The translations under genes were made by a program, and so were the position numbers. DNA of 64,000 nucleotides from Microbispora bryophytorum (GTDB taxonomy: Bacteria; Actinomycetota; Actinomycetes; Streptosporangiales; Streptosporangiaceae). The notes below the pieces were generated by a model that was not told where the DNA came from, did no database searches, and saw nothing but the letters and a program-made list of their open reading frames with translations. Shown piece by piece: positions 1 to 64,000 of this stretch (position 1 is the first letter of the stretch; the number at the start of each line of letters is the position of its first letter). Location: positions 1 through 64,000 of the forward strand of contig NZ_VIRL01000014.1 of assembly GCF_006874465.1 (NCBI RefSeq), in the 5' to 3' direction.

Positions 1-2
1 CA

Positions 3-827
3 CCGGCCCCCGACGCACCCGTCGTCTACGCCGGAACAACCGAGCCGCCCCTCCTCGCGACACACCGCCTCGAATACCTCATCACCGGAGCCACCCTCCT
101 GATCGTCCTGACCGGCGGCCGCCTCATCTGGACCGTCATCGACCGGGCGCTACGCCCGGCCGAACAGCAACGCCACCTCGCCTCCGTCACCTCCCACGAA
201 CTCCGGACACCCATCGCCGGACTACGCGTCCAACTGGAGGAAGCACTACTCCACCCCGACCACGTCGATCCCCGCGACACCATCCGCAAAGCCCTGACGG
301 TCACCGGCCGCCTGGAAGCGATCGTCCAGGACGTGCTGACCATGACCCGGCTCCGCGGAGGCCAGCCGGCACCACACGAACCGATCAACCTCACCACACT
401 GGCCGCCACCGAGACCGGCACACACTCCGACGACGCGCGGGTGACATTCCACACGACCGGAGACGTGTGGGTGCACGGATCACGGATCCAACTGATCCGG
501 CTGGTGAACAACCTCCTGACCAACGCCCGGCGGCACGCCAGGACCGGCGTCACGGTCCGCGTCGAATCCACCGACGGCCAAGCCGTCGTCACGGTCACCG
601 ACGACGGCGACGGCATCGCACCCGCCGACCGCGAACGCATCTTCGAACGATTCACCCGCCTGGACGAAGGACGACGCCGCGACACCGGCGGCACCGGACT
701 GGGACTCGCCATCTCCCGCGACATCGCCCACGCCCACCACGGCACCCTGCGCATCGAAGACTCCCCCCACGGAGCGCGCTTCGTCCTCCGGCTGCCACTC
801 CTCGACCGGAACGCGATCGACGAGTGA
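3..827 (+). CDS. Sensor histidine kinase, C-terminal part (5' end outside window)
   Basis: The open frame enters from the left edge and ends in TGA at 825-827. It encodes one hydrophobic membrane segment (about residues 23-45 of the visible part), a short HAMP-like linker, a HisKA domain with phospho-acceptor motif SHELRTPIAGLR, and a HATPase domain with N box (NNLLTNARRH), G1 (DDGDGIA) and G2 (GTGLGLAIS). It should autophosphorylate on the SHELR histidine and pass phosphate to a response regulator, which is not encoded downstream and may lie to the left. The catalytic core is strikingly similar to that of the kinase at 2995-4719, so the two look like paralogues. The family assignment is firm; the signal is unknown. 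Confidence 0.9.
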   Translation, partial: PAPDAPVVYAGTTEPPLLATHRLEYLITGATLLIVLTGGRLIWTVIDRALRPAEQQRHLASVTSHELRTPIAGLRVQLEEALLHPDHVDPRDTIRKALTVTGRLEAIVQDVLTMTRLRGGQPAPHEPINLTTLAATETGTHSDDARVTFHTTGDVWVHGSRIQLIRLVNNLLTNARRHARTGVTVRVESTDGQAVVTVTDDGDGIAPADRERIFERFTRLDEGRRRDTGGTGLGLAISRDIAHAHHGTLRIEDSPHGARFVLRLPLLDRNAIDE

Positions 828-970
828 GATCTCCCGCAGCCGGACGCGGCGCTCCCCCGGAAGTGCTGCCGGAAATTCCTCGCACCGGCCTGCCCCCGAG
901 CCTTCCCCGGGGCGTGCCGTGCTCGGACGACCACCGCTCGATCCGCGAGCCGGAGGAGGTTGCGATCTTT

Positions 971-1859
971 ATGGGCAGCGAGAACGCGCCTGGACGGTCT
1001 GGCCATGAGGACACGTTCGGAGCCGAATGGGAGAGGCACCGGCCCGCGGTTTTCGGCGTGGCCTACCGGCTGCTGGGCGGCGTGGCCGATGCCGAGGACG
1101 TGACCCAGGACGTGTGGCTGCGGGCGGCCGGAACAGATCTGCAGGACATCGACGATCTGCGGGCCTGGCTGGTCACGGTGGCCGCCCGGCGGTCGTACGA
1201 CATTCTCAAGAGTGCCCGTTTCCGCCGGGAGATCTATGTCGGGTCGTGGCTGCCGGAACCACTGCTGACGGGGCCGGACGCGTCCGAGCCGGTCCTCGTC
1301 GACGAGTCCGTCGCCTCGGCGATGCTCCTGATCATGGAGGAGCTGAGCCCACTGGAGCGGGTGGCCTTCGTCCTGCACGATGTCTTCGGCCTCGAGTTCG
1401 TCCGGATCGCCGAGGTGCTGGATGTCTCCGTGCCGGGCGCCCGGCAGTTGGCCTCGCGGGCGCGGCGGCGGGTGGCCGACGCGAAGCGGTCGTCGCCGCA
1501 GGCGTCGACCGCGGAGCGTGCACGTGTGCTGGCGACCTTCCGCGCCGCCTACGAGGCCGGGGATCTGGCCGGCCTGATCAGGCTGCTGCACCCCGACGCC
1601 GTCTACGTCACCGATCGCGGCGGCAAGGTCGCCGCGATGCGCAAGCCCGTCCGCGGTGGTGAACGCGTCGCCGAGGTGATGGTGCGTGGGCCGCCGGTGG
1701 CGTCCGGACCGCATCGACCTCGTCGAGGTCGGCGGCGAGCTCGCCCTGGTGTGCCACCGGGAGGGCCGTGTCTTCTCCGTGGACACGCTGCAGATCGCAG
1801 CCGGTCTGATCGCCGCGTACCGCAGGGTCCTCAACCCGGCCAAACTTTCTCATGTCTGA
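971..1859 (+). pseudogene. ECF41/SigJ-type sigma factor gene with a frameshift in the SnoaL-like extension
   Basis: A ribosome site (GGAGGAGG) precedes ATG 971. The first frame encodes sigma region 2 (AYRLLGGVADAEDVTQDVWLRA), the ECF41 hallmark YVGSWLPEPL, region 4 and the start of a SnoaL-like domain with a DRGGK motif. Near 1680-1695 the reading frame breaks. The rest of the domain continues in the next frame (from about WRPDRIDLVEV) and ends with NPAKLSHV and TGA at 1857-1859, the expected NPxKL-type end of ECF41 factors. In this family the extension tunes sigma activity, so the break should at least change regulation. ECF41 genes usually sit beside an oxidoreductase, epimerase or carboxymuconolactone decarboxylase, which fits the next gene. 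A sequencing error would restore an intact gene. Confidence 0.75.
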
Positions 1860-1950
1860 GCTGTCACAACGCGGGGGGCCACCTCGTCTCCCTGCTGAGA
1901 GCTCTGCTGAGAGCCCTGACAGGACAGACGAACGAACGCTCGCCGGCCCG

Positions 1951-1997
1951 TCCGAGCGGACCGGCAGGAAGACGATCATCCGCGTTCGCTCCGTGAG
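1951..1997 (+). pseudogene. Relic of the 3' end of an oxidoreductase gene like the one downstream
   Basis: This stretch can be read as SERTGRKTIIRVRS and closely matches the last codons of the oxidoreductase at 2052-2969 (TERRKGKTIIRVRP). A run of 22 bases is identical between 1967-1988 and 2941-2962, and the following bases TCCGTGAG match after one inserted base. The relic lies directly upstream of the intact gene. It suggests a tandem duplicate that was deleted except for its tail, or a recombination scar. Confidence 0.55.
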
Positions 1998-2051
1998 CCA
2001 CACAAGCCCATCGATTCACCGAAGAGACAAACAGCCGAGGAGGCGATTCCC

Positions 2052-2969
2052 ATGAAAGCGATCGTGGTGACGGACCAGGCCGCGGGAACGGCCGGGATGA
2101 CGCTGGTGGAGCGGCCCGAGCCGCCGGCAGCGATCAACGACGTCATCGTCGAGGTTCATGCGTCGGGATTCGTCCCGACCGAGACGGAGTGGCCCTCGAC
2201 CTGGACCGATCGCCGCGACCGTGACCGGACACCGTCGATCCCCGGGCACGAGATGGCCGGAGTGGTCACCGCCCTCGGCTATGGCACGACGGGGCTGTCG
2301 GTCGGACAACGGGTGTTCGGCCTCACGGACTGGCATCGCGACGGCACCCTGGCGGAGTATGTGGCCGTCGAGGCACGCAACCTCGCGCCGCTCCCGGGCG
2401 ACGTCGACTTCACGGTGGGCGCGAGCCTGCCGATCTCGGGGCTGACCGCATGGCAGGGACTGTTCGACCACGGCCGCCTTCGGGCGGGGCAGAGCGTCCT
2501 CGTGCACGGGGCGGCCGGCGCAGTAGGGTCGATGGTGACGCAACTCGCGCGGGAGTTCGGCGCGTACGTCATCGGCACCGGACGCGCTGGCGACCGGCAG
2601 AAGGCGCTCGACTTCGGCGCGCAGGAGTTCGTCGACCTCGGTAACGACGCGCTGGAGGACGTCGGCGGCGTCGACCTGGTGTTCGACGTCATCGGCGGAG
2701 ACATCCAGAGGCGGTCCGCGGGTCTGATCCGGCCCGGAGGAACGCTGGTGACCGTCGTCGGGCCGCCCGAGGCGCGGCCCGCGGACGGCCTGGCGGTCGA
2801 CTTCGTCGTCGAGGCCGACCGTGCCCAACTGGGTGAGGTCGTCCAGCGGGTACGTGACGGACGGCTGCGGACGAACATCGGCTACATCGCGACCCTCGAC
2901 GACGCCGTCGCCGCACTCAACCCGACCGAGCGACGCAAGGGGAAGACGATCATCCGCGTTCGTCCGTGA
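2052..2969 (+). CDS. NADPH:quinone oxidoreductase-like, medium-chain dehydrogenase family
   Basis: The protein has 305 residues. ATG 2052 follows a GAGGAGG ribosome site. The N-terminal half is a GroES-like fold and the C-terminal half a Rossmann domain with the nucleotide-binding motif VLVHGAAGAVGSMVTQLA (about residues 150-167). The structural and catalytic zinc ligands of classical alcohol dehydrogenases are not evident, which favours the zinc-independent quinone reductase/enone reductase branch. It probably reduces quinones or alpha,beta-unsaturated carbonyls with NADPH. It follows an ECF41-type sigma gene; such oxidoreductases are the usual partners and targets of ECF41 factors, so control by that sigma is likely (inference). 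The substrate cannot be named. Confidence 0.85.
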   Translation: MKAIVVTDQAAGTAGMTLVERPEPPAAINDVIVEVHASGFVPTETEWPSTWTDRRDRDRTPSIPGHEMAGVVTALGYGTTGLSVGQRVFGLTDWHRDGTLAEYVAVEARNLAPLPGDVDFTVGASLPISGLTAWQGLFDHGRLRAGQSVLVHGAAGAVGSMVTQLAREFGAYVIGTGRAGDRQKALDFGAQEFVDLGNDALEDVGGVDLVFDVIGGDIQRRSAGLIRPGGTLVTVVGPPEARPADGLAVDFVVEADRAQLGEVVQRVRDGRLRTNIGYIATLDDAVAALNPTERRKGKTIIRVRP

Positions 2970-2994
2970 GGACTCGGGGTGAGGGGGAACCGCC

Positions 2995-4719
2995 ATGACA
3001 GCCGGCGACCTAGAGGATTGGGCGAGGTACGGGTTCAGCGAAAGACTCGTCAGGGCCCTGTTCCAGGGTCTGCGTGTGGGTCTCTACGTGGTCGACCATA
3101 CGGGGAAGATCCTCATGGTCAATCCGTATGCCGAGAGGCTGCTCGATCGTCCCGCACAGCAGTGGATCGGCGCCGACTCCCACGACCTGCTGCACCGCAA
3201 CGCCGACGGAAGCCCGATCTCCCGGGAGGACTGCCCGCTTTCGGGCGCGTTCTCCGAGGGGGTGTACGTCCGCAGCGAGGAGTCGTGGTTCACTCGCGGG
3301 TCCGGCGGCCTGGTCCCCCTGGGCGTGATGGTGGCTCCGCTCCCGATGGGCGGGGAGGAGGACATGGGCTCGGTGGTCCTGTTCTACGACCTGTGGCGGC
3401 ACAAGGCCGTGGAGCAGAAGCAGGCGGCCGCCCTTGCGGCAATGGAGAAGCTGACCGACCGGCTGTCGCTGATGGCCGAGACCAGCACCGTGCTGGCCTC
3501 CACGCTGCAGGTCGATGAGGCGCTGCGGCGGCTGTCCCGGCTGCTGGTGCCCCGGCTGGCCGACTGGGCGATCATCGACCTGCTCAGCCCCGGCGGCAAC
3601 GGGGTGGACCGGGTGGCGGTCGTGGTCAAGCAGGGTCGGAGCGGTGTCAAGTGCAGGGGGCTGGAGGGGCCGCTTCCGGCGTTTCCCGAGACCTCCCAGG
3701 CGCCGATGGCGCGAGTGCTGCGCGGCGGCCCCGCGGTGCTGCTGGGCCCCGAGGATCTGGCCGAGCGAATCGACCCGGAGAAGGAGCGCAGCGTCCTGCG
3801 GCGGCGGCCGTACGAGGAGTTGGGCGCCCATTCGGCCATCGTCGCGCCGCTGCGCACACCGCGCCGGGTGCTGGGTGCGCTCACCCTGGCCCGGTGCGAG
3901 ACCTCCTCGGTGTACGACTCGGCCGATCTGTCCCTTGTTGGCGACATCGCCGGCCGGGCGGGGCTCGCCGTGGACAACGCGGACATGTTCGAGGAGCAGC
4001 GCCGGTTCGCCTCCACCACGTCGCACGAGCTCAGAACGCCGCTCGCCGCCCTTCGCGCCCGGCTGGACGAGGCGGTGCTCTACCCCGCCGACGTCGACCC
4101 GCGCCAGACCATCAAGGAGGTCCTGACGGTCGTCGATCGCCTGAAAACGATCATCGACGACCTGCTGGTGCTGGCTCGGCTCCGTGCCGGTGACCCGGCG
4201 GCGTACGAGCCGATCGACGTCGGCGCGCTGGTGACGGAGGAGGCGGCGGCTCTGACGGGCGGCGTCCCGGTCCACGTCGACGCCGACCGCGATGTGCGCG
4301 TTCTGGGCAACCGGATCCAGTTGATCCGGGTCATCGACAACCTCCTGGTCAACGCCCGGCGGCATGCCTGCACAACGGTCGAGGTCACCGTGCGACGAGC
4401 GGAGGGCTCGGCCGTCATCAGCGTGCAGGACGACGGCGCCGGAATCGCGCCGCAGGACCGGGAGCGCGTCTTCGAGCCCTTCGTCCGGCTGGACGACGGC
4501 CGGCGCAGGGAGCCCGGAGGCAGCGGGCTCGGCCTGGCCATCTCGCGCGACATCGCCCACGCCCACAACGGGACCCTCACGACCGAAGACTCATCGCGCG
4601 GTGCCAGGTTCGTGCTCCGGCTTCCCACCACGGACCGGCGTCCGCCGGCTCCCGGCACCCGCGGTTCCGCGCCTGATCGGCCGGTCACCCACGGGGATTC
4701 ACGGGTAGAGGAAGCGTAG
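2995..4719 (+). CDS. PAS-GAF hybrid sensor histidine kinase, soluble
   Basis: The protein has 574 residues and no membrane segment. ATG 2995 has a GAGGGGGAA ribosome site. Order: PAS domain (about 15-135), linker helix, GAF domain (about 165-330; LQVDEALRRLSRLLVPRLADW opens it), HisKA with His344 in SHELRTPLAALR, and HATPase with N box NNLLVNARRH, DDGAGIA and GSGLGLAIS, then a proline-rich tail. The PAS-GAF front resembles that of actinomycete SpoIIE-type phosphatases, but here it is joined to a kinase core almost the same as the one at 3-827. It may sense redox state or a small ligand in the cytoplasm. No response regulator is adjacent, so its partner is unknown. Confidence 0.9.
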   Translation: MTAGDLEDWARYGFSERLVRALFQGLRVGLYVVDHTGKILMVNPYAERLLDRPAQQWIGADSHDLLHRNADGSPISREDCPLSGAFSEGVYVRSEESWFTRGSGGLVPLGVMVAPLPMGGEEDMGSVVLFYDLWRHKAVEQKQAAALAAMEKLTDRLSLMAETSTVLASTLQVDEALRRLSRLLVPRLADWAIIDLLSPGGNGVDRVAVVVKQGRSGVKCRGLEGPLPAFPETSQAPMARVLRGGPAVLLGPEDLAERIDPEKERSVLRRRPYEELGAHSAIVAPLRTPRRVLGALTLARCETSSVYDSADLSLVGDIAGRAGLAVDNADMFEEQRRFASTTSHELRTPLAALRARLDEAVLYPADVDPRQTIKEVLTVVDRLKTIIDDLLVLARLRAGDPAAYEPIDVGALVTEEAAALTGGVPVHVDADRDVRVLGNRIQLIRVIDNLLVNARRHACTTVEVTVRRAEGSAVISVQDDGAGIAPQDRERVFEPFVRLDDGRRREPGGSGLGLAISRDIAHAHNGTLTTEDSSRGARFVLRLPTTDRRPPAPGTRGSAPDRPVTHGDSRVEEA

Positions 4720-4879
4720 CGAGCGGCGTCGCGGACACGGCCCGGCCGCGTGATCGTCGCCGTAGCAGTGATCGGGGCGGCCTCGACACCGACGGTGCGG
4801 CATGACCTGACGCTTGGCGTTGGCTGAAGTTTCGAGTCCCACATCGAGCCATACAAGCGACGTGTTAGGCGATGATTCC

Positions 4880-5344
4880 ATGAAAATCCACCGCATCAGA
4901 AAAACAATGCACAGCGTGGGGATCTCCACCATCCGGTATGGACTGGTGATCAACCTTCTGGAGATCGGGCGAATAAAATTCGAAGACTACGAGGTGGAGA
5001 ACATTCGCCCCCTGGTGACCTCAAGCCCCCCGCTCGCGTGGCTTATCGCCAGGCTGGGGGAGAAGAACGTCGCCAGACTGCTCGGCGTCACTGAAATCGT
5101 GCTGGGCTCGCTGATCGGCGCGAAACCGATTGCGCCGAGAGCGTCGGCCCTCGGCAGCCTCGCCGCCGTCGGCATGTTCGCCACCACCCTCAGCTTCCTG
5201 GCCACGACGCCCGAGGCGTGGCAAGAGACACGCGGGGAGCCGAAGCTGTCGCTCGCGGGGCAGTTCCTGGTGAAGGACGTCGTGCTTCTCGGAGCCTCCC
5301 TGCTGACGGCGGCGGACGCCCTGCACGCCGCCGAGCGCCGGTAG
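4880..5344 (+). CDS. RclC/YkgB-like inner-membrane protein (DUF417)
   Basis: The protein has 154 residues and four likely membrane helices. Its layout matches E. coli RclC: RYGLVINLLEIGRIKFEDYEVE, then IRPLVTSSPP, LLGVTEIVLGSLIG, TLSFLATTPEAW and FLVKDVVLLGAS. It is shorter than E. coli RclC because the loop after the second segment is reduced. RclC belongs to the reactive-chlorine resistance system, where its exact role is not known. Here a tetR gene follows by 43 bases and an RclA-like reductase lies convergently beyond it. ATG 4880 is preferred because homology starts there; the Shine-Dalgarno signal is weak. Confidence 0.8.
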   Translation: MKIHRIRKTMHSVGISTIRYGLVINLLEIGRIKFEDYEVENIRPLVTSSPPLAWLIARLGEKNVARLLGVTEIVLGSLIGAKPIAPRASALGSLAAVGMFATTLSFLATTPEAWQETRGEPKLSLAGQFLVKDVVLLGASLLTAADALHAAERR

Positions 5345-5387
5345 CGGCCGGCCCGGTTCCGATTCCCGCAGGTATAAATTTGACATT

Positions 5388-6041
5388 ATGCCTGGTCGAG
5401 GATCGGGAAAAGATCCTCCGCGACGTACCGCGCGCGGCGCGGCCACTCGCGAACGCATCATCGCGACCACTGCGGACCTGATGCACAGGCAAGGGGTCAC
5501 GGCGACAACCCTCGATCAGGTGGTGGACACCTGCGGCGTCAGCAAATCACAGCTGTATCACTACTTTCCCGACAAAGAGGCGCTGGTCGCCGAAGTGATC
5601 GCGACGCAGGCGAACCGCGTGCTCTCCGCTCAGAAGGAGCTGCTTGAGCAGCTGCACACGATGCAGGAGCTCGACAAGTGGCGTGACGCGCTGGTCTCAG
5701 GCCTGAGCGAGCGCGGCTACCGATGTCCGATCGGCTCACTGGCCAACGAGCTCGCCGGCCGCTGCGATACCGCTCGCCGTACGCTGGCGGGCGCCTTCGG
5801 CACGTGGACAGGCGACATGGCGAGCACATTCGCCCGCCTCCAGGACAGCGGTGAACTGAGCTCCGAGGTCGCCGCGGAGGACCTCGCCCTGGAGGTGGTC
5901 GCGGCGCTGCAGGGCGGATATCTGCTCGCGGAGACCATGCAGGACGAACAGCCCTTCGTGCTCGCCCTCGACATGGCGCTGGGCTGGGTCAAGGCTCACG
6001 CGAGGGCGGATCACCAGAAACGACCGGATCGTCCGGGTTGA
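5388..6041 (+). CDS. TetR/AcrR-family transcriptional regulator
   Basis: The protein has 217 residues. The N-terminal helix-turn-helix is clear (RERIIATTADLMHRQG, then TTLDQVVDTCGVSKSQLYHYF, about residues 20-63), followed by an alpha-helical ligand-binding domain ending ALQGGYLLAETMQDEQPFVLALDMALGW. Position between the rclC-like and rclA-like genes suggests it controls them, replacing the AraC-type RclR that does this in E. coli (inference). An AT-rich stretch just before the start is a plausible promoter. The protein resembles the TetR at 16522-17151 in the recognition helix and C-terminus. Confidence 0.88.
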   Translation: MPGRGSGKDPPRRTARGAATRERIIATTADLMHRQGVTATTLDQVVDTCGVSKSQLYHYFPDKEALVAEVIATQANRVLSAQKELLEQLHTMQELDKWRDALVSGLSERGYRCPIGSLANELAGRCDTARRTLAGAFGTWTGDMASTFARLQDSGELSSEVAAEDLALEVVAALQGGYLLAETMQDEQPFVLALDMALGWVKAHARADHQKRPDRPG

Positions 6042-6095
6042 GGGATCCCATGTCCTGACAGGCGCCCGGCTCGTTCTCCGCCGGCCGCAGCCGGT

Positions 6096-6141
6096 CGCCG
6101 GCCCGCTGGTAACGCCGGCCCGCTGGTAACGCCGGCCCGTG
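6096..6141. repeat. 17-bp direct repeat, 2.6 copies
   Basis: The unit CGCCGGCCCGCTGGTAA occurs at 6096-6112 and 6113-6129, with a partial third copy from 6130. It lies between the convergent tetR and rclA-like genes. No convincing terminator hairpin is seen; the function is unknown. Confidence 0.7.
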
Positions 6142-6177
6142 CACACGTCGGCGAGCGCGCGCGGGTAGGGCTCCGGG

Positions 6178-7581
6178 CTACGTGCGCGCGTCGGAACGCA
6201 CGATCGTCCCGAGGACCTCGTTGAACGCCTCCGTCGACGTCGGGTGGGTGTAGACGGCGTCGCGGAGTTCGGCCGCCTTGACGCCGTGCCGCATGGCGAG
6301 CGCGACGGTGTTGATGAGCTCCTGCGCGTCAACGCTCAACAGCACCGCGCCGAGGATCTCGTCGGTGTCGGCGTCGATGACGAACTTCATGAGCCCGCGG
6401 GTCTCCTCGACGATGTACGCGCGAGGCATCGCGACGATGTCGGCGACGGCCTCGCTTGCGATCTTCACACGGTGTCCCGCCTCGCGGGCCTCCTTCTCGG
6501 TGAGCCCTACCGCCGCCAGCGGTGGGGTCATGAACACGGTGTGGGGAATCGCGACACGATCGGCCGTCGAGCGCCTGCCCTCACCGATCAGCTGGTCGAG
6601 GACGATGCGGCTGTCATCGAGGGACAGATAGGTGTGCTGCCGCCCACCGCGTACGTCGCCGAGGGCGTAGATGTGCGGCCGGCTCGTGCGCAGGTGCTCG
6701 TCGACCTCGATCGCCCCTCGCTCGGTGGTGCGGACACCGGCGGCGTCCAGCCCGAGGCCTCGCGTCACGGGCGCGCGGCCGCTGGCCGCGAGAACGGCGT
6801 CGGTCTCCAGGGTGTGCTCCCGGCCGTCCTTCTCGTAAGTGACGATCGTGACGGCGTCGCGGTCGCGTACCTCGGTGACGCGCGCACCCGTGATGATCTC
6901 GACGCCCTCGTTCCGGAGGATGTCGGCCACGACGGCGGCGGCCTCGTCGTCCTCACGCCCCAGGATCCTCGCAGCGGCTTCGAACACCGTGACCTGTGAG
7001 CCGAACCTGCGGTAGATCGAGGCGAACTCGACGCCCTGGTATCCGCCGCCCAGGATCGTCAGCCGCTCGGGCAGGGTCGTCGTCTGGATCAGATCCGTGC
7101 TGGTCAGCGTGCGCTTGCTCGCGCGCAAGCCGGGGATGTCCGGAATGATGGGCTCGGCGCCTGTGTTGATCAGAATCGTTTCGGCGGTGATCGTGAGACG
7201 ATCGCCGCCCGCTGTGACGCCGACGGTGTGCGGGTCGATGAAAGCGGCGTGACCGGTGACGACCGTCACGTTGTCGGCGCTGTTCAGGGAGTCGAAGTTG
7301 CCGGCCCGGAACGTCGAGGTGAGCGCCTGAACCTCTCTCACCGCATGCTCGTAATGCTCCTGCGGAGAGTCGCTCATCCGGGGTTTGCCCGCGTGATGGA
7401 CGAGCGCCTTCGTCGGCACGCAGCCGATGTTGGGGCAGGTGCCGCCGTACATGCGGTTCGACTGCTCGACGAGTATCACGCGTCGGCCGAGACGGCCCAT
7501 TTTCGCGGCCACGGTTTTGCCGCCCTTGCCGAAGCCGATGACGAGAACATCAGCGTGGGCAGTGTTCTCCCTGGTGTCCAT
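6178..7581 (-). CDS. rclA: RclA-like pyridine nucleotide-disulfide oxidoreductase
   Basis: The flavoprotein has 467 residues. It has an N-terminal FAD site (VLVIGFGKGGKTVAAKMG), the redox-active disulfide GGTCPNIGCVPTK, an NAD(P)H-binding GGGYQGVEFASI motif, the second FAD motif IYALGDVRGG and a C-terminal dimerisation domain with HPTSTEAFNE. It matches E. coli RclA closely along its length (LVEQSNRMYGGTCPNIGC, TYLSLDDSRIV, VFMTPPLAAVGLTEKEA). RclA reduces Cu(II) with NADH and protects against hypochlorous acid. The linked DUF417 gene strengthens the assignment over mycothione reductase or lipoamide dehydrogenase. The ATG follows a GGGGAGAACC ribosome site. It is convergent to tetR and divergent from the GH15 gene. 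Confidence 0.85.
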   Translation of the reverse strand: MDTRENTAHADVLVIGFGKGGKTVAAKMGRLGRRVILVEQSNRMYGGTCPNIGCVPTKALVHHAGKPRMSDSPQEHYEHAVREVQALTSTFRAGNFDSLNSADNVTVVTGHAAFIDPHTVGVTAGGDRLTITAETILINTGAEPIIPDIPGLRASKRTLTSTDLIQTTTLPERLTILGGGYQGVEFASIYRRFGSQVTVFEAAARILGREDDEAAAVVADILRNEGVEIITGARVTEVRDRDAVTIVTYEKDGREHTLETDAVLAASGRAPVTRGLGLDAAGVRTTERGAIEVDEHLRTSRPHIYALGDVRGGRQHTYLSLDDSRIVLDQLIGEGRRSTADRVAIPHTVFMTPPLAAVGLTEKEAREAGHRVKIASEAVADIVAMPRAYIVEETRGLMKFVIDADTDEILGAVLLSVDAQELINTVALAMRHGVKAAELRDAVYTHPTSTEAFNEVLGTIVRSDART

Positions 7582-7783
7582 GGTTCTCCCCGGTGTTCAG
7601 GGTGTCAGTCTCCGATGTCCGCGATTCAGCCATGGACGTGCCCGCGTACGGGAGGGTGAAGCGCCGAGCAGGTGCGGCTTGAGGAACGCGTGATCTTCGC
7701 CTCGGGCGCTTGGTTTTCCCGCCTTTACCGCGATTTTCCGGCCCGTGCGCGCCATCGACGTCTTCTCCGGGTATCGGGCGCTG

Positions 7784-9658
7784 ATGAGCACCACACCCAT
7801 CGCCGACCTCGCGTTGGTGTCCGATCGTCATTCCGCCGGCCTCATCAGCCGGGACGGATCGGCCGAGTGGTTGTGTTTCCCCCGCTTCGACGGGCCGTCC
7901 GTCTTCGCCCGCCTGCTGGACGACGAGGCTGGGCACTGGGCGATCCGCCCGGCCGTCCCGTACGAGACGACGCGCCGCTACGTACCGCAGACGATGGTGC
8001 TGGAGACCACCTTCCACACCGGGAGCGGCACGGTCGTTCTCACCGACGCCCTGCTCACCGGACCGGACGACGGCGGCCACCGGCTCGGCGTCGGTGTGCC
8101 GCACCTGCTCGCCCGGCGGGTGTCCGGCCTCGGCGGCGAGGTGCCGATGGAGATCGAGTACCGGCCCCGGCCGGAGTACGGCCTGATCCACCCGATCCTG
8201 TCCGTCGTCGACGGCGGCGTGACCGCCCGCGGCGGCGCCGAGTGGCTTGTGCTGACCACGCCGGTTTCCCTCGGCATCGGCGGCTGCAGCGGATACGGCG
8301 TGTTCACGGTGCGCGAGGGCGAGACACGGCACTTCGGGCTGCACCGCTCGACGCTGGAGGAGGCTCCCGCGCGGGTGTGGGACCAGGCGGAACTGGCGGC
8401 CCGGCTGGACCACACGATCGCCGCCTGGCAGTCGTGGTCCAGCCTCCACCAGGCTTATGACGGCCCATGGTGCGACCTGGTGCACCACAGCGGGCGGGTG
8501 CTGCAGGCGCTGTCCTTCCAGCCCAGCGGCGCGATCGTCGCGGCCGCCACGACGTCGCTGCCCGAATGGGCCGGCGGCGAGCGCAACTGGGACTACCGGT
8601 ACACGTGGGTGCGGGACGCGTCGCTGACCATGGGCGCCCTGTGGGTCGCGGCCTGCCCCGACGAGGCGAGCGACTTCTTCGCCTTCCTCACCACCGCGGC
8701 CCCATCCCTGGGCAAGGACCGCGCGCTGCAGATCATGTTCAGCGTCTGCGGCGAGCACGACCTGAGCGAGCGCACCCTTCCGCACCTGCGCGGCTGGCGC
8801 GGCAGCCTGCCGGTACGCGTCGGAAACGACGCGTGGAACCAGCGGCAGATCGACGTGTACGGCGAGCTGCTCGACGCGGCCGCGCGCCTCGAACACCAGA
8901 TCGTCGACATCGACGACGACGTCCGGCGCTTCCTCATCGCCTGTGCCGACACCGCTGCCGAGCGCTGGACGGAAAAGGACCAGGGCATCTGGGAGGTGCG
9001 TGGGGAGCCGCGCGACTTCCTGTACTCCAAGCTCATGTGCTGGGTGGCGCTGGACCGCGGCATCGCCCTCGTCGGCCTCCTGCACGCCCAGGATCGTGTG
9101 GAGTCCTGGCGGCGGACCCGCGCCGAGATCCGCGACACTCTGCTGCGCGAGGGCTGGAACGACCGCGTGGGGGCGTTCACGCAGTCGTTCGGCTCCGACG
9201 AGCTGGACGCCAGCGCCCTCATGGTGCCGATCATCGGCTTCCTGCCCGCCGACGACCCGCGCGTGCTGGCCACGATCGACGCGGTCGCGGACCGGCTCAC
9301 CGACGACCACGGCCTGGTCTACCGCTACCGCACCGAGGGCGGCGTCGACGGCCTCGCCGGCGAGGAGGGCGCCTTCCTGCTGTGCTCGTTCTGGCTGGCG
9401 CAGGCGCTCGCCATGTCCGGGCAGGTCGGCCGGGCCAGGGAGGCATTCGAGCGAGCCGCCGCGTACGCCAACGACGTGGGCCTGCTGTCCGAGGAGATCG
9501 ACCCCGGGAGCGGCGAACTGCTCGGCAACTTCCCGCAGGCGTTCAGCCACATCGGGCTCATCAACGCCGCCTGGGCCATCGACGAGGCCGAACGAACCGC
9601 ACCGGCCGGAGGGGCGGCCGGCGCGGACCGCGGGAAAGGCGATGGGCAGATGGCGTGA
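7784..9658 (+). CDS. Glycoside hydrolase family 15 protein (glucoamylase/trehalase type)
   Basis: The protein has 624 residues. An N-terminal beta-sandwich domain (to about 230) precedes the (alpha/alpha)6 catalytic domain with the family motif RNWDYRYTWVRDASLT and the C-terminal signature EEIDPGSGELLGNFPQAFSHIGLINAA, which carries a likely catalytic glutamate. Actinobacterial GH15 proteins of this length include trehalases and glucan-hydrolysing enzymes; the substrate cannot be decided here. There is no signal peptide, so it acts in the cytoplasm, perhaps on trehalose or short glucans. ATG 7784 is chosen because MSTTPIADLALVSDRHSAG is the conserved start; no strong ribosome site is visible. 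Confidence 0.87.
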   Translation: MSTTPIADLALVSDRHSAGLISRDGSAEWLCFPRFDGPSVFARLLDDEAGHWAIRPAVPYETTRRYVPQTMVLETTFHTGSGTVVLTDALLTGPDDGGHRLGVGVPHLLARRVSGLGGEVPMEIEYRPRPEYGLIHPILSVVDGGVTARGGAEWLVLTTPVSLGIGGCSGYGVFTVREGETRHFGLHRSTLEEAPARVWDQAELAARLDHTIAAWQSWSSLHQAYDGPWCDLVHHSGRVLQALSFQPSGAIVAAATTSLPEWAGGERNWDYRYTWVRDASLTMGALWVAACPDEASDFFAFLTTAAPSLGKDRALQIMFSVCGEHDLSERTLPHLRGWRGSLPVRVGNDAWNQRQIDVYGELLDAAARLEHQIVDIDDDVRRFLIACADTAAERWTEKDQGIWEVRGEPRDFLYSKLMCWVALDRGIALVGLLHAQDRVESWRRTRAEIRDTLLREGWNDRVGAFTQSFGSDELDASALMVPIIGFLPADDPRVLATIDAVADRLTDDHGLVYRYRTEGGVDGLAGEEGAFLLCSFWLAQALAMSGQVGRAREAFERAAAYANDVGLLSEEIDPGSGELLGNFPQAFSHIGLINAAWAIDEAERTAPAGGAAGADRGKGDGQMA

Positions 9659-9846
9659 GGTCACCGCCGAGTTCGCCGGCGTCCTCAGCTCCACGATCAA
9701 GCCCATCCTTTCGGTGGTCCTCGTGCCGTACCCGCGCGTCGTGCTCCGCCACCGAATCCGCCATGCCGGCCGGCCCCGGTGATGAGTTGTCGCGCCCGCG
9801 CCCGTCACACCTACGACGGGACACGACAAGGCGGAAGGATGACGTG

Positions 9847-10610
9847 ATGAGTGCGGACACGCGGCTGGAGGAGCTGGGCGTGAGCGGTCTGGGCGAAGTC
9901 GGCGAGCCGGAGTTTTCGGGGCTGGCGGAGCGGCACCGGCGGGAGCTGCACGTGCACTGCTACCGGATGCTCGGGTCGTTCGAGGACGCCGAGGACACCG
10001 TGCAGGAGACGTTCCTCCGTGCCTGGCGGCGGCGGGAGACCTTCGAGGGGCGGTCGACGTTCCGGGCCTGGCTGTACCGGATGGCCATCAACGCCTGCCT
10101 GGACCTGCTCGCCAAGTGCCGCCCGGAGCCGGCGACCGGCGGTGAGGTGCTGTGGCTGCAGCCCTACCCGGACTGGCTGCTCGACGAGCTGCCCGCGAGC
10201 GAGGCGGACGAGCCGGAGACCGTCGCCGTCGCGCGGGAGACGATCGAGCTGGCGTACCTGGTCGCAGTCCAGCACCTCGCGCCGCGCCCGCGGGCCCGTG
10301 CTGATCCTGCGGGACGTGCTCGATGCCGCCCACCCCGGGCCTGTACGTCGGCCGCGACGCGGTGGTGAACGACTGGGTCGAGGACGGCTTCGGTCGCATG
10401 AAGAACCTGCGCGCCGTCCCCACCTCGGTGAACCGGCAGCCCGCCGTCGCCTTCTACCTCTGGCGGGAGCGGGAGGGCGCGTACCTGCCGCTGACGATCG
10501 ACGTCCTGCGCATCACCGGCGAGGCGATCACCGAGATCGTCATCTTCCACGACGACCGGTTCCCGCGGCTCGGACTGCCGGAGCGCCTGCCGGCGTACGG
10601 CACGGAGTAA
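9847..10610 (+). pseudogene. Sigma-70 family (subfamily 5, SnoaL-tailed) gene with internal deletion and frameshift
   Basis: ATG 9847 follows a GGAAGG ribosome site. The first frame encodes a complete sigma region 2 (CYRMLGSFEDAEDTVQETFLRAWRRRE) and the subfamily mark VLWLQPYPDWLLDELP, up to LVAVQHLAPR. There the frame slips near 10290. The bases then read VLILRDVLDA in another frame and jump directly to the SnoaL-like tail PPTPGLYVGRDAV, which runs to TAA 10608-10610. Region 4 and the start of the SnoaL domain, roughly 130 residues, are missing. An intact member has about 330 residues. The remnant cannot bind a -35 element and is very probably inactive. Confidence 0.8.
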
Positions 10611-10665
10611 ACGGCATGGAGTAGACGGCATGGAGTAGATGACGCGGAGTAGACACGGAGTGCTC
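10596..10665. repeat. Short tandem repeats of CGGCATGGAGTAGA and variants
   Basis: Starting at the 3' end of the broken sigma gene there are about five degenerate copies of a 13-14 base unit (CGGCACGGAGTAA, CGGCATGGAGTAGA twice, CGCGGAGTAGA, CACGGAGTG). Replication slippage at the end of a decaying gene is the simplest explanation. The rest of 10666-10854 holds only a small hairpin (TGCACT/AGTGCA at 10677-10696) and AT-richer DNA that may carry the rtcB promoter. Confidence 0.65.
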
Positions 10666-10854
10666 CAGGGCCCTTCTGCACTCCTCCGCAGTGCAAACCC
10701 GTACGGCCGAAAATCGCTTGCCTCGCCTGGCGGATTCAGGAAACGTTTGTATCCATGCTGCTCTGACGAACAACACCCCGCTACATCGAGATACCACGGC
10801 GCCGACTCGCGCTGTAATGCCGCCCATTCATAACCTGTCCAGTAGAGAGCGTCT

Positions 10855-12054
10855 TTGTCTCAGCAACGCAATCGGCAGGAGTTTCTGCCGCCGTCCGTCC
10901 CGGCCACGGGGTCGGCCACCGTCGCCGTGTTCGCCTCCCCCACCAGTTGGATCGAGTCCGATGCCGTCGCCCAGTGCCACCAGGTGGCCGCCCTCGACGG
11001 AATGACGCACGTCGCCGCCATGCCGGATCTGCACCCTGGCAAAGGCGCCCCGATCGGCGCCGCCATGGCGTCGACCAGGCTGTACCCGTTCCTGGTGGGC
11101 TCCGACATCGGTTGCGGCATCGCCGTGTTCCCCGTCAAGCTCAAGCGCGCCGTACCCGAGAAACTCGCCGCCCGGTTCCCCGATCTGGATCGCGCGCTGC
11201 ACCCCGAGCAGGATGCCGACGACTCGGCCTGGGGCGTTGTAAAGGGCGATATTCCCGCTGGTCACGTCGAAGGCCTCGGGACGGTCGGCCGAGGCAACCA
11301 CTTCGTCGAGCTGGCGCGCATCGGAACCGTCTTCGAGCCGGGCCACGCGAGCCGTCTCGGACTCGCCACCAACGACCTGGTCCTCATCGTCCACAGCGGT
11401 TCCCGAGGGCTGGGCGAACGCATCCTCCGAGCCCACACCGCAGTCCACGGCGCGGGCCCCGCCCCTGATCCCGGCGCCTACCTGGCGATGCATGACGACG
11501 CCGTACGCTGGGGAGCGCTCAACCGGCGGCTGCTGGCCGCCCGGGTCGCCCACGCGCTGGGGACCGAGCCCACCGAGCCGATCCTCGACCAGTGCCACAA
11601 CCTGGTCGAGGTCCGCGACGAGATCTACCTGCACCGCAAGGGGGCGGCGCCGGGCGACGGCCGCGACGTGCTCATCGCCGGTACGCGAGGCACCCCTTCC
11701 TACTTGGTGGCCGGCCACGCCGGGCCGGACGCCAACCATTCCGTGGCGCACGGAGCGGGCCGGAAGATGTCCCGTGCGGACGCCCTGCGCCGGGGCCGGG
11801 CCAAGCACACGGTCGAAGAGCTACGCCGCACACCGATGGGGTCGCTGGTGGTGTGCGGCGACCGCCAACTCCTCTTCGAGGAGGCGCCAACGGCCTACAA
11901 GCGCATCGAGCAAGTCATCGCCGACCTCGTCGACCATGACCTGGCCACGCCCGTGGCCACCACCATCCCCCTGGTCACCTACAAGACACCCGACCTCGGG
12001 TCCACACCCCAAACAAACCACCGGGACCATCGCCGCAAGCGAGGCCGGCCGTGA
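10855..12054 (+). CDS. rtcB: RtcB-family RNA ligase
   Basis: The protein has 399 residues. RtcB joins RNA ends with 2',3'-cyclic phosphate or 3'-phosphate to 5'-OH ends, using GTP and Mn(II). Key motifs are intact: DLHPGKGAPIGAA, the metal-binding cysteine in GSDIGCGIAVF, GRGNHFVEL, HSGSRGLGERI, and the guanylylated histidine in SVAHGAGRKMSR. Length and style fit the RtcB2 group that often sits beside the release-factor homologue prfH, but no prfH is visible here. The start is TTG 10855, after a weak AGAGAG site. The C-terminus is basic (DHRRKRGRP). It probably repairs RNA cut by stress nucleases or toxins (inference). Confidence 0.87.
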   Translation: MSQQRNRQEFLPPSVPATGSATVAVFASPTSWIESDAVAQCHQVAALDGMTHVAAMPDLHPGKGAPIGAAMASTRLYPFLVGSDIGCGIAVFPVKLKRAVPEKLAARFPDLDRALHPEQDADDSAWGVVKGDIPAGHVEGLGTVGRGNHFVELARIGTVFEPGHASRLGLATNDLVLIVHSGSRGLGERILRAHTAVHGAGPAPDPGAYLAMHDDAVRWGALNRRLLAARVAHALGTEPTEPILDQCHNLVEVRDEIYLHRKGAAPGDGRDVLIAGTRGTPSYLVAGHAGPDANHSVAHGAGRKMSRADALRRGRAKHTVEELRRTPMGSLVVCGDRQLLFEEAPTAYKRIEQVIADLVDHDLATPVATTIPLVTYKTPDLGSTPQTNHRDHRRKRGRP

Positions 12055-12274
12055 GCGTTCACCTGCTCCCGTAAGCCGGGCGTGGCCCACAGGAGTGTGC
12101 CTGGGCGCCGGCCCAACTGCTCGATCTCGGGCGCGGAGCCGCTCATCGGCGTCATGGCAGACAGATCTCCGAGCCGGACTGGGGACGAAATCGCCACCTT
12201 TGCGCTAGTTGCACGCCAGCCTTCGGCCCGTATCGTCCCCATGAGTGATCTCGTCTGCGCGAGAAGGGACCGGC

Positions 12275-12637
12275 ATGTCCGACGATGCGGTGCGACGCGT
12301 TTTCCGATCAGTCGATTCGTTCGATCCTGACGAGTTCGGACTATTGCTGGCCGAGGATGCCACGATGGTCTTCGGAAACGCCGCACCGCTTGTGGGACGT
12401 GAGGCCATCGTCGCCGGACTCCGGGAGTTCTACTCCACCATCGGCGGCCTGCAGCATCGGATCGTCCGGAACTGGCAGGTGGACGCCGACGTCATCGCCG
12501 AGACCGAGGTGACCTACCGGAGGCTCGACGGCAAGGACGCGAGCGCCGTGGCCGTATCGATCTGGCGCACCCGTGACGATGGCCTGATCTCGGACTACCG
12601 CATATTCGTCGATCTCGCCCCCGTCTACGCGGTCTAG
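12275..12637 (+). CDS. SnoaL/NTF2-like small protein
   Basis: The protein has 120 residues. ATG 12275 has a GAAGGGA ribosome site 8 bases upstream. The sequence has the NTF2-like pattern: an N-terminal helix (VRRVFRSVDSFDPDEFGLLLAEDATMVFGN), a GREAIVAGLREFY helix, then long beta strands ending SDYRIFVDLAPVY. Such proteins are small-molecule isomerases, hydrolases or ligand binders; no catalytic pair can be named with confidence. It stands alone between rtcB and the minus-strand sigma-like gene. The function is unknown. Confidence 0.75.
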   Translation: MSDDAVRRVFRSVDSFDPDEFGLLLAEDATMVFGNAAPLVGREAIVAGLREFYSTIGGLQHRIVRNWQVDADVIAETEVTYRRLDGKDASAVAVSIWRTRDDGLISDYRIFVDLAPVYAV

Positions 12638-12716
12638 TAGTGCTCCAGGGACACTTCGCCGTCCTCGTGGTTGAGGTGGCATGAGAACGGCACCGGAGCA
12701 CTGGACGATCGCTCGC

Positions 12717-13589
12717 TCACCGGGACACACCCTGCGCCGTTGACTCGGCACCGTGCAGGTACTCGTCGAGGCGGCCACGGACGTGGTTCCGGGCGCGTGC
12801 CAAGGCGGCCGTCGCCGAGAGCTCGTCGAGTCCGAGTGCCTGCGCCGAGTCGGCAAGCGCGTAGCCCTGTAGATCGACGAGCGCGAGAAGCTCACCGAAC
12901 GGCTCGGGTAGTTCGCCGAGCGCCTTGTCGAGCAGGTCGTATACCTCTTCGGTCTCGTCGGCTTCCTCCGGGCCGAGGATCTCTGCGCTGCCGGGCCACT
13001 GGTTCGGGCTGCCGGCCCACCCGTCGATCCTGTCCTCGCCCGGGTAGAGATCCGGGTAGAAGAGCTCGGGCTCATCGGCATCGCTGTTGAGGTCGTCGAG
13101 TGAGTCCGCTCGGGCTCGCGCGGCCGCGTCGACCTCGACGGCGGGCGTAGAGCGGCCGTCCAGCCGCACTTGGGCATCGCTGAGTGCGTGCATGATTTTG
13201 GTCAGCTCGGCGATCCCTCGCGGGCGGGAATCTCTGCGTTGCAGCGCAAGGCCCACTTCCAGGGATCGCTGGGCGAGGTCCTCGGCGTTCGCGGGGTCAA
13301 GCAGTTCGGCACGCGCGAGGAGAGCGCTTCGCAAGGCCCCGGCGTCCGTCGCCGGAGACTCTTCCGCCACCGGCATCGCGTCGTCGGCCAGATCGTTCTG
13401 GACGCCGCCGGGACCAGAGCGCCGTCGAAGGAGCTCGCGGGTCGTGGCGATCTGTGAGACGTACGACGCGCAGTCCGGGCAGTCAGCCAGATGGGCGGTC
13501 AACGAACTCTGAAGGTGTTCGGGTGCCAGTCCGAGATCGCCGCCGAATCGCACCACGTCGGAACATCTGCCATCAGTCATTGAGGTCAC
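12717..13589 (-). CDS. Anti-sigma (zf-HC2) domain fused to a degenerate ECF sigma-like protein
   Basis: The protein has 290 residues. Near the N-terminus is a zinc-finger anti-sigma motif H-x3-C-x2-C (HLADCPDCASYVSQI, about 33-47). Residues about 85-140 look like a worn sigma region 2 (LLDPANAEDLAQRSLEVGLAL, then IAELTKIMHALSDAQ). Residues about 218-285 are a clear sigma region 4 (ALGELPEPFGELLALVDLQG, then ALADSAQALGL and a helix of the recognition type). An acidic linker lies between. An anti-sigma domain in front of sigma-like domains in one chain is unusual and suggests a self-inhibited or redox-gated regulator. The palindrome at 13667-13682 lies 78 bases upstream of its ATG. It may alternatively be only an anti-sigma or HTH protein. 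Confidence 0.7.
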   Translation of the reverse strand: MTSMTDGRCSDVVRFGGDLGLAPEHLQSSLTAHLADCPDCASYVSQIATTRELLRRRSGPGGVQNDLADDAMPVAEESPATDAGALRSALLARAELLDPANAEDLAQRSLEVGLALQRRDSRPRGIAELTKIMHALSDAQVRLDGRSTPAVEVDAAARARADSLDDLNSDADEPELFYPDLYPGEDRIDGWAGSPNQWPGSAEILGPEEADETEEVYDLLDKALGELPEPFGELLALVDLQGYALADSAQALGLDELSATAALARARNHVRGRLDEYLHGAESTAQGVSR

Positions 13590-13666
13590 CTTCTCGGTTC
13601 GCCTGGTCGCACCACGACAGGGCCGGCCAGGGGCATTGATCGACGGCGCGTCGCTCTCGGCGAATT

Positions 13667-13682
13667 TGGTCTATATAGTCCA
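13667..13682. promoter_or_regulatory. Palindromic operator 1 (TGGTCTATATAGTCCA)
   Basis: A 16-base near-palindrome with one mismatch, in the 337-base gap between the divergent anti-sigma/sigma fusion and the sulfite-oxidase-like gene. It shares the form TGGAC-N6-GTCCA with three other sites in this window, so it is probably bound by the same TetR-type repressor. Confidence 0.65.
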
Positions 13683-13823
13683 AGTTACATAATCTAACAC
13701 GCTCACGGCGGCCCTCTCTCGTGGCTGATCGGGGCGAGAGACTGCGGCTGCGGTCACTACCGACGCCCCGGGAGCGGGTGCGCGCGACGGGCCGCGTGCG
13801 CTTTGACACCGGTTGCAGCGGAA

Positions 13824-13855
13824 CCTTAAGTTGGACGAAAGGGTCCACTTAAGGA
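13824..13855. promoter_or_regulatory. Palindromic operator 2 inside an extended inverted repeat
   Basis: The core TGGACGAAAGGGTCCA lies at 13832-13847. The flanks extend the symmetry: CCTTAAG on the left (plus one extra T) and CTTAAGG on the right. It is 80 bases upstream of the sulfite-oxidase-like start. It could be an operator or an RNA hairpin in the leader; the shared core favours an operator. Confidence 0.65.
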
Positions 13856-13926
13856 CGGCTTCCGCCATCGACCCGACCGTGAGACGCCCACCACTAGAGA
13901 CCGTTGGGTCTGGAAGAGAGCACAGG

Positions 13927-14523
13927 GTGACAATCTCGCGTGGCTTCTTCGGCCATCACGACCCGCGCGCCGCCGATCTGCCGCCCGGCCAGCATCTGAC
14001 GCACGGATTCCCCGTGCTGACGGCTGGGCCGACGCAGCTGATCTCGACGGAGAAGTGGAACTTCACGATCACGCCGGAGAGCGGCGAGCCGAGGCGGTGG
14101 AGTTGGGACGAGATGATGGCCCTGCCCGCTGAGGAGATCACCGTCGACATCCACTGCGTGACCCGGTGGACGAAACTCGGGACCCGTTGGCGGGGCGTCG
14201 CGCTCGACACCTTCTTCGAGGACATCGAGACCTCCTACGAATACGCGATGGTGCGTTCGTACGGGGGCTACACCACGAACCTCCCCTTGGAGGACCTGCT
14301 CGGGGGCAAGGCCTGGATCGCGTACGAGTACGAAGGAGAGCCGCTTCACATCGAGCACGGTGGACCGGCCAGGCTACTGGTGCCGCATCTCTACTTCTGG
14401 AAGTCCGCGAAGTGGGTGAACGGCATCACGATGCAGCGCTTCGACGAGCCGGGCTTCTGGGAAGGCTTCGGCTATCACAACTACGGCGACCCGTGGCGCG
14501 AGGAGCGGCACGCCGGTGACTGA
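13927..14523 (+). CDS. Molybdopterin-dependent sulfite-oxidase-like oxidoreductase
   Basis: The protein has 198 residues and contains the Mo-pterin fold only. GTG 13927 has a GGAAGAGAG site. The molybdenum-ligating cysteine is in VDIHCVTRWT; other family features are WRGVALDTFFE, YGGYTTNLPLEDLL and PARLLVPHLYFWKSAKWV. It lacks heme and dimerisation domains, like YedY/MsrP-type catalytic subunits, and has no evident Tat signal, so it is probably cytoplasmic. It overlaps the next gene, a flavin reductase, by eight bases, so the two are likely electron-transfer partners. The substrate is unknown; sulfite or oxidised methionine are candidates. Palindrome 2 upstream probably controls the operon. 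Confidence 0.87.
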   Translation: MTISRGFFGHHDPRAADLPPGQHLTHGFPVLTAGPTQLISTEKWNFTITPESGEPRRWSWDEMMALPAEEITVDIHCVTRWTKLGTRWRGVALDTFFEDIETSYEYAMVRSYGGYTTNLPLEDLLGGKAWIAYEYEGEPLHIEHGGPARLLVPHLYFWKSAKWVNGITMQRFDEPGFWEGFGYHNYGDPWREERHAGD

Positions 14524-15337
14524 CACGAACACGACCGACGGCCCTGCTGGGAGCTCCGTAGAAGCCACTCCGCCGGCAGGGAATCACTGGCGCAGGGCAA
14601 CGCTCATCGGTGTGCGCTCGCAGTCCTGGCATTCCCGGACGCTTGCACTACACGTCCCCGGCTGGACCGGACATCTGCCCGGTCAGCACGTAGACATACG
14701 TCTCACCGCCCCGGACGGCTACTCGGCCCAGCGGAGCTACTCGTTGGCCGAGCCCGCCACGCCCGACCGCGTCGCGGTCACCGTCGACCTCCTGCCCCAC
14801 GGCGAGGTCTCGCCGTACCTGGCGGAGATCATGGAGATCGGTGACGAGCTCGACGTGCGCGGGCCCATCGGTGGATGGTTCGTCTGGGAGCCGGGGGACC
14901 CGTCCATCGGGGACGGCCCGGTGCTGCTGATCGCCGGTGGATCAGGGGTGGTGCCGCTGGTCACCATGCTGCGAGCCCGGAAGCGGGCGGGGGACTCGAC
15001 GCCGACGATGCTCGTGTATTCGCTTCGCGGCCCTCGCGACCTCATGTACGGGCCCGAGCTGGAAGAGATGTCGGCCGATCCGTCCACGCCGGGGTCCGCC
15101 GACGTGCGCCTCGTCTACACGCGCAAGGTCCCCGACGGGCATCCCCGTCCCGCCTCACACCTCGCGGCCGAGGACATCCAGCCTCCGTCCGCGTGGCCGG
15201 AGCCGTTGGCGGCCCGGGTCTACGTGTGCGGCCCCTCTGGCTTCGTCGACCACGCCACAGGCCTGCTCCGCAGGGTGGGATACCCCGACGATCGCATACG
15301 CACGGAACGATTCGGACCGACAGGAGTTGAACGATGA
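14516..15337 (+). CDS. FAD-binding oxidoreductase (ferredoxin-NADP reductase family)
   Basis: The protein has 273 residues. The FAD domain carries RSYSLAEP (about 73-80) and the NAD(P) domain GGSGVVPLVTMLRARKR and YVCGPSGFVDHA. There is no 2Fe-2S domain. It should take electrons from NAD(P)H and pass them to the sulfite-oxidase-like subunit encoded just upstream. GTG 14516 overlaps the upstream stop codon region, and the downstream gene starts in its stop codon (ATGA at 15334-15337), so the three genes form a tightly coupled operon. Confidence 0.87.
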   Translation: MTDTNTTDGPAGSSVEATPPAGNHWRRATLIGVRSQSWHSRTLALHVPGWTGHLPGQHVDIRLTAPDGYSAQRSYSLAEPATPDRVAVTVDLLPHGEVSPYLAEIMEIGDELDVRGPIGGWFVWEPGDPSIGDGPVLLIAGGSGVVPLVTMLRARKRAGDSTPTMLVYSLRGPRDLMYGPELEEMSADPSTPGSADVRLVYTRKVPDGHPRPASHLAAEDIQPPSAWPEPLAARVYVCGPSGFVDHATGLLRRVGYPDDRIRTERFGPTGVER

Positions 15338-15654
15338 CCTCGGATTTCCCGACCCCGGCCGCGCCCGACGGCGGCGCGGAGTCCGCCGCGGTCTTGGACG
15401 GCAACGCCGCTGCCGGCGAGTTCTCCGGGATCCTCGCAAGTGACCCGACCGACGTCAGTGTCCGCTGCGGCAGCTGCGGCGTCGCGCAGGCATTCGGACA
15501 GCTGCAGGCCTATATGGGCGGGCCGGGAACCGTGCTGCGCTGTCGCGAGTGTGCGGCGATGGTCGCCCGAGTGGCCCGGACGCCTCGGGGGACGTGGCTC
15601 GACATCTCCGGCTCCAGCTCGTGGTTGTTCTCACCCACTCCGGGTCTCGCCTGA
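15334..15654 (+). CDS. DUF6510-type small zinc-ribbon protein
   Basis: The protein has 106 residues. Two cysteine pairs, VRCGSCGVAQ (CGSC) and LRCRECAAMV (CREC), about 25 residues apart, form a likely zinc ribbon. The N-terminal 20 residues are low in complexity. The gene overlaps the flavin-reductase gene by four bases. The same trio (Mo-oxidoreductase, FAD reductase, DUF6510) is a recurrent arrangement in actinomycetes, so a role in assembly or electron transfer of that system is plausible, but no function is known. Confidence 0.72.
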   Translation: MTSDFPTPAAPDGGAESAAVLDGNAAAGEFSGILASDPTDVSVRCGSCGVAQAFGQLQAYMGGPGTVLRCRECAAMVARVARTPRGTWLDISGSSSWLFSPTPGLA

Positions 15655-15696
15655 CCGCGACCGCCCAGGCCAACGGATCGATGAGGGGAAACGGAA

Positions 15697-16002
15697 ATGA
15701 AGGCAGTGGTCGGGGAGACGGTCGTGGCCGAGGCCGCGAACGATACGGTGGTCAGGATAGAGGGGAATGTCTACTTCCCTCCGGACTCAGTCGTGGCCGG
15801 CGCACTCCGCGACAGCCCAACGCCCTACACCTGTCCCTGGAAGGGGAAGGCGCAGTATCACGACGTCCTGGCCGGCGAGACGGTGCTCAGGGACGGGGCG
15901 TGGTCCTACCCGCGCATCAAGGAGTCGGCGGCGGCCCGTGTAGGACGCGACTTCAGTGGCTATGTCGCTTTCGATGGGCGCCAGGTGCAGATCGAGACCT
16001 GA
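15697..16002 (+). CDS. DUF427 family protein
   Basis: The protein has 101 residues. ATG 15697 follows GAGGGGAAACGGAA. The family pattern is plain: VRIEGNVYFPPDSV, then TPYTCPWKGKAQYHDV, AWSYPRIKESA and a C-terminal GYVAFDGRQVQIE. The CPWKG segment is the most conserved part of this small beta-rich family, whose biochemical role is unknown. It follows the DUF6510 gene by 42 bases and may be in the same transcript. Confidence 0.85.
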   Translation: MKAVVGETVVAEAANDTVVRIEGNVYFPPDSVVAGALRDSPTPYTCPWKGKAQYHDVLAGETVLRDGAWSYPRIKESAAARVGRDFSGYVAFDGRQVQIET

Positions 16003-16049
16003 CCGATCACGGACCCACCGACTGTGGACGAACGAGGCGAGAAGAGAGC

Positions 16050-16400
16050 ATGACGCGATCACCGGCCGCCGTCGAGGTGCGCAAGGATGAGACCACCCGC
16101 CTTTACGAGGCACTGATCGATGGCCAGGTCGTCGGCAGTCTGGCTTACGAGACGACCGGCGGACGGATCTCCCTCACGCACTCCTACGTGGACCACGACC
16201 ACCGGCATCGAGGCGTCGCTTCGGCACTGGCGCGCTACGCGCTTGAAGATCTGAGCCGGAGTCAGAGCAAGGCGGGGGTCTACTGCGGGTTCGTTGCCGA
16301 CTACGTCGAAGACCACCCCGAGTGGAAGGACGTCGTCGACATCAACCGCTCGGCCTTCATCGCCACGCGCACCGCGCGAGACACGAACAGCGGGCGGTGA
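16050..16400 (+). CDS. GNAT-like small N-acetyltransferase (YidJ/YjdJ type)
   Basis: The protein has 116 residues. ATG 16050 follows GAAGAGAG. It shows the short acetyl-CoA-binding motif HRHRGVASALARYALEDL preceded by the strand ISLTHSYVDHDH, and a C-terminal stretch with HPEWKDVV typical of this compact subfamily. Its substrate is unknown. It lies 47 bases after the DUF427 gene and may be the last gene of that transcription unit. Confidence 0.82.
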   Translation: MTRSPAAVEVRKDETTRLYEALIDGQVVGSLAYETTGGRISLTHSYVDHDHRHRGVASALARYALEDLSRSQSKAGVYCGFVADYVEDHPEWKDVVDINRSAFIATRTARDTNSGR

Positions 16401-16521
16401 CGCGATGGACGATCCGCAGGTCACCCGTCGAGCCTGAGCCCTTCGTCACTCGACTCTGATCCGTCTCTCATGGCTGTCGCAGCGACTTCGGCTCGCATCC
16501 CGGGACCGTTCGGCGATGAGC

Positions 16522-17151
16522 TCAACGTTCGGACAGGCTCTCGATGTGCGCAAGTGCCATGTCGATCGCTGTCGCCATCGGGGTGACATCGTGCGCGGTC
16601 TGGGCCAGCATGTACCCGCCCTGGAGGGCGGCCATGAGCCCGGTCGCGAGCTGGTCTGCCGACGCCTCGGGCGGCAGCGCACCACTGTCTTGAAGCCGTC
16701 GCAACACGCCTGCCAGGAGTCCCTGCCATTCGGTGAACAGCCGGGACAGGGCTTGGCGGGCGAGAGCGTCATGATCGGATACCTCGGAGGCCAGCGAGCC
16801 GAGCGCGCAGCCGTAGGCGCCATGCCGAAGGGCATTGCTCTGGACCAACGTGTCCCGCCAGCGTCGCAGGCCCCGGATCGTCGAGACATGGCCGAGGGCG
16901 TCGCGCTCGCGCTCGATGACGCGTTCTCCCACGTTGTCGATGACGGCCCGCACGAGCGCGTCCTTGCCGTCGAAGTGGTGGTACAGCTGCGACTTGCTCA
17001 CGCCGCTCGCCGCCAGCACGTCATCAAGGGTGGTAGCCCGGACTCCTTTTACGTACATCAGGTCGGTCGCGGCGGCGACGATCCTTGTCCGCGTCTTTGC
17101 ACCGCGCGCCGTCAGGCGTCTGCCATTGTGCGAGTCAGCGGTCGTCATCAC
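16522..17151 (-). CDS. TetR-family regulator, candidate binder of the TGGAC-N6-GTCCA sites
   Basis: The protein has 209 residues. The helix-turn-helix is intact (TRIVAAATDLMYVKG, then TTLDDVLAASGVSKSQLYHHF). The ligand domain ends GLMAALQGGYMLAQTAHDVTPMATAIDMALAHI. Its start codon overlaps the stop codon of the upstream headless tetR-like gene (ATGA), so both are transcribed from the promoter that carries the palindrome at 17669-17684. That gives the usual autoregulated TetR arrangement and makes this the best candidate repressor for all four palindromes (inference). Confidence 0.85.
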   Translation of the reverse strand: MMTTADSHNGRRLTARGAKTRTRIVAAATDLMYVKGVRATTLDDVLAASGVSKSQLYHHFDGKDALVRAVIDNVGERVIERERDALGHVSTIRGLRRWRDTLVQSNALRHGAYGCALGSLASEVSDHDALARQALSRLFTEWQGLLAGVLRRLQDSGALPPEASADQLATGLMAALQGGYMLAQTAHDVTPMATAIDMALAHIESLSER

Positions 17152-17651
17152 GGTTTTATGTTACCGATCAGGCTACTCGTTCCCGTCCTTGCGGGGCTGT
17201 CGTCCTCGGCTGCCGTAAAAGGCGCAAGCGCGAGGTCAAGCGCGGCGTTGAGCGGCCAAGGGTCTTTTGCGATCCGGCTCAGGGTGCTGCCCCCGTGCAG
17301 CGCCGCAAGAATCAGCATCGCAGTCTTCTGGGCGTCGACATCGGCCCTCCGAGTCCGGCCAGAGGAGGAGTCTGTGTCGCCCGTCGTGCCGGACCGCAGC
17401 AACCGGTCCACCGTCTCGGCGATGAGCTCGCGCCACCGATCAAGGAAGTCGGCTCGCTCAGGGACGTCACCTGTATGTCTCAGCGCGAACTCGTACGGCG
17501 ACAGCGGGGTCATGAGCTCCTCGACGACCCGGCGGCGCCAACTGGCCAGCTTCGCCCCGTCGGTGACTCCGGCCAGACATGCGCTCTCGCGGGCCAAGAC
17601 TTCCGCGAAGTGCGTCCTCATCAATCCTCCCGGCCAGTCGACACCACTCAC
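17148..17651 (-). CDS. Headless TetR-like protein (ligand-binding domain only)
   Basis: The protein has 167 residues. Its sequence corresponds to the C-terminal ligand-binding and dimerisation domain of TetR proteins (AMLILAALHGGSTLSRIAKDPWPLNAALDLALAPF parallels the end of the next gene's product), but no helix-turn-helix is encoded upstream. The first codons (MSGVDWPGGLMRTHFAEVLARE) abut the promoter. It overlaps the intact tetR gene by four bases. It may be a truncated duplicate, or it may form heterodimers and modulate the intact repressor. Met at 17621 is an alternative start. Confidence 0.65.
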   Translation of the reverse strand: MSGVDWPGGLMRTHFAEVLARESACLAGVTDGAKLASWRRRVVEELMTPLSPYEFALRHTGDVPERADFLDRWRELIAETVDRLLRSGTTGDTDSSSGRTRRADVDAQKTAMLILAALHGGSTLSRIAKDPWPLNAALDLALAPFTAAEDDSPARTGTSSLIGNIKP

Positions 17652-17668
17652 GCATCCCGCCGCTTTAT

Positions 17669-17684
17669 CGGACTATTTAGTCCA
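17669..17684. promoter_or_regulatory. Palindromic operator 3 (CGGACTATTTAGTCCA)
   Basis: Inverted repeat GGACTA-TT-TAGTCC, 18 bases upstream of the first gene of the two-gene tetR operon. The position suits autorepression. The remaining stretch to 17830 holds no gene. Confidence 0.72.
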
Positions 17685-17830
17685 CTTTATCTCCGGTGTC
17701 GCGATGCTCGAATCCGCAGACAAGGGGGGCGCTGGTCATCGGAAACGCTCGCCGGGGAGTTCTCGGCGTGTGCCGGGGTCAGGGCAGAGTGCGGCCGTCC
17801 CGCGCGAGAACGACCAGGCGCGAACGGGGA

Positions 17831-18418
17831 TCAGCGTTCGACGGGGCCCGGCTCGAGCGCGGAGTTGTCCAAGTCACCCTTCCGCAGCCGAAAGACCTGA
17901 AGACGCAGGTCGTAGTACTTGTCCGTTTCCCCGACCCACTCCATTCCGATGCGGCGGGCGGCGCGGGTGCCGCGCTCGTTCTTGGGCCGTACGACGGCGA
18001 AGACCTCCTCCTCGCCGTTGCTGAAGGCATAGTGGGCCAGGGCATGACCCGCCTCGGCCGCGAATCCCCGCCCCCACGCCCACGGAGCGAGCTGGTAGCC
18101 CAACTCCAGGTCCTCGCCCTCCGGCGGCAGCGGAAGAATCTGACCCGAGCCTGCGACGCGCCCGCTCTCGGTCTCTTCGATCACCCACCGCCCACTCGGG
18201 CGCCCCTCGGATCGCAGAGGTGCGGCGATCCATCCGGTGATCACCGTACGCATCTGGTCGAGGTCGCCGACGTGACCCATCGCCGGGGCCAGCCACCGGG
18301 AGACCTCCGAGCTGCCGTAGATGTCGAGCGCCCCGGCCGCGTCACCGTGATGCCACGGACGCAGCCGCAGCCGCGGCGTGCTGATGGTCGATCCGGCGAT
18401 AGTGACCTCGTGAGCCAA
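17831..18418 (-). CDS. GNAT-family N-acetyltransferase (RimJ/RimL type)
   Basis: The protein has 195 residues. TTG 18418 is chosen because GAGGAG lies eight bases upstream and the frame before it overlaps the palindrome. STPRLRLRPWHHGDAAGALDIY opens the domain, LGYQLAPWAWGRGFAAEAGHALAHYAF is the acetyl-CoA motif A, and VRPKNERGTRAARRIGMEWVG is motif B. Such proteins acetylate protein N-termini or small amines. It is divergent from the DksA-like gene, with the perfect palindrome 18489-18504 between them. Confidence 0.85.
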   Translation of the reverse strand: MAHEVTIAGSTISTPRLRLRPWHHGDAAGALDIYGSSEVSRWLAPAMGHVGDLDQMRTVITGWIAAPLRSEGRPSGRWVIEETESGRVAGSGQILPLPPEGEDLELGYQLAPWAWGRGFAAEAGHALAHYAFSNGEEEVFAVVRPKNERGTRAARRIGMEWVGETDKYYDLRLQVFRLRKGDLDNSALEPGPVER

Positions 18419-18488
18419 CGCTGCTCCTCGATGCGGGGACGGGGCACGCCCGACGGCGCGCTTTGCGGTTGACAACGCTACGCTGTAT

Positions 18489-18504
18489 TGGACTACGTAG
18501 TCCA
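18489..18504. promoter_or_regulatory. Palindromic operator 4 (TGGACTACGTAGTCCA), perfect
   Basis: A perfect 16-base palindrome between the divergent GNAT gene (start 18418) and the DksA-like gene (start 18545). It is the best match to the shared consensus and could control both. Confidence 0.75.
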
Positions 18505-18544
18505 TCCAGACCCATCACCAACCGTCGCCACCAGGGAGTTGCCG

Positions 18545-18877
18545 ATGGACCCGGCCCACGCGCGTGAGTTGATCGAGAGCGAACGGGAACGCATCAAGGA
18601 GCTTCTCGCGTACTCAGCCGCTGGGCGGGCGGCTGACCTGGAGGCGGCCGCCGATGCGAAGACCTCGCTCTTCGATTCGGCGAACCCGCTCGCCCAAGAG
18701 CTTCTTGACGATGCTGTAGCCGAGCAACTCAGCGCACGGTTGGCCGCACTCGATCGGGCCGTCGAGCGCCTGCGCGCCGGCACCTACGGAGTTTCGCTGC
18801 GCAGCGGTCGGCCGATCCCCGACGAGCGGCTTGAGGCCGACCCCGCGGCGGAGCTTCTCGTTGACGAGGCCGGGTAG
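18545..18877 (+). CDS. DksA/TraR-like protein lacking zinc-finger cysteines
   Basis: The protein has 110 residues. ATG 18545 has an AGGGA site; an in-frame ATG at 18488 lies in the operator and is not used here. An N-terminal coiled coil (ELIESERERIKELLAYSAA, then QLSARLAALDRAVERLRAG) is followed by the DksA/TraR C-terminal motif GTYGVSLRSGRPIPDERLEA. In usual members this segment is GTYGVCxxCGxPIPxERLEA followed by a second CxxC; here all four cysteines are missing (S, S, and none in AELLVDEAG). It could still bind the RNA polymerase secondary channel without zinc, or be a decayed copy. Confidence 0.78.
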   Translation: MDPAHARELIESERERIKELLAYSAAGRAADLEAAADAKTSLFDSANPLAQELLDDAVAEQLSARLAALDRAVERLRAGTYGVSLRSGRPIPDERLEADPAAELLVDEAG

Positions 18878-18907
18878 GACGGCATCGCTGAGAGGTGGCG
18901 GTCTCGA

Positions 18908-18983
18908 CCTCGTGCGGTGCATTACCCATCAACATCATGCAGTGCGAACCCATCAACCTCGTGCGGTGCGAACCCACCAGCCG
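18908..18983. repeat. 24-bp tandem repeat, two full and two partial copies
   Basis: The unit ACCCATCAACCTCGTGCGGT plus GCGA occurs at 18924-18947 (with four changes) and 18948-18971, with partial copies on both sides. It lies in the gene-free gap 18878-19414. Confidence 0.65.
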
Positions 18984-19004
18984 CTCCCCACGCTGCTCGG
19001 CGCC

Positions 19005-19079
19005 GGGCGCGTGAAAGCCGGGCGCGTGAAAGCCGGGCTCGTGAAAGCCGGGCTAGTAAAAGCAGGGCGCGTCCATGCC
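19005..19079. repeat. 15-bp tandem repeat, five copies
   Basis: The unit GGGCGCGTGAAAGCC repeats five times in register (19005, 19020, 19035, 19050, 19065) with increasing divergence. Fifteen bases keep any reading frame, so a frame would encode (AG[RL]VK)n, but no start, ribosome site or conserved domain supports a gene. The rest of 18878-19414 contains no gene and probably the promoter of the MFS gene. Confidence 0.75.
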
Positions 19080-19414
19080 TGAGGCACTTCAAGAACGACG
19101 GGCCGGCAACGACGAGCTCGTCGACGCTGATCACATGTCCGCTGCACTGACTGCTAGGCCGCCTGGGTTCGGCGACGGTGCGACCAGGTCTTGACCGCGG
19201 ACGGGCGCACTGGCCACACGGATCGTGGCCGGCCGGGTCAGGGCGATTGCCGGGTGGTCGGCCGACGGGAAGTTCGTGTCTTTCCGGCCGCCGGGCGACC
19301 AGGTGGCTCGCTGTCCGCGGTGCGCGGCCACGTCCGGCCATGTCGACGTGCGCTGCGCGATCCGAAGCCTTCAGAGACTCCGGGCGCTTGAGAACAACAG
19401 AAAGGCACGGCCCG

Positions 19415-20695
19415 ATGCACGACGTGACACCGGCGCTCAACCAGGCCCGTCGGGGCAGAACGACCCGGCTGGCATTCATATCCGCGGTGGTATCCCTGGT
19501 GGCCGCGTTTGCCGCGGTGGGGTCGACGATCCCGCTCTTCAACATCTACCGGGCCGAGGACGGGTTCACCAACGCCGGCATCTCGTTGACCGTCGTCGCC
19601 TACTCCGCCGCCACTCTCATCACCCTGTTGACGATGGGGCGGCTGTCGAATCATCTGGGCCGCCGGCCCACCTCGATCGCGAGCCTCGGCCTCCTGGTGC
19701 TGGGCTGTCTGCTGCTGCTGAACGTGCACGACATCGGCATCCTGATCGCCGGTCGGCTCCTGATGGGCCTCGGCGCCGGGCTGGCCAGCAGCAGCCTCAC
19801 GTCCTACATCGTCGATGCCGCACCGGCCAGGCCGGCCTGGTTGGCCACCGTCGCCTCCAGCCAGACAGTCATGCTCGGCCTCGCCGTCGGCGCCGTCGCG
19901 TCCGGAGCCCTGGTCCAGTTCGGCCCCTGGCCGCGCGAGCTCATCTACCTGGTCGCCGTCGGCTTCCTTCTCCTGTCCGCCGCCCTCGTCGCTGTCAGCC
20001 CGGAGACGGCGACTCCGTCGCCTGGCGCCTGGTCGTCACTGCGTCCCCAGGTCCGCGTACCGGCCCGGGTGAGGCGTCTACTCCCCGTCGCGGCAGCGGT
20101 GTTCCTGGCCACCTGGGCGACCGGGGCCTTCTACCAAGCCTTCGTGCCGGCGCTGGTCGAAGATCAGCTCCACACGCGCAGCCCGCTCGTCCTCGGGCTG
20201 GTGTTCGCCGCCTACATGGGTCCCAGCGCTCTCGGCGCTCCCCTCGGCGGCCGGTTCACGTCCGCGGCCGCCCAACGCCTCGGCATGATCGTCTACCTGG
20301 CCGGATGGGCCGGCATCATCACAGCGATCGCCACTGGCACACTGGTGCTGTTCATCGCCGCAACCATCGTCGCGGGCGCCAGTCAAGGCATCGCCATCAG
20401 CGCCGCCACCCGCGGCCTGCTGCACGGCAGCACCCTGGCCGACCGGGCACCGATCTTCAGCGTGATCTACCTACTCTGCTACAGCGGCGCCGCTGTCCCC
20501 GCCCTGGTCTCCGGCCGGCTGTCCACCACCTTCTCACTGCCGCAGATCGCCCTCGGATACGGCGTACTCGCCCTCGTCGCCACCGTGTTCACTGTCATCG
20601 CTGCGCGCAACCCGCATCCCGACCCGAGCGGGAACAGCCAGCACGGGAGTAATCATGACGAACCTCACCGTCACCCAGACCTCACTCGACCCTGA
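19415..20695 (+). CDS. MFS transporter (12-helix drug-efflux type)
   Basis: The protein has 426 residues. ATG 19415 follows AAAGG. Twelve hydrophobic segments are visible, the first at about 19-40 (AFISAVVSLVAAFAAVGSTI). The cytoplasmic loop between helices 2 and 3 carries the MFS motif GRLSNHLGRRPT, and LMGLGAGLASSSLTSYI suits helix 4-5. It probably exports a small toxic compound with protons. Its last 41 bases overlap the start of the NhaA-type gene, so translation is probably coupled. Confidence 0.85.
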   Translation: MHDVTPALNQARRGRTTRLAFISAVVSLVAAFAAVGSTIPLFNIYRAEDGFTNAGISLTVVAYSAATLITLLTMGRLSNHLGRRPTSIASLGLLVLGCLLLLNVHDIGILIAGRLLMGLGAGLASSSLTSYIVDAAPARPAWLATVASSQTVMLGLAVGAVASGALVQFGPWPRELIYLVAVGFLLLSAALVAVSPETATPSPGAWSSLRPQVRVPARVRRLLPVAAAVFLATWATGAFYQAFVPALVEDQLHTRSPLVLGLVFAAYMGPSALGAPLGGRFTSAAAQRLGMIVYLAGWAGIITAIATGTLVLFIAATIVAGASQGIAISAATRGLLHGSTLADRAPIFSVIYLLCYSGAAVPALVSGRLSTTFSLPQIALGYGVLALVATVFTVIAARNPHPDPSGNSQHGSNHDEPHRHPDLTRP

Positions 20696-22532
20696 GCAGG
20701 GCGCCGTCGGCGCTCGCCGGCGTCCGTCGATCGCCGCGCGGATCAGCGCGATGGGCCAAAGCCGGATCGGCGCCCTGCTCCTCCTCGTCGCGACGCTTGC
20801 AGCGATCGTCTGGGCCAACGTTTCCCTGGCGTCGTACGGGACGTTCTGGCGGACCCGTCTGATGGCCGGCGTCGGCGACCTGCATCTGGAGTTCACGCTT
20901 CACGCACTGGTAAACGACGCGCTGATGGCGGTCTTCTTCTTCACCGTCGGGCTCGAAGTGCGCCGGGAGTTCGCGATCGGCGAGCTGACGAGCTGGTCCC
21001 GTGCCCTGGTGCCCGTCGCCGCCGCCATCGCGGGCCTGGTGGCGCCCGCGCTCCTTTTCGTCCTCATCGCGAGGGGCTCCGGAAACGAGCATGGGTGGGG
21101 ACTCGTGATCTCGACCGACACGGCCTTCCTCGTGGGCGCCTTGGCCCTGATCGGCCCCCGCGTCCCCGGACGCCTGCGTGTCTTCCTCCTGGCGCTCGCG
21201 GTCGTCGACGACATCGGGGCGCTCAGCATCATCGCGCTGGTCTACACCGAGCACTTCACCCCGCTGCCGCTCCTCATCGCCGCCGCCGGGCTCGTGGGGG
21301 TTTATCTCACGCGCTATCTCCGTAGCCGCCGCGGGCCGGTGTACGTATCTCTCGCGATCGTGGTGTGGCTGGCCTTCCTCGCTTCGGGTGTGCACCCGAC
21401 CCTCGCGGGCGTCGCGATCGCGCTGCTGGTCCCCGTGTATCGCCCCAACCGCAGCGACGTCGAGCGCGCGCTGGAACTCGCGCGCACCTTCCGCCAGTCG
21501 CCCACCACCGAGTACGCCCGCGCCGCCGCCAACAGCCTCCGCGAATCCATCTCGATCAACGAGCGACTCCAGTCGGCCTACGCCCCCTACGTCGCGTACG
21601 TCATCCTTCCGCTGTTCGCCCTCGCCAACGCGGGCGTCGTGCTGACCCCCGAGGTCCTCGCCGGCGCTGCCGGCTCCACCCTGACGTGGGGCATCGTCGT
21701 GGGCCTCGTCGTCGGCAAGCTCCTCGGCGTCTTCGGATCGAGCGCGCTCCTGCGACGCCTGAACCTCGGCGAGCTCGGAGCGGGGCTCACCCTCGACCGC
21801 GTCCTCGGCGGCGCCGCGGTGTGCGGGATCGGATTCACCATCTCGCTGTTCATCGTGGACCTCGCGATCGACGACGAGCTCGCGCAGAACGAGGCGCGGG
21901 TGGGTGTGCTCGCGGCGTCTGTCATCGCCTTCGTGCTCGCGACGATCATCTTCCGGATCTCGGATGCCGTGCGCCCCGACGACGACTCCGGCATGACGCT
22001 CGCGCGCCCGGTCGACCCGGCACGCGACCACGTGCTCGGAGACCCGTACGCCCCCTTCACGATCGTCGAGTACGGCGACTTCCAGTGCGGGTTCTGCCTC
22101 AAGGCGTCCGGATCGATCCTGGAGGTGCGCGGCGTGCTCGGAGACCGGCTCCGCTACGTGTGGCGCCACGCCCCGCTCGTGCAGATCCACCCCAACGCTC
22201 TCGCAGCCGCGGAGGCGAGCGAGGCGGCGGCGGCGCAGGGCAGATTCTTCGACTTCGCGCGTGCGCTCCTCGACGATCAGGACAACCAGCGGCCGTCAGA
22301 CATCATCCGGATCGCCGACGACCTGGGCCTGGACCTCGATCAGTTCGAGAAGGACCTCATCTCGGCCGAGGTCGCGGGCCGGGTGCGCGACGACATGCTC
22401 GACGCCGAGGCCATGAGCATCACCGCCGTCCCCACGCTATTCATCAACGGCCGCCGGCACGTCGGCCCGTACGACGCGCGATCGCTGCTTCGAGCGCTGA
22501 CGACCGCGAGCGGCACACCGGTCGCCGAATGA
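20655..22532 (+). CDS. nhaA: NhaA-type Na+/H+ antiporter fused to a DsbA-like thioredoxin domain
   Basis: The protein has 625 residues. Residues about 25-440 are NhaA, with FFFTVGLEVRREF, STDTAFLVGALAL and the ion-binding aspartate pair in LAVVDDIGAL. Residues about 450-620 are a DsbA-like domain with active site GDFQCGFCLKASG (CGFC) and the cis-proline region ITAVPTLFINGRR. The antiporter expels sodium in exchange for protons. The oxidoreductase domain should face one side of the membrane, possibly sensing thiol state. The fusion is known in actinobacteria, but the purpose is not established. ATG 20655 has a GGGAG site. Confidence 0.9.
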   Translation: MTNLTVTQTSLDPEQGAVGARRRPSIAARISAMGQSRIGALLLLVATLAAIVWANVSLASYGTFWRTRLMAGVGDLHLEFTLHALVNDALMAVFFFTVGLEVRREFAIGELTSWSRALVPVAAAIAGLVAPALLFVLIARGSGNEHGWGLVISTDTAFLVGALALIGPRVPGRLRVFLLALAVVDDIGALSIIALVYTEHFTPLPLLIAAAGLVGVYLTRYLRSRRGPVYVSLAIVVWLAFLASGVHPTLAGVAIALLVPVYRPNRSDVERALELARTFRQSPTTEYARAAANSLRESISINERLQSAYAPYVAYVILPLFALANAGVVLTPEVLAGAAGSTLTWGIVVGLVVGKLLGVFGSSALLRRLNLGELGAGLTLDRVLGGAAVCGIGFTISLFIVDLAIDDELAQNEARVGVLAASVIAFVLATIIFRISDAVRPDDDSGMTLARPVDPARDHVLGDPYAPFTIVEYGDFQCGFCLKASGSILEVRGVLGDRLRYVWRHAPLVQIHPNALAAAEASEAAAAQGRFFDFARALLDDQDNQRPSDIIRIADDLGLDLDQFEKDLISAEVAGRVRDDMLDAEAMSITAVPTLFINGRRHVGPYDARSLLRALTTASGTPVAE

Positions 22533-22593
22533 CGGACGACGACGCGTCTCAGACCGGCGACGGGATGCGACCGCCACCTCGACGGCAGTCGCC

Positions 22594-23472
22594 TCAACCG
22601 GCGACCGCGGCCGAGGGTCTGCGCGCCCAGCCGTTGCGGGTGCGAACGGCGCCGACGGCGCGGCAGGTCAGGTAGATGACGAAGGCGATGGTGGTGACAT
22701 ACGGGCTGATCGGGATGCTGCTGCCCAGCGCGATGAGGATGCCGCCGACCACGGACGTGACGGCGAACAGGACGCTGAGCAGGGGGATCAGGCGAGGGGA
22801 GGCGGTCACCCGGGTGGCGGCGGCCGCAGGGGTGACCACCAAGGCGAGCACCAGCAGAGCGCCGACGATCTGAATGGTCGTGGCCACGGCGAGACCCAGC
22901 ACCAGGGTGAACACGGGGGACAGCGCCCGAACGGGCACGCCGCGGGCGGCGGCGACGTCGGGATCGAGGCTGGCGAGGGTCAGCGGACGCCAGATGACCG
23001 CCAGGACGAGCAGGACGACGACCGACACGCCGATCAGCCAGGCCGTCTGCGGGGTGTCCACGGCCACGATCTGCCCCGTGAGCAGGCCGAACTTGTTGGC
23101 GGCGCGGCCTTTGTACAGTGACAGGAACAGCACGCCGAGTCCCAGTCCGAACGGCATCAGGACGCCGATGGCGGAGTTGCGGTCCCGGACACGTACGCCC
23201 AGGGCGCCGATCACCACGGCGGCCAGGACCGATCCGGCCAGGGACCCTGCCACCACGTTCACCCCGAGCAGGAGTGCGGCCGCCGCGCCGGCGAAGGAGA
23301 GCTCGGCGATCCCGTGCACGGCGAAGGCCAGATCTCGCATCATCACGAAGGTGCTGATCAGGCCGCCGACCACGCCGAGCACGGCCGCGGCGATGATCGA
23401 GTTGGCGACGAGGGCCAGCAGCTGCCCGTAGTCGTCGTAGTTGAAGATCTGGTGCCAGATATCGGGACTCAT
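22594..23472 (-). CDS. znuB: Zinc ABC transporter permease (ZnuB-like)
   Basis: The protein has 292 residues and eight or nine membrane segments, typical of the ABC-3 family (VANSIIAAAVLGVVGGLIST, then FAVHGIAELSFAGAAAALLLG). The start ATG 23472 overlaps the stop of the ATPase gene by four bases. It forms the membrane channel of the importer with the ATPase and lipoprotein encoded upstream. Zinc rather than manganese is inferred from the Zur-like box and the zinc-free ribosomal protein genes next door. It is convergent to nhaA. Confidence 0.88.
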   Translation of the reverse strand: MSPDIWHQIFNYDDYGQLLALVANSIIAAAVLGVVGGLISTFVMMRDLAFAVHGIAELSFAGAAAALLLGVNVVAGSLAGSVLAAVVIGALGVRVRDRNSAIGVLMPFGLGLGVLFLSLYKGRAANKFGLLTGQIVAVDTPQTAWLIGVSVVVLLVLAVIWRPLTLASLDPDVAAARGVPVRALSPVFTLVLGLAVATTIQIVGALLVLALVVTPAAAATRVTASPRLIPLLSVLFAVTSVVGGILIALGSSIPISPYVTTIAFVIYLTCRAVGAVRTRNGWARRPSAAVAG

Positions 23473-24320
23473 GGCTGGACCCCTCCAGCGGGATCGGGGT
23501 GGTGTGGGGTGGGAGCGCCGACGATCACGTAGCGACCGCGGGCCCGGATCACCTCGACCAAGCCGCCGTACAGTTCGGACAGAACGGAAGATCTCATCAC
23601 CTCGTCGGGCGTGCCGACGCGGAACCGGCCGCCGGCCAGGTAAAGCACCCGGTCGACCAGTGGCAGGACCGGATTGAGCTCGTGGGTGACGAAGAGGACT
23701 GCGGTGCCGTGGGCGCGCCGTCGCCGGTCGAGCAGGTCGACGATCGCGTGCTGGTGGTGCGGGTCGAGCGAGAGGAGCGGCTCGTCGCACAGCAGAAGCG
23801 CGGGATCGGTGGCCAGGGCCTGCGCGATGCGCACTCGCTGCTGCTCTCCTCCGGACAGCAGGCCGAGGGGCATGTCCGCGTACTCGTGCGCGCCCACCTC
23901 GGTCAGCAGGTCGTCGATGCGCCGCCGGAGCCCTTTGCCGCCGAGGGGCAGGCCCCAGCGATGGCCGTCGACGCCGAGCCGTACCAGGTCGCGGGCGCGC
24001 AATGGAGTGTGCGGGGCGAGGGCGCGCTGCTGGGGGATGTAGCCGATCAGATCGCTGCCCCGCCGGGGCGCGCGGCCGTCGATCAGCAGGGCCCCGGCGG
24101 AGAGAGGCAACTGGCCCAGGATGGCGTGCAGCAGGCTGGTCTTGCCCGATCCGTTGGGCCCAAGCACGGCGATGAACTCGCCGCGGCGCAGCTCCAGATC
24201 CAGCCCGGACCACAGCACACGCTCACCACGGCGCAGTTCCGCATCGGTCAGGCTGAGGACGACGGGTGTTCGGCCGGCGGGGGCGGCCTGCGATGCGATG
24301 GTGCCCGACTGCTCGATCAT
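23469..24320 (-). CDS. znuC: Zinc ABC transporter ATP-binding protein (ZnuC-like)
   Basis: The protein has 283 residues. Walker A is VLGPNGSGKTSLLH, Q loop YIPQQRAL, signature LLSGGEQQRVRIAQAL, Walker B ALLLCDEPLLSLD and switch histidine FVTHEL. The long C-terminal tail after LYGGLVEVIRARGRY is common in this family. It overlaps both neighbours by four bases, giving a compact SBP-ATPase-permease operon read leftwards. Confidence 0.92.
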   Translation of the reverse strand: MIEQSGTIASQAAPAGRTPVVLSLTDAELRRGERVLWSGLDLELRRGEFIAVLGPNGSGKTSLLHAILGQLPLSAGALLIDGRAPRRGSDLIGYIPQQRALAPHTPLRARDLVRLGVDGHRWGLPLGGKGLRRRIDDLLTEVGAHEYADMPLGLLSGGEQQRVRIAQALATDPALLLCDEPLLSLDPHHQHAIVDLLDRRRRAHGTAVLFVTHELNPVLPLVDRVLYLAGGRFRVGTPDEVMRSSVLSELYGGLVEVIRARGRYVIVGAPTPHHPDPAGGVQP

Positions 24321-25264
24321 CGGCCCAGGGCCTTGCCGAGCGAATCGAGGTTGGCGGTCATCCAGCCGATGTAGTCCTCACCGGAGGGCAGGGTCTCGGT
24401 GACCGGGACGATGGGGATGCCGTTGCCGGTCGCCGCCTCGCGGACCTTCTCGGTCTCCGGGCCGGCGGTCTGGGAGTTGTAGACCAGAGCCTGCACCTTC
24501 TTGCCGGTGAACAGGGCCAGGGTGTCCCGCAGGACGCGGGGGGAGACGTCGTTGCCTTCCTCGATGGCCTCGCTGAACTCCTCCGGGGAGGCGTCGGTCA
24601 GACCGCACGCCTCGATCATGTACAGCGGGACCGGCTCGGTGATCGCCACGGCGGTGCCCTTCGCCGTCTGCGCGATGGCCGCCTCCTGCTCCTCCAGCGG
24701 CTTGAGCTTCTGCTTGAAGGTCTCGGCTCCGGCGGTGAAGGCGGCGGCCCCGGAGGGGTCGGCCTTGCCCAGCGCGGCCGCGATCGAGTCGGCCAGCCGC
24801 GCGACGGACGGGAAGTCGTACCAGACGTGCTCGTTGAGCTCCTCCCCGGCGGCCGCCGTCTTCCCGGAAATGTCGACCGCGTTCAGCACTTGGGCAGAGG
24901 TGCTGCCGGCGGCGTCGCGCATCGTGTCCATGAAGTCGTCGTAGCCGCCGCCGTTCTCGATGATCACCTTGGCCTTGGACAGCGCCAGCTGGTTCTGCGG
25001 ATTGGCCTCGTAGGAGTGCGGGTCCTGGTCGGGACTGGCGATGAACGAGGTCACCGCGACCTTGTCGCCGCCGATCTGCCGGACGATGTCGCCGTACACG
25101 TTGGTGGAGGCCACCACGGCGACCGCGCCCGGGCCGGTGGACGCGCTCACGGCCGGCTCGGGAGATGCCGCGGGAGAAGACGAGCCGCCGCAGCCGGTCA
25201 GCAGCACAGAGGCCAGGCCCGTGAGGACGAGCAGGGAGGGACGACGCAAGGGGGAGGTGTTCAT
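24317..25264 (-). CDS. znuA: Zinc ABC transporter substrate-binding lipoprotein (ZnuA-like)
   Basis: The protein has 315 residues. ATG 25264 is chosen because AAGGA lies upstream and the signal peptide starts MNTSPLRRPSLLVL; the lipobox is LLTGC. Metal-binding positions include the histidine in DPHSYEANPQNQ and that in NEHVWYDFP; the third ligand position has EPVPLYMIEACGL rather than histidine, a form common in actinomycetes. No histidine-rich loop is present. It captures zinc outside the membrane and delivers it to the permease. A Zur-like box overlaps the promoter. Confidence 0.88.
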   Translation of the reverse strand: MNTSPLRRPSLLVLTGLASVLLTGCGGSSSPAASPEPAVSASTGPGAVAVVASTNVYGDIVRQIGGDKVAVTSFIASPDQDPHSYEANPQNQLALSKAKVIIENGGGYDDFMDTMRDAAGSTSAQVLNAVDISGKTAAAGEELNEHVWYDFPSVARLADSIAAALGKADPSGAAAFTAGAETFKQKLKPLEEQEAAIAQTAKGTAVAITEPVPLYMIEACGLTDASPEEFSEAIEEGNDVSPRVLRDTLALFTGKKVQALVYNSQTAGPETEKVREAATGNGIPIVPVTETLPSGEDYIGWMTANLDSLGKALGR

Positions 25265-25282
25265 GTCGATCCTTGTCGATAA

Positions 25283-25297
25283 TGACAACGGTTTTCA
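25283..25297. promoter_or_regulatory. Zur-box-like operator upstream of znuA
   Basis: On the minus strand the site reads TGAAAACCGTTGTCA, a 7-1-7 inverted repeat with one mismatch, matching the actinobacterial Zur box form TGAAAATGATTTTCA. It lies 19-33 bases upstream of the znuA start, fitting zinc-dependent repression. Confidence 0.72.
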
Positions 25298-25355
25298 TTT
25301 CCAAAGCTAGCATCGCCGCCCGGACCGGCTGCAATGGGGCAGGAGGCACCGAAGG

Positions 25356-25455
25356 TCACCGCATGGCCGTCGAGGGCTCCGTCGCGTCTGTCCAGCACGA
25401 CGTGCACAGGCCGTAGATCTCCTCGGCATGGAAGCCGACCACAGCAGGAAGCCGG
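25356..25455 (-). pseudogene. 3' remnant of a Fur/Zur-family regulator gene
   Basis: On the minus strand a frame ending in TGA 25356 reads RLPAVVGFHAEEIYGLCTSC followed by WTDATEPSTAMR. GF-x-EEIYGLCxxC is the C-terminal structural zinc motif of Fur/Zur proteins. The matching sequence stops where rpsR ends (25456); no start or DNA-binding domain is present upstream. In many actinomycetes zur sits with zinc transporter and zinc-free ribosomal genes, so this is probably a zur-like gene cut off by rearrangement. The rest of 25265-25355 is promoter DNA. Confidence 0.6.
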
Positions 25456-25683
25456 TCACGAACGCGGCCGGGAGGCGTAAGGGAGCAGCGCCGTCTCGCG
25501 GGCGTTCTTGACGGCACGGGTGATCTGGCGTTGTTGCTGCACCGTGACGCCGGTGACGCGGCGGCTGCGGATCTTGCCGCGGTCGGAGATGAACTTCCGT
25601 AGCAGGTCGGTGTCCTTGTAGTCGATGTAGTGCACCCCCTGCAGCGGGTTGCCCTTCTTACGGAGGGTGCGGCGGGGCTTTAT
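25456..25683 (-). CDS. rpsR: Ribosomal protein S18 paralogue, zinc-independent
   Basis: The protein has 75 residues: [14 protein letters not shown], then [19 protein letters not shown] and [20 protein letters not shown]. No cysteine is present, as in the zinc-free form. At the expected first codon the sequence is ATA, not ATG, five bases after AAGGAG, and it overlaps the stop codon of the CobW-like gene as ATAA. Initiation at ATA is therefore likely; otherwise GTG 25737 inside the upstream gene adds 18 unrelated residues. A single-base mutation or sequencing error is also possible. Confidence 0.85.
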
Positions 25684-26819
25684 GCGATCTCCTTGAGGTC
25701 GAGGATGTGGGCGAAGGGGTCGTCGTAGCCGGCCCACACGTCGGAGCCCGCCAGGGCCTCCTCCTCGGTGAGCAGGCAGGAGTCGAGCACACAGTGGAGG
25801 CGCTCCCGGTCGAGGTCAGGTCCGGTGAACACCAGGTGCTGGACCCGGTCGCCGGTGACGTGGTCCCAGTCGAGGCCGGCGGCCGCGCGGCGGGCGGGGG
25901 AGACCATGTCCCAGGCGGCCTCCGGCAGCGCGGCCAGCCAGGGCCCGGCGTCCTCGACCGACACGACGCCGGCGACCGCGTCCCAGGCGAGCAACCGATC
26001 CGGCCGGCTGACCAGCCAGAACCGCCCGCGGGAGCGCACCGATCGGGTGACCAGCTCGTCTACGGCCTCGAACAGGCGAGCGGGGTGCAGCGGGCGCAGC
26101 CGGCGCCAGACGACCGTGGTGATCTCGTCGGTCTGCGCGTCGCAGGGAAGCTGGGCGGTGGCGGGATCGACGCGTTCGGCCAGTTCCCGCGAGCACAGCC
26201 GGGCGCCGGTCACGCCCGGCAGCGACTCGGCGAAGACCGGGGTGCAGGGCGCGAGGTGGGCGAGCACGGCGCGGGAGAGCTCCGCGTCCTCTTCATCGCC
26301 TCCGTGCAACGTCAGGGCGGTGGCGTACTCGATCTGCCGGGTCAGGACTTCGGCGAGATGGCGCTGGTCGCCTGCCGCGGCCGGCTGGCCGGTCTCGCCG
26401 AGGAGGTCGCCGCGGGTGATGTCGACGGGCATGTGCTCGGCGTGCAGCGCGGTCAGCACGCAGGTCAGCCGCAGGATGTCGTGTGCCTCCTCGCAATCGA
26501 GAGCCTCGGCGACCGAGCGCGGCTCGACCGAGTCCCACAGATCGACCACGAGCAGCGACGCGGCGGCGGCGTGCCGCACCAGCTGAGGGAGAAGGTCCTC
26601 GCGCACGGTGCAGGTGACACAGCCGTGCGCGAGCCGTACGTCGGCCAGGTCGAGCACGGTGGAGGCGTCGCGGACCACGCGCTCCACCCGGCCGGCGGTC
26701 ACCTCTCGCAGATCGTGGTGGACGGCGACGGAGCCGGGGTGGTCGCGCAGGAGGCGGTCGACGACGGCCGTGCGTGCAGAGGCATGCAGGCCCGCGACCA
26801 GGACGACGGGGGTGGACAT
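25680..26819 (-). CDS. CobW/COG0523-like protein of the zinc-limitation cluster (possible Mrf homologue)
   Basis: The protein has 379 residues. The GTPase-like N-terminal domain has the family's cysteine motif as [11 protein letters not shown], the strand [12 protein letters not shown] and a CobW C-terminal domain ([19 protein letters not shown], then [11 protein letters not shown]). The P-loop is degenerate: GLHASART replaces GxxGxGKT, losing the lysine, so GTP hydrolysis is doubtful. In mycobacteria a related gene (mrf) lies in the zinc-free ribosomal protein operon and is needed for ribosome hibernation in low zinc; location suggests the same role here (inference). Other COG0523 members are zinc metallochaperones. 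It is cotranscribed with rpsR. Confidence 0.78.
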
Positions 26820-26846
26820 GGGGGCCTCCGGATTGCGGAATAGAAA

Positions 26847-26867
26847 TGACAATGATTATCGTTATCA
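26847..26867. promoter_or_regulatory. Zur-box-like operator in the divergent promoter of the ribosomal protein genes
   Basis: A 21-base imperfect palindrome beginning TGACAATGATTATC and ending GTTATCA. It lies between the CobW-like gene (start 26819, minus) and rpmG (start 26901, plus), the natural place for a zinc-responsive repressor to control both units. Confidence 0.75.
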
Positions 26868-26900
26868 TCGCACAGGCTGATGGCGAGAGAGGAACGGCCC

Positions 26901-27065
26901 GTGGCCAGAAACGAGCTACGCCCCGTGATCAAGCTGCGATCGAGCGCGGGGACCGGCTACACCTACGTGACCCGCAAGAACCGCCGCAACGACCCCGACC
27001 GGCTCACGATCCGCAAGTACGACCCGATCATCCGCAGGCACGTCGCCTTCAAGGAGGAACGATGA
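26901..27065 (+). CDS. rpmG: Ribosomal protein L33 paralogue, zinc-independent
   Basis: The protein has 54 residues. GTG 26901 follows [30 protein letters not shown] and [21 protein letters not shown] are typical of L33; the two CxxC pairs of the zinc form are absent. It opens a five-gene operon and shares ATGA with the next gene. Confidence 0.92.
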
Positions 27066-27307
27066 AGAAGGGCATCCACCCCGACTACCACCTGGTCGTG
27101 TTCCGCGACCCGGGCGCCGGGTTCGCCTTCCTCACCCGCTCGACCATCACCAGCGGCAAGACGATCGAGTGGGAGGACGGCACCACCTATCCCGTGGTGG
27201 ACGTCGACGTCTCCTCGGCGAGCCACCCCTTCTACACCGGGCGCAGCAGAGTGCTCGACACCGCCGGGCGCGTCGAGCGATTCAACCAGCGCTACGGAAG
27301 GTCCTGA
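27062..27307 (+). CDS. rpmE2: Ribosomal protein L31, type B, zinc-independent
   Basis: The protein has 81 residues: [53 protein letters not shown]. Type B L31 has no cysteines, as here, and replaces the zinc-binding form on the large subunit. ATG 27062 overlaps the rpmG stop and its own stop overlaps the rpmB start (TGATG). Confidence 0.93.
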
Positions 27308-27543
27308 TGTCCGCGCACTGCCAGCTGACGGGAGCCGCGCCGGTCTTCGGCAATCGCGTCTCCCACTCCCACCGGCGCACCCGCCGGCGATGGAACCCCA
27401 ATATTCAGCAGCGCCACTATTGGCTGCCCAGCGAGAACCGCTTTGTCCGGCTCACGCTCAGCGCCCGTGCGATCAGAACCGTCGACAAGATCGGCGTCGA
27501 GGCCGTCGTCACCCGGATCCGGGCCCGGGGAGAGAAGATCTGA
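27307..27543 (+). CDS. rpmB: Ribosomal protein L28 paralogue
   Basis: The protein has 78 residues: [55 protein letters not shown]. Only one cysteine remains (Cys5), so the four-cysteine zinc site is lost. It overlaps rpmE2 and rpsN by one base each, implying tight translational coupling. Confidence 0.93.
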
Positions 27544-27842
27544 TGGCCAAGAAGAGCAAGATCGCCGCCAACGAGAGGCGTAAGGCCGTGGTCGTCCGCT
27601 ACGCCCAACGGCGTGCGGAGCTGAAGGAGGTCGTACGCACCGGCGCTGCGGAAGAGCGGGCCTCGGCTGTACGCGAGCTGGCGCGCCAGCCGCGTGACGC
27701 GAGCGCGACGCGCGTGCGCAACCGGGACGCGGTGGACGGCCGCCCGCGGGGGTATCTCGGCACGTTCGGGCTGTCCCGGATCCGTTTCCGGCAGATGGCT
27801 CACCGGGGCGAGCTGCCGGGTGTGACGAAGGCGAGCTGGTGA
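27543..27842 (+). CDS. rpsN: Ribosomal protein S14, long zinc-independent form
   Basis: The protein has 99 residues: [51 protein letters not shown]. The longer form without CxxC-x12-CxxC contrasts with the 61-residue zinc S14. In bacteria it is made when zinc is scarce. It is the fourth gene in the Zur-controlled operon. Confidence 0.94.
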
Positions 27843-27845
27843 TTC

Positions 27846-28013
27846 GTGGCTGTCCCGAAGCGCAGAACCTCGCGCAGCAACACCCGGCATCGCCGTAGCC
27901 AGTGGAAGGCGACTCCGCCTGACTTGGTGCCGATCACTGTGAACGGACGCGAGCTCCTGGTGCCCCGCCGACTGGTCCGCGCCTACCAGCGCGGGCTCAT
28001 CGTCCCCGACTGA
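27846..28013 (+). CDS. rpmF: Ribosomal protein L32 paralogue, zinc-independent
   Basis: A 55-residue frame from GTG 27846 to TGA 28013: [20 protein letters not shown] at the start and [13 protein letters not shown] at the end. The N-terminus is diagnostic for L32. The usual C-terminal cysteines that bind zinc are absent. It starts three bases after rpsN and ends the operon. Confidence 0.9.
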
Positions 28014-28102
28014 CGACAGCCGACCTCGCGCGGCCTGCCGGGGCGGGTGAGCAGAAGCCGAGGGAGTTAAGCGAAAACCGTACAGTCCCGCACAATTGGG
28101 CG

Positions 28103-28213
28103 GTGGAACGTCACGAGTTCGGTGCCGCGGTGCGCCAGTGCAGGAGAGCACGGCGCCTGCGGCTGTCGGGCTACCGATCGTCCGCCGGTAGGTGCAAGGG
28201 TTGCGAGGACTAG
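28103..28213 (+). pseudogene. Possible truncated XRE-type regulator
   Basis: A 36-codon frame from GTG 28103 reads VERHEFGAAVRQCRRARRLR, which resembles the first helix of MmyB-like XRE regulators, and then stops at TAG 28211. No helix-turn-helix follows. It may be a gene relic or chance. Confidence 0.25.
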
Positions 28214-28223
28214 GGGATCGGGT

Positions 28224-28664
28224 ATGTGGTGGGAGGTTCTCCGCGCCGTTCTCATCGCGGTAGCGGTGACCTGGGCGGCACTGGTCATCGCACTGGCAGT
28301 CGTGCGCCCCAAGGGGCCGCTACTGAAGGAAGCGCTTCGGATCCTGCCCGATCTCCTGCGTTTGCTGCGCCGGTTGGCCGCTGACCGCTCCCTGCCCCGT
28401 GGCGTCAGGGTCCGGCTTGGCCTACTGCTGGCCTATCTGGCGTTCCCGATCGATCTGATCCCCGACTTCATCCCCGTTCTTGGCTACGCGGACGACGCGA
28501 TCATCGTTACTGCCGTACTGCGTGGGGTGGTGCGCCGGGCCGGCCTGGGCGCGGTCCGGCAGCACTGGCCCGGCAGTGACGACGGCTTCGCCGCGCTGTG
28601 CCGACTCACCGGTCTCAGGCAAGGAAACGAACAGAGCCTCGGGGACACAGCCAAGGAGCCCTGA
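28224..28664 (+). CDS. DUF1232 (YkvA-like) membrane protein
   Basis: The protein has 146 residues. ATG 28224 follows TAGGGGATCGG. An N-terminal membrane helix (VLIAVAVTWAALVIALAVV) is followed by the DUF1232 core LLLAYLAFPIDLIPDFIPVLGYADDAIIV, which forms a second hydrophobic hairpin. The family is widespread and has no known function. It stands alone before the bidirectional terminator at 28710-28740. Confidence 0.85.
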   Translation: MWWEVLRAVLIAVAVTWAALVIALAVVRPKGPLLKEALRILPDLLRLLRRLAADRSLPRGVRVRLGLLLAYLAFPIDLIPDFIPVLGYADDAIIVTAVLRGVVRRAGLGAVRQHWPGSDDGFAALCRLTGLRQGNEQSLGDTAKEP

Positions 28665-28709
28665 GGGGTCACCTGAATGAGGCCGTTGCCGTACCCGTTA
28701 CAGCAAGAA

Positions 28710-28740
28710 GCCCCAGAGCTTGATCGCTCCGGGGCATTTT
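28710..28740. terminator. Bidirectional terminator hairpin
   Basis: GCCCCAGAGC and GCTCCGGGGC pair with one mismatch around a six-base loop, followed by ATTTT on the plus strand. It can end the DUF1232 transcript and, read on the minus strand, the tRNA-Ile transcript. Confidence 0.7.
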
Positions 28741-28746
28741 GGTTGG

Positions 28747-28820
28747 TGGGGCTACCAGGACTTGAACCTGGGACCTCTTCCTTATCAGGGAAGCGCTCTA
28801 ACCGACTGAGCTATAGCCCC
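28747..28820 (-). tRNA. tRNA-Ile (anticodon GAT)
   Basis: On the minus strand the 74 bases fold as a complete tRNA: acceptor GGGGCTA pairing with TAGCCCC, D arm GCTC-AGTCGGTTA-GAGC, anticodon arm CTTCC-CTGATAA-GGAAG with GAT at the anticodon, and T arm CCAGG-TTCAAGT-CCTGG. The 3' CCA is not encoded. Position after gyrA and the DUF3566 gene is the usual one for tRNA-Ile in actinomycetes. Confidence 0.95.
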
Positions 28821-28973
28821 GCACGCGCGACGAACGTTACCGCATCCCGTTTCCGGTGGCGAATCCGTCGCTGCGAACGAGGAAAAGCTTACCGTGTCCG
28901 GGCCTGTGGTCGTGCCATAGGGCGCATCCGTACGGCAGGCCGCTCGTGTGGGCGGCCGGCCGTACCGGTGGGG

Positions 28974-29822
28974 TCACTCGGCTTCGCTGAAGGTGACCTC
29001 GACACCGCCCACGAGGTCCGCGGAGATGTTGTAGATCACGGAGCCGAGGGTGGACAGCGCGGTGATGAGCACGACGTTCAGCGCGCCCAGCAGGGCCGCG
29101 TACCCGAGGATGCGGACCGGCTCGAACCAGCTCGCGATGTCGATCGTGCCGGCTCCGGCGCCACCGGCACCACTGGTGAGCTGGTTGACGGTGTCGGTGA
29201 TCGAGGCGAAGACGCCGAGCGCCGACAGCACGCCGTACAGCACGGCGACGGCCACGAACAGCACGACGAAGCACACCAGTGACACGACGAAGCTGAACTT
29301 CATCGCCGACCACGGCTCGATCCTGCGCAGGACCAGGTGGGCCTTGCGCGGCGGGCGCACGCCGAGCTTCTTGTCCTTCTTGGAGGACTCGGCCTTGGAC
29401 GACTCCGCGCGGTCTCCGGCCGGGCCGAAGCTCAGGCCGCGTACGGAACCGCCGTCCGTCGGGGGACGACCGTTGTCCACAGGCGGACGCCCGTTATCCA
29501 CAGAGGGTGTGGACGCGCCGAGGCCGGTGGGCCGGGGATACTGCGCGGTCGCTCCGCCGCCATCGGCCCTGCCGTTGTCGGACGCGCCGTCCGAGGCCGT
29601 CTGCCGCTTCCAGGGCTGGTCGGCGGCCGAGGTCCGGATGCGCATGGTGTCGTCGGCCTTCGCCTTGTCGGCGGCGGTCACGTCATCTCCTTCGGAAGCC
29701 ACCTTGGCGACGCTACCGCCATCGTGCGCCCGTGCGGTAACGCCGTTCGAAGATGACGACGGGCGAGCGCCCGTGGGTCCCTGCTTGCCGCCAGGTGTCC
29801 GCGGTCCGCCGGTGTCACTCAT
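28974..29822 (-). CDS. DUF3566 transmembrane protein downstream of gyrA
   Basis: The protein has 282 residues. A long, disordered, polar N-terminal half (about 1-170) includes the tandem repeat VDNGRPP-VDNGRPP. The C-terminal DUF3566 domain has two membrane helices (FSFVVSLVCFVVLFVAVAVL and ILGYAALLGALNVVLITAL). The gene follows gyrA in nearly all actinobacteria; its role is uncertain, though links to envelope growth have been proposed. ATG 29822 has a GAGGG site. Two perfect DnaA boxes lie in the codons of the repeat. Confidence 0.85.
   Translation of the reverse strand: MSDTGGPRTPGGKQGPTGARPSSSSNGVTARAHDGGSVAKVASEGDDVTAADKAKADDTMRIRTSAADQPWKRQTASDGASDNGRADGGGATAQYPRPTGLGASTPSVDNGRPPVDNGRPPTDGGSVRGLSFGPAGDRAESSKAESSKKDKKLGVRPPRKAHLVLRRIEPWSAMKFSFVVSLVCFVVLFVAVAVLYGVLSALGVFASITDTVNQLTSGAGGAGAGTIDIASWFEPVRILGYAALLGALNVVLITALSTLGSVIYNISADLVGGVEVTFSEAE
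29473..29502. promoter_or_regulatory. Two perfect DnaA boxes inside the DUF3566 gene
   Basis: TTGTCCACA at 29473-29481 and TTATCCACA at 29494-29502 lie 21 bases apart in the same orientation. They fall in the codons of the VDNGRPP repeat, about 10 kb from oriC. They may titrate DnaA or may follow from the repeat's coding sequence. Confidence 0.6.
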
Positions 29823-29898
29823 GCCACGCCCTCGTCTGACGGCTCGGGTGCGCATCCGCGGACCGCACTGTGTTCGGCGATTCGCTCGCTACGCTCGC

Positions 29899-32400
<2,502 letters not shown>

Positions 32401-32428
32401 GAAAAGTCCTTCTGGTTGGCCGCGCTGC

Positions 32429-34654
<2,226 letters not shown>

Positions 34655-34763
34655 TTATGGGCCGGTTCGGCTCTCCTCGGGCCGGTTCTCGGATCGTCGC
34701 ACGCCGGCGCGGGCCCCGGACGGCCGCCGGCGCGGGTCCCCGACGGCCCTCGCCGCCTCGCGC

Positions 34764-35297
34764 TTAGCCGTACGTGTCGCCCGGCCCACGGCTCCCCCGT
34801 ACGCGCAGGCCGCCCGCCTGGCGCTGGCCCGCGCCGGGGCCGTGCACCTTGACGCGGGTCACGATGCCGTCGCCGAGCTCCTCGTTCAACCGCTTGACCA
34901 GGGTGGACGCGAGCAGCCGGACCTGGGTCGCCCAGGCGGTCGAGTCGGCGGCGACCACCACCTCGCCGTCCTCGAAGGTCTCCGGCCTGGTGTGGGCGGC
35001 CAGCTCGGGGCCGACGATCTCCGCCCAGCGGCCGAACACCCCGCCCACCGCGACCGGCTGCTCCCATCCCCGGGCCGCGAGCAGGTCGCGGATCGCCCGG
35101 CCGAACTGCAGCGGGTCGCCCGAGTCCCGTCGCTGGCCGCCCGAGCCGGAGCGGCGGCGCGGCTCGGCCCGCGGGAGCTGCCCCCGTTTCAGCGCGTCGG
35201 TCTTCGCCTGGGCCAGCTTCTCCCGCGCCATCGAGGCACCGCGCGAGGCCGCGCCCTGCGGGGACTGTCCACCGCCTGTGGATATCTCATCGGACAC
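34764..35297 (-). CDS. dciA: DciA-like DUF721 protein
   Basis: The protein has 177 residues. The DUF721 core is [54 protein letters not shown]. DciA loads or operates the replicative helicase DnaB in most bacteria, and the position between recF and gyrB is standard for actinomycetes. The N-terminal 60 residues are basic and probably disordered. It overlaps recF by 11 bases. An ATATCCACA DnaA box lies at 35277-35285. Confidence 0.88.
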
Positions 35298-36474
35298 GGG
35301 TCACGTCACCCTCCATCACGTCGAACCGGGCACCGGCCAGCTCGGGGGGCACGTCGTCCGGCACCGCCGCCGTGATGAGCACCTGCTCGGCCGGGGCGAC
35401 GATCTCGGTGAGCCGCCTGCGCCGCTGACCGTCCAGCTCCGCGAAGACGTCGTCCAGGATCAGCACGGGATCGCCGCCGTCGGCTCTCAGCAGGTCATAG
35501 GCCGCCAGCCGCAGCGCGAGGGCGAACGACCACGACTCGCCGTGGCTCGCGTAGCCCCGGGCCGGCAACTCGCCCAGCCGCAGCAGCAGGTCGTCGCGGT
35601 GCGGGCCGACGAGGGTCACGCCGCGTTCGAGCTCCGCCTGACGCGCTTCCGCGAGGCCCGCCCGCAGGTGCTCGGCCAGCAGCTCCTGATTTGTCCCCAG
35701 GGTGGGGATATCTGTGGATAACCCCGACGCGCGGTAGTCGAGATCGGCGAGTCCCGACGACGGAGCGAGAGTGGCGTACGCCTTGGCCACGAGCGGACGC
35801 AGCGCGTCCACCAGGCGCAGCCGCGCCGCCAGCAGTTCCGCGCCGTGGCGCACCAGGTGGGAGTCCCAGACCTCGAGCGTGCTCAGGACGTCTCCCGCGC
35901 CGGCGGCGGCGAAGGCCGCGTCGTCCTCCTGCCTGCGGCCGCCGCGCCGCCGTCCCACCCGCGTCGCCGCGGCCGTACGCAGGAGCGCGTTGCGCTGCTT
36001 GAGCACGCGCTCGTAGTCGGCGCGCACGCCCGCGAACCTGGGGACGCGGACGACGAGCAGGTCGTCCATGAAACGGCGGCGCTCGGATGGGTCGCCCTTG
36101 ACCAGCGCGAGGTCCTCCGGGGCGAACAGCACGGTCCGCAGCACGCCGAGGGCGTCGCGCGGCCGGGGGACGGGCGAGCGGTTCACCCTGGCGCGGTTGG
36201 CCCGGCCCGGGTTGATCTCGATCTCGATCAGTGCGCGGCGGTCGTCCCTGACCACCGCGGCGCGCACGATCGCCCGCTGCGCGCCGTGCCGCACGAGCGG
36301 CGCGTCGGTGGCCACCCGGTGGCTCGAATGGGTCGCGATGTAGCCGAGCGCCTCGACCAGGTTGGTCTTGCCCTGGCCGTTCGGCCCGACGAACGCCGTC
36401 GCCCCCGGTTCCAGCACGAGTTCGACCTCCGGGTAGGACCGGAAGTCGGTGAGGGACAGGCTCGCCACGTGCAC
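35287..36474 (-). CDS. recF: DNA replication and repair protein RecF
   Basis: The protein has 395 residues. Walker A is [16 protein letters not shown] (about 29-44), the signature region [16 protein letters not shown] and Walker [15 protein letters not shown]. It helps RecR/RecO load RecA at gaps. GTG 36474 begins [14 protein letters not shown], the family start. A perfect DnaA box (TTATCCACA) lies within the gene at 35713-35721 on the minus strand. Confidence 0.96.
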
Positions 36475-36575
36475 CCCGCCAGGCTAGTGCCGGTGCCCGG
36501 CCTTCGTGTCCCGGCTACGACGTGCTGTGGAGAAACGGCGCAGTGGGGAGAAGCGCGTGGGGGCGGGGCGGTTCG

Positions 36576-36659
36576 TCCACAGCCTGTGGAAGATCGGCGC
36601 CGCCGTCCCGCGGTCAGGCCGCGTCACCCGGACGAGCCCGGAATCCACACCCCTGTGGA
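36576..36659. promoter_or_regulatory. Two inverted DnaA-box pairs in the recF-gnd gap
   Basis: TCCACAGCCTGTGGA (36576-36590) and TCCACACCCCTGTGGA (36644-36659) are inverted repeats whose arms are partial DnaA boxes. The 248-base gap holds no gene. They may add DnaA-binding sites or form small hairpins. Confidence 0.4.
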
Positions 36660-36722
36660 CGAACGTGGACGCGCGGCGCGGAGGCGGCCCAGCGCCCCGG
36701 GACACCGAGGTCTGAGGGCGCG

Positions 36723-37667
36723 TCAGCCCTCGGCCTCCACCGGCGGGGTGACGTCGGCGCCGGGAGCGTCGGCGCCCTTGCCGGTCTGGCCCTCGGACGA
36801 GGCGACCGCGTGCCCGCCGAACTGGTTGCGCAGCGCCGCGACCATCTTCATCGCCGGGGAGTCGGCCTGGCGCGAGGCGAAGCGGGCGTACAGCGCGGCC
36901 GTGATGGCCGGCAGGGGCACGGCGTGGTCCACGGCGGCCTGGACCGTCCACCGGCCCTCGCCGGAGTCCTCCGCGTAGCCCTTGAGCTCGGTGAGGTCGG
37001 GGTCCTCCTCCAGCGCCCGCACCAGCAGATCGAGCAGCCAGGACCGGATGACGGTGCCGTGCCGCCAGCTCTTGAACGTGTCGGGGATGTTGGTGACGGC
37101 GTCGCTGGCCTCCAGCAGTTCCCAGCCCTCGGCGAAGGCCTGCATCATGCCGTACTCGATGCCGTTGTGGACCATCTTCGCGAAGTGGCCGGCGCCCACG
37201 CTGCCCGCGTGGACGAAGCCGTCCTCGCCCTCCGGCTTGAGCGTCTCGAAGATCGGCATGAGCCGGCGGACGTGCTCCTCTTCGCCGCCGGTCATCAGTG
37301 CGTAGCCGTACTCCAGGCCCCAGACGCCGCCGCTGACGCCCACGTCGACGAAGCCGATGCCGTGGGTGCGGAGGTCGGCCGCGTGCCGCTGGTCGTCCAG
37401 ATAGTACGAGTTGCCGCCGTCGATGACGATGTCGCCGTCCGCCAGCACGTCGCGCAGCTGCTCGACCGTGCTCCTCGTCGGCGCCCCGGCGGGCACCATG
37501 ACCCAGACCGCGCGCGGCGCCTCAAGCCTCTCCACGAGCTCCTGGAGGCTGCCGACGTCGCTGACGGAGGGGTCGCGGTCATAGCCGACGACCTCGTGGC
37601 CGCCGCGCCGCAGCCGCTCGGCCATGTTCCCGCCCATTTTGCCGAGCCCGATCATGCCGATCTGCAT
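36723..37667 (-). CDS. gnd: 6-phosphogluconate dehydrogenase, decarboxylating (GndA/YqeC type)
   Basis: The protein has 314 residues, the short NAD(P)-dependent form. The Rossmann motif GMIGLGKMGGNMAERL is at the N-terminus; VDVGVSGGVWGLEYGYALM carries the substrate-binding serine-glycine stretch and HFAKMVHNGIEYGMMQAF the catalytic lysine. It makes ribulose-5-phosphate and NAD(P)H in the pentose phosphate pathway. ATG 37667 is preferred because GAGGGG lies eight bases upstream; GTG 37676 is an alternative. The location between dnaN and recF is typical. Confidence 0.92.
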   Translation of the reverse strand: MQIGMIGLGKMGGNMAERLRRGGHEVVGYDRDPSVSDVGSLQELVERLEAPRAVWVMVPAGAPTRSTVEQLRDVLADGDIVIDGGNSYYLDDQRHAADLRTHGIGFVDVGVSGGVWGLEYGYALMTGGEEEHVRRLMPIFETLKPEGEDGFVHAGSVGAGHFAKMVHNGIEYGMMQAFAEGWELLEASDAVTNIPDTFKSWRHGTVIRSWLLDLLVRALEEDPDLTELKGYAEDSGEGRWTVQAAVDHAVPLPAITAALYARFASRQADSPAMKMVAALRNQFGGHAVASSEGQTGKGADAPGADVTPPVEAEG

Positions 37668-37770
37668 CTGAGCCACCCCTCAACTCTGCACCGTCCACCG
37701 AGGCACGCGTACCCATGCATCAGGGGTCCATGCCCGCAGCAGATCGTACGCCCGGGGTGTCCGGGCCGCG

Positions 37771-38910
37771 TCAGCTGGACAGGCGGATGGGCATGATGAG
37801 GTAGCGGTAGTCCTCGCTCCCCCCGTCGTCCACAGGCTTGCCCCCGGTGAGGATGGCGGGCTTGGTCGGCGTGGTGAACTGGAGCCGCGCGACGTCGGAG
37901 TCGATCGCCCCGAGGCCCTCCAGCAGGAACTGGTGGTTGAAGGCGATGTTGATCTCGTCGCCGTCGAACTCGACCGGCAGCGCCTCCACGGCCTGCGCCT
38001 CGTCGCCGCTGCCGGCCTCCAGGACGACCTCTCCGCCGCGGAAGGTCAGCCGTACGGGGGTGTTGCGCTCGGCGACGAGCGCGACGCGCTTGACGGCCTC
38101 CACGAACGACGCTGTGGACAGATCCGCCCGCGCGGAGAACTCGGTGGGCAGCAGCGAGCGGTACTTGGGGAATTCGGGGTCCAGCAGCCGGGTCGTCGTC
38201 CGCCGTCCGGAGCTGGAGAACCCGATCATGCCCTCGCCGGTGCCGCCGGCCGAGCTCAGCGCGATCTCGACCTCCGCGCCGGTGCCGCCCAGCGCCTTGG
38301 CCGTGTCCGCCAGCGTACGGCCGGGGATCATCGCCACCGCCTGGAAGCCGGGCTGCTCGGGCTGCCACTTCAACTCGCGTACGGCGAGGCGGTAGCGGTC
38401 GGTGGCGGCGAGGGTCACGGTGTCGCCCTCGATCTCCATCCGTACGCCGGTGAGCATCGGGAGGGTGTCGTCCTTGCCCGCGGCGACGGCCACCTGCCCG
38501 ACGGCGGAGGCGAACACGTCGCTGCCGACCCGTCCGGCGGCGGGCGGCATGGCCGGGAGGGAGGGGTAGTCCTCCACAGGCATGGTGAGAAGGGTGAACC
38601 GGGCGCTGCCGCAGGTGACGACGGCCTTGGCTCCGTCCACAACCAGCTCGACCGGCTGTGCGGGGAGCGCGCGGGTGATCTCGGCGAGGAGCTTGCCGGA
38701 GACGAGGACCACACCCGGCTCGCCGGTCTGCAGGTCGAGGGTCACCTCGGCGGAGACCTCGTAGTCGAACCCGGAGAGCTTCAGCCGCTGCTCGTCGGTC
38801 ACCTCCAGCCGCATGCCGGCGAGGACCGGCACCGATGGACGGGCCGGAAGGCTCCGTGCCGTCCACGCCACGGCCTCGGCGAGCACGTCGCGATCGATCC
38901 GGAACATCAC
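37771..38910 (-). CDS. dnaN: DNA polymerase III beta sliding clamp
   Basis: The protein has 379 residues with three clamp domains: FRIDRDVLAEAVAWTARSLP, then FTLLTMPVEDYPSLPAM, and a C-terminal YLIMPIRLSS, the conserved MP(I/V)R end. The dimeric ring tethers polymerase to DNA. GTG 38910 is nine bases after AGGAGG; ATG 38907 is the next codon and equally possible. It is separated from dnaA by oriC, as in other actinomycetes. Confidence 0.97.
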   Translation of the reverse strand: MMFRIDRDVLAEAVAWTARSLPARPSVPVLAGMRLEVTDEQRLKLSGFDYEVSAEVTLDLQTGEPGVVLVSGKLLAEITRALPAQPVELVVDGAKAVVTCGSARFTLLTMPVEDYPSLPAMPPAAGRVGSDVFASAVGQVAVAAGKDDTLPMLTGVRMEIEGDTVTLAATDRYRLAVRELKWQPEQPGFQAVAMIPGRTLADTAKALGGTGAEVEIALSSAGGTGEGMIGFSSSGRRTTTRLLDPEFPKYRSLLPTEFSARADLSTASFVEAVKRVALVAERNTPVRLTFRGGEVVLEAGSGDEAQAVEALPVEFDGDEINIAFNHQFLLEGLGAIDSDVARLQFTTPTKPAILTGGKPVDDGGSEDYRYLIMPIRLSS

Positions 38911-39435
38911 GTGGATCAGCCTCCTGGGTGTCGCTGCTTCGTCAAGTCTTCACTCTCCCGCACCTGTGTGCCTCCAGAACCCCTTCTATGGTTCTTGAGT
39001 TCCTTAGGGAGAGAGATACAAGTCGTCTTATTAGGCAGTGTGGATATGTGGATGTCGAGCATTTTCGCAGCTCAGCGGAGCTGGTTCATCCACTGCCGGT
39101 GTGGGGGGAACGTGGACGGACACCCCGTGCCCTGTGGGTGGAGCCGCTGTCCCCACACCCGTTCCCCAGATGGAGGGCCCTCTGTCCACGAGTAATCCAC
39201 GATGTTTCCACCGGTTGTCCACGGGGTAAATGGGACAGTTGAGCTGTGCGTGACGAGTGCACACAGGGCGTCCCCAGCTCGTCCACGGGTATTCCCCAAG
39301 CCATCCCCAAGTTCTCCCCAGAGTTGTCCCCAAGCGGGGACGGCGCGTTGGCGGGCCGGAAAGGGTGGGGGTAACGCGGAGAGCCGCCGCCGAGGGGCGG
39401 CATTTTTGATCCACAGAGTTATCCACAGCTGTGTA
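38911..39435. other. oriC: Chromosomal replication origin (oriC)
   Basis: The 525-base gap between dnaN and dnaA is full of DnaA boxes. Best matches: TTATCCACA (39419-39427), TTGTCCACG (39215-39223), TGATCCACA (39407-39415), TCGTCCACG (39279-39287), TAATCCACG (39193-39201), CTGTCCACG (39182-39190), TTGTCCCCA (39324-39332), and on the minus strand ATATCCACA (39039-39047). The dnaN-side part (about 38980-39050) is the richest in A and T and is the likely unwinding element. Opposite transcription of flanking genes (both minus here, with rpmH onward plus) fits an origin. Confidence 0.92.
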
Positions 39436-41079
39436 CTAAGCGTTGCGTGCGCGCTGCTTGATCCGAGTCGTCAGCTCGTTGACCTGGTTGTACATCGAGC
39501 GCCGTTCGGCCATGAGCGACCGGATTTTACGCTCCGCGTGCATCACGGTCGTGTGGTCGCGTCCCCCGAACTGCTGGCCGATCTTGGGCAGAGACAGGTC
39601 GGTCAGCTCCCGCGCCAGGTACATGGCGATCTGGCGGGCGGTTACCAGCGCGCGCGAGCGTGAGCTTCCACACAGGTCGTCGAGCGATACACCGAAGTAC
39701 TCGGCGGTTGTGGACATGATGAGGGAGATGGTGATCTCCGGGCTCGCGTCCTCGCTGATGAGGTCCTTGAGGACGATCTCGGCGAGCTGGATGTCCACAG
39801 ACTGCCGGTTGAGGCTGGCGAACGCGGTGACCCTGATCAGCGCGCCCTCGAGCTCCCGGATGTTGGTCGCGATGCGGCTGGCGATGTACTCCAGCACGTC
39901 GGGCGGCGCGGCCAGGCCCTCCTGGATCGCCTTCTTGCGCAGGATCGCGATGCGGGTCTCCAGCTCGGGCGGCTGGACGTCGGTGATCAGCCCCCACTCG
40001 AACCGGTTGCGCAGCCGGTCCTCCAGCGTCACGAGCTGCTTGGGCGCCCGGTCGCTGGAGATGACGATCTGCTTGCTGGCGTTGTGGAGGGTGTTGAAGG
40101 TGTGGAAGAACTCCTCCTGCGTCTGCTCCTTGCCCTCAAGGAACTGGATGTCGTCCACGAGGAGGATGTCCACAGCCCGGAAGCGGGAGCGGAACCCGTC
40201 GGCCTTGTGGTCGCGGATGGAGTTGATGAAGTCGTTGGTGAACTCCTCGGAGCTCACGTACCGCACCCGGGCGCCGTCGTACAGGCTCTGCGCGTAGTGG
40301 CCGATCGCGTGCAGCAGGTGGGTCTTGCCCAGCCCCGAGTCGCCGTAGATGAACAGCGGGTTGTACGCCTTGGCGGGGGCCTCGGCGACCGCGACGGCGG
40401 CCGCGTGCGCGAAGCGGTTGCTGGCGCCGATGACGAACGTCTCGAACGTGTACTTGGCGTTCAGCCGGGCCGGCTCGCCGGAGGTGCGTCCGCTCCGGGC
40501 GTCCCAGCGGTTCTGCCCGGGGCCGCCGGACCCGGGCCCGGACACGGGGCCCGGCACCGGCTCGGGCTTGGGCGCCGCGGGCGGCTCGGGGGAGTAGCCG
40601 CCGGGCCGCTGCGCGTGGTCCGGCGGGGACATGTGCTGCGGCGGCTGCGAATACTGCTGGGCCTGTGGATAGTGCGGCTCGGCGTCCCGCCGGATCGGGC
40701 CGTCCTCAGCTAAGGGAAAGCGTGGAGCCTGGGGGTGGGGCTGTGGATAATCTGTGGACGGCGCCTGTGGGCGGTGATCGGCCGACGGCGCCCCGGAGGG
40801 GTCCGAGGCGGAGGGCAGGCCGGCGCCGGGATCCACCATCACGGCGATCCGCACAGGCCGGCCGAGCTCCTGCGACAACGCGTGCACGATCAGCGGGCGC
40901 AGCCGGACCTCGATGACCTCTTTGGCGAAATCGTTGGGGGCCGCCAGGAGAATCGTGTCGTTGATGAGGCCGGAGGGCTGCGTCATCTGGAGGAACGCCC
41001 GCTGCTGCCCCGAGACGCCCTCGTCGAGCAGGGTCCTGAGGGCCCGAGCCCATACAGCGTTGAGATCGACGCCTTCCAT
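39436..41079 (-). CDS. dnaA: Chromosomal replication initiator DnaA
   Basis: The protein has 547 residues. Domain I begins [20 protein letters not shown]; domain II is long and rich in P, Q and S (about 105-215). Domain III has Walker [16 protein letters not shown], Walker [14 protein letters not shown] and sensor SSDRAPKQL. Domain IV has the DNA-binding signature [18 protein letters not shown] 41079 follows GAGGAGGGG. The domain II codons contain DnaA boxes at 40742-40750 (TTATCCACA, minus) and 40664-40672. Confidence 0.97.
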
Positions 41080-41177
41080 GGCTCGGCCCCTCCTCTCGTT
41101 ACGCGGCCCCGCTCGCCCGCCGCGATCCGTGTCGTTTCCCGTCCTGTACGCCTCGCCACCGGACCCCGTCCGGCTTG

Positions 41178-41308
41178 CCATCCACAAATGATCCACATGA
41201 TGTGCACAGCCCGTGCGTCTTCCCCGGGCACATTCACGCTGATGGGGGGAAGGGCCGGACGGCCGACGGTAGCGGTGTGCGCAACCTGCGTTCAAGGCGT
41301 TGTCCACA
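41178..41308. promoter_or_regulatory. DnaA boxes in the dnaA promoter region
   Basis: CCATCCACA (41178-41186), TGATCCACA (41189-41197) and a perfect TTGTCCACA (41300-41308) lie upstream of dnaA in the 432-base dnaA-rpmH gap. They fit autoregulation of dnaA. No gene is present in the gap. Confidence 0.65.
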
Positions 41309-41360
41309 GCCTAACGGCCCATGGTCGCTTGCCGTACTCGCTTGGCGTCACGGGCGCGGT

Positions 41361-41390
41361 TTGACCTGACGTACCGTGTGCCCGTAACGT
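41361..41390 (+). promoter_or_regulatory. Probable rpmH promoter
   Basis: TTGACC at 41361-41366 and TAACGT at 41385-41390 are separated by 18 bases and lie about 120 bases upstream of rpmH. The -35 is good and the -10 fair for a housekeeping promoter. Confidence 0.4.
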
Positions 41391-41511
41391 GTCCCGGTCG
41401 GCTAATCACGCGACGGCTATTTCGCATGCCCGCGCATCTGACGAGCCGTGACCATGGAATGTACCGCGCCCGCGGAACGCCGCGGACGCACCTGAAGCCT
41501 GGAGCCCACTC

Positions 41512-41649
41512 GTGAGCAAGCGTACTTACCAGCCGAACAACCGTCGCCGCGCGAAGACCCACGGCTTCCGGCTGCGCATGCGCACCCGGGCCGGCCGCGC
41601 CATCCTGGCCGCGCGCCGCCGCAAGGGCCGCGCCGAGCTGACGGTCTGA
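41512..41649 (+). CDS. rpmH: Ribosomal protein L34
   Basis: A 45-residue frame from GTG 41512 to TGA 41649: [20 protein letters not shown], then [12 protein letters not shown] and a basic end [11 protein letters not shown]. This is L34 of the large subunit, always found next to dnaA and rnpA. It opens the rpmH-rnpA-yidD-yidC-jag unit. Confidence 0.96.
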
Positions 41650-41710
41650 CGATCGAACGCCGCCCGCCCGTGCTGAGCGGAGCGGGCGGCCATATGCCGA
41701 GGAAGGCCCG

Positions 41711-42088
41711 GTGCTGCCGTCCGCGTCCCGCATGCGGCGGGGTGACGAGTTCGCCGACGCGATTCGCCGTGGGCGGCGCGCCGGGCGTCCCACCCTGGTC
41801 GCACACCTGAACCTGCGTGACGCCGACGAGCCACCGCTGGTCGGCTTCGTCGTGAGCAAGGCGGTCGGCGGCGCCGTGGTGCGCAACCAGGTCAGGCGCA
41901 GGTTGAGACACCTCCTGCGGAGCCGCCTGCCGCTGCTGCCGAGAGGTAGCCTTCTGGTGGTACGCGCCAATCCACCGGCCGCGTCCGCGCGTAGCGAGCA
42001 CCTGGCCGCCGAACTCGACATCGCGCTGAGTCGTTTACTCCGGCGGCGCGGGTCCGATGCCGGGACCCCGACGGATGGACGGTCATGA
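41711..42088 (+). CDS. rnpA: Ribonuclease P protein component
   Basis: The protein has 125 residues. GTG 41711 follows GAGGAAGG. The RNA-binding signature is [15 protein letters not shown], preceded by [12 protein letters not shown]. It assists RNase P RNA in trimming tRNA 5' ends. The stop codon overlaps the yidD start (ATGA at 42085). Confidence 0.95.
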
Positions 42089-42399
42089 CAGCGCAGCAAC
42101 CGACCCCGGCCGTGATGCCAGGGGAGGCCGACCGGCCCGCGACCGGGCCGGTCGCAAGCGTGCTGCTCGCGATCATCCGGTTCTACCGCGCCTTCATCAG
42201 CCCGATGCTGGGGCCGAGGTGCCGGTTTGAGCCGTCCTGCAGCGCCTATGGCCTGGAAGCCGTCGCCGTTCATGGAGCGGCGCGCGGGGTATGGCTGACC
42301 GTCAGGCGTATCGGACGGTGTCACCCGTTCCATCCTGGAGGTTTCGACCCGGTGCCCCCACGCCGAGTCCGGTCTCACGACGAAACGCAAGGGAGCTAG
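42085..42399 (+). CDS. yidD: Membrane protein insertion efficiency factor YidD
   Basis: The protein has 104 residues. The family motif [20 protein letters not shown], then [16 protein letters not shown] and [15 protein letters not shown], is complete with its cysteines. It assists insertion of membrane proteins through YidC, encoded next. The first 20 residues are variable. Confidence 0.93.
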
Positions 42400-42403
42400 C
42401 TCG

Positions 42404-43354
42404 GTGGAGCTGCCATTCCTGAATTGGCTGTACACGGCGGTGGCCTGGGTGATCACCCAGATCCACGCCGGCTACAGCACTTTCATCCCCTCCAGCAGCG
42501 GGCTCAACTGGGCGCTGACCATCATCACGCTGACCGTGCTGATGCGTCTGCTGATCTTCCCGCTTTTTATGAAGCAGATGCGCTCGTCGCGGAAGATGCA
42601 GGAACTGGCGCCCAAGGTCCAGGAGCTGCGCAAGAAGTACAAGAACGACAAGCAGCGCATGAACCAGGAGGTCATGCGGCTGTACCAAGAAGGGGGCGCC
42701 AACCCCCTTGGGGGCTGCCTCCCGATCGTCGCGCAGTTCCCGATCTTCATCTCGATGTTCACCGTGCTGCGGGCCATCGCCGAGGACCGGGCCGTTTTCG
42801 GCATGACCAAGGAGCTGGTGAACAGCGCGCGCGCCGCGCATGTCATCGGCGCGCCGCTGACGGCGAAGTTCTTCGACAGCTCCGAGATCATCCAGAGTCT
42901 CGGCGCCCAGCCGCTGATGACGAAGATCGTGCTTGCCTGCTTCGTGGCCGTCAGCTCGTGCACCACGTTCCTCACCGTCCGGCAGAGCGTGAAGCGCTCG
43001 GTGGCGCAGATGCCGGACAACCCCATGGCACAGCAGCAGAAGCTCCTCATGTACGTCTCGCCGCTGTTCGCCGTCTTCAGCCTGAACTTCCAGCTCGGTC
43101 TGATCCTCTACTGGGTGACCACCAACCTGTGGACGCTCGGCCAGCAGCACTGGTTCTACAGCCGCCATCCCATGCCGGTCGTGGACGAGAAGGGCAACGT
43201 CACCACTCCCGAGCCGACGAACGGGATTTTCACCAAGCTGGTGGGGAAGCCCAAGGCGGCGGCGCAGCCTGAGCCGGAGCCCGCCCCCAAGATCGTCCGT
43301 CAGCAGCAGGCGCGCCAGCCTCGCAGCAAGCGCACCGGCAGCAAGAAGTCGTAG
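42404..43354 (+). CDS. yidC: Membrane protein insertase YidC
   Basis: The protein has 316 residues. GTG 42404 follows GGGAG. Five membrane segments are visible, with the positively charged loop MRSSRKMQELAPKVQELRKK, the conserved GGCLPIVAQFPIFISMF segment and QLGLILYWVTTNLWTLGQQ. The tail is basic (RSKRTGSKKS). It inserts membrane proteins with or without SecYEG. It follows yidD by four bases. Confidence 0.95.
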   Translation: MELPFLNWLYTAVAWVITQIHAGYSTFIPSSSGLNWALTIITLTVLMRLLIFPLFMKQMRSSRKMQELAPKVQELRKKYKNDKQRMNQEVMRLYQEGGANPLGGCLPIVAQFPIFISMFTVLRAIAEDRAVFGMTKELVNSARAAHVIGAPLTAKFFDSSEIIQSLGAQPLMTKIVLACFVAVSSCTTFLTVRQSVKRSVAQMPDNPMAQQQKLLMYVSPLFAVFSLNFQLGLILYWVTTNLWTLGQQHWFYSRHPMPVVDEKGNVTTPEPTNGIFTKLVGKPKAAAQPEPEPAPKIVRQQQARQPRSKRTGSKKS

Positions 43355-43372
43355 GAGAAGGAGAGTTCGGAC

Positions 43373-43867
43373 GTGACCGAAGCTGAGGAGACCCTCAAGC
43401 CTGCTCCCGACGTCGATGCCCTGGAACAGGAGGGTGAGATCGCGGCGGACTACCTGGAGGGCCTGCTCGACATCGCCGACCTCGACGGCGACATCGACAT
43501 GGACGTCGAGGGAGACCGCGCGATGGTCTCGATCGTGGGTATCAAGGGCGACGAGCTCGTGGGTGCCGGCGGGGAGGTGCTGGAGGCGCTGCAGGAGCTG
43601 ACGCGCCTGGCCGTGCACCGCCAGACGGGGGAGCGCTCACGACTCATGCTCGACGTGGGCGGCTTTCGGGAGCGGCGCCGGGCCGAGCTCACCAAGGTGG
43701 GCAGCGCGGCGGCCGACGACGTCAAGCGCACCGGCGAGCCGAAGGCGCTCAAGCCCATGACGCCGTTCGAGCGCAAGATCGTTCACGACGCGGTCGCGGC
43801 CGCGGGCCTGCGCAGCGAGTCCGAGGGCGAGGAACCCCGCCGCTTCGTGGTGGTCCTGCCCGCCTGA
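43373..43867 (+). CDS. jag: Jag/KhpB RNA-binding protein (KH and R3H domains)
   Basis: The protein has 164 residues. A KH-type segment (VSIVGIKGDELVGAGGEVLE) is followed by the R3H domain (LMLDVGGFRERRRAELTKV, then MTPFERKIVHDAVAAAGLRS and a C-terminal FVVVLPA). It binds RNA and in other bacteria affects cell elongation. It lies 18 bases after yidC, and a strong terminator follows. Confidence 0.93.
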   Translation: MTEAEETLKPAPDVDALEQEGEIAADYLEGLLDIADLDGDIDMDVEGDRAMVSIVGIKGDELVGAGGEVLEALQELTRLAVHRQTGERSRLMLDVGGFRERRRAELTKVGSAAADDVKRTGEPKALKPMTPFERKIVHDAVAAAGLRSESEGEEPRRFVVVLPA

Positions 43868-43894
43868 CCGCTTTTCACAGTTCCGACGCGGGGA

Positions 43895-43929
43895 AGCCGC
43901 CGGTCCCACATCCGGGACCGGCGGCTTTT
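43895..43929 (+). terminator. Rho-independent terminator after jag
   Basis: GCCGCCGGTCCC and GGGACCGGCGGC pair perfectly around ACATCC, followed by TTTT. It ends the rpmH-to-jag transcript. Confidence 0.9.
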
Positions 43930-44066
43930 CCGTCCTGTACGTCCCTTCCTCGCCCTGCCCCTTCCACCGGCATCGCATCGCCGGCGGCCGCCGGATGTAC
44001 GGCTGACCGTCGCCGAGGGGAAAGGACGGTTACCCTTGGCCGAGAGCGTTCCTGGATGAGTGAGTG

Positions 44067-44747
44067 ATGACGGAGAGCAACGAGCTGCCCGAGGCGCCCC
44101 CGGTGGCCCGGGAGATTTTCACCGATGAGGCGTTGGAGCGGGCACAGGTGTTCGCCGAGTTGCTCGCCGGGCCGGGCGTGGTGCGGGGACTGCTGGGGCC
44201 GCGCGAGGTGCCTCGCATCTGGGATCGGCACCTGTTGAACTGTGCGGTGCTGGAGGAGGCGGTCCCGCCGGACTCGACTCTGGTCGACATCGGCTCGGGC
44301 GCCGGCCTTCCGGGCCTGGTGCTCGCGATCGTGCGCCCCGATGTGACGGTGACGCTGCTGGAGCCGCTGCTGCGCCGCACCGTGTTCCTGTCCGAGTGCG
44401 TCGAGACGCTGAAGCTGGACAACGTGGAGGTGCTGCGCGGGCGGGCCGAGGAGCTCGCCCGCAAGCGCGTCTTCGACGTCGCGACGGCGCGGGCGGTCGC
44501 GCCGCTCGACCGTCTGCTGTCGTGGTCGATGCCGCTTCTGCGCGAGGGCGGGGAGTTGCTCGCGATGAAGGGGGAGCGGGCACAGGAGGAGCTGGAGGCG
44601 GCTCGCCCTCAGTTGGAGTCGTTCGGCGCGAGGCACGTCGAGCTGGTCACGGTGGGGCGCGGTAAGGTCGAGCCGCCCGCGACCCTCGTTCGCGTCGTCG
44701 CCGGACGGTCTGCGCGGACGGACACGCGGAGGCGACGAAAGAGGTGA
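44067..44747 (+). CDS. rsmG: 16S rRNA (guanine527-N7)-methyltransferase RsmG
   Basis: The protein has 226 residues from ATG 44067 (GTG 44064 is an alternative). The SAM-binding motif VDIGSGAGLPGLVLAI and the following VTLLEPLLRRTVFL, with RAVAPLDRLLSWSMPLL, are typical of RsmG/GidB. It methylates G527 of 16S rRNA; loss gives low-level streptomycin resistance. It precedes parA, as in most actinomycetes. Confidence 0.95.
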   Translation: MTESNELPEAPPVAREIFTDEALERAQVFAELLAGPGVVRGLLGPREVPRIWDRHLLNCAVLEEAVPPDSTLVDIGSGAGLPGLVLAIVRPDVTVTLLEPLLRRTVFLSECVETLKLDNVEVLRGRAEELARKRVFDVATARAVAPLDRLLSWSMPLLREGGELLAMKGERAQEELEAARPQLESFGARHVELVTVGRGKVEPPATLVRVVAGRSARTDTRRRRKR

Positions 44748-44901
44748 GCCGGTGGCGGACGCTGGATCAGGCGGTGTGACAGCTGGTCTGGGTTGGCCGG
44801 AGACTCGGCTCCCCCTACGCTGGGAGATCGCGACAGCAGGCCGGTCCTCCGGGGTGGGCTGGCCTCGTCCCCCTGTCTCGCCGGTCGAAAGGACGACGAC
44901 C

Positions 44902-45843
44902 GTGTCCCAGACCCCCCTTAACTCTGGCGATTCGCCGCTGGTACGAGAGGCACTGAGTTCTGTGGTTTCACGTGAAACAGCCGCCACGCCCCCGCAGGCG
45001 GCTGCGCCTTCGGTCGGTTACTCGACGCGCGACGAGGGGACCTGGCCCCGACCTTCCCGGTGTCGCGTGATGACGGTGGCCAACCAGAAGGGCGGCGTGG
45101 GGAAGACCACCACGGCCGTCAACCTTGCGGCGGCGCTGTCCATGCACGATCAGCGCGTTCTCGTGGTCGATCTCGACCCGCAGGGCAACGCGTCCACGGC
45201 GTTGGCGACGGAGCACCGGTCGGGGATGCCGTCGGTGTACCAGGTCCTCGTGGACGACATGCCGCTGGCCCAGATCATCAAGCCGGTCCCCGAGATGCCC
45301 AATCTGTACTGCGCTCCGGCCACGCTCGACCTCGCGGGCGCGGAGATCGAGCTGGTTCCGATGGTCGGCAGGGAGGCCCGCCTACGGCGGGCGCTCGCCT
45401 CGTTCGATGCGATGGAGTTCGACTACATCCTCATCGACTGCCCGCCGTCGCTGGGCCTGCTGACGGTGAACGCCATGTCGGCGGCCCAGGAGGTGCTGAT
45501 TCCCATCCAGTGTGAGTACTACGCCCTGGAGGGTCTCACCCAGCTTCTGCAGAACGTGGAACTGGTGCGCGCGCACCTCAACCAGACGCTGGCGATCTCG
45601 ACCATCCTGCTCACGATGTACGACGGCCGGACCCGCCTCGCCTCCCAGGTGGCCGAGGAGGTGCGCTCCCACTTCGGCGACACCGTGCTGGACGCCGTCA
45701 TCCCCAGGAGCGTACGCGTCTCCGAGGCGCCCAGCTACGGCCAGTCCGTCATGACGTACGACCCGGGATCGAGCGGGGCGCTGGCATACATGGGCGCCGC
45801 CCGCGAGATCGCCTATCGGGCGGCGGCCCTCGCCGGCGCCTGA
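44902..45843 (+). CDS. parA: Chromosome-partitioning ATPase ParA
   Basis: The protein has 313 residues from GTG 44902, which has AAGGA eight bases upstream. An in-frame GTG 44752 would add 50 residues, but their codons have a low GC third position and look non-coding. The deviant Walker A is VANQKGGVGKTTTAVNLAAA; other motifs are VDLDPQGNAST and DYILIDCPPSLGLLT. It segregates chromosomes with ParB. A parS site lies within its first codons at 44964-44979. Confidence 0.92.
   Translation: MSQTPLNSGDSPLVREALSSVVSRETAATPPQAAAPSVGYSTRDEGTWPRPSRCRVMTVANQKGGVGKTTTAVNLAAALSMHDQRVLVVDLDPQGNASTALATEHRSGMPSVYQVLVDDMPLAQIIKPVPEMPNLYCAPATLDLAGAEIELVPMVGREARLRRALASFDAMEFDYILIDCPPSLGLLTVNAMSAAQEVLIPIQCEYYALEGLTQLLQNVELVRAHLNQTLAISTILLTMYDGRTRLASQVAEEVRSHFGDTVLDAVIPRSVRVSEAPSYGQSVMTYDPGSSGALAYMGAAREIAYRAAALAGA
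44964..44979. promoter_or_regulatory. parS site 1, inside the 5' part of parA
   Basis: GGTTTCACGTGAAACA contains the perfect 14-base palindrome GTTTCACGTGAAAC, the core of the bacterial parS consensus. ParB binds it and spreads. Confidence 0.92.
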
Positions 45844-46176
45844 CAGACCCGGGCGGCGCTCCGGACGTGCGCCACGCTGCCCGTACGGACGGGGTGAGAG
45901 GCGGCGCGCGGACGAGGACGTGCCGGAGGGCGTCACCGGCGCCCGGCGCGGGTGATGGCGACGGGGCCATGATGGCTATGGCTCAGGGAGACGGGCAGAA
46001 GCTTCGGTCCTCGTGAAACCCGCTCCGCTGGGCGTTCGCGACGGTCCTCGCTCCCACCCGCTCCGCTCCGCATGCCGGGACACGCGCGGGGGCTGACGGT
46101 GGAATCGCGCACGGCTGGGCGCACGGAGACTCAAGGCGGGGCTTCACAGCGGTACTCTCTCCTGGTGTGTGCGTGC

Positions 46177-46209
46177 CGGTGCCCAGTGACTCCGTGTTGC
46201 TGGGCACCG
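46177..46209. other. Hairpin in the parB leader
   Basis: CGGTGCCCAG and CTGGGCACCG pair perfectly around a 13-base loop, ending 28 bases upstream of the parB start. No T run follows, so it is not a standard terminator. The rest of the 394-base parA-parB gap (45844-46237) holds no gene. Confidence 0.5.
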
Positions 46210-46237
46210 CCTTCTGTGCGGTTATGAAGGAGCAGCG

Positions 46238-47224
46238 GTGAGCCAGCAGCGTCGGGGACTGGGCAAGGGTCTTGGGGCTCTGATCCCCACAGGACCGATC
46301 GTCGATCCGGCGTCCGCGGCGAGCGCTCCGCCCGCCGGCCCGCTGTCGGCCGCGCCGGGAACGGACAGGGTGGGCCTGCGTCCGGTAGAGGGCGCCTACT
46401 TCCAGGAGATCGAGGTCGACTCCATCTCCCGGAACCCGCGGCAACCGCGTGAGGTGTTCGACGAGGACCGGCTGGACGACCTCGCGGCATCCATCAGGGA
46501 GGTCGGCCTGCTGCAGCCGGTCGTCGTCCGCGCTCTGGAGGACGACCGCTTCGAGCTCATCATGGGGGAGCGGAGGTGGCGCGCCTCGCAGATCGCCGGG
46601 CTCAACCGCATCCCCGCGATCGTCCGGAGCACCCAGGACGACGAGATGCTCCGTGAGGCGCTCATCGAGAACCTCCAGCGGGAGCAGCTGAACGCGCTGG
46701 AGGAGGCGGCGGCCTACCAGCAGCTTCTGGACGACTTCGGGGCCACCCACGAGGTGCTCGCCGGGAAGGTCGGACGGTCACGGTCGCACATCAGCAACAC
46801 CCTGCGACTGCTGAACCTTCCTCCCGAGGTGCAGCGCCGGGTGGCGGCCGGGGTCATCAGCGCAGGGCACGCGCGAGCGCTGCTGGCGTTGAACGACCCC
46901 GCCGCGCAAGAGCGGCTGGCGACGCGGATCGTGGCCGAGGGGCTGTCTGTCCGGACCGTAGAGGAGATCGTGGCTCTGGGCGAGGCCACCGCTGGGCCGG
47001 CTCCACGCAAGCCCCGAGCGAAGAAGCCGACCGCCCCGGCGCTGAGCGACCTGGCGAATCGGTTGTCGGACCACTTCGAGACGAAGGTGAAGGTCGATCT
47101 CGGCAGCCGGAAGGGGCGCATCGTGGTCGAGTTCTCCACGATCGACGACCTGGAGCGCATCATCGACACGATGGCGCCGGAGGCCGCTCACGCGATGCGA
47201 AGCAGGGGTATCGCGGCGGAGTGA
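46238..47224 (+). CDS. parB: Chromosome-partitioning protein ParB
   Basis: The protein has 328 residues. The N-terminus RRGLGKGLGALIP stimulates ParA; the CTP-binding ParB/Srx domain has NPRQPREVFDEDRL and the box GERRWRASQIAG; the helix-turn-helix is KVGRSRSHISNTLRLLNLP; the C-terminus dimerises. It loads at parS and slides as a CTP-dependent clamp. GTG 46238 follows AAGGAGCAGCG. Confidence 0.96.
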   Translation: MSQQRRGLGKGLGALIPTGPIVDPASAASAPPAGPLSAAPGTDRVGLRPVEGAYFQEIEVDSISRNPRQPREVFDEDRLDDLAASIREVGLLQPVVVRALEDDRFELIMGERRWRASQIAGLNRIPAIVRSTQDDEMLREALIENLQREQLNALEEAAAYQQLLDDFGATHEVLAGKVGRSRSHISNTLRLLNLPPEVQRRVAAGVISAGHARALLALNDPAAQERLATRIVAEGLSVRTVEEIVALGEATAGPAPRKPRAKKPTAPALSDLANRLSDHFETKVKVDLGSRKGRIVVEFSTIDDLERIIDTMAPEAAHAMRSRGIAAE

Positions 47225-47261
47225 CCGCAGAGGCTCGCGGTGGCATCCGCGTTCTGCCGCA

Positions 47262-47277
47262 GGTTTCACGTGAAACA
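47262..47277. promoter_or_regulatory. parS site 2, just downstream of parB
   Basis: GGTTTCACGTGAAACA lies 38 bases after the parB stop and contains the perfect 14-base core palindrome. Confidence 0.92.
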
Positions 47278-48265
47278 TCACGTCCCATGCTCCTCCTTGG
47301 CTGCGCCGGGGCCGATATGGCAGGCGATCCGTCTCGCATCCGCTCTCTCGACGGCGGCTGCATGGGCACCCCTTAGGCATGGGCACCCCTTAAAGGGGTT
47401 GGATGCGCCAGGTCGGATGCGACCAGGTCGATGTCGGCCCACGCGTTCGCCGGTTCCGCCCATCCCTGCTGCCGCGCACGTGCGGCACCGGCGGTGGTCG
47501 CGACGGCCGTCGCCGCGCACGTCGCCGCGCATGCCGTCGGGGGGACCACGGCACCTGGGAGGTTGTGGGTGCTGGCGGCACGGTCACCTGAGGGGAGTCG
47601 CCTGTGTAGGGTGCGCTGGGCCGGCTGGCGCCGCCGCCCTTGACGGCCCGGTGGAATGACGGCCACAAGACAGCCCGGCGGAATGACGACAGCTGGACGA
47701 CGGCGGCTGGATGACGGGATGACGGCGGCCGGACCGCCCTTCTCACGTGTGGCTGTCTCTGTGGCGCTGCCCGAAGGTTGAAACGCCACCGGCACGTACG
47801 GCCCGCCGGGGGAGGGGGTCACGGCCCGGCCGGGTGGGAGTCTGCTGGGGTCACGGGTAAGCCGCCACGGGCGGAGCCACGGCGAGCGGACTCGCCTCCG
47901 TCCTGTCCCGCCTGGCGTTCAGCCGTCTCTCCGGAAGACCGTGCGGACACACGGGCGCTCTTGGGGGAACCCCTTCTGCGGCCGCCGTGGTGGCGGGTGT
48001 CGCTCGTCAGATCCCTCTGGTGCGCCGGGCACCGACGATCCCCGGGATGAGGGAGCGGAGCGGAAAGGATCGACAGTCAAGGATCCACTTAGCGGCGAAG
48101 GCCCTGGTGCCCCCTCTGCGGAGATTCCGCGCCTGCGAGGATTTTTCTGAGCGGAAGCGGAGGGGGATAGCGAGGACCGGAGATTCCGTCCGGCGCCGTG
48201 ACCGTCCCGGCCAAGGTTCGTGGCCCCCACTCGACCCCGCCTTCTGGAAGCACGGTCTTGGGAAC
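47278..48265. other. Gene-free stretch between parB and ddl with short repeats
   Basis: About one kilobase has no frame with a recognisable domain, good ribosome site or typical codon use. It contains a 17-base direct repeat GCATGGGCACCCCTTA(G/A) at about 47361-47394, a small ACCCCTT-AAGGGGT stem beside it, and several GGATGACGGC/GGAATGACGGC-like repeats between 47650 and 47730. It could hold an unannotated RNA or be a spacer around the parS sites. Confidence 0.5.
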
Positions 48266-48305
48266 GAAACAGCCCCCTCCAGGCTCGCCCGGAGGGGGCT
48301 GTTTC
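48266..48305 (-). terminator. Terminator of ddl, partly overlapping parS
   Basis: GAAACAGCCCCCTCC and GGAGGGGGCTGTTTC form a perfect 15-base stem with a ten-base loop. It is just downstream of the ddl stop codon on the minus strand. Its right arm runs into the parS at 48300-48315. Confidence 0.75.
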
Positions 48306-48315
48306 ACGTGAAACC
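48300..48315. promoter_or_regulatory. parS site 3, at the 3' end of ddl
   Basis: TGTTTCACGTGAAACC contains the perfect 14-base core. It lies ten bases from the ddl stop codon and shares bases with the terminator stem. Confidence 0.92.
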
Positions 48316-48324
48316 GCGGCGGGG

Positions 48325-49275
48325 TCAGCCTCGGGTGGCGGCGAGCTCCAGGAGTCCCTTGCACAGCGTGCCGAGATCGCGCCCCGCAGCCTCCGCCGCC
48401 ATGGGCAGCAGAGAGGTCTCCGTCATGCCGGGGGCGACGTTCACTTCGAGGAAGTACGGCTTGCCGGCGGCGTCGACGATGATGTCGGTGCGGGAGATGT
48501 CTCGCAGACCGAGCGCGGTGTGGGCGGCGACCGCCATGCCCGCACACGCCTCGGTGGCCTCGGGGGAGAGCCGGGCCGGTGCGAAGAACTCGGTGTGCCC
48601 GGCCGTGTACCGGGCCGCGTAGTCGTACACGCCTCGGTCGGGCACGATCTCCACGGGCGGCAGCGCGACCGGCCCGTCGCCGAGATCCACCACGGAGACC
48701 GAGACCTCGATGCCCTCGACATACCGCTCGATGAGCGCGGTGTCGCCGTAGGCGAAGCAACCGACCATCGCGGCGGGCAGTTCCTCCGCCGTGCGCACCA
48801 TGGAGGCGCCCAGCGCGGAGCCGCCGCGCGAGGGCTTGACGAACAGCGGCAGGCCGAGCCGGTCGATGATGCGGGCGAGCACGGCGGCGGCACCGAGATC
48901 GTGGAACGTCTCCTTGGGCAGCGCCACCGAGTCGGGCGTGTTCAGCCCCCAGGAGCGGACGACCGCCTTCGCCGTGGGCTTGTCGAAGGCGACCCGGCAG
49001 GCGTCCGGCGTCGCTCCGACGTAGGGCACGTCGAGAAGTTCGAGCACCGAGCGGATGGCGCCGTCCTCTCCGGCGCCGCCGTGCAGGGTGACGAAGACCG
49101 CGTCCGGCGGGTCGGCCAGCACGGCGGGCACGAGGGTGGAGTCGGCATCGCGCGTCTCCACGTCCACCCCGGCCGCCCGCAGCACCTCGGCGACGCGGCG
49201 TCCCGAACGGATGGAGACCTCACGCTCGTAGGAGAGCCCTCCCGCGAGGATGAGCACGTGGCCCAGATCGCTCAT
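48325..49275 (-). CDS. ddl: D-alanine-D-alanine ligase family protein
   Basis: The protein has 316 residues. ATP-grasp features include LILAGGLSYEREVSIRSG, FVTLHGGAGEDGAIRSVLEL, LPLFVKPSRGGSALGASMV and PYFLEVNVAPGMTETSLLPM. It makes the D-Ala-D-Ala dipeptide of peptidoglycan, or a related dipeptide. In actinomycetes a ddl-like gene near parB is a second copy besides the main one; which this is cannot be told here. The 313-base gap upstream (49276-49588) holds no clear gene. Confidence 0.85.
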   Translation of the reverse strand: MSDLGHVLILAGGLSYEREVSIRSGRRVAEVLRAAGVDVETRDADSTLVPAVLADPPDAVFVTLHGGAGEDGAIRSVLELLDVPYVGATPDACRVAFDKPTAKAVVRSWGLNTPDSVALPKETFHDLGAAAVLARIIDRLGLPLFVKPSRGGSALGASMVRTAEELPAAMVGCFAYGDTALIERYVEGIEVSVSVVDLGDGPVALPPVEIVPDRGVYDYAARYTAGHTEFFAPARLSPEATEACAGMAVAAHTALGLRDISRTDIIVDAAGKPYFLEVNVAPGMTETSLLPMAAEAAGRDLGTLCKGLLELAATRG

Positions 49276-49523
49276 GGCGTCTCACCGCCGATGTGCTCCA
49301 CCACGGCACCGGCTGCGGTCCAGCGGTGGTCGGTATCACCCGGCCCGGATCGCGTCCCCCTCCACGGACGCGCAGGGGGCGATCCTTGGGTCATCGTTCG
49401 CTCGGTCACGAAGAGGGCCTTTCTCGCCTCGAGAAGTCAGTACGGCCAGCCTGAACAGGCTAGTGCCCTGCCCGTGCCGCCGCGCCGGGGCACCGCGTCT
49501 CAGCCAAGGTCGCACGTGCAGCC

Positions 49524-49557
49524 GGAGCCGCCCATGGGCGGTGCCATGGGCGGCTCC
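49524..49557. terminator. Perfect 14-base hairpin downstream of the aminotransferase gene
   Basis: GGAGCCGCCCATGG and CCATGGGCGGCTCC are exact inverted repeats around GCGGTG. There is no T run, but the position, 32 bases after the aminotransferase stop on the minus strand, suits a terminator of the kind common in high-GC bacteria. Confidence 0.5.
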
Positions 49558-49588
49558 TCCGTCGCTGGGGGCAGCGGCCGTACCGTGT

Positions 49589-50914
49589 CTAGGCGAGATC
49601 CGGGCCGGGAGTGTCGACGCCGGCGTGTCCCGGCGTGGAGCCCGTGCCGAACGTGTCCCGCAGCCTGAGTTCCTGCTCGATCACACCGGCCAGGCGGCGC
49701 ACGCCCTCCTTGATGCGGTCCGGCTCCGGGTAGCAGAACGACAGGCGCATGTTCCGCGCGCCGCCGCCGTCGGAGTAGAAGCCGGTGCCCGGCACGAAGG
49801 CGACCCGCTCGGCGACGGCGCGGGGGAGGATCGCCTTGGAGTTGAGCCCCTCGGGGAGCGTCATCCAGACGAAGAACCCGCCGGCGGGGCGGGTCCACGT
49901 GCAGCCGGGCGGCATGAGCACATCGAGCGCGCCCAGGAGCGCGTCACGCCGCTCGCGGTACAGCTCACGGAACGACTTGATCTGCTCGCGCCACGGCTGG
50001 GTGGCGAGGTACTGGCCGACGGCGAGCTGGGTGAAGGACGAGTGCGACAGCACCGCCGACTCCATCGCCAGGACCAGTTTGTCGCGAATCGCGTGCGGAG
50101 CGAGGGCCCAGCCGACGCGGAAGCCGGGGGCGAGGGTCTTGGAGAACGAGCCGAGATAGACGACGCCCTCGGAGTCGTCGGCCCGCAGCGCCCGCATCGG
50201 CTCCCCATCGAAGCCGAGCAGGCCGTACGGGTTGTCCTCCACCACGAGGACGCCGGCGCGGCGGCAGATCTCCAGCACCTGGCGGCGGCGCACCTCGTTC
50301 ATCGTCACGCCGGCCGGGTTCTGGAAGTTGGGGATCGTGTAGAGGAACTTGATCCGGTTGCCGGCCGCCTGGAGCGCGTAGATGGTCTGTGCGAGGGACT
50401 CGGGGATGAGTCCCTGGTCGTCCATCGCGATGTGCACGACCTTGGCCTGGTAGGCGCTGAACGTGCCGAGCGCCCCGACGTACGAGGGTCCCTCGGCGAG
50501 CACGACGTCGCCGGGGTCGATGAAGATCCGGGTGATCAGGTCGAGCGCCTGCTGCGAGCCCACCGTGACGACCACGTCGTCGGCGTTCGCCTCGATGCCC
50601 TCCATGCGCATGACCTCGCAGATCTGCTCGCGCAGGGCGGGGTCACCCTGCCCGGAGCCGTACTGCAGGGCGACGGAGCCGCGCGAGGTGACCAGGTCGG
50701 CGACGAGCTCGCTGACGAGGTCGAGGGGGAGCGCGTTGACGTACGGCATGCCGCCGGCGAGCGAGACCACCTCGGGCCTCGATGCGACGGCGAAGAGAGC
50801 TCGGATCTCGGAGGCGACCATCCCGGCAGCGCGGGCGGCGTACCTGTCGACGTAGGCGTCAATGCGCGACCCATGGGTCACGTTCGTCCGACCGTGATCT
50901 AGCTCTTGTGCCAC
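49589..50914 (-). CDS. PLP-dependent aminotransferase (LysN/MocR-like fold type I, no HTH)
   Basis: The protein has 441 residues. Features: VSLAGGMPYVNALP, VTVGSQQALDLITRIFIDPG, PNFQNPAGVTM, VVEDNPYGLLGFDG, and the PLP lysine in YLGSFSKTLAPGFRVGW. This pattern fits 2-aminoadipate or aromatic aminotransferases. GTG 50914 follows GGAGGT. It is a usual neighbour of parB in Streptosporangiales and streptomycetes. The substrate is undecided. Confidence 0.88.
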   Translation of the reverse strand: MAQELDHGRTNVTHGSRIDAYVDRYAARAAGMVASEIRALFAVASRPEVVSLAGGMPYVNALPLDLVSELVADLVTSRGSVALQYGSGQGDPALREQICEVMRMEGIEANADDVVVTVGSQQALDLITRIFIDPGDVVLAEGPSYVGALGTFSAYQAKVVHIAMDDQGLIPESLAQTIYALQAAGNRIKFLYTIPNFQNPAGVTMNEVRRRQVLEICRRAGVLVVEDNPYGLLGFDGEPMRALRADDSEGVVYLGSFSKTLAPGFRVGWALAPHAIRDKLVLAMESAVLSHSSFTQLAVGQYLATQPWREQIKSFRELYRERRDALLGALDVLMPPGCTWTRPAGGFFVWMTLPEGLNSKAILPRAVAERVAFVPGTGFYSDGGGARNMRLSFCYPEPDRIKEGVRRLAGVIEQELRLRDTFGTGSTPGHAGVDTPGPDLA

Positions 50915-51173
50915 GGTCCACCTCCGATCACGTAGCCGAGAAATCCAGAGTACGGTAACGCGCCACTCCGATCACAACAGGGTATTGACCATCAAGGGCC
51001 CCTTTTCTTGCATTCCCGTACCACTGGTTTCGGTCCGGCCAACCCCTTTAACGGGCGCCGGTGAACGTTGTGGCACACCCGCTCCCGCCCTTCCGCTGAG
51101 TTACGATGCGAGCTGGAGACGCCGTATTCGCGCGCTTTTCTGGCAGGACTCCTGACGGGGATTGGGGCATCAC

Positions 51174-51794
51174 GTGTCGCGTCGGCTGGTCAATGTCACC
51201 CTCGACAATCTCGATGACCTGCCGCGGCGGTGCCGGCGGTGCGTGTTCTGGGAGCTCGACCCTGTCAGCGGCGAGCGCGCCGTGGAGGCGGGCGACCCGG
51301 GCTTGGAGAAGGAGGCGTGGATCTCCGCGACCCTCCTCGAATGGGGGAGCTGCGGGAAGATCGCCTACGTCGACGGCGTGGCGGCCGGATTCGTGCTCTA
51401 CGCCCCGCCGTTGTACGTCCCGCGCTCGGTGGCGTTCCCGACCTCGCCGGTCAGCTCGGACGCCGTGCTGCTGATGACCGCGCACATCGTGCCGGAGTTC
51501 ACCGGCGGGGGGCTGGGCCGGATGCTCGTGCAGGGCGTCGCCAAGGACCTGACCCGCCGCGGTGTTCGGGCGATCGAGGCGTTCGGCGACCTGAAGTGGG
51601 AGCAGCCGGGCGGCTGCGTGCTGCCCGCGGACTATCTGCTGTCGGTCGGGTTCAAGACCGTGCGTCCGCATCTGCGCTTCCCCCGGCTCCGGCTGGAGCT
51701 CAAGACGGCCGTGTCGTGGCGTGAGGACGTCGAGGTGGCGCTGGAGCGACTGCTGGGATCGATGTCCCCCGAGCGGGCCCTGCGGCCCGTCTGA
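51174..51794 (+). CDS. GNAT-family N-acetyltransferase
   Basis: The protein has 206 residues from GTG 51174. The start MSRRLVNVTLDNLDDLPRRC and CVFWELDPVSGERA are typical of an actinomycete GNAT family next to trxA. The acetyl-CoA motif is VPEFTGGGLGRMLVQGVAKDL. Two neighbouring cysteine pairs in the N-terminus (RCRRC) are notable. Substrate unknown. It is convergent with trxA, and a terminator lies between. Confidence 0.83.
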   Translation: MSRRLVNVTLDNLDDLPRRCRRCVFWELDPVSGERAVEAGDPGLEKEAWISATLLEWGSCGKIAYVDGVAAGFVLYAPPLYVPRSVAFPTSPVSSDAVLLMTAHIVPEFTGGGLGRMLVQGVAKDLTRRGVRAIEAFGDLKWEQPGGCVLPADYLLSVGFKTVRPHLRFPRLRLELKTAVSWREDVEVALERLLGSMSPERALRPV

Positions 51795-51913
51795 GAGGGC
51801 TTCCGGCCGTCCCACGAGTTCCACAGGAGTCCCACAGGAGTCGGCACAACGCACATCCCACATAGCTCCCGCACGGGTCCCGCCAGGTCCAAGGTGGCAC
51901 CGGAGAACGCGCG

Positions 51914-51942
51914 AGCCCCCCGCGCCGCACGCACGGGGGGCT
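51914..51942. terminator. Bidirectional terminator between GNAT and trxA
   Basis: AGCCCCCC and GGGGGGCT pair around CGCGCCGCACGCAC-type loop sequence, followed by CTTC. It separates the convergent GNAT and trxA genes. Confidence 0.7.
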
Positions 51943-51969
51943 CTTCGGGTGGTGCCGGCGGGAACGGCG

Positions 51970-52293
51970 TCAGATGACGCCGTCGAGCTCGCGCAGCAGC
52001 ATCGCCTTCGGCTTGGCGCCGATGATCTGCTTGACGACCTCGCCACCCTTATAGACGTTCATCGTCGGAATCTGGAGCACACCGTAGTCCCGCGGCGTGA
52101 CCGGGTTCTCGTCGATGTTCAGCTTGACGATGGTCAGCTTGTCGGCGTTCTCGGCGGCGATCTCCTCGAGGATCGGCCCGACCTGACGGCACGGACCGCA
52201 CCACTCGGCCCAGAAGTCGACCAGGACCGGCTTGTCGCTCTTGAGGACCTCGGCCTCGAAGCTCGCGTCCGTCACGCTCTTGATCGCGCCCAC
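51970..52293 (-). CDS. trxA: Thioredoxin
   Basis: The protein has 107 residues from GTG 52293, preceded by AAGGGGAGAG. The active site is [14 protein letters not shown], and the cis-proline loop [11 protein letters not shown] is present. It reduces protein disulfides and is recharged by the thioredoxin reductase encoded 78 bases upstream. Both probably share the SigR-type promoter at 53344-53370. Confidence 0.95.
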
Positions 52294-52371
52294 GGTATCT
52301 CTCCCCTTGCATGAGTGGTGTGGCGGTGCAGTCAACCGCGGGGACGGTCCCCGCATTCCCGATGCCGGGAC

Positions 52372-53301
52372 TCAGGCGTTCAGCGTCAGCCAGCGCTCGG
52401 CGTCCAGCGCCGCCGCACAGCCGGTCCCGGCCGCCGTGATCGCCTGACGATAGGAGTGGTCGACGACGTCGCCGGCCGCGAACACCCCGTCGATGTTCGT
52501 CCGGGTCGACGGCGCATCGACCTCGATGTACCCCTGTTCGTCCAGGTCGATCTGGCCCTTGAGCAGGTCGGTGCGCGGCTCGTGCCCGATCGCGACGAAC
52601 AGGCCGCCCACCGGCAGGTCGGACTCCTCGCCGGTCTTGACGTTGCGCAGCCGGACGCTGGAGACGCGCTCCTCGCCGACCACGTCGACGATCTCGCTGT
52701 CCCAGATGAAGCGGATCTTCTCGTTCGCGAACGCCCGATCCTGCATGATCTTGCTGGCGCGCAGCGAGTCGCGGCGGTGGATGATCGTCACCGACTTCCC
52801 GAACCGGGTCAGGAAGATGGCCTCCTCCATCGCCGTGTCGCCGCCGCCGACGACCACGATCTCCTTGTCGCGGAAGAAGAACCCGTCACAGGTGGCGCAC
52901 CACGACACGCCGCGTCCCGACAGCCGCTTCTCGTTCTCCAGCCCGAGCTCGCGGTAGCGCGACCCGGTGGCCAGGATCACGGCCTTGGCGTAGTAGGTGT
53001 CGGTGTAGGTCTTGACGACCTTCGGGTTCGCCTCGAGATCAACTTCGACCACGTCGTCGGCCACCAGCTCGGCGCCGAACCGCTCGGCCTGCTTGCGGAA
53101 GTTGTCCATGAGGTCCGGGCCCATGATGCCGTCGGGGAACCCGGGGAAGTTCTCCACATCGGTCGTGTTCATCAACGCCCCGCCGGCGGTGACCGACCCC
53201 TCGAAGACGAGCGGCTTGAGGTCCGCACGCGCGGTGTAGACGGCCGCCGTGTAGCCGGCCGGCCCCGACCCGATGATGATCACGTTACGAACGTCGCTCA
53301 A
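52372..53301 (-). CDS. trxB: Thioredoxin reductase
   Basis: The protein has 309 residues. FAD motif [19 protein letters not shown], redox site [16 protein letters not shown] motif [16 protein letters not shown] and the final FAD motif [19 protein letters not shown]. It moves electrons from NADPH to thioredoxin. The start is TTG 53301 ([10 protein letters not shown] follows); AAGGCGGG is the only upstream purine-rich site. Confidence 0.95.
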
Positions 53302-53343
53302 CGGACCCGCCTTCTTCGCTCCCGGTTGATATGCAGTGCCGTC

Positions 53344-53370
53344 AACAGATCCTAGGCCCCGGTCATTCCC
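53344..53370 (-). promoter_or_regulatory. SigR-type promoter of trxB-trxA
   Basis: On the minus strand GGGAAT (53370-53365) and GTT (53346-53344) are separated by exactly 18 bases. This matches the Streptomyces SigR consensus GGGAAT-N18-GTT, which drives trxBA under thiol-oxidative stress. Transcription would begin about 35 bases upstream of the trxB start. Confidence 0.75.
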
Positions 53371-53391
53371 GCGCGAACCCCCGATACGGCG

Positions 53392-53418
53392 AAGCCCCCC
53401 GGAGGTCGCGGGGGGCTT
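53392..53418 (-). terminator. Terminator downstream of the anti-sigma gene
   Basis: AAGCCCCCC and GGGGGGCTT pair perfectly around a nine-base loop. It lies between the end of the anti-sigma gene and the trxB promoter, insulating the two units. Confidence 0.8.
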
Positions 53419-53452
53419 CGTCACTGATGATGATATGGCTCGCGCCGTGTGG

Positions 53453-54442
53453 TCATTTCCAGGAGGCCAGAACCTCGGGCCGTAGCTTGTGGCACTGCGA
53501 GTCCACCACGACCACTCGGACGGCGTTGCTGCTCTTGTCCTCCCAGAATGCCATGACCGTGGCCTCGTTGCCGTTGTAGAGGGCCTTGTCGACGCCGATC
53601 GGCGCGCGGTCAAGCTGGGTCGAGAACCGCTTGACGCAGGTGTCGAGGTCCTCGTCGTCGTTGGTGCCCGAGCCGGGCGCCACGCCGAAGTACCCCAGCA
53701 GCGGCCCGCGCAGCTCCCGGCTGGTGTAGTTGTGGCCGCTGGCGTACGTCGAGTAGGTCAGCGCCTCCACCTTGGCCGGGCTCTGGGCGGGGTCGCCCTG
53801 GCTCACCACCTGCTGGGACGGCGAGTCGCCGAACGAGAGCAGGCCGGTGGCGAGACCGCCGCTCCCGATCACGACGGCCGCCGCCGCGGCGACCGCGGCC
53901 GGCAGCGCCCACGTGCGCCGCCTGGACGCCTTGCGCCCCCCCGTACGCGTTCCGGATCGGCGCCTGGCCGGCACGATCGTTCCGTCGTCGGCGACGACAC
54001 CCAGTGGAGCCGCGGTCGCACTCGCGGCCACCGGCTCGCGTTCCGGCTCCGCGTGCGTCTCCACAGCGCTGTTCACGGTGGTCCCCACCGGGGTCGCGAC
54101 CGGAGGCTCGGCCGTCTCCCACGGAACGTCGTCCCATGAAGTGCTGTCCCATGGGGCGATCTCCTGTGGAGCGCTGTCCCATGGAGCGTCCCGCAGGACG
54201 CGGTTCCAGTCCGGAGCCTCGGCGGCCAGCGCCTGGTCGATGCGCCTGGCGACGCCCAGAGGCATCGCCGGCACCGGCATCGCCGCCAGGACCTCGCGAA
54301 CCGCGGCCAGGTCGGCAAGGCTCTCCCCGCAGGGGTCGCAGACCGCGAGATGCTCACGGACCCGCCGGGCCGTCGTGTCGTCGAGGAGACCCTCCGCCAG
54401 TTCGGCGAGAACCTCCAGGTCGTAGTGCGTGTCACCCGTCAC
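53453..54442 (-). CDS. Membrane anti-sigma factor paired with SigM-like sigma
   Basis: The protein has 329 residues. The zinc anti-sigma motif [14 protein letters not shown] (H-x3-C-x2-C) is at about 30-43. A disordered stretch has W-D repeats (APWDS twice, SWDD, PWE). One membrane helix ([20 protein letters not shown], about 185-205) leads to an extracellular domain. It should hold the SigM-like factor inactive and release it on an envelope or redox signal. It overlaps the sigma gene by 11 bases. Confidence 0.85.
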
Positions 54443-55073
54443 GAAGTTCTGCTCCCTTCCCGGATGAGACGCGAGTCAGGTCGGATCGGTTCCGCAGATG
54501 CGAAAGAATCGGGGCGAGTTTGGCGCGGCCCCGTGCGCAGCGGCTCTTCACGGTGCCCGGCGGGACGCCCAGCACCGCCGCCGCGTCGTCCACCGCGTAC
54601 CCCATCATGTCGACCAGCACGAGGGCCGCCCTCTGGTCGGGCGGCAGCAGCTTGAGCGCCGCCGTGACCTCCAGGGAGACCTCGCGCTCGCTCGCCTGGT
54701 CGGTGGCCGGGACCTCGCGCTCCACGGCCTCGATGAGCTCGTCGTCGGCGACCGGGCGCACCGACTTGCGGCGCATGCGGTCGAGGCAGGCGTTGACCAC
54801 GATGCGGTGGAGCCACGTCGTGACCGCCGCCTCGCCGCGGAAGCTGCCCGCCTTCCGGTACGCCGAGACGAACGCGTCCTGGACGGCGTCGGCGGCCTCG
54901 TCGGGATCGCCGAGCGTGCGCAGGGCGACCGCCCACATGCGGTCGCGGTGCCGCCTGACGATCTCGCTGAACGCGTGAGGGTCGCCGGCGAGGTGACGGG
55001 CCAGCAGATCGGCATCGGACATCGCGCGTCGCGCGTGCTCAGCCGGAGGGGGATTGTCTGGTGGGGAATTCAC
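54432..55073 (-). CDS. sigM: SigM-like ECF sigma factor
   Basis: The protein has 213 residues. Region 2: DRMWAVALRTLGDPDEAADA, VQDAFVSAYRKAGSFRGEA, TTWLHRIVVNACLDRMRR. Region 4: LLPPDQRAALVLVDMMGYAV and DDAAAVLGVPPGTVKSRCAR. Neighbours trxA, trxB and a membrane anti-sigma match the actinobacterial sigM locus, which controls envelope and redox functions. GTG 55073 is taken; ATG 55022 starts nearer the conserved part but lacks a ribosome site. Confidence 0.9.
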   Translation of the reverse strand: MNSPPDNPPPAEHARRAMSDADLLARHLAGDPHAFSEIVRRHRDRMWAVALRTLGDPDEAADAVQDAFVSAYRKAGSFRGEAAVTTWLHRIVVNACLDRMRRKSVRPVADDELIEAVEREVPATDQASEREVSLEVTAALKLLPPDQRAALVLVDMMGYAVDDAAAVLGVPPGTVKSRCARGRAKLAPILSHLRNRSDLTRVSSGKGAELRDG

Positions 55074-55082
55074 AAGTCCCTG

Positions 55083-56612
55083 CTATGCCGATCCTGGGGA
55101 ATGCACAGTTACGTCGTAGATAGTGCCACGATACTGCCCGTTGTAGGGGGGAAGCCGGGTGAACCAGATCAAAACGTACTGACCCGTAGTGGCCTTTTCC
55201 GGGGTGAGCGTCACCGAACCCGACGCGCCCTTCTTTTCCGCCACCGTCTTGAGCGAGGACAGCTCCGCCGCGTCGCCCACCTTGAGCTGCACGGTCGCGC
55301 CGCCCGCGTTACCCAGGGAGACGACCACGTCGGCGACGGGGATCGGCTCGCCCATGTCGAGGAGGAGCCCGACACCGTCCTTGAGCCGACCCAGGTCGGT
55401 GGTGCTGTAGCTGTCGGTGTGCCAGTCGGTGGACGGCTTGCCGTCGATGGCGAGGGGGGCGATCTCCGGCTTCTCCGCGCGGTCGGTGCCGAGGGGGTCG
55501 AACCCGGTCGCGCTCACCGGCTTGACCGTGACCGGCTTGCGGGAGGGGGAGGGAGACGCGCCGGAGTCCGACTGGGCCACGCCCCGCGGGGTGTTGCCGA
55601 GGTTCTTGCCCACGGTCCAGGCGCCCACGCCGACGGCCGCCATCACGAGCAGGACGATGACGGTCAGCAGGACTTTGCTCGCGGCGCCGGTCTGCGGGCG
55701 CGGCGGCGGCAGCGGCGGCGGTGAGGTCATCGCCATCTGATGTGCCAGATGAGACGGCACGCGGGGCGGCATGGTCGACCGGCCGAGTCCGTCCGGCGCC
55801 TCGCTGCGCAGGTTCAGCGCGGGCGGCGCGGTGGTGACCGGCGCCGGCGCGGGACGGGGCACCTCGGCGAGTGCCTCGGCCACGGCGGCCGGGGTGGTCA
55901 GCGGCGGCTGCCCCCGGCGCGGCTCCTGCAGCAGCGCGCGGCAGGTGATGGCGTCCAGGTAGCCGGGGACTCCGGCGGTGACCTGCCGGGGCGTGCAGAT
56001 CTTGCCGTCGTCCAGGGGCGCGGGGGGCAGCCCGCAGTCGGAGTCGCCCGGCCAGTGACCGGTCAGCACCGCGTAGAGCAGGCGGCCCAGCCCCTCGGCG
56101 TCCTCCCGGGCGGGCTCCTCGCTGCTCAGGTCGAGGATCGCGGCGTCGACGGCGAGGCCGAGGAGCTTGACCGTGCCGCCACTCGTCCAGACCAGGCGGC
56201 CGGGGGTCAGGTGCAGGTGGGTGAGCCCGGCCGTGTACGCGTGCGCCAGGGCCTCGGCGGCCTCGGCGACCAGGGCCGCACCCCGCTCGGGCTCGACGGG
56301 CCCGCTCTCCAGCAGGTCGAGGAGCGAGTCTCCGCTGACCCACTCGCTCACGACGTACGCCGTGCCGTCCTCGTCGGCCGCGTCGAAGACCTGGGTGAGG
56401 CGGGGGTCGGTCAGCCGGCTCGCCAGGCGGGCGGCGGTGACCACCTCCTGGACCCGGGGAAAGTCGGGCGTGAACGTGTGGACCGCGACCGGGCGGGCGA
56501 GGATCTCGTCCAGGGCCTTCCACAGGGTCGCGCCACCGGATTCGTGGACCCTGTCCTCAAGGCGGAACCGATTCGCCAGCCGGGTCCCCGGTTCGACCGT
56601 GGACATGCTCAT
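55083..56612 (-). CDS. Membrane pseudokinase next to murJ
   Basis: The protein has 509 residues. The N-terminal protein-kinase fold is degenerate: VAVH in place of VAxK, HLHLTPGRL in place of HRDLxPxN, and KLLGLAVD in place of DFG, so catalysis is not expected. A proline-rich linker, one membrane helix (VLLTVIVLLVMAAVGVGAW, about 322-340) and an extracellular discoidin-like domain (IDGKPSTDWHTDSYS) follow. In Mycobacterium a similar pseudokinase is fused to the flippase MurJ and binds the FHA protein FhaA; here it is a separate gene. The 416 bases between it and murJ hold no clear gene. Confidence 0.85.
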   Translation of the reverse strand: MSMSTVEPGTRLANRFRLEDRVHESGGATLWKALDEILARPVAVHTFTPDFPRVQEVVTAARLASRLTDPRLTQVFDAADEDGTAYVVSEWVSGDSLLDLLESGPVEPERGAALVAEAAEALAHAYTAGLTHLHLTPGRLVWTSGGTVKLLGLAVDAAILDLSSEEPAREDAEGLGRLLYAVLTGHWPGDSDCGLPPAPLDDGKICTPRQVTAGVPGYLDAITCRALLQEPRRGQPPLTTPAAVAEALAEVPRPAPAPVTTAPPALNLRSEAPDGLGRSTMPPRVPSHLAHQMAMTSPPPLPPPRPQTGAASKVLLTVIVLLVMAAVGVGAWTVGKNLGNTPRGVAQSDSGASPSPSRKPVTVKPVSATGFDPLGTDRAEKPEIAPLAIDGKPSTDWHTDSYSTTDLGRLKDGVGLLLDMGEPIPVADVVVSLGNAGGATVQLKVGDAAELSSLKTVAEKKGASGSVTLTPEKATTGQYVLIWFTRLPPYNGQYRGTIYDVTVHSPGSA

Positions 56613-57028
56613 GCGGTCGCCCCGCTCCGCGGCCCGTCGGCATGCATCAGCCGATGCCGGGTGCTTCCGCCCACGCCTTCCCGCTTCCGCTCGCCGGTCC
56701 GAAACTCAGATCGCGCCCCTAAGACCTCCTGCCTGCCGTGGTCGCCGAGCGGAGCACCGCCGGGTCGGGGAGACCCCGGAGACGAGCATCCGCGGGGCCG
56801 GAACAGGCCCGCACGGCGCCGCCGCCGCAGGTCCTCCTCCGCCTCGCGGTCGCCCGCCCGGCCGAATCCATCGGTAGGGCAAGTTCTGCGGGACGTTCCC
56901 TGGGTGTGTCTCAACACTCCCTGGCGCACCATGCTAGTGCCGTGCCGCTTGTGCCCGCCTTCCCGATCGAAGACGTCCGAATCGGACTTTCGCGTTACCT
57001 TCCAGTTGCCGGTCGTTCTTGAGGACTC

Positions 57029-58627
57029 TTACCGTCCTACCCGGCTTGCGACAAGTCCAATGATGGAGCGGACCTCGGGCACCCGCAGCCGGTGCGCGGC
57101 CAGCATGTACAGCAGCAGCCCGGCGCCGCCGCCCACCACGAGCACCACGGCCGAGGTGACCGGGGTGATCGAGGCGACCTCCCTGGTCAGCCACAGGACC
57201 GCCAGCGCCAGCGCGGCGGCCGGGATCGCCGCCGCGTACATCCGGCCCAGGCCGGCGGCGATCTCCCGGCCGCCCAGCCCGCCGATCTTCCGGCTCGCCA
57301 GCACCCACGCGACGCCGCAGAGCACGACGTACGTGATCAGGTAGGCGAACGCCAGCCCGATGACGACGTACCGGTCGGGGAGCGTGAAGTAGGCGACGAG
57401 ACTGAGCGACGCGTTGACGACCACGTTCACCCCCGACATGATCGCGGGGGTGCGGGTGTCGCCGAAGCTGTAGAAGACGCGCAGCAGGAGCTGGAAGACC
57501 GAGAACGGCATGAGCGCGACGCCGAACACCTGCAGGACGTGACCGATGTAGATCGCGTCGGCCGACGTCATGTGGCCCCACGAGAAGATCAGCGTGGTGA
57601 CCGCCGGGCCGAGCACCATCAGCAGCAGCCCCGCGGGGACGATGACCGAGGAGACCAGCCGCACCCCGGAGGAGAACTCCCCGCGGGCCGTGGCGAGGTC
57701 CCCGTCCGCGACGAGCCTGCTCATCCTGGGCAGCATCGCCGTGATCACCGACACCGCGATGATCCCGTACGGGAGCTGGAAGAGCTGGAACGCGTACGCC
57801 CACGCGCTGTTGCCGGCGCCCGGCGCCCGGTCGCCCGCGCCGGTGGCGAGCTTGGTGGTGACCCAGAACCCGATCTGGTTGATGCCGACGAAGGCGAACG
57901 TCCACACGGCCGCCCTGGCCGCCTCGCCGAGCCCGGTGTTGCGCACCCCGAACCGCGGGCGGAACCGGAACCCGGCCCGGTGCAGCGCGACGATCAGCAC
58001 CAGCGCCTGGGCCACGATGCCGGCGGTGGTGCCGAGTCCGAGCAGCGTGAGGTCGCGCTCGCTCACCTTCTCGATGTCGGACGTCCCGATGGCGTAGTAG
58101 GCGGCCAGGACGCCCATGACCACGATGTTGTTGAGCACCGGCGCCCACATGGGGGCGGCGAACCTGTCCCGCGTGTTCAGGATCGCCCCGGCCAGCGATC
58201 CGATCCCGAAGAACGCGATCTGCGGGAGCAGGAACCTGGCCAGCGTGGTGGCCACCGCCACCTTGTCGTCCGACCAGTTCGAGGCGGTGTAGAGCTCCAT
58301 GATCGGCCGGGCCAGCAGCACGCCGATCACCGCGACGGCCGTCAGCACCACCACGGCCAGCGTCATCAGCCGCTGCTCGAACGCCTGGCCCCCGTCGGGG
58401 TCCCGCTTGCGCGCCCGCACGATCACCGGCACGACCACGGCGCTGAGGACGCCCTGGAGCAGCAGGTCCAGCAGGATGTAGGGGATCTGGTAGGCCGCGT
58501 TGTAGGCGTCGCCGAGGGCGACGGTGCCGATGGCCGCGGCGAGCATCGCCGTGCGGACGAAGCCGGTGAGCCGCGAGACCATCGTCCCGGCCGCCATGAT
58601 CGCGCTGGCCCGCAGCATCCTGCTCAT
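57029..58627 (-). CDS. murJ: Lipid II flippase MurJ (MviN)
   Basis: The protein has 532 residues and about 14 membrane segments. ATG 58627 follows GAAGGAC. Family features are AGTMVSRLTGFVRTAMLAAA near the start, YNAAYQIPYILLDLLLQGVL and LLRVFYSFGDTRTPAIMSG. It flips the peptidoglycan precursor lipid II across the membrane. It follows the DUF6049 gene and precedes the pseudokinase, the standard actinobacterial cell-wall arrangement. Confidence 0.95.
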   Translation of the reverse strand: MSRMLRASAIMAAGTMVSRLTGFVRTAMLAAAIGTVALGDAYNAAYQIPYILLDLLLQGVLSAVVVPVIVRARKRDPDGGQAFEQRLMTLAVVVLTAVAVIGVLLARPIMELYTASNWSDDKVAVATTLARFLLPQIAFFGIGSLAGAILNTRDRFAAPMWAPVLNNIVVMGVLAAYYAIGTSDIEKVSERDLTLLGLGTTAGIVAQALVLIVALHRAGFRFRPRFGVRNTGLGEAARAAVWTFAFVGINQIGFWVTTKLATGAGDRAPGAGNSAWAYAFQLFQLPYGIIAVSVITAMLPRMSRLVADGDLATARGEFSSGVRLVSSVIVPAGLLLMVLGPAVTTLIFSWGHMTSADAIYIGHVLQVFGVALMPFSVFQLLLRVFYSFGDTRTPAIMSGVNVVVNASLSLVAYFTLPDRYVVIGLAFAYLITYVVLCGVAWVLASRKIGGLGGREIAAGLGRMYAAAIPAAALALAVLWLTREVASITPVTSAVVLVVGGGAGLLLYMLAAHRLRVPEVRSIIGLVASRVGR

Positions 58628-58720
58628 GGTTGTCCTTCGGTTCACGGCGGCCGGAATCGGGTGGCCGCCTTCCTCCAGTGGTCCCGGACGTGAGGATGGT
58701 CCAGAGTACGGCGACCCAGA

Positions 58721-60976
58721 CTACGGCGACCCAGACGAAGGCGACTGGGTGCGCTCGGCCGGAACGGCTCCCTGCCGGTCGCCGTTCGGGCCCTCCTCGT
58801 CGTCCGGCCCGAACGGGAACGCCTTGCGCGACCTGCGGCGCAGGATGCGCATCACCACGGCGGCCAGCATGATGACCACGGCCGCCCCCACGATGACGAG
58901 GGCGATCCCGGTGTAGCCCGTCGCGCGCACCACGACGCGCACCGCGCTGCCGTACTTCTCGTCCCCGTCGGTCAGCAGCTGCACCGAGATGCTGGCGTCG
59001 CCGCCCTCGTTGCGTACGATCACCGGCACGTTCACGAGCTGGCTGCGCCCCGCGAGGATCGTGGTGGTGGGGGTCAGGTAGACCCCTCCGGGACGGCCGA
59101 TCGCGAGCCGTGACTTGCTGGCCGAGGTGACCCGGACCTTGATCTGGATGTCCTTGTCCAGGTTGTTGGCCACGCTGACCGGGACCTGGCCGTTGCTTCC
59201 CGCGACCGCGCGCGGGGTGTCGAGCACGGACACGTCGTCGATGCGCGCGTCGATCGCCTTCTGCACCTGCCCGGCGAAGGACAGCGCCCGCTTGCCGTCG
59301 CCCCGCCAGGAGGCGGAGGCGAGCCGGAGTATGGCCGTGTGGAAGACGTCCGTGTGCTCCTCGGTGACGGTGGCGACGGCGTCGGCCTTGCGCTCCAGCT
59401 TGCGTACGGTCGCGAGGTAGGAGCGGCTCAGTTCGGCCTGGCGGTCGTGCTCGGAGTACGTCAGGTCGGCGCGCGGCACTCCGGCCCTGCCGGGCTTGAC
59501 CGAGTCGAGCGAGGTCATGCGCAGCCAGGGGGCGCCGGCGGCGGCCTGCAGGAGGCCGGAGACGAACGCCGGGTCGGGCGTCCACAGGTGTGACTGGGGG
59601 ACCGCGATCACCGTGCGCGAGGCCGTCTTCGCCGTCGTGCCCTGCCCCGTCTGCCCGTTCTGGACCCTCTGTCCGGACTGACCGTTCTGCTGGGCCGGCT
59701 GCTCGAAGGCGATCATCGCGGTCTCGGCGAGGAACCGCTGCCGCGCGAGCATAGCGGCGCCGGGGCCGGACACGTTCCCGCCGAGGACCGCGCTGAGCGT
59801 GGGGTCGGCCAGCAGCGCGGTGAGCGGGTTGTCCGCGATGGTGTCGAGCCTGGCCGCCGCGTCGGGAGTGGTCTGCGCGGGCGGGGGGACGACCTGTCCG
59901 TTCTGCGTGGCGTCCTGATTCGCGGCCCGCGGCGGCAGCGCGTCTCCCGACAGCAGCACGGACGTCACACCCGACATCGCCAGTTCGTCCACCGCGTCGC
60001 GGTCGATCTTTCCGCCGGCCGGCCACGCGGTGGTGCCGTGGATCTCCCGGCCGAGCAGTTCGGTCGCGAGCGCCGCTCCGCGCTGGATGGACGCCGCGGC
60101 CTGCTTGTCGAGGCCGTGGTGGACCAGCGCGGCCATGTCCGGGTCGGCGTACGGCGTGGCGACGACGGTCTTGTCCGTCAGCGCGCTGCGCAGGCCGTTC
60201 AGCCACTGGCCCGCGGCCGGGTCGGCGTTCTTGCGCGTGCCGCGCACGCTCCTGGGGCCGGAGGACAGGACGCGGACGTCGTCGAGCAGGGCGGGGTCCA
60301 CGAACCAGGTCACCCCGTCGCCGGTGTCCTGCGCCGTCTGGAGCAGCGACGCCAGGCGACCGGAGGTGAGCGAGGCGGACAGGTCGTCGTCCATGAACGT
60401 CGCGTCGTCGGCGCGGTGGGGCCGGTCCACGATCGGCAGGGCGACGGCCAGCTTGACCTTGGGGATCTGCTCGCCCTTGGGGGCGTACGTCAGGAAGGTC
60501 CGCTCGATCCCGAGCCGCTGCCCGGTGGCGGCGTCGGTCACCTCGATCTCGAAGGGATAGACCCCGGGCCGGGGCATGCCCAGCTCCGCGGGGGTCACGG
60601 TGAACCGGAAGGGAAGCTTTCCCGACTGGTCGAGCAGCGTGGCCTGGACCCTGGTGCTCCAGTTGGTGGTGGCGTACCCCTGCTCCGACAGGTAGGCCGC
60701 CATCTCGGCGCGGGAGGTGAACGGCCTGTCCCGGGAATAGCGGACGGCGACTCGGACGAACGACCCCGCCGTGCCGGTGACGGCCCCCGCAACCGTTACA
60801 GGGGCGGCGGCATCGCGCACGACCTCCGGCGTGATCTCGCTGACGAAGAGCGGGTCGGCCGGAGCCGCGGCCGCGACACGACCCGGAGGAGGCGCTGCGA
60901 CAGCCGTACCGGCCATGCCGGCGGGGACGGCGAGCAGGGCGGTCAGCAATGTCAGCAGCGCGGCCTTACGGATCAT
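58721..60976 (-). CDS. DUF6049 secreted, membrane-anchored protein
   Basis: The protein has 751 residues. It begins with a signal peptide (AALLTLLTALLAVPAGMAGT, cleavage near AVAA) and ends with one membrane helix (IALVIVGAAVVIMLAAVVMRI) and a basic, then acidic cytoplasmic tail. The large extracellular part includes a Q/N/G-rich stretch with NGQ repeats at about 435-455. It is always next to murJ in actinobacteria. The function is unknown; a role in wall assembly is inferred from position. Confidence 0.85.
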   Translation of the reverse strand: MIRKAALLTLLTALLAVPAGMAGTAVAAPPPGRVAAAAPADPLFVSEITPEVVRDAAAPVTVAGAVTGTAGSFVRVAVRYSRDRPFTSRAEMAAYLSEQGYATTNWSTRVQATLLDQSGKLPFRFTVTPAELGMPRPGVYPFEIEVTDAATGQRLGIERTFLTYAPKGEQIPKVKLAVALPIVDRPHRADDATFMDDDLSASLTSGRLASLLQTAQDTGDGVTWFVDPALLDDVRVLSSGPRSVRGTRKNADPAAGQWLNGLRSALTDKTVVATPYADPDMAALVHHGLDKQAAASIQRGAALATELLGREIHGTTAWPAGGKIDRDAVDELAMSGVTSVLLSGDALPPRAANQDATQNGQVVPPPAQTTPDAAARLDTIADNPLTALLADPTLSAVLGGNVSGPGAAMLARQRFLAETAMIAFEQPAQQNGQSGQRVQNGQTGQGTTAKTASRTVIAVPQSHLWTPDPAFVSGLLQAAAGAPWLRMTSLDSVKPGRAGVPRADLTYSEHDRQAELSRSYLATVRKLERKADAVATVTEEHTDVFHTAILRLASASWRGDGKRALSFAGQVQKAIDARIDDVSVLDTPRAVAGSNGQVPVSVANNLDKDIQIKVRVTSASKSRLAIGRPGGVYLTPTTTILAGRSQLVNVPVIVRNEGGDASISVQLLTDGDEKYGSAVRVVVRATGYTGIALVIVGAAVVIMLAAVVMRILRRRSRKAFPFGPDDEEGPNGDRQGAVPAERTQSPSSGSP

Positions 60977-61022
60977 GTGCCGGCCGGCGGTGAGGTACGG
61001 CGCACGTCCAGAATGCTATTGG

Positions 61023-61559
61023 CTATGCGGTCCGCATAGGACTCACGAGGCTCGCCGGACCTCTCCTGTGGGCGGTGGTCAGGTCGACGGGCTTGGCCGC
61101 CACCAGGTCGAACAGGTGGATGGCACGCACTCGCAACGCGGTGCGGCGTTCGCCGGTAGCGGTGTGGACGACCTCGTCGGGATCGATGCGCCCCAGCAGG
61201 CGCTGGTCCACCAGGACCGTCAGATCGTCGGGCAGCAGCAGCGGGCAGACCAGGCCGTGCGCGTAGTCGGTCGCGGCGTTCACCGTGTAGGCGGACGCGG
61301 GGGTTACCCTGTGGGCGCGCAGGGCGGCGCCCACCGCCGCCGGCCCGGGACAGGAGTTCACGGCGCTCACGACGGCCACCTCATGCGTCCGCCCGCGCGC
61401 CGACACCTCGAACAGCGACACGCACAGGCATCTCTCTGGAGTGACCCCCAGCACCTGGGGAAGCTCGTCCGAGCATGTCAACGGGCGCGGAAGACGTACG
61501 ATCTCATGGTGGATCTGGTGGGCGAGGAGCCAGCGGTGAATCGCGAGAGCGTCTTTCAT
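61023..61559 (-). CDS. YbaK/EbsC-like aminoacyl-tRNA deacylase
   Basis: The protein has 178 residues from ATG 61559, with AAGGAG eight bases upstream. It starts HRWLLAHQIHHEIVRLPRPL and contains the YbaK-fold strands VVSAVNSCPGPAAVGAALRA and VCPLLLPDDLTVLVDQRLL. Such domains remove wrong amino acids from tRNA, for example Cys-tRNA(Pro). The exact substrate is unknown. An inverted repeat around 61608-61655 lies between it and the divergent CCA-adding gene. Confidence 0.78.
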   Translation of the reverse strand: MKDALAIHRWLLAHQIHHEIVRLPRPLTCSDELPQVLGVTPERCLCVSLFEVSARGRTHEVAVVSAVNSCPGPAAVGAALRAHRVTPASAYTVNAATDYAHGLVCPLLLPDDLTVLVDQRLLGRIDPDEVVHTATGERRTALRVRAIHLFDLVAAKPVDLTTAHRRGPASLVSPMRTA

Positions 61560-61699
61560 CTCGTGTGCTCCTTGCGTCGTCCAGCGCCCCCGAACCGTCC
61601 GTAGCCTGGTGATCGCCAGGTGTGTCTCCCCTGAGTGACACCTGATCACCTGGGCCATCGGGGGAGTCTCTGTTCCGTGACCGAAGGACCTACCCAGCC

Positions 61700-63136
61700 T
61701 TGTCCGTTTCAAATCTGAGCGACAGCCAGCAGCGCGCCGTGAACGAACTGTTCCGCCGGATCGCCCCGGTCGCCGACGAGCTCGGGGAGCTGTTCTCGGC
61801 CCGGGGGCACGAGCTGGCCCTGGTCGGCGGTTCCGTCCGCGACGTTCTCCTCGGCCGTGCGAGCAAGGACCTCGACCTGACCACGGACGCCCGCCCCGAA
61901 CGGGTGCTGGAGATGGTCAAGGACTGGGCGGACGCCGTCTGGACGATCGGGATCGACTTCGGCACGGTCGGCGTGCGCAAGGGCGGCTGGCTGCTGGAGA
62001 TCACCACCTATCGCAGCGAGTCCTACGACCCCGCCTCGCGCAAGCCCGAGGTGATGTACGGCGACTCGCTCGACGGCGACCTCGCCCGGCGCGACTTCGC
62101 GGTCAACGCGATGGCCGTCCGCCTGCCCGGCCACGAGTTCGTCGACCCGTACGGCGGGCTGCAGGACCTCGCCGCCAAGACGCTGCGGACGCCGGGCCGG
62201 CCCGAGCAGTCGTTCGACGACGACCCGCTGCGGATGCTGCGGGCGGCCAGGTTCGCGGGCCAGCTCGGGTTCACCGTGGCCCGTGAGGTCGTCGAGGCCA
62301 TGACCGCGATGTCCGGCCGCATCGAGATCGTCTCGGCCGAGCGCATCCGCGACGAGCTCGACAAGCTGATCCTCGGCGCGCACCCGAGGGCCGGGCTGGC
62401 GCTGCTGGTGGGGACCGGGCTCGCCGCCCACGTCCTGCCCGAGCTGCCCAAGCTGCGGCTGGAGATCGACGAGCACCACCGCCACAAGGACGTCTACGAG
62501 CACACGCTGATCGTGCTGGAGCAGGCCATCGGGCTGGAGACGGCCGGCCCCGACCGGGTGCTGCGGTGGGCGGCCCTGCTGCACGACATCGGCAAGCCGA
62601 AGACGCGGCGCAACGAGCCCGGCGGCCGGGTGTCGTTCCACCACCACGAGGTCGTCGGCGCGCAGATGGCCAAGAAGCGGCTCACCGAGCTCAAGTTCCC
62701 CAAGGACGTGGTGTCCGACGTGTCCACGCTCGTGGAGTTGCACCTGCGCTTCCACGGCTACGGGACGGGGGAGTGGACCGACAGCGCCGTGCGCCGCTAC
62801 GTCCGCGACGGGGGACATCTCCTCGAACGCCTCCACAAGCTGACCAGGGCCGACTGCACCACCCGCAACAAGCGCAAGGCGCAGGCCCTGTCGCGCACCT
62901 ACGACCAGCTGGAGGAGCGCATCGCCCGGCTGGCCGAGGAGGAGGAGCTCGCCAAGATCCGGCCCGAGCTGGACGGCAACGAGATCCAGGAGATCCTCGG
63001 CGTGCCGCCGGGACCGGTCGTCGGCAGCGCATACAAGCACATGCTGGAGATCCGCATGGACCAGGGCATGATCGGCAAGGACGCCGCACGGCAGGCCCTG
63101 ATCGCCTGGGCGCGCGACAACGGGATCGTCTCGTAG
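61700..63136 (+). CDS. cca: CCA-adding tRNA nucleotidyltransferase
   Basis: The protein has 478 residues. Nucleotidyltransferase motifs LVGGSVRDVLLGRASKDLDL and RRDFAVNAMAVRLPG are followed by DDPLRMLRAARFAGQLGF and a C-terminal HD domain with LLHDIGKPKTR and HHHEVVGAQM. It adds or repairs the 3' CCA of tRNAs. This tRNA gene set needs it, since tRNA-Ile here has no encoded CCA. The start is TTG 61700 with GAAGGAC upstream. Confidence 0.95.
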   Translation: MSVSNLSDSQQRAVNELFRRIAPVADELGELFSARGHELALVGGSVRDVLLGRASKDLDLTTDARPERVLEMVKDWADAVWTIGIDFGTVGVRKGGWLLEITTYRSESYDPASRKPEVMYGDSLDGDLARRDFAVNAMAVRLPGHEFVDPYGGLQDLAAKTLRTPGRPEQSFDDDPLRMLRAARFAGQLGFTVAREVVEAMTAMSGRIEIVSAERIRDELDKLILGAHPRAGLALLVGTGLAAHVLPELPKLRLEIDEHHRHKDVYEHTLIVLEQAIGLETAGPDRVLRWAALLHDIGKPKTRRNEPGGRVSFHHHEVVGAQMAKKRLTELKFPKDVVSDVSTLVELHLRFHGYGTGEWTDSAVRRYVRDGGHLLERLHKLTRADCTTRNKRKAQALSRTYDQLEERIARLAEEEELAKIRPELDGNEIQEILGVPPGPVVGSAYKHMLEIRMDQGMIGKDAARQALIAWARDNGIVS

Positions 63137-64000
63137 GTGGACGCCGGGGAGGTCCTCCGGCTCGACCGGGAGCACGTCTGGCATCCGTACACGGCCGTGC
63201 CGTCGGGGGTGCCCGTGCACGTCGTCCGGCGGGCCGGGGGCGTGCGGATCACGCTCGGCGACGGCCGTGAGCTGATCGACGGCATGGCCTCCTGGTGGGC
63301 GGCCATTCACGGGCACAACCACCCGCGGCTCAACCGGGCCGCGCGCGACCAGATCGACGACATGGCGCACGTCATGTTCGGCGGCCTGACCCACGAGCCC
63401 GCCGTACGGCTCGCGCACCGGCTGGCCGGGATGACCGGGCTCGACCGCGTCTTCCTCGCCGACTCGGGCTCGGTCGCGGTCGAGGTCGCGATCAAGATGG
63501 CGGTCCAGTACAGCGGGCGCTCGACCCTGCTGACCGTGCGGGGCGGCTACCACGGCGACACGTTCGCCGCGATGTCGGTCTGCGACCCGGTCAACGGCAT
63601 GCACCACCTGTTCGGCGGGATGCTCCCGCGGCACGTCTTCGCGCCGGTGCCGCCGCACGACTACGGCCGCCGCCCGGTCGGGAGCCAGGAGGCCGGTCCC
63701 GACGAGGCGTATCTGGCGGAGCTCACCGCGGCCGTCGAGGCCCACGCGGACCGGCTCGCCGCGATCATCGTGGAGCCCGTCGTGCAGGGCGCCGGCGGCA
63801 TGCGGTTCTCCCACCCGGCCTACCTGCGGCGGCTGCGCGACCTGGCCGACGAGCACGGCATCCTGCTGATCGCCGACGAGATCGCCACCGGTTTCGGCCG
63901 TACGGGGGAGATGTTCGGCTGCGACCACGCCGGGATCAGGCCGGACATCATGTGCGTGGGCAAGGCGCTCACCGGCGGTTACCTGACGCTGGCCGCCACG
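63137..64000 (+). CDS. bioA: Adenosylmethionine-8-amino-7-oxononanoate aminotransferase, N-terminal part
   Basis: The gene starts with GTG 63137 directly after the cca stop codon and runs off the right edge; 288 codons are visible. [66 protein letters not shown] and [19 protein letters not shown] are all typical of BioA, which makes 7,8-diaminopelargonate in biotin synthesis using SAM and PLP. The PLP lysine is in [10 protein letters not shown] near the edge. Further bio genes may follow outside the window. Confidence 0.95.

Follow-up and report, generated by a model that had tools for sequence, protein, structure and literature searches.

We identify four 16-bp palindromes in the window (the whole 64,000-nucleotide stretch of Microbispora bryophytorum DNA analysed here) as the probable operators of a TetR-family repressor encoded on the minus strand at 16522–17151, and propose that they define a NemR/CifR-like stress regulon sensing oxidants or electrophiles through the repressor's single cysteine, C115, a reading to which we assign a probability of about two in three. 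Computation directly shows where the sites lie, how well they are conserved, which gene families follow them and that the cysteine is invariant.

The earlier note had reported near-identical palindromes at 13667, 13832, 17669 and 18489, and all four were found at these positions, two matching TGGAC-N6-GTCCA exactly and two with one mismatch. All lie between called genes, a placement that is approximate because our gene caller misses some small genes. Operator 1 (TGGTCTATATAGTCCA, 13667–13682) separates a plus-strand molybdenum-enzyme operon from a minus-strand gene (12717–13589) whose product bears H-x3-C-x2-C near its N terminus and is sigma-region-4-like towards its C terminus; this protein had been called an anti-sigma/sigma fusion, a label that we do not retain, having obtained no Pfam hit and only sigma-region-4-like profile hits below cut-off. 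Operator 2 (TGGACGAAAGGGTCCA, 13832–13847) sits directly behind the −10-like part of a promoter-like element read from the sequence (TTGACA-N18-TAAGTT, 13803–13832, plus strand), the last base of which is the first base of the operator. The series of genes that follows, all on the plus strand, starts with a 198-amino-acid Mo-cofactor oxidoreductase (MoOx, 13927–14523), for which we infer a repair substrate; it is distantly MsrP/sulfite-oxidase-like, with the Oxidored_molyb fold matched by Pfam and 38.3 bits against the NCBIfam MsrP equivalog model (cut-off 207). An overlapping gene encodes an FAD/NAD-binding reductase (14516–15337), the likely electron donor of MoOx, and Pfam assigns the remaining products as a DUF6510 protein with two Cys-x2-Cys pairs (15334–15654), a DUF427 protein (15697–16002) and a small GNAT (Acetyltransf_CG, 16050–16400) that has its own operator in several relatives. 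Operator 3 (CGGACTATTTAGTCCA, 17669–17684) lies ahead of the repressor's own operon, tetRC–tetR, suggesting autoregulation, and operator 4 (TGGACTACGTAGTCCA, 18489–18504), a perfect 16-bp palindrome, lies between a minus-strand GNAT gene (Acetyltransf_3 by Pfam, 17831–18418) and a plus-strand gene (18545–18877) for a DksA-like protein without cysteines, recognized by profile hits below cut-off.

The bare consensus TGGAC-N6-GTCCA, taken as meaningful in the earlier note, occurs at chance level, one of the outcomes named there as refuting the proposal: the whole 7.85-Mb genome contains 38 exact matches, 26 of them within called genes, compared with 56 for the reversed control. The AT-rich core GGACTAnnTAGTCC, common to three of the four window sites (operators 1, 3 and 4), is found with at most one mismatch at five places in the 7.85 Mb, three in the window and two on contig C52. 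Against our reading, the reversed control outnumbers TGGACTAnnTAGTCCA sites in most of 100 family genomes, an excess that may reflect depletion of CTAG-like cores in coding DNA; because this control outscored the motif in many genomes, we replaced it by two comparisons, one with genomes lacking the TetR and one with control palindromes.

In the five family genomes with a TetR ortholog of at least 60% identity, TGGACTAnnTAGTCCA sites with at most one mismatch number 4, 2, 5, 4 and 2, whereas the other 95 of the 100 genomes hold 25 in total. In 30 loci picked by a TetR ortholog (at least 60% identity; 602,874 bases, 70% coding by our own gene caller), the core occurs 71 times, in 28 loci and never inside a called gene, a 71-to-0 count that covers only loci fetched for the TetR; seven control palindromes gave 3, 3, 0, 0, 0, 0 and 0 matches in the same loci. 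On this count, together with the rarity of the core in the genome, we reject a chance origin of the core. The cores might instead be −10 promoter elements or chance palindromes of a GC-rich genome with no regulator in common, and the resemblance of TAnnTA to a −10 hexamer and the chance frequency of the bare consensus fit such a view, which we nevertheless regard as very improbable in light of the 71 sites compared with 0–3 per control palindrome, an A/T preference that extends beyond the selection pattern (positions −5 to −1 and +16 to +20) and an upstream scan that revealed no −35 box at a fixed distance. TTGACA-like hexamers are enriched upstream of the sites (30 over 46 start positions, with 13 expected over 40 from shuffles), but at no fixed distance, and an obligatory promoter–operator layout was dropped. 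The table of collected sites keeps 119, sites with identical context being counted once, and omits L053, L055 and L130 (the same records as others), L032–L034 and L079; conservation of the arms among the 71 sites of the TetR loci is not evidence because those sites were chosen by the pattern.

At least one site is present in 26 of 28 genomes bearing a TetR ortholog, with none at threshold in the other two, and these counts, together with the sites on contig C52, set aside the suggestion that the regulon is local; as a point against our reading, the reversed control also has matches in 22 of the 28 (50 compared with 85). When up to two mismatches are allowed, 21 of 36 TetR copies (at least 59% identity) have a box in the 750 bp ahead of them, where four control palindromes gave 0, 0, 2 and 0, and a TGGAC-N6-GTCCA box stands just upstream even of TetRs of only 30–42% identity. 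Counting against us, 10 of the 36 copies have no recognizable box within 750 bp upstream (L036, L059, L061, L062, L071, L075, L077, L078, L134 and L137). A palindromic operator precedes the regulator's own gene and the target genes and is conserved alongside the regulator. Phylogenetic footprinting in this way supports what the earlier note proposed: a shared operator, an autoregulated TetR, the binding of which we infer, and a single regulon to which the redox enzyme, GNATs and transcription-modulator-like genes all belong.

Upstream of MoOx, operator 1 is identical, odd TGGTC half included, in L144, L141, L054 and L146 and differs at a single position in each of L065 and L052; it was not found within 423 bp upstream in L063 and L075. 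The sequence TTGACACC is present in all eight MoOx upstream sequences compared. The core of operator 2 deviates from GGACTAnnTAGTCC, which weighs against our reading, and we accept this site because of its conservation before MoOx in relatives, not because of its core: of eight other loci whose MoOx reaches 85% identity, seven carry a TGGAC[GT]AAAnnGTCCA box 54–100 bp upstream of the MoOx start, altered at the final base in L065, whereas L075 (MoOx 86%) has neither operator 1 nor operator 2, a further point against. Operator 2 could be read wholly or in part by a second repressor, the 47% identical TetR paralog at 5388–6041 (plus strand), a possible reader of TGGACGAnnTCGTCCA-type sites, leaving operators 1, 3 and 4 to the local TetR, in which case the action of the two repressors would overlap at MoOx. 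A paralog-like TetR in the same-genus genome L039 is flanked by TGGACGATTTCGTCCA and TGGACGAAATCGTCCA, which have the core type of operator 2, and intergenic TGGACGAnnTCGTCCA-like sites occur on contigs C126, C68 and C93, one of them adjoining a TetR remnant that is paralog-like by eye. We nonetheless hold this division of labour to be rather unlikely, as operator 2 co-occurs in relatives with operator 1 (or a nearby core site) and the local TetR, and the recognition helices of both proteins read SKSQLYH, so that their specificities may be the same. Control by two repressors would be compatible with the oxidant-sensing regulon.

The repressor itself, the proposed reader of the operators, carries a TetR_N helix–turn–helix (HTH) and a C-terminal TetR_C_13_2 dimer domain (Pfam), has orthologs and gives a structure model with a mean pLDDT of 89.4. 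The closest structures include Chloroflexus Caur_2221 (3qbm), the nearest solved structure whether compared by sequence or by fold (31% identical when the folds are superposed), and NemR. The system, presented earlier as unlike any known, resembles NemR/CifR-type regulons. E. coli NemR (nemRA–gloA) is a TetR-family bleach and electrophile sensor, in which Cys106 responds to HOCl, Lys175 is the partner of Cys106 in the bleach switch, and Cys21 and Cys116 form the electrophile pair. The two proteins share the TetR fold and redox-detoxification targets, and C115 aligns with Cys106; a cysteine occupies this position in 59 of 59 TetRs. A 16-bp palindrome, TAGACC-N4-GGTCTA, which we take to be the NemR operator, lies just before nemR in E. 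coli K-12 in a layout similar to that of the window operators. However, NemR is only 21% identical to the window TetR (41 of 192 aligned positions), its other five cysteines and Lys175 are not conserved, with Met32 and Ser125 in place of the electrophile pair, and the window TetR has a different, larger target set and an HTH-less partner gene. Two observations count against our reading: the Lys175 position is Gln184 in TetR and a lysine in only 3 of 59, and a GC-x7-E-like cysteine motif runs through the whole TetR subfamily, so that C115 may be structural.

Sites stand ahead of GNATs, of tetR and of the Mo-oxidoreductase operon; further targets elsewhere are quinone-reductase-like, AhpD-like CMD (9 loci), nitroreductase (6), SelR/MsrB (2) and UDG genes, with thioredoxin and OsmC (together at one locus), Ferritin_2 and HhH-GPD each at a single locus; these counts are not unbiased because some loci were fetched for holding a site. 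Many of the targets, among them GNATs, PEP mutase, SnoaL-like and Nramp, give no particular hint of oxidants, which again counts against us. The same TetR and operators could respond to a small-molecule ligand in the pocket, for example an aromatic compound or a metabolite resembling an antibiotic, with no thiol reaction and with the stress genes coping with the compound. This alternative, for which the frequency of GNATs and the loss of the NemR lysine would speak, we consider possible but doubtful, since the AhpD-like, nitroreductase, SelR/MsrB, thioredoxin and OsmC targets are those of redox repair and the repressor's only cysteine is invariant.

The first gene of the tetRC–tetR operon (17148–17621, minus strand), which probably starts at 17621, 30 bases into an open reading frame beginning at 17651, has no TetR_N domain by Pfam, and its TetR_C_13_2 match is just below cut-off; of the 'double tetR operon' described earlier, only the second gene encodes a DNA-binding domain. 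TetRC retains the C-terminal dimerization helices and has lost the sensor cysteine and DNA-binding domain. It adjoins TetR in 20 of 36 copies, a count that omits L147, where the match is TetR itself; in L060, L062 and L063 it is incomplete or disrupted. Its pN/pS of 0.26–0.52 in six comparisons indicates purifying selection; these values, and the absence of any HTH remnant upstream in 11 loci, led us to reject a frameshifted full-length TetR. Tentatively, this co-transcribed paralog, which would be produced only once TetR has left the DNA, might form one-armed heterodimers with TetR that keep the regulon open, as a built-in anti-repressor.

Other TetR regulators offer partial parallels. Bacillus LmrA/YxaF, which share the C-terminal family TetR_C_13_2 and include YxaF (1sgm) among both sequence and structure matches, differ in targets and operator layout. 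Pseudomonas CifR, an epoxide-induced repressor of the cif operon, belongs to the same TetR fold class (6nsm_B), and one site in this genome precedes a gene for an alpha/beta hydrolase that is matched best in the PDB by Cif-like epoxide hydrolases, a weak link given the roughly 565 bp between this site and the hydrolase start as called. Unlike the regulon proposed here, CifR regulates one divergent three-gene operon (PMC8244358). An Acidovorax avenae TetR represses an oxidative-stress gene cluster, and its deletion raises oxidative-stress resistance; unlike the window TetR, it binds the pqiA'–tetR intergenic region (PMC4204640).

In the regulon that we propose, resting TetR would occupy boxes of the TGGACTAnnTAGTCCA type, at MoOx in a position that immediately follows the −10-like element, and would repress its own operon, the Mo-oxidoreductase/flavin-reductase operon, the two GNATs, the DksA-like gene and the zinc-finger/sigma-like gene, and elsewhere in the genome probably a PEP-mutase-like/nitroreductase pair. 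Modification of C115 by an oxidant or electrophile (reactive chlorine, peroxide, a quinone or an epoxide) would make TetR release the DNA, and the repair and detoxification set would be made.

We recognized no description of this regulon or operator in the literature searched, which covers subscription journals thinly; a search by operator sequence returned unrelated papers among the best 25 of 2,134 matches, and we found no relevant paper on control by an HTH-less TetR partner. If functional, such a partner would be a mode of TetR control without relevant precedent in that literature, and an anti-repressor TetRC could sharpen or prolong a stress response that has a cytosolic Mo-dependent repair reductase under its control. 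The regulon appears to occur in many soil actinobacteria and is a candidate thiol-based TetR stress regulon beyond the Gram-negative NemR case, providing a testable regulator, an operator and a likely purpose for uncharacterized genes that recur in actinobacteria: the 198-amino-acid Mo-oxidoreductase with its flavin reductase, DUF6510, DUF427 and small GNATs.

The four palindromes described in the earlier note (13667, 13832, 17669 and 18489) are present at these coordinates, but TGGAC-N6-GTCCA is not an informative consensus for them: across the 7.85 Mb and 137 contigs of the genome it has 38 exact matches, 26 of them inside called genes, versus 56 for the reversed pattern. A longer core, GGACTAnnTAGTCC, is common to three of the four sites, and the operator at 13832 carries GAAAGG as its core. 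At up to one mismatch, GGACTAnnTAGTCC occurs at five places in the genome, namely 13668, 17670 and 18490 in the window and two positions on another contig, C52.

To relate the core to the proposed repressor gene tetR (16522–17151, minus strand), we scanned genome contigs by TetR homology rather than by site, which yielded 43 loci. TetRs of at least 60% identity were found in Microbispora, Planotetraspora, Nonomuraea, Streptosporangium, Kribbella, Actinopolymorpha, Streptomyces, Actinacidiphila, Actinoplanes, Nocardioides, Diaminobutyricibacter, Promicromonospora and one Propionibacterium metagenome-assembled genome. In the resulting set of 30 loci (the window, L035–L038 and L051–L077 minus the duplicates L053 and L055; 602,874 bases, 70% coding by our own gene caller), 28 loci contain the core, with 26 exact sites and 45 that carry one mismatch; none of these 71 falls inside a called gene, the caller missing some small genes. 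Seven control palindromes gave 3, 3, 0, 0, 0, 0 and 0 matches. Among 100 genomes from the same family as the window, the five with an ortholog of at least 60% identity contain 4, 2, 5, 4 and 2 copies of the 16-bp form, one mismatch allowed, whereas the remaining 95 contain 25 in total, of which five lie directly upstream of a more distant TetR (genomes G027, G035 twice, G058 and G064). At least one site is present in 26 of 28 ortholog-bearing genomes, which together hold 85 site matches versus 50 for the reversed pattern, itself scoring in 22 of the 28. This conservation of site with TetR, across loci chosen by TetR homology, makes one regulon under a common predicted TetR well supported. The palindromes of the earlier note are confirmed; its consensus, its description of the regulon as 'local' (the core recurs on C52 and in other genomes) and its 'double tetR' operon required correction.

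Of 36 TetR copies of at least 59% identity, 21 have a TGGACTAnnTAGTCCA-type box (up to two mismatches) in the 750 bp upstream; two further copies have it at three mismatches, three retain the outer arms only, and 10 have no box within that distance. Four control palindromes at the same threshold gave 0, 0, 2 and 0 of 36. A TGGAC-N6-GTCCA box also lies 33–114 bp upstream of TetRs only 30–42% identical (loci L046, L048, L050, L123, L124, L125, L126 and the second TetR of L072), most of which carry the recognition-helix sequence SKSQ or one close to it (Arg in L126, SKGH in L125, GKSQ in L072). For five TetRs with another residue in place of the Lys (L042, L044, L045, L047 and L049), the best match, at four mismatches, is for example TGGAGTGTCAACTCCA or TGGAATGTCAATTCCA. 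A pairing of the altered helix with an altered box is only suggestive, because these boxes were found by searching with the original pattern, and L121 (SGSQ with TGGACTATTTCGTCCA) is an exception. No clear box was seen for L040, L041, L043 or the second TetRs of L061 and L073, and no TGGAC box precedes the TetR paralog in the window (5388–6041, plus strand; 47% identical). This paralog retains the cysteine discussed below and directly follows a gene of DUF417, the family of E. coli RclC (4814–6041 for the pair); a paralog-like TetR in a same-genus genome (L039) has TGGACGATTTCGTCCA and TGGACGAAATCGTCCA on its flanks. Separately, the last 127 bases of a stretch of contig C93 (L182, 5484–5964) equal the first 127 of contig C68 (L032, 1–450) in opposite orientation; a histidine kinase, TGGAC-N6-GTCCA sites and what remains of a broken, paralog-like TetR lie nearby.

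The operator at 13832 precedes a Mo-cofactor oxidoreductase gene, MoOx (13927–14523, plus strand). A TGGAC[GT]AAAnnGTCCA box lies 54–100 bp before the MoOx start in seven of eight other loci with MoOx at least 85% identical (L052, L054, L063, L065, L141, L144 and L146, the last base differing in L065); L075 (86%) has no such box there. In the window and those seven loci a TTGACA box stands ahead of the operator box. The window reads TTGACA-N18-TAAGTT, with the operator starting at the final base of the −10-like hexamer. More distant MoOx loci have either variant boxes (L062/L137, L074, L135 and L151) or no good box before MoOx (L073, L076, L077 and L152). The operator also sits within a longer inverted repeat, CCTTAAG-T-TGGAC...GTCCA-CTTAAGG (13824–13854), with one base breaking the symmetry, that relatives keep only partly. 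The MoOx gene overlaps a flavin reductase gene (14516–15337, plus strand), which suggests that MoOx is a reductase active in the cytosol; methionine sulfoxide as its substrate would be only a guess, since MoOx scores far below the cut-off of the MsrP model.

The operator at 17669 precedes the tetR operon, whose first gene (17148–17621, minus strand) encodes only helices α4–α9 of a TetR. This product, TetRC, has one Pfam match (TetR_C_13_2, 25.1 bits versus a cut-off of 27), a profile match to a TetR C domain (probability 98%, 31% identity) and a model with mean pLDDT of 80.5, for which the best Foldseek matches are TetRs including NemR, none at E < 0.001. No remnant of a helix-turn-helix was found upstream of it in 11 loci. 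TetRC precedes 20 of 36 TetR copies, three of the 20 being partial or broken, and was not found ahead of the other 16. Its pN/pS is 0.26–0.52 in six comparisons (0.19–0.32 for TetR), and its longest conserved stretch, ILAALHGG...ALD, lies near the C terminus in the α8–α9 region, the usual dimer face of TetRs. In the alignment, TetRC has no counterpart of the sensor cysteine. The boldest reading, which we offer as a tentative possibility, is that TetRC may be a built-in anti-repressor acting through heterodimer formation; alternatively, it may be a separate ligand sensor or, given the 16 copies that it does not precede, a relic in decay.

TetR itself matches Pfam TetR_C_13_2, and its AlphaFold model (mean pLDDT 89.4) matches structures including Caur_2221, NemR and PA2196. 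It has one cysteine, C115, which all 59 aligned TetRs share and which is the sole cysteine in 35 of the 36 copies of at least 59% identity. C115 aligns with NemR Cys106, the residue that a review (PMC7464077) names for the reactive-chlorine response. TetR keeps neither Lys175 nor the other NemR cysteines, so the Cys106–Lys175 switch described in that review cannot operate unchanged. Given both points, we propose that thiol modification of C115 would be the trigger. The predicted regulon works like a NemR/CifR-type regulon, although it falls outside the NemR switch proper on Lys175 and the electrophile cysteines.

In the window, the genes behind the sites are a zinc-finger/sigma-like gene, the MoOx–flavin reductase–DUF6510–DUF427–GNAT series, TetRC–TetR, a GNAT and a DksA-like gene; behind the latter (18915–19065) lie two short imperfect direct repeats, about catcaacctcgtgcggtgcgaac and cgcgtgaaagccggg. 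On C52, one site is followed by a PEP-mutase-like gene and a nitroreductase, and another lies approximately 565 bp from an alpha/beta hydrolase for which Cif-like epoxide hydrolases are the closest matches in the PDB. Tallying recurrent first or operon genes over 107 sites, in loci that include some fetched for their sites, gave TetR or TetRC (20 loci), small GNATs (17), quinone-reductase-like (9), AhpD-like CMD (9), PEP-mutase-like (8), ECF-sigma-like (8, Pfam below cut-off), MoOx (7), nitroreductase (6), AlkA-like (3, our own reading, with no Pfam match), SDR (3), histidine kinase (3), SelR/MsrB (2) and UDG (2). HhH-GPD (L150) and AhpC-TSA (L126) are based on one site each, the latter next to a distant paralog, its genome having no close ortholog. 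Putative histidine-kinase-like genes (cluster c7) also follow sites in L057, L138, L139 and L145; in L033 (5517–7141) a PAS-histidine kinase gene is flanked on both sides by TGGAC-N6-GTCCA, and in L031 (8106–8160) a tcgtgg hexamer run separates two operator-like sites that lie upstream of an MFS gene.

An Actinoplanes locus (L134; sp. TBRC 11911, 5793–16305) packs seven sites into 10.5 kb, close to a TetR of 78% identity; the sites precede OsmC, Ferritin_2/Nramp, an FAD-oxidase, quinone reductase–GNAT–UDG, an FNR-like gene, thioredoxin and a separate TetRC. This locus is a naturally expanded form of the regulon in which the helix-turn-helix-less TetR lies apart from tetR. Over all loci, redox repair and detoxification is what the predicted targets have in common, although several members have no specific fit to it.
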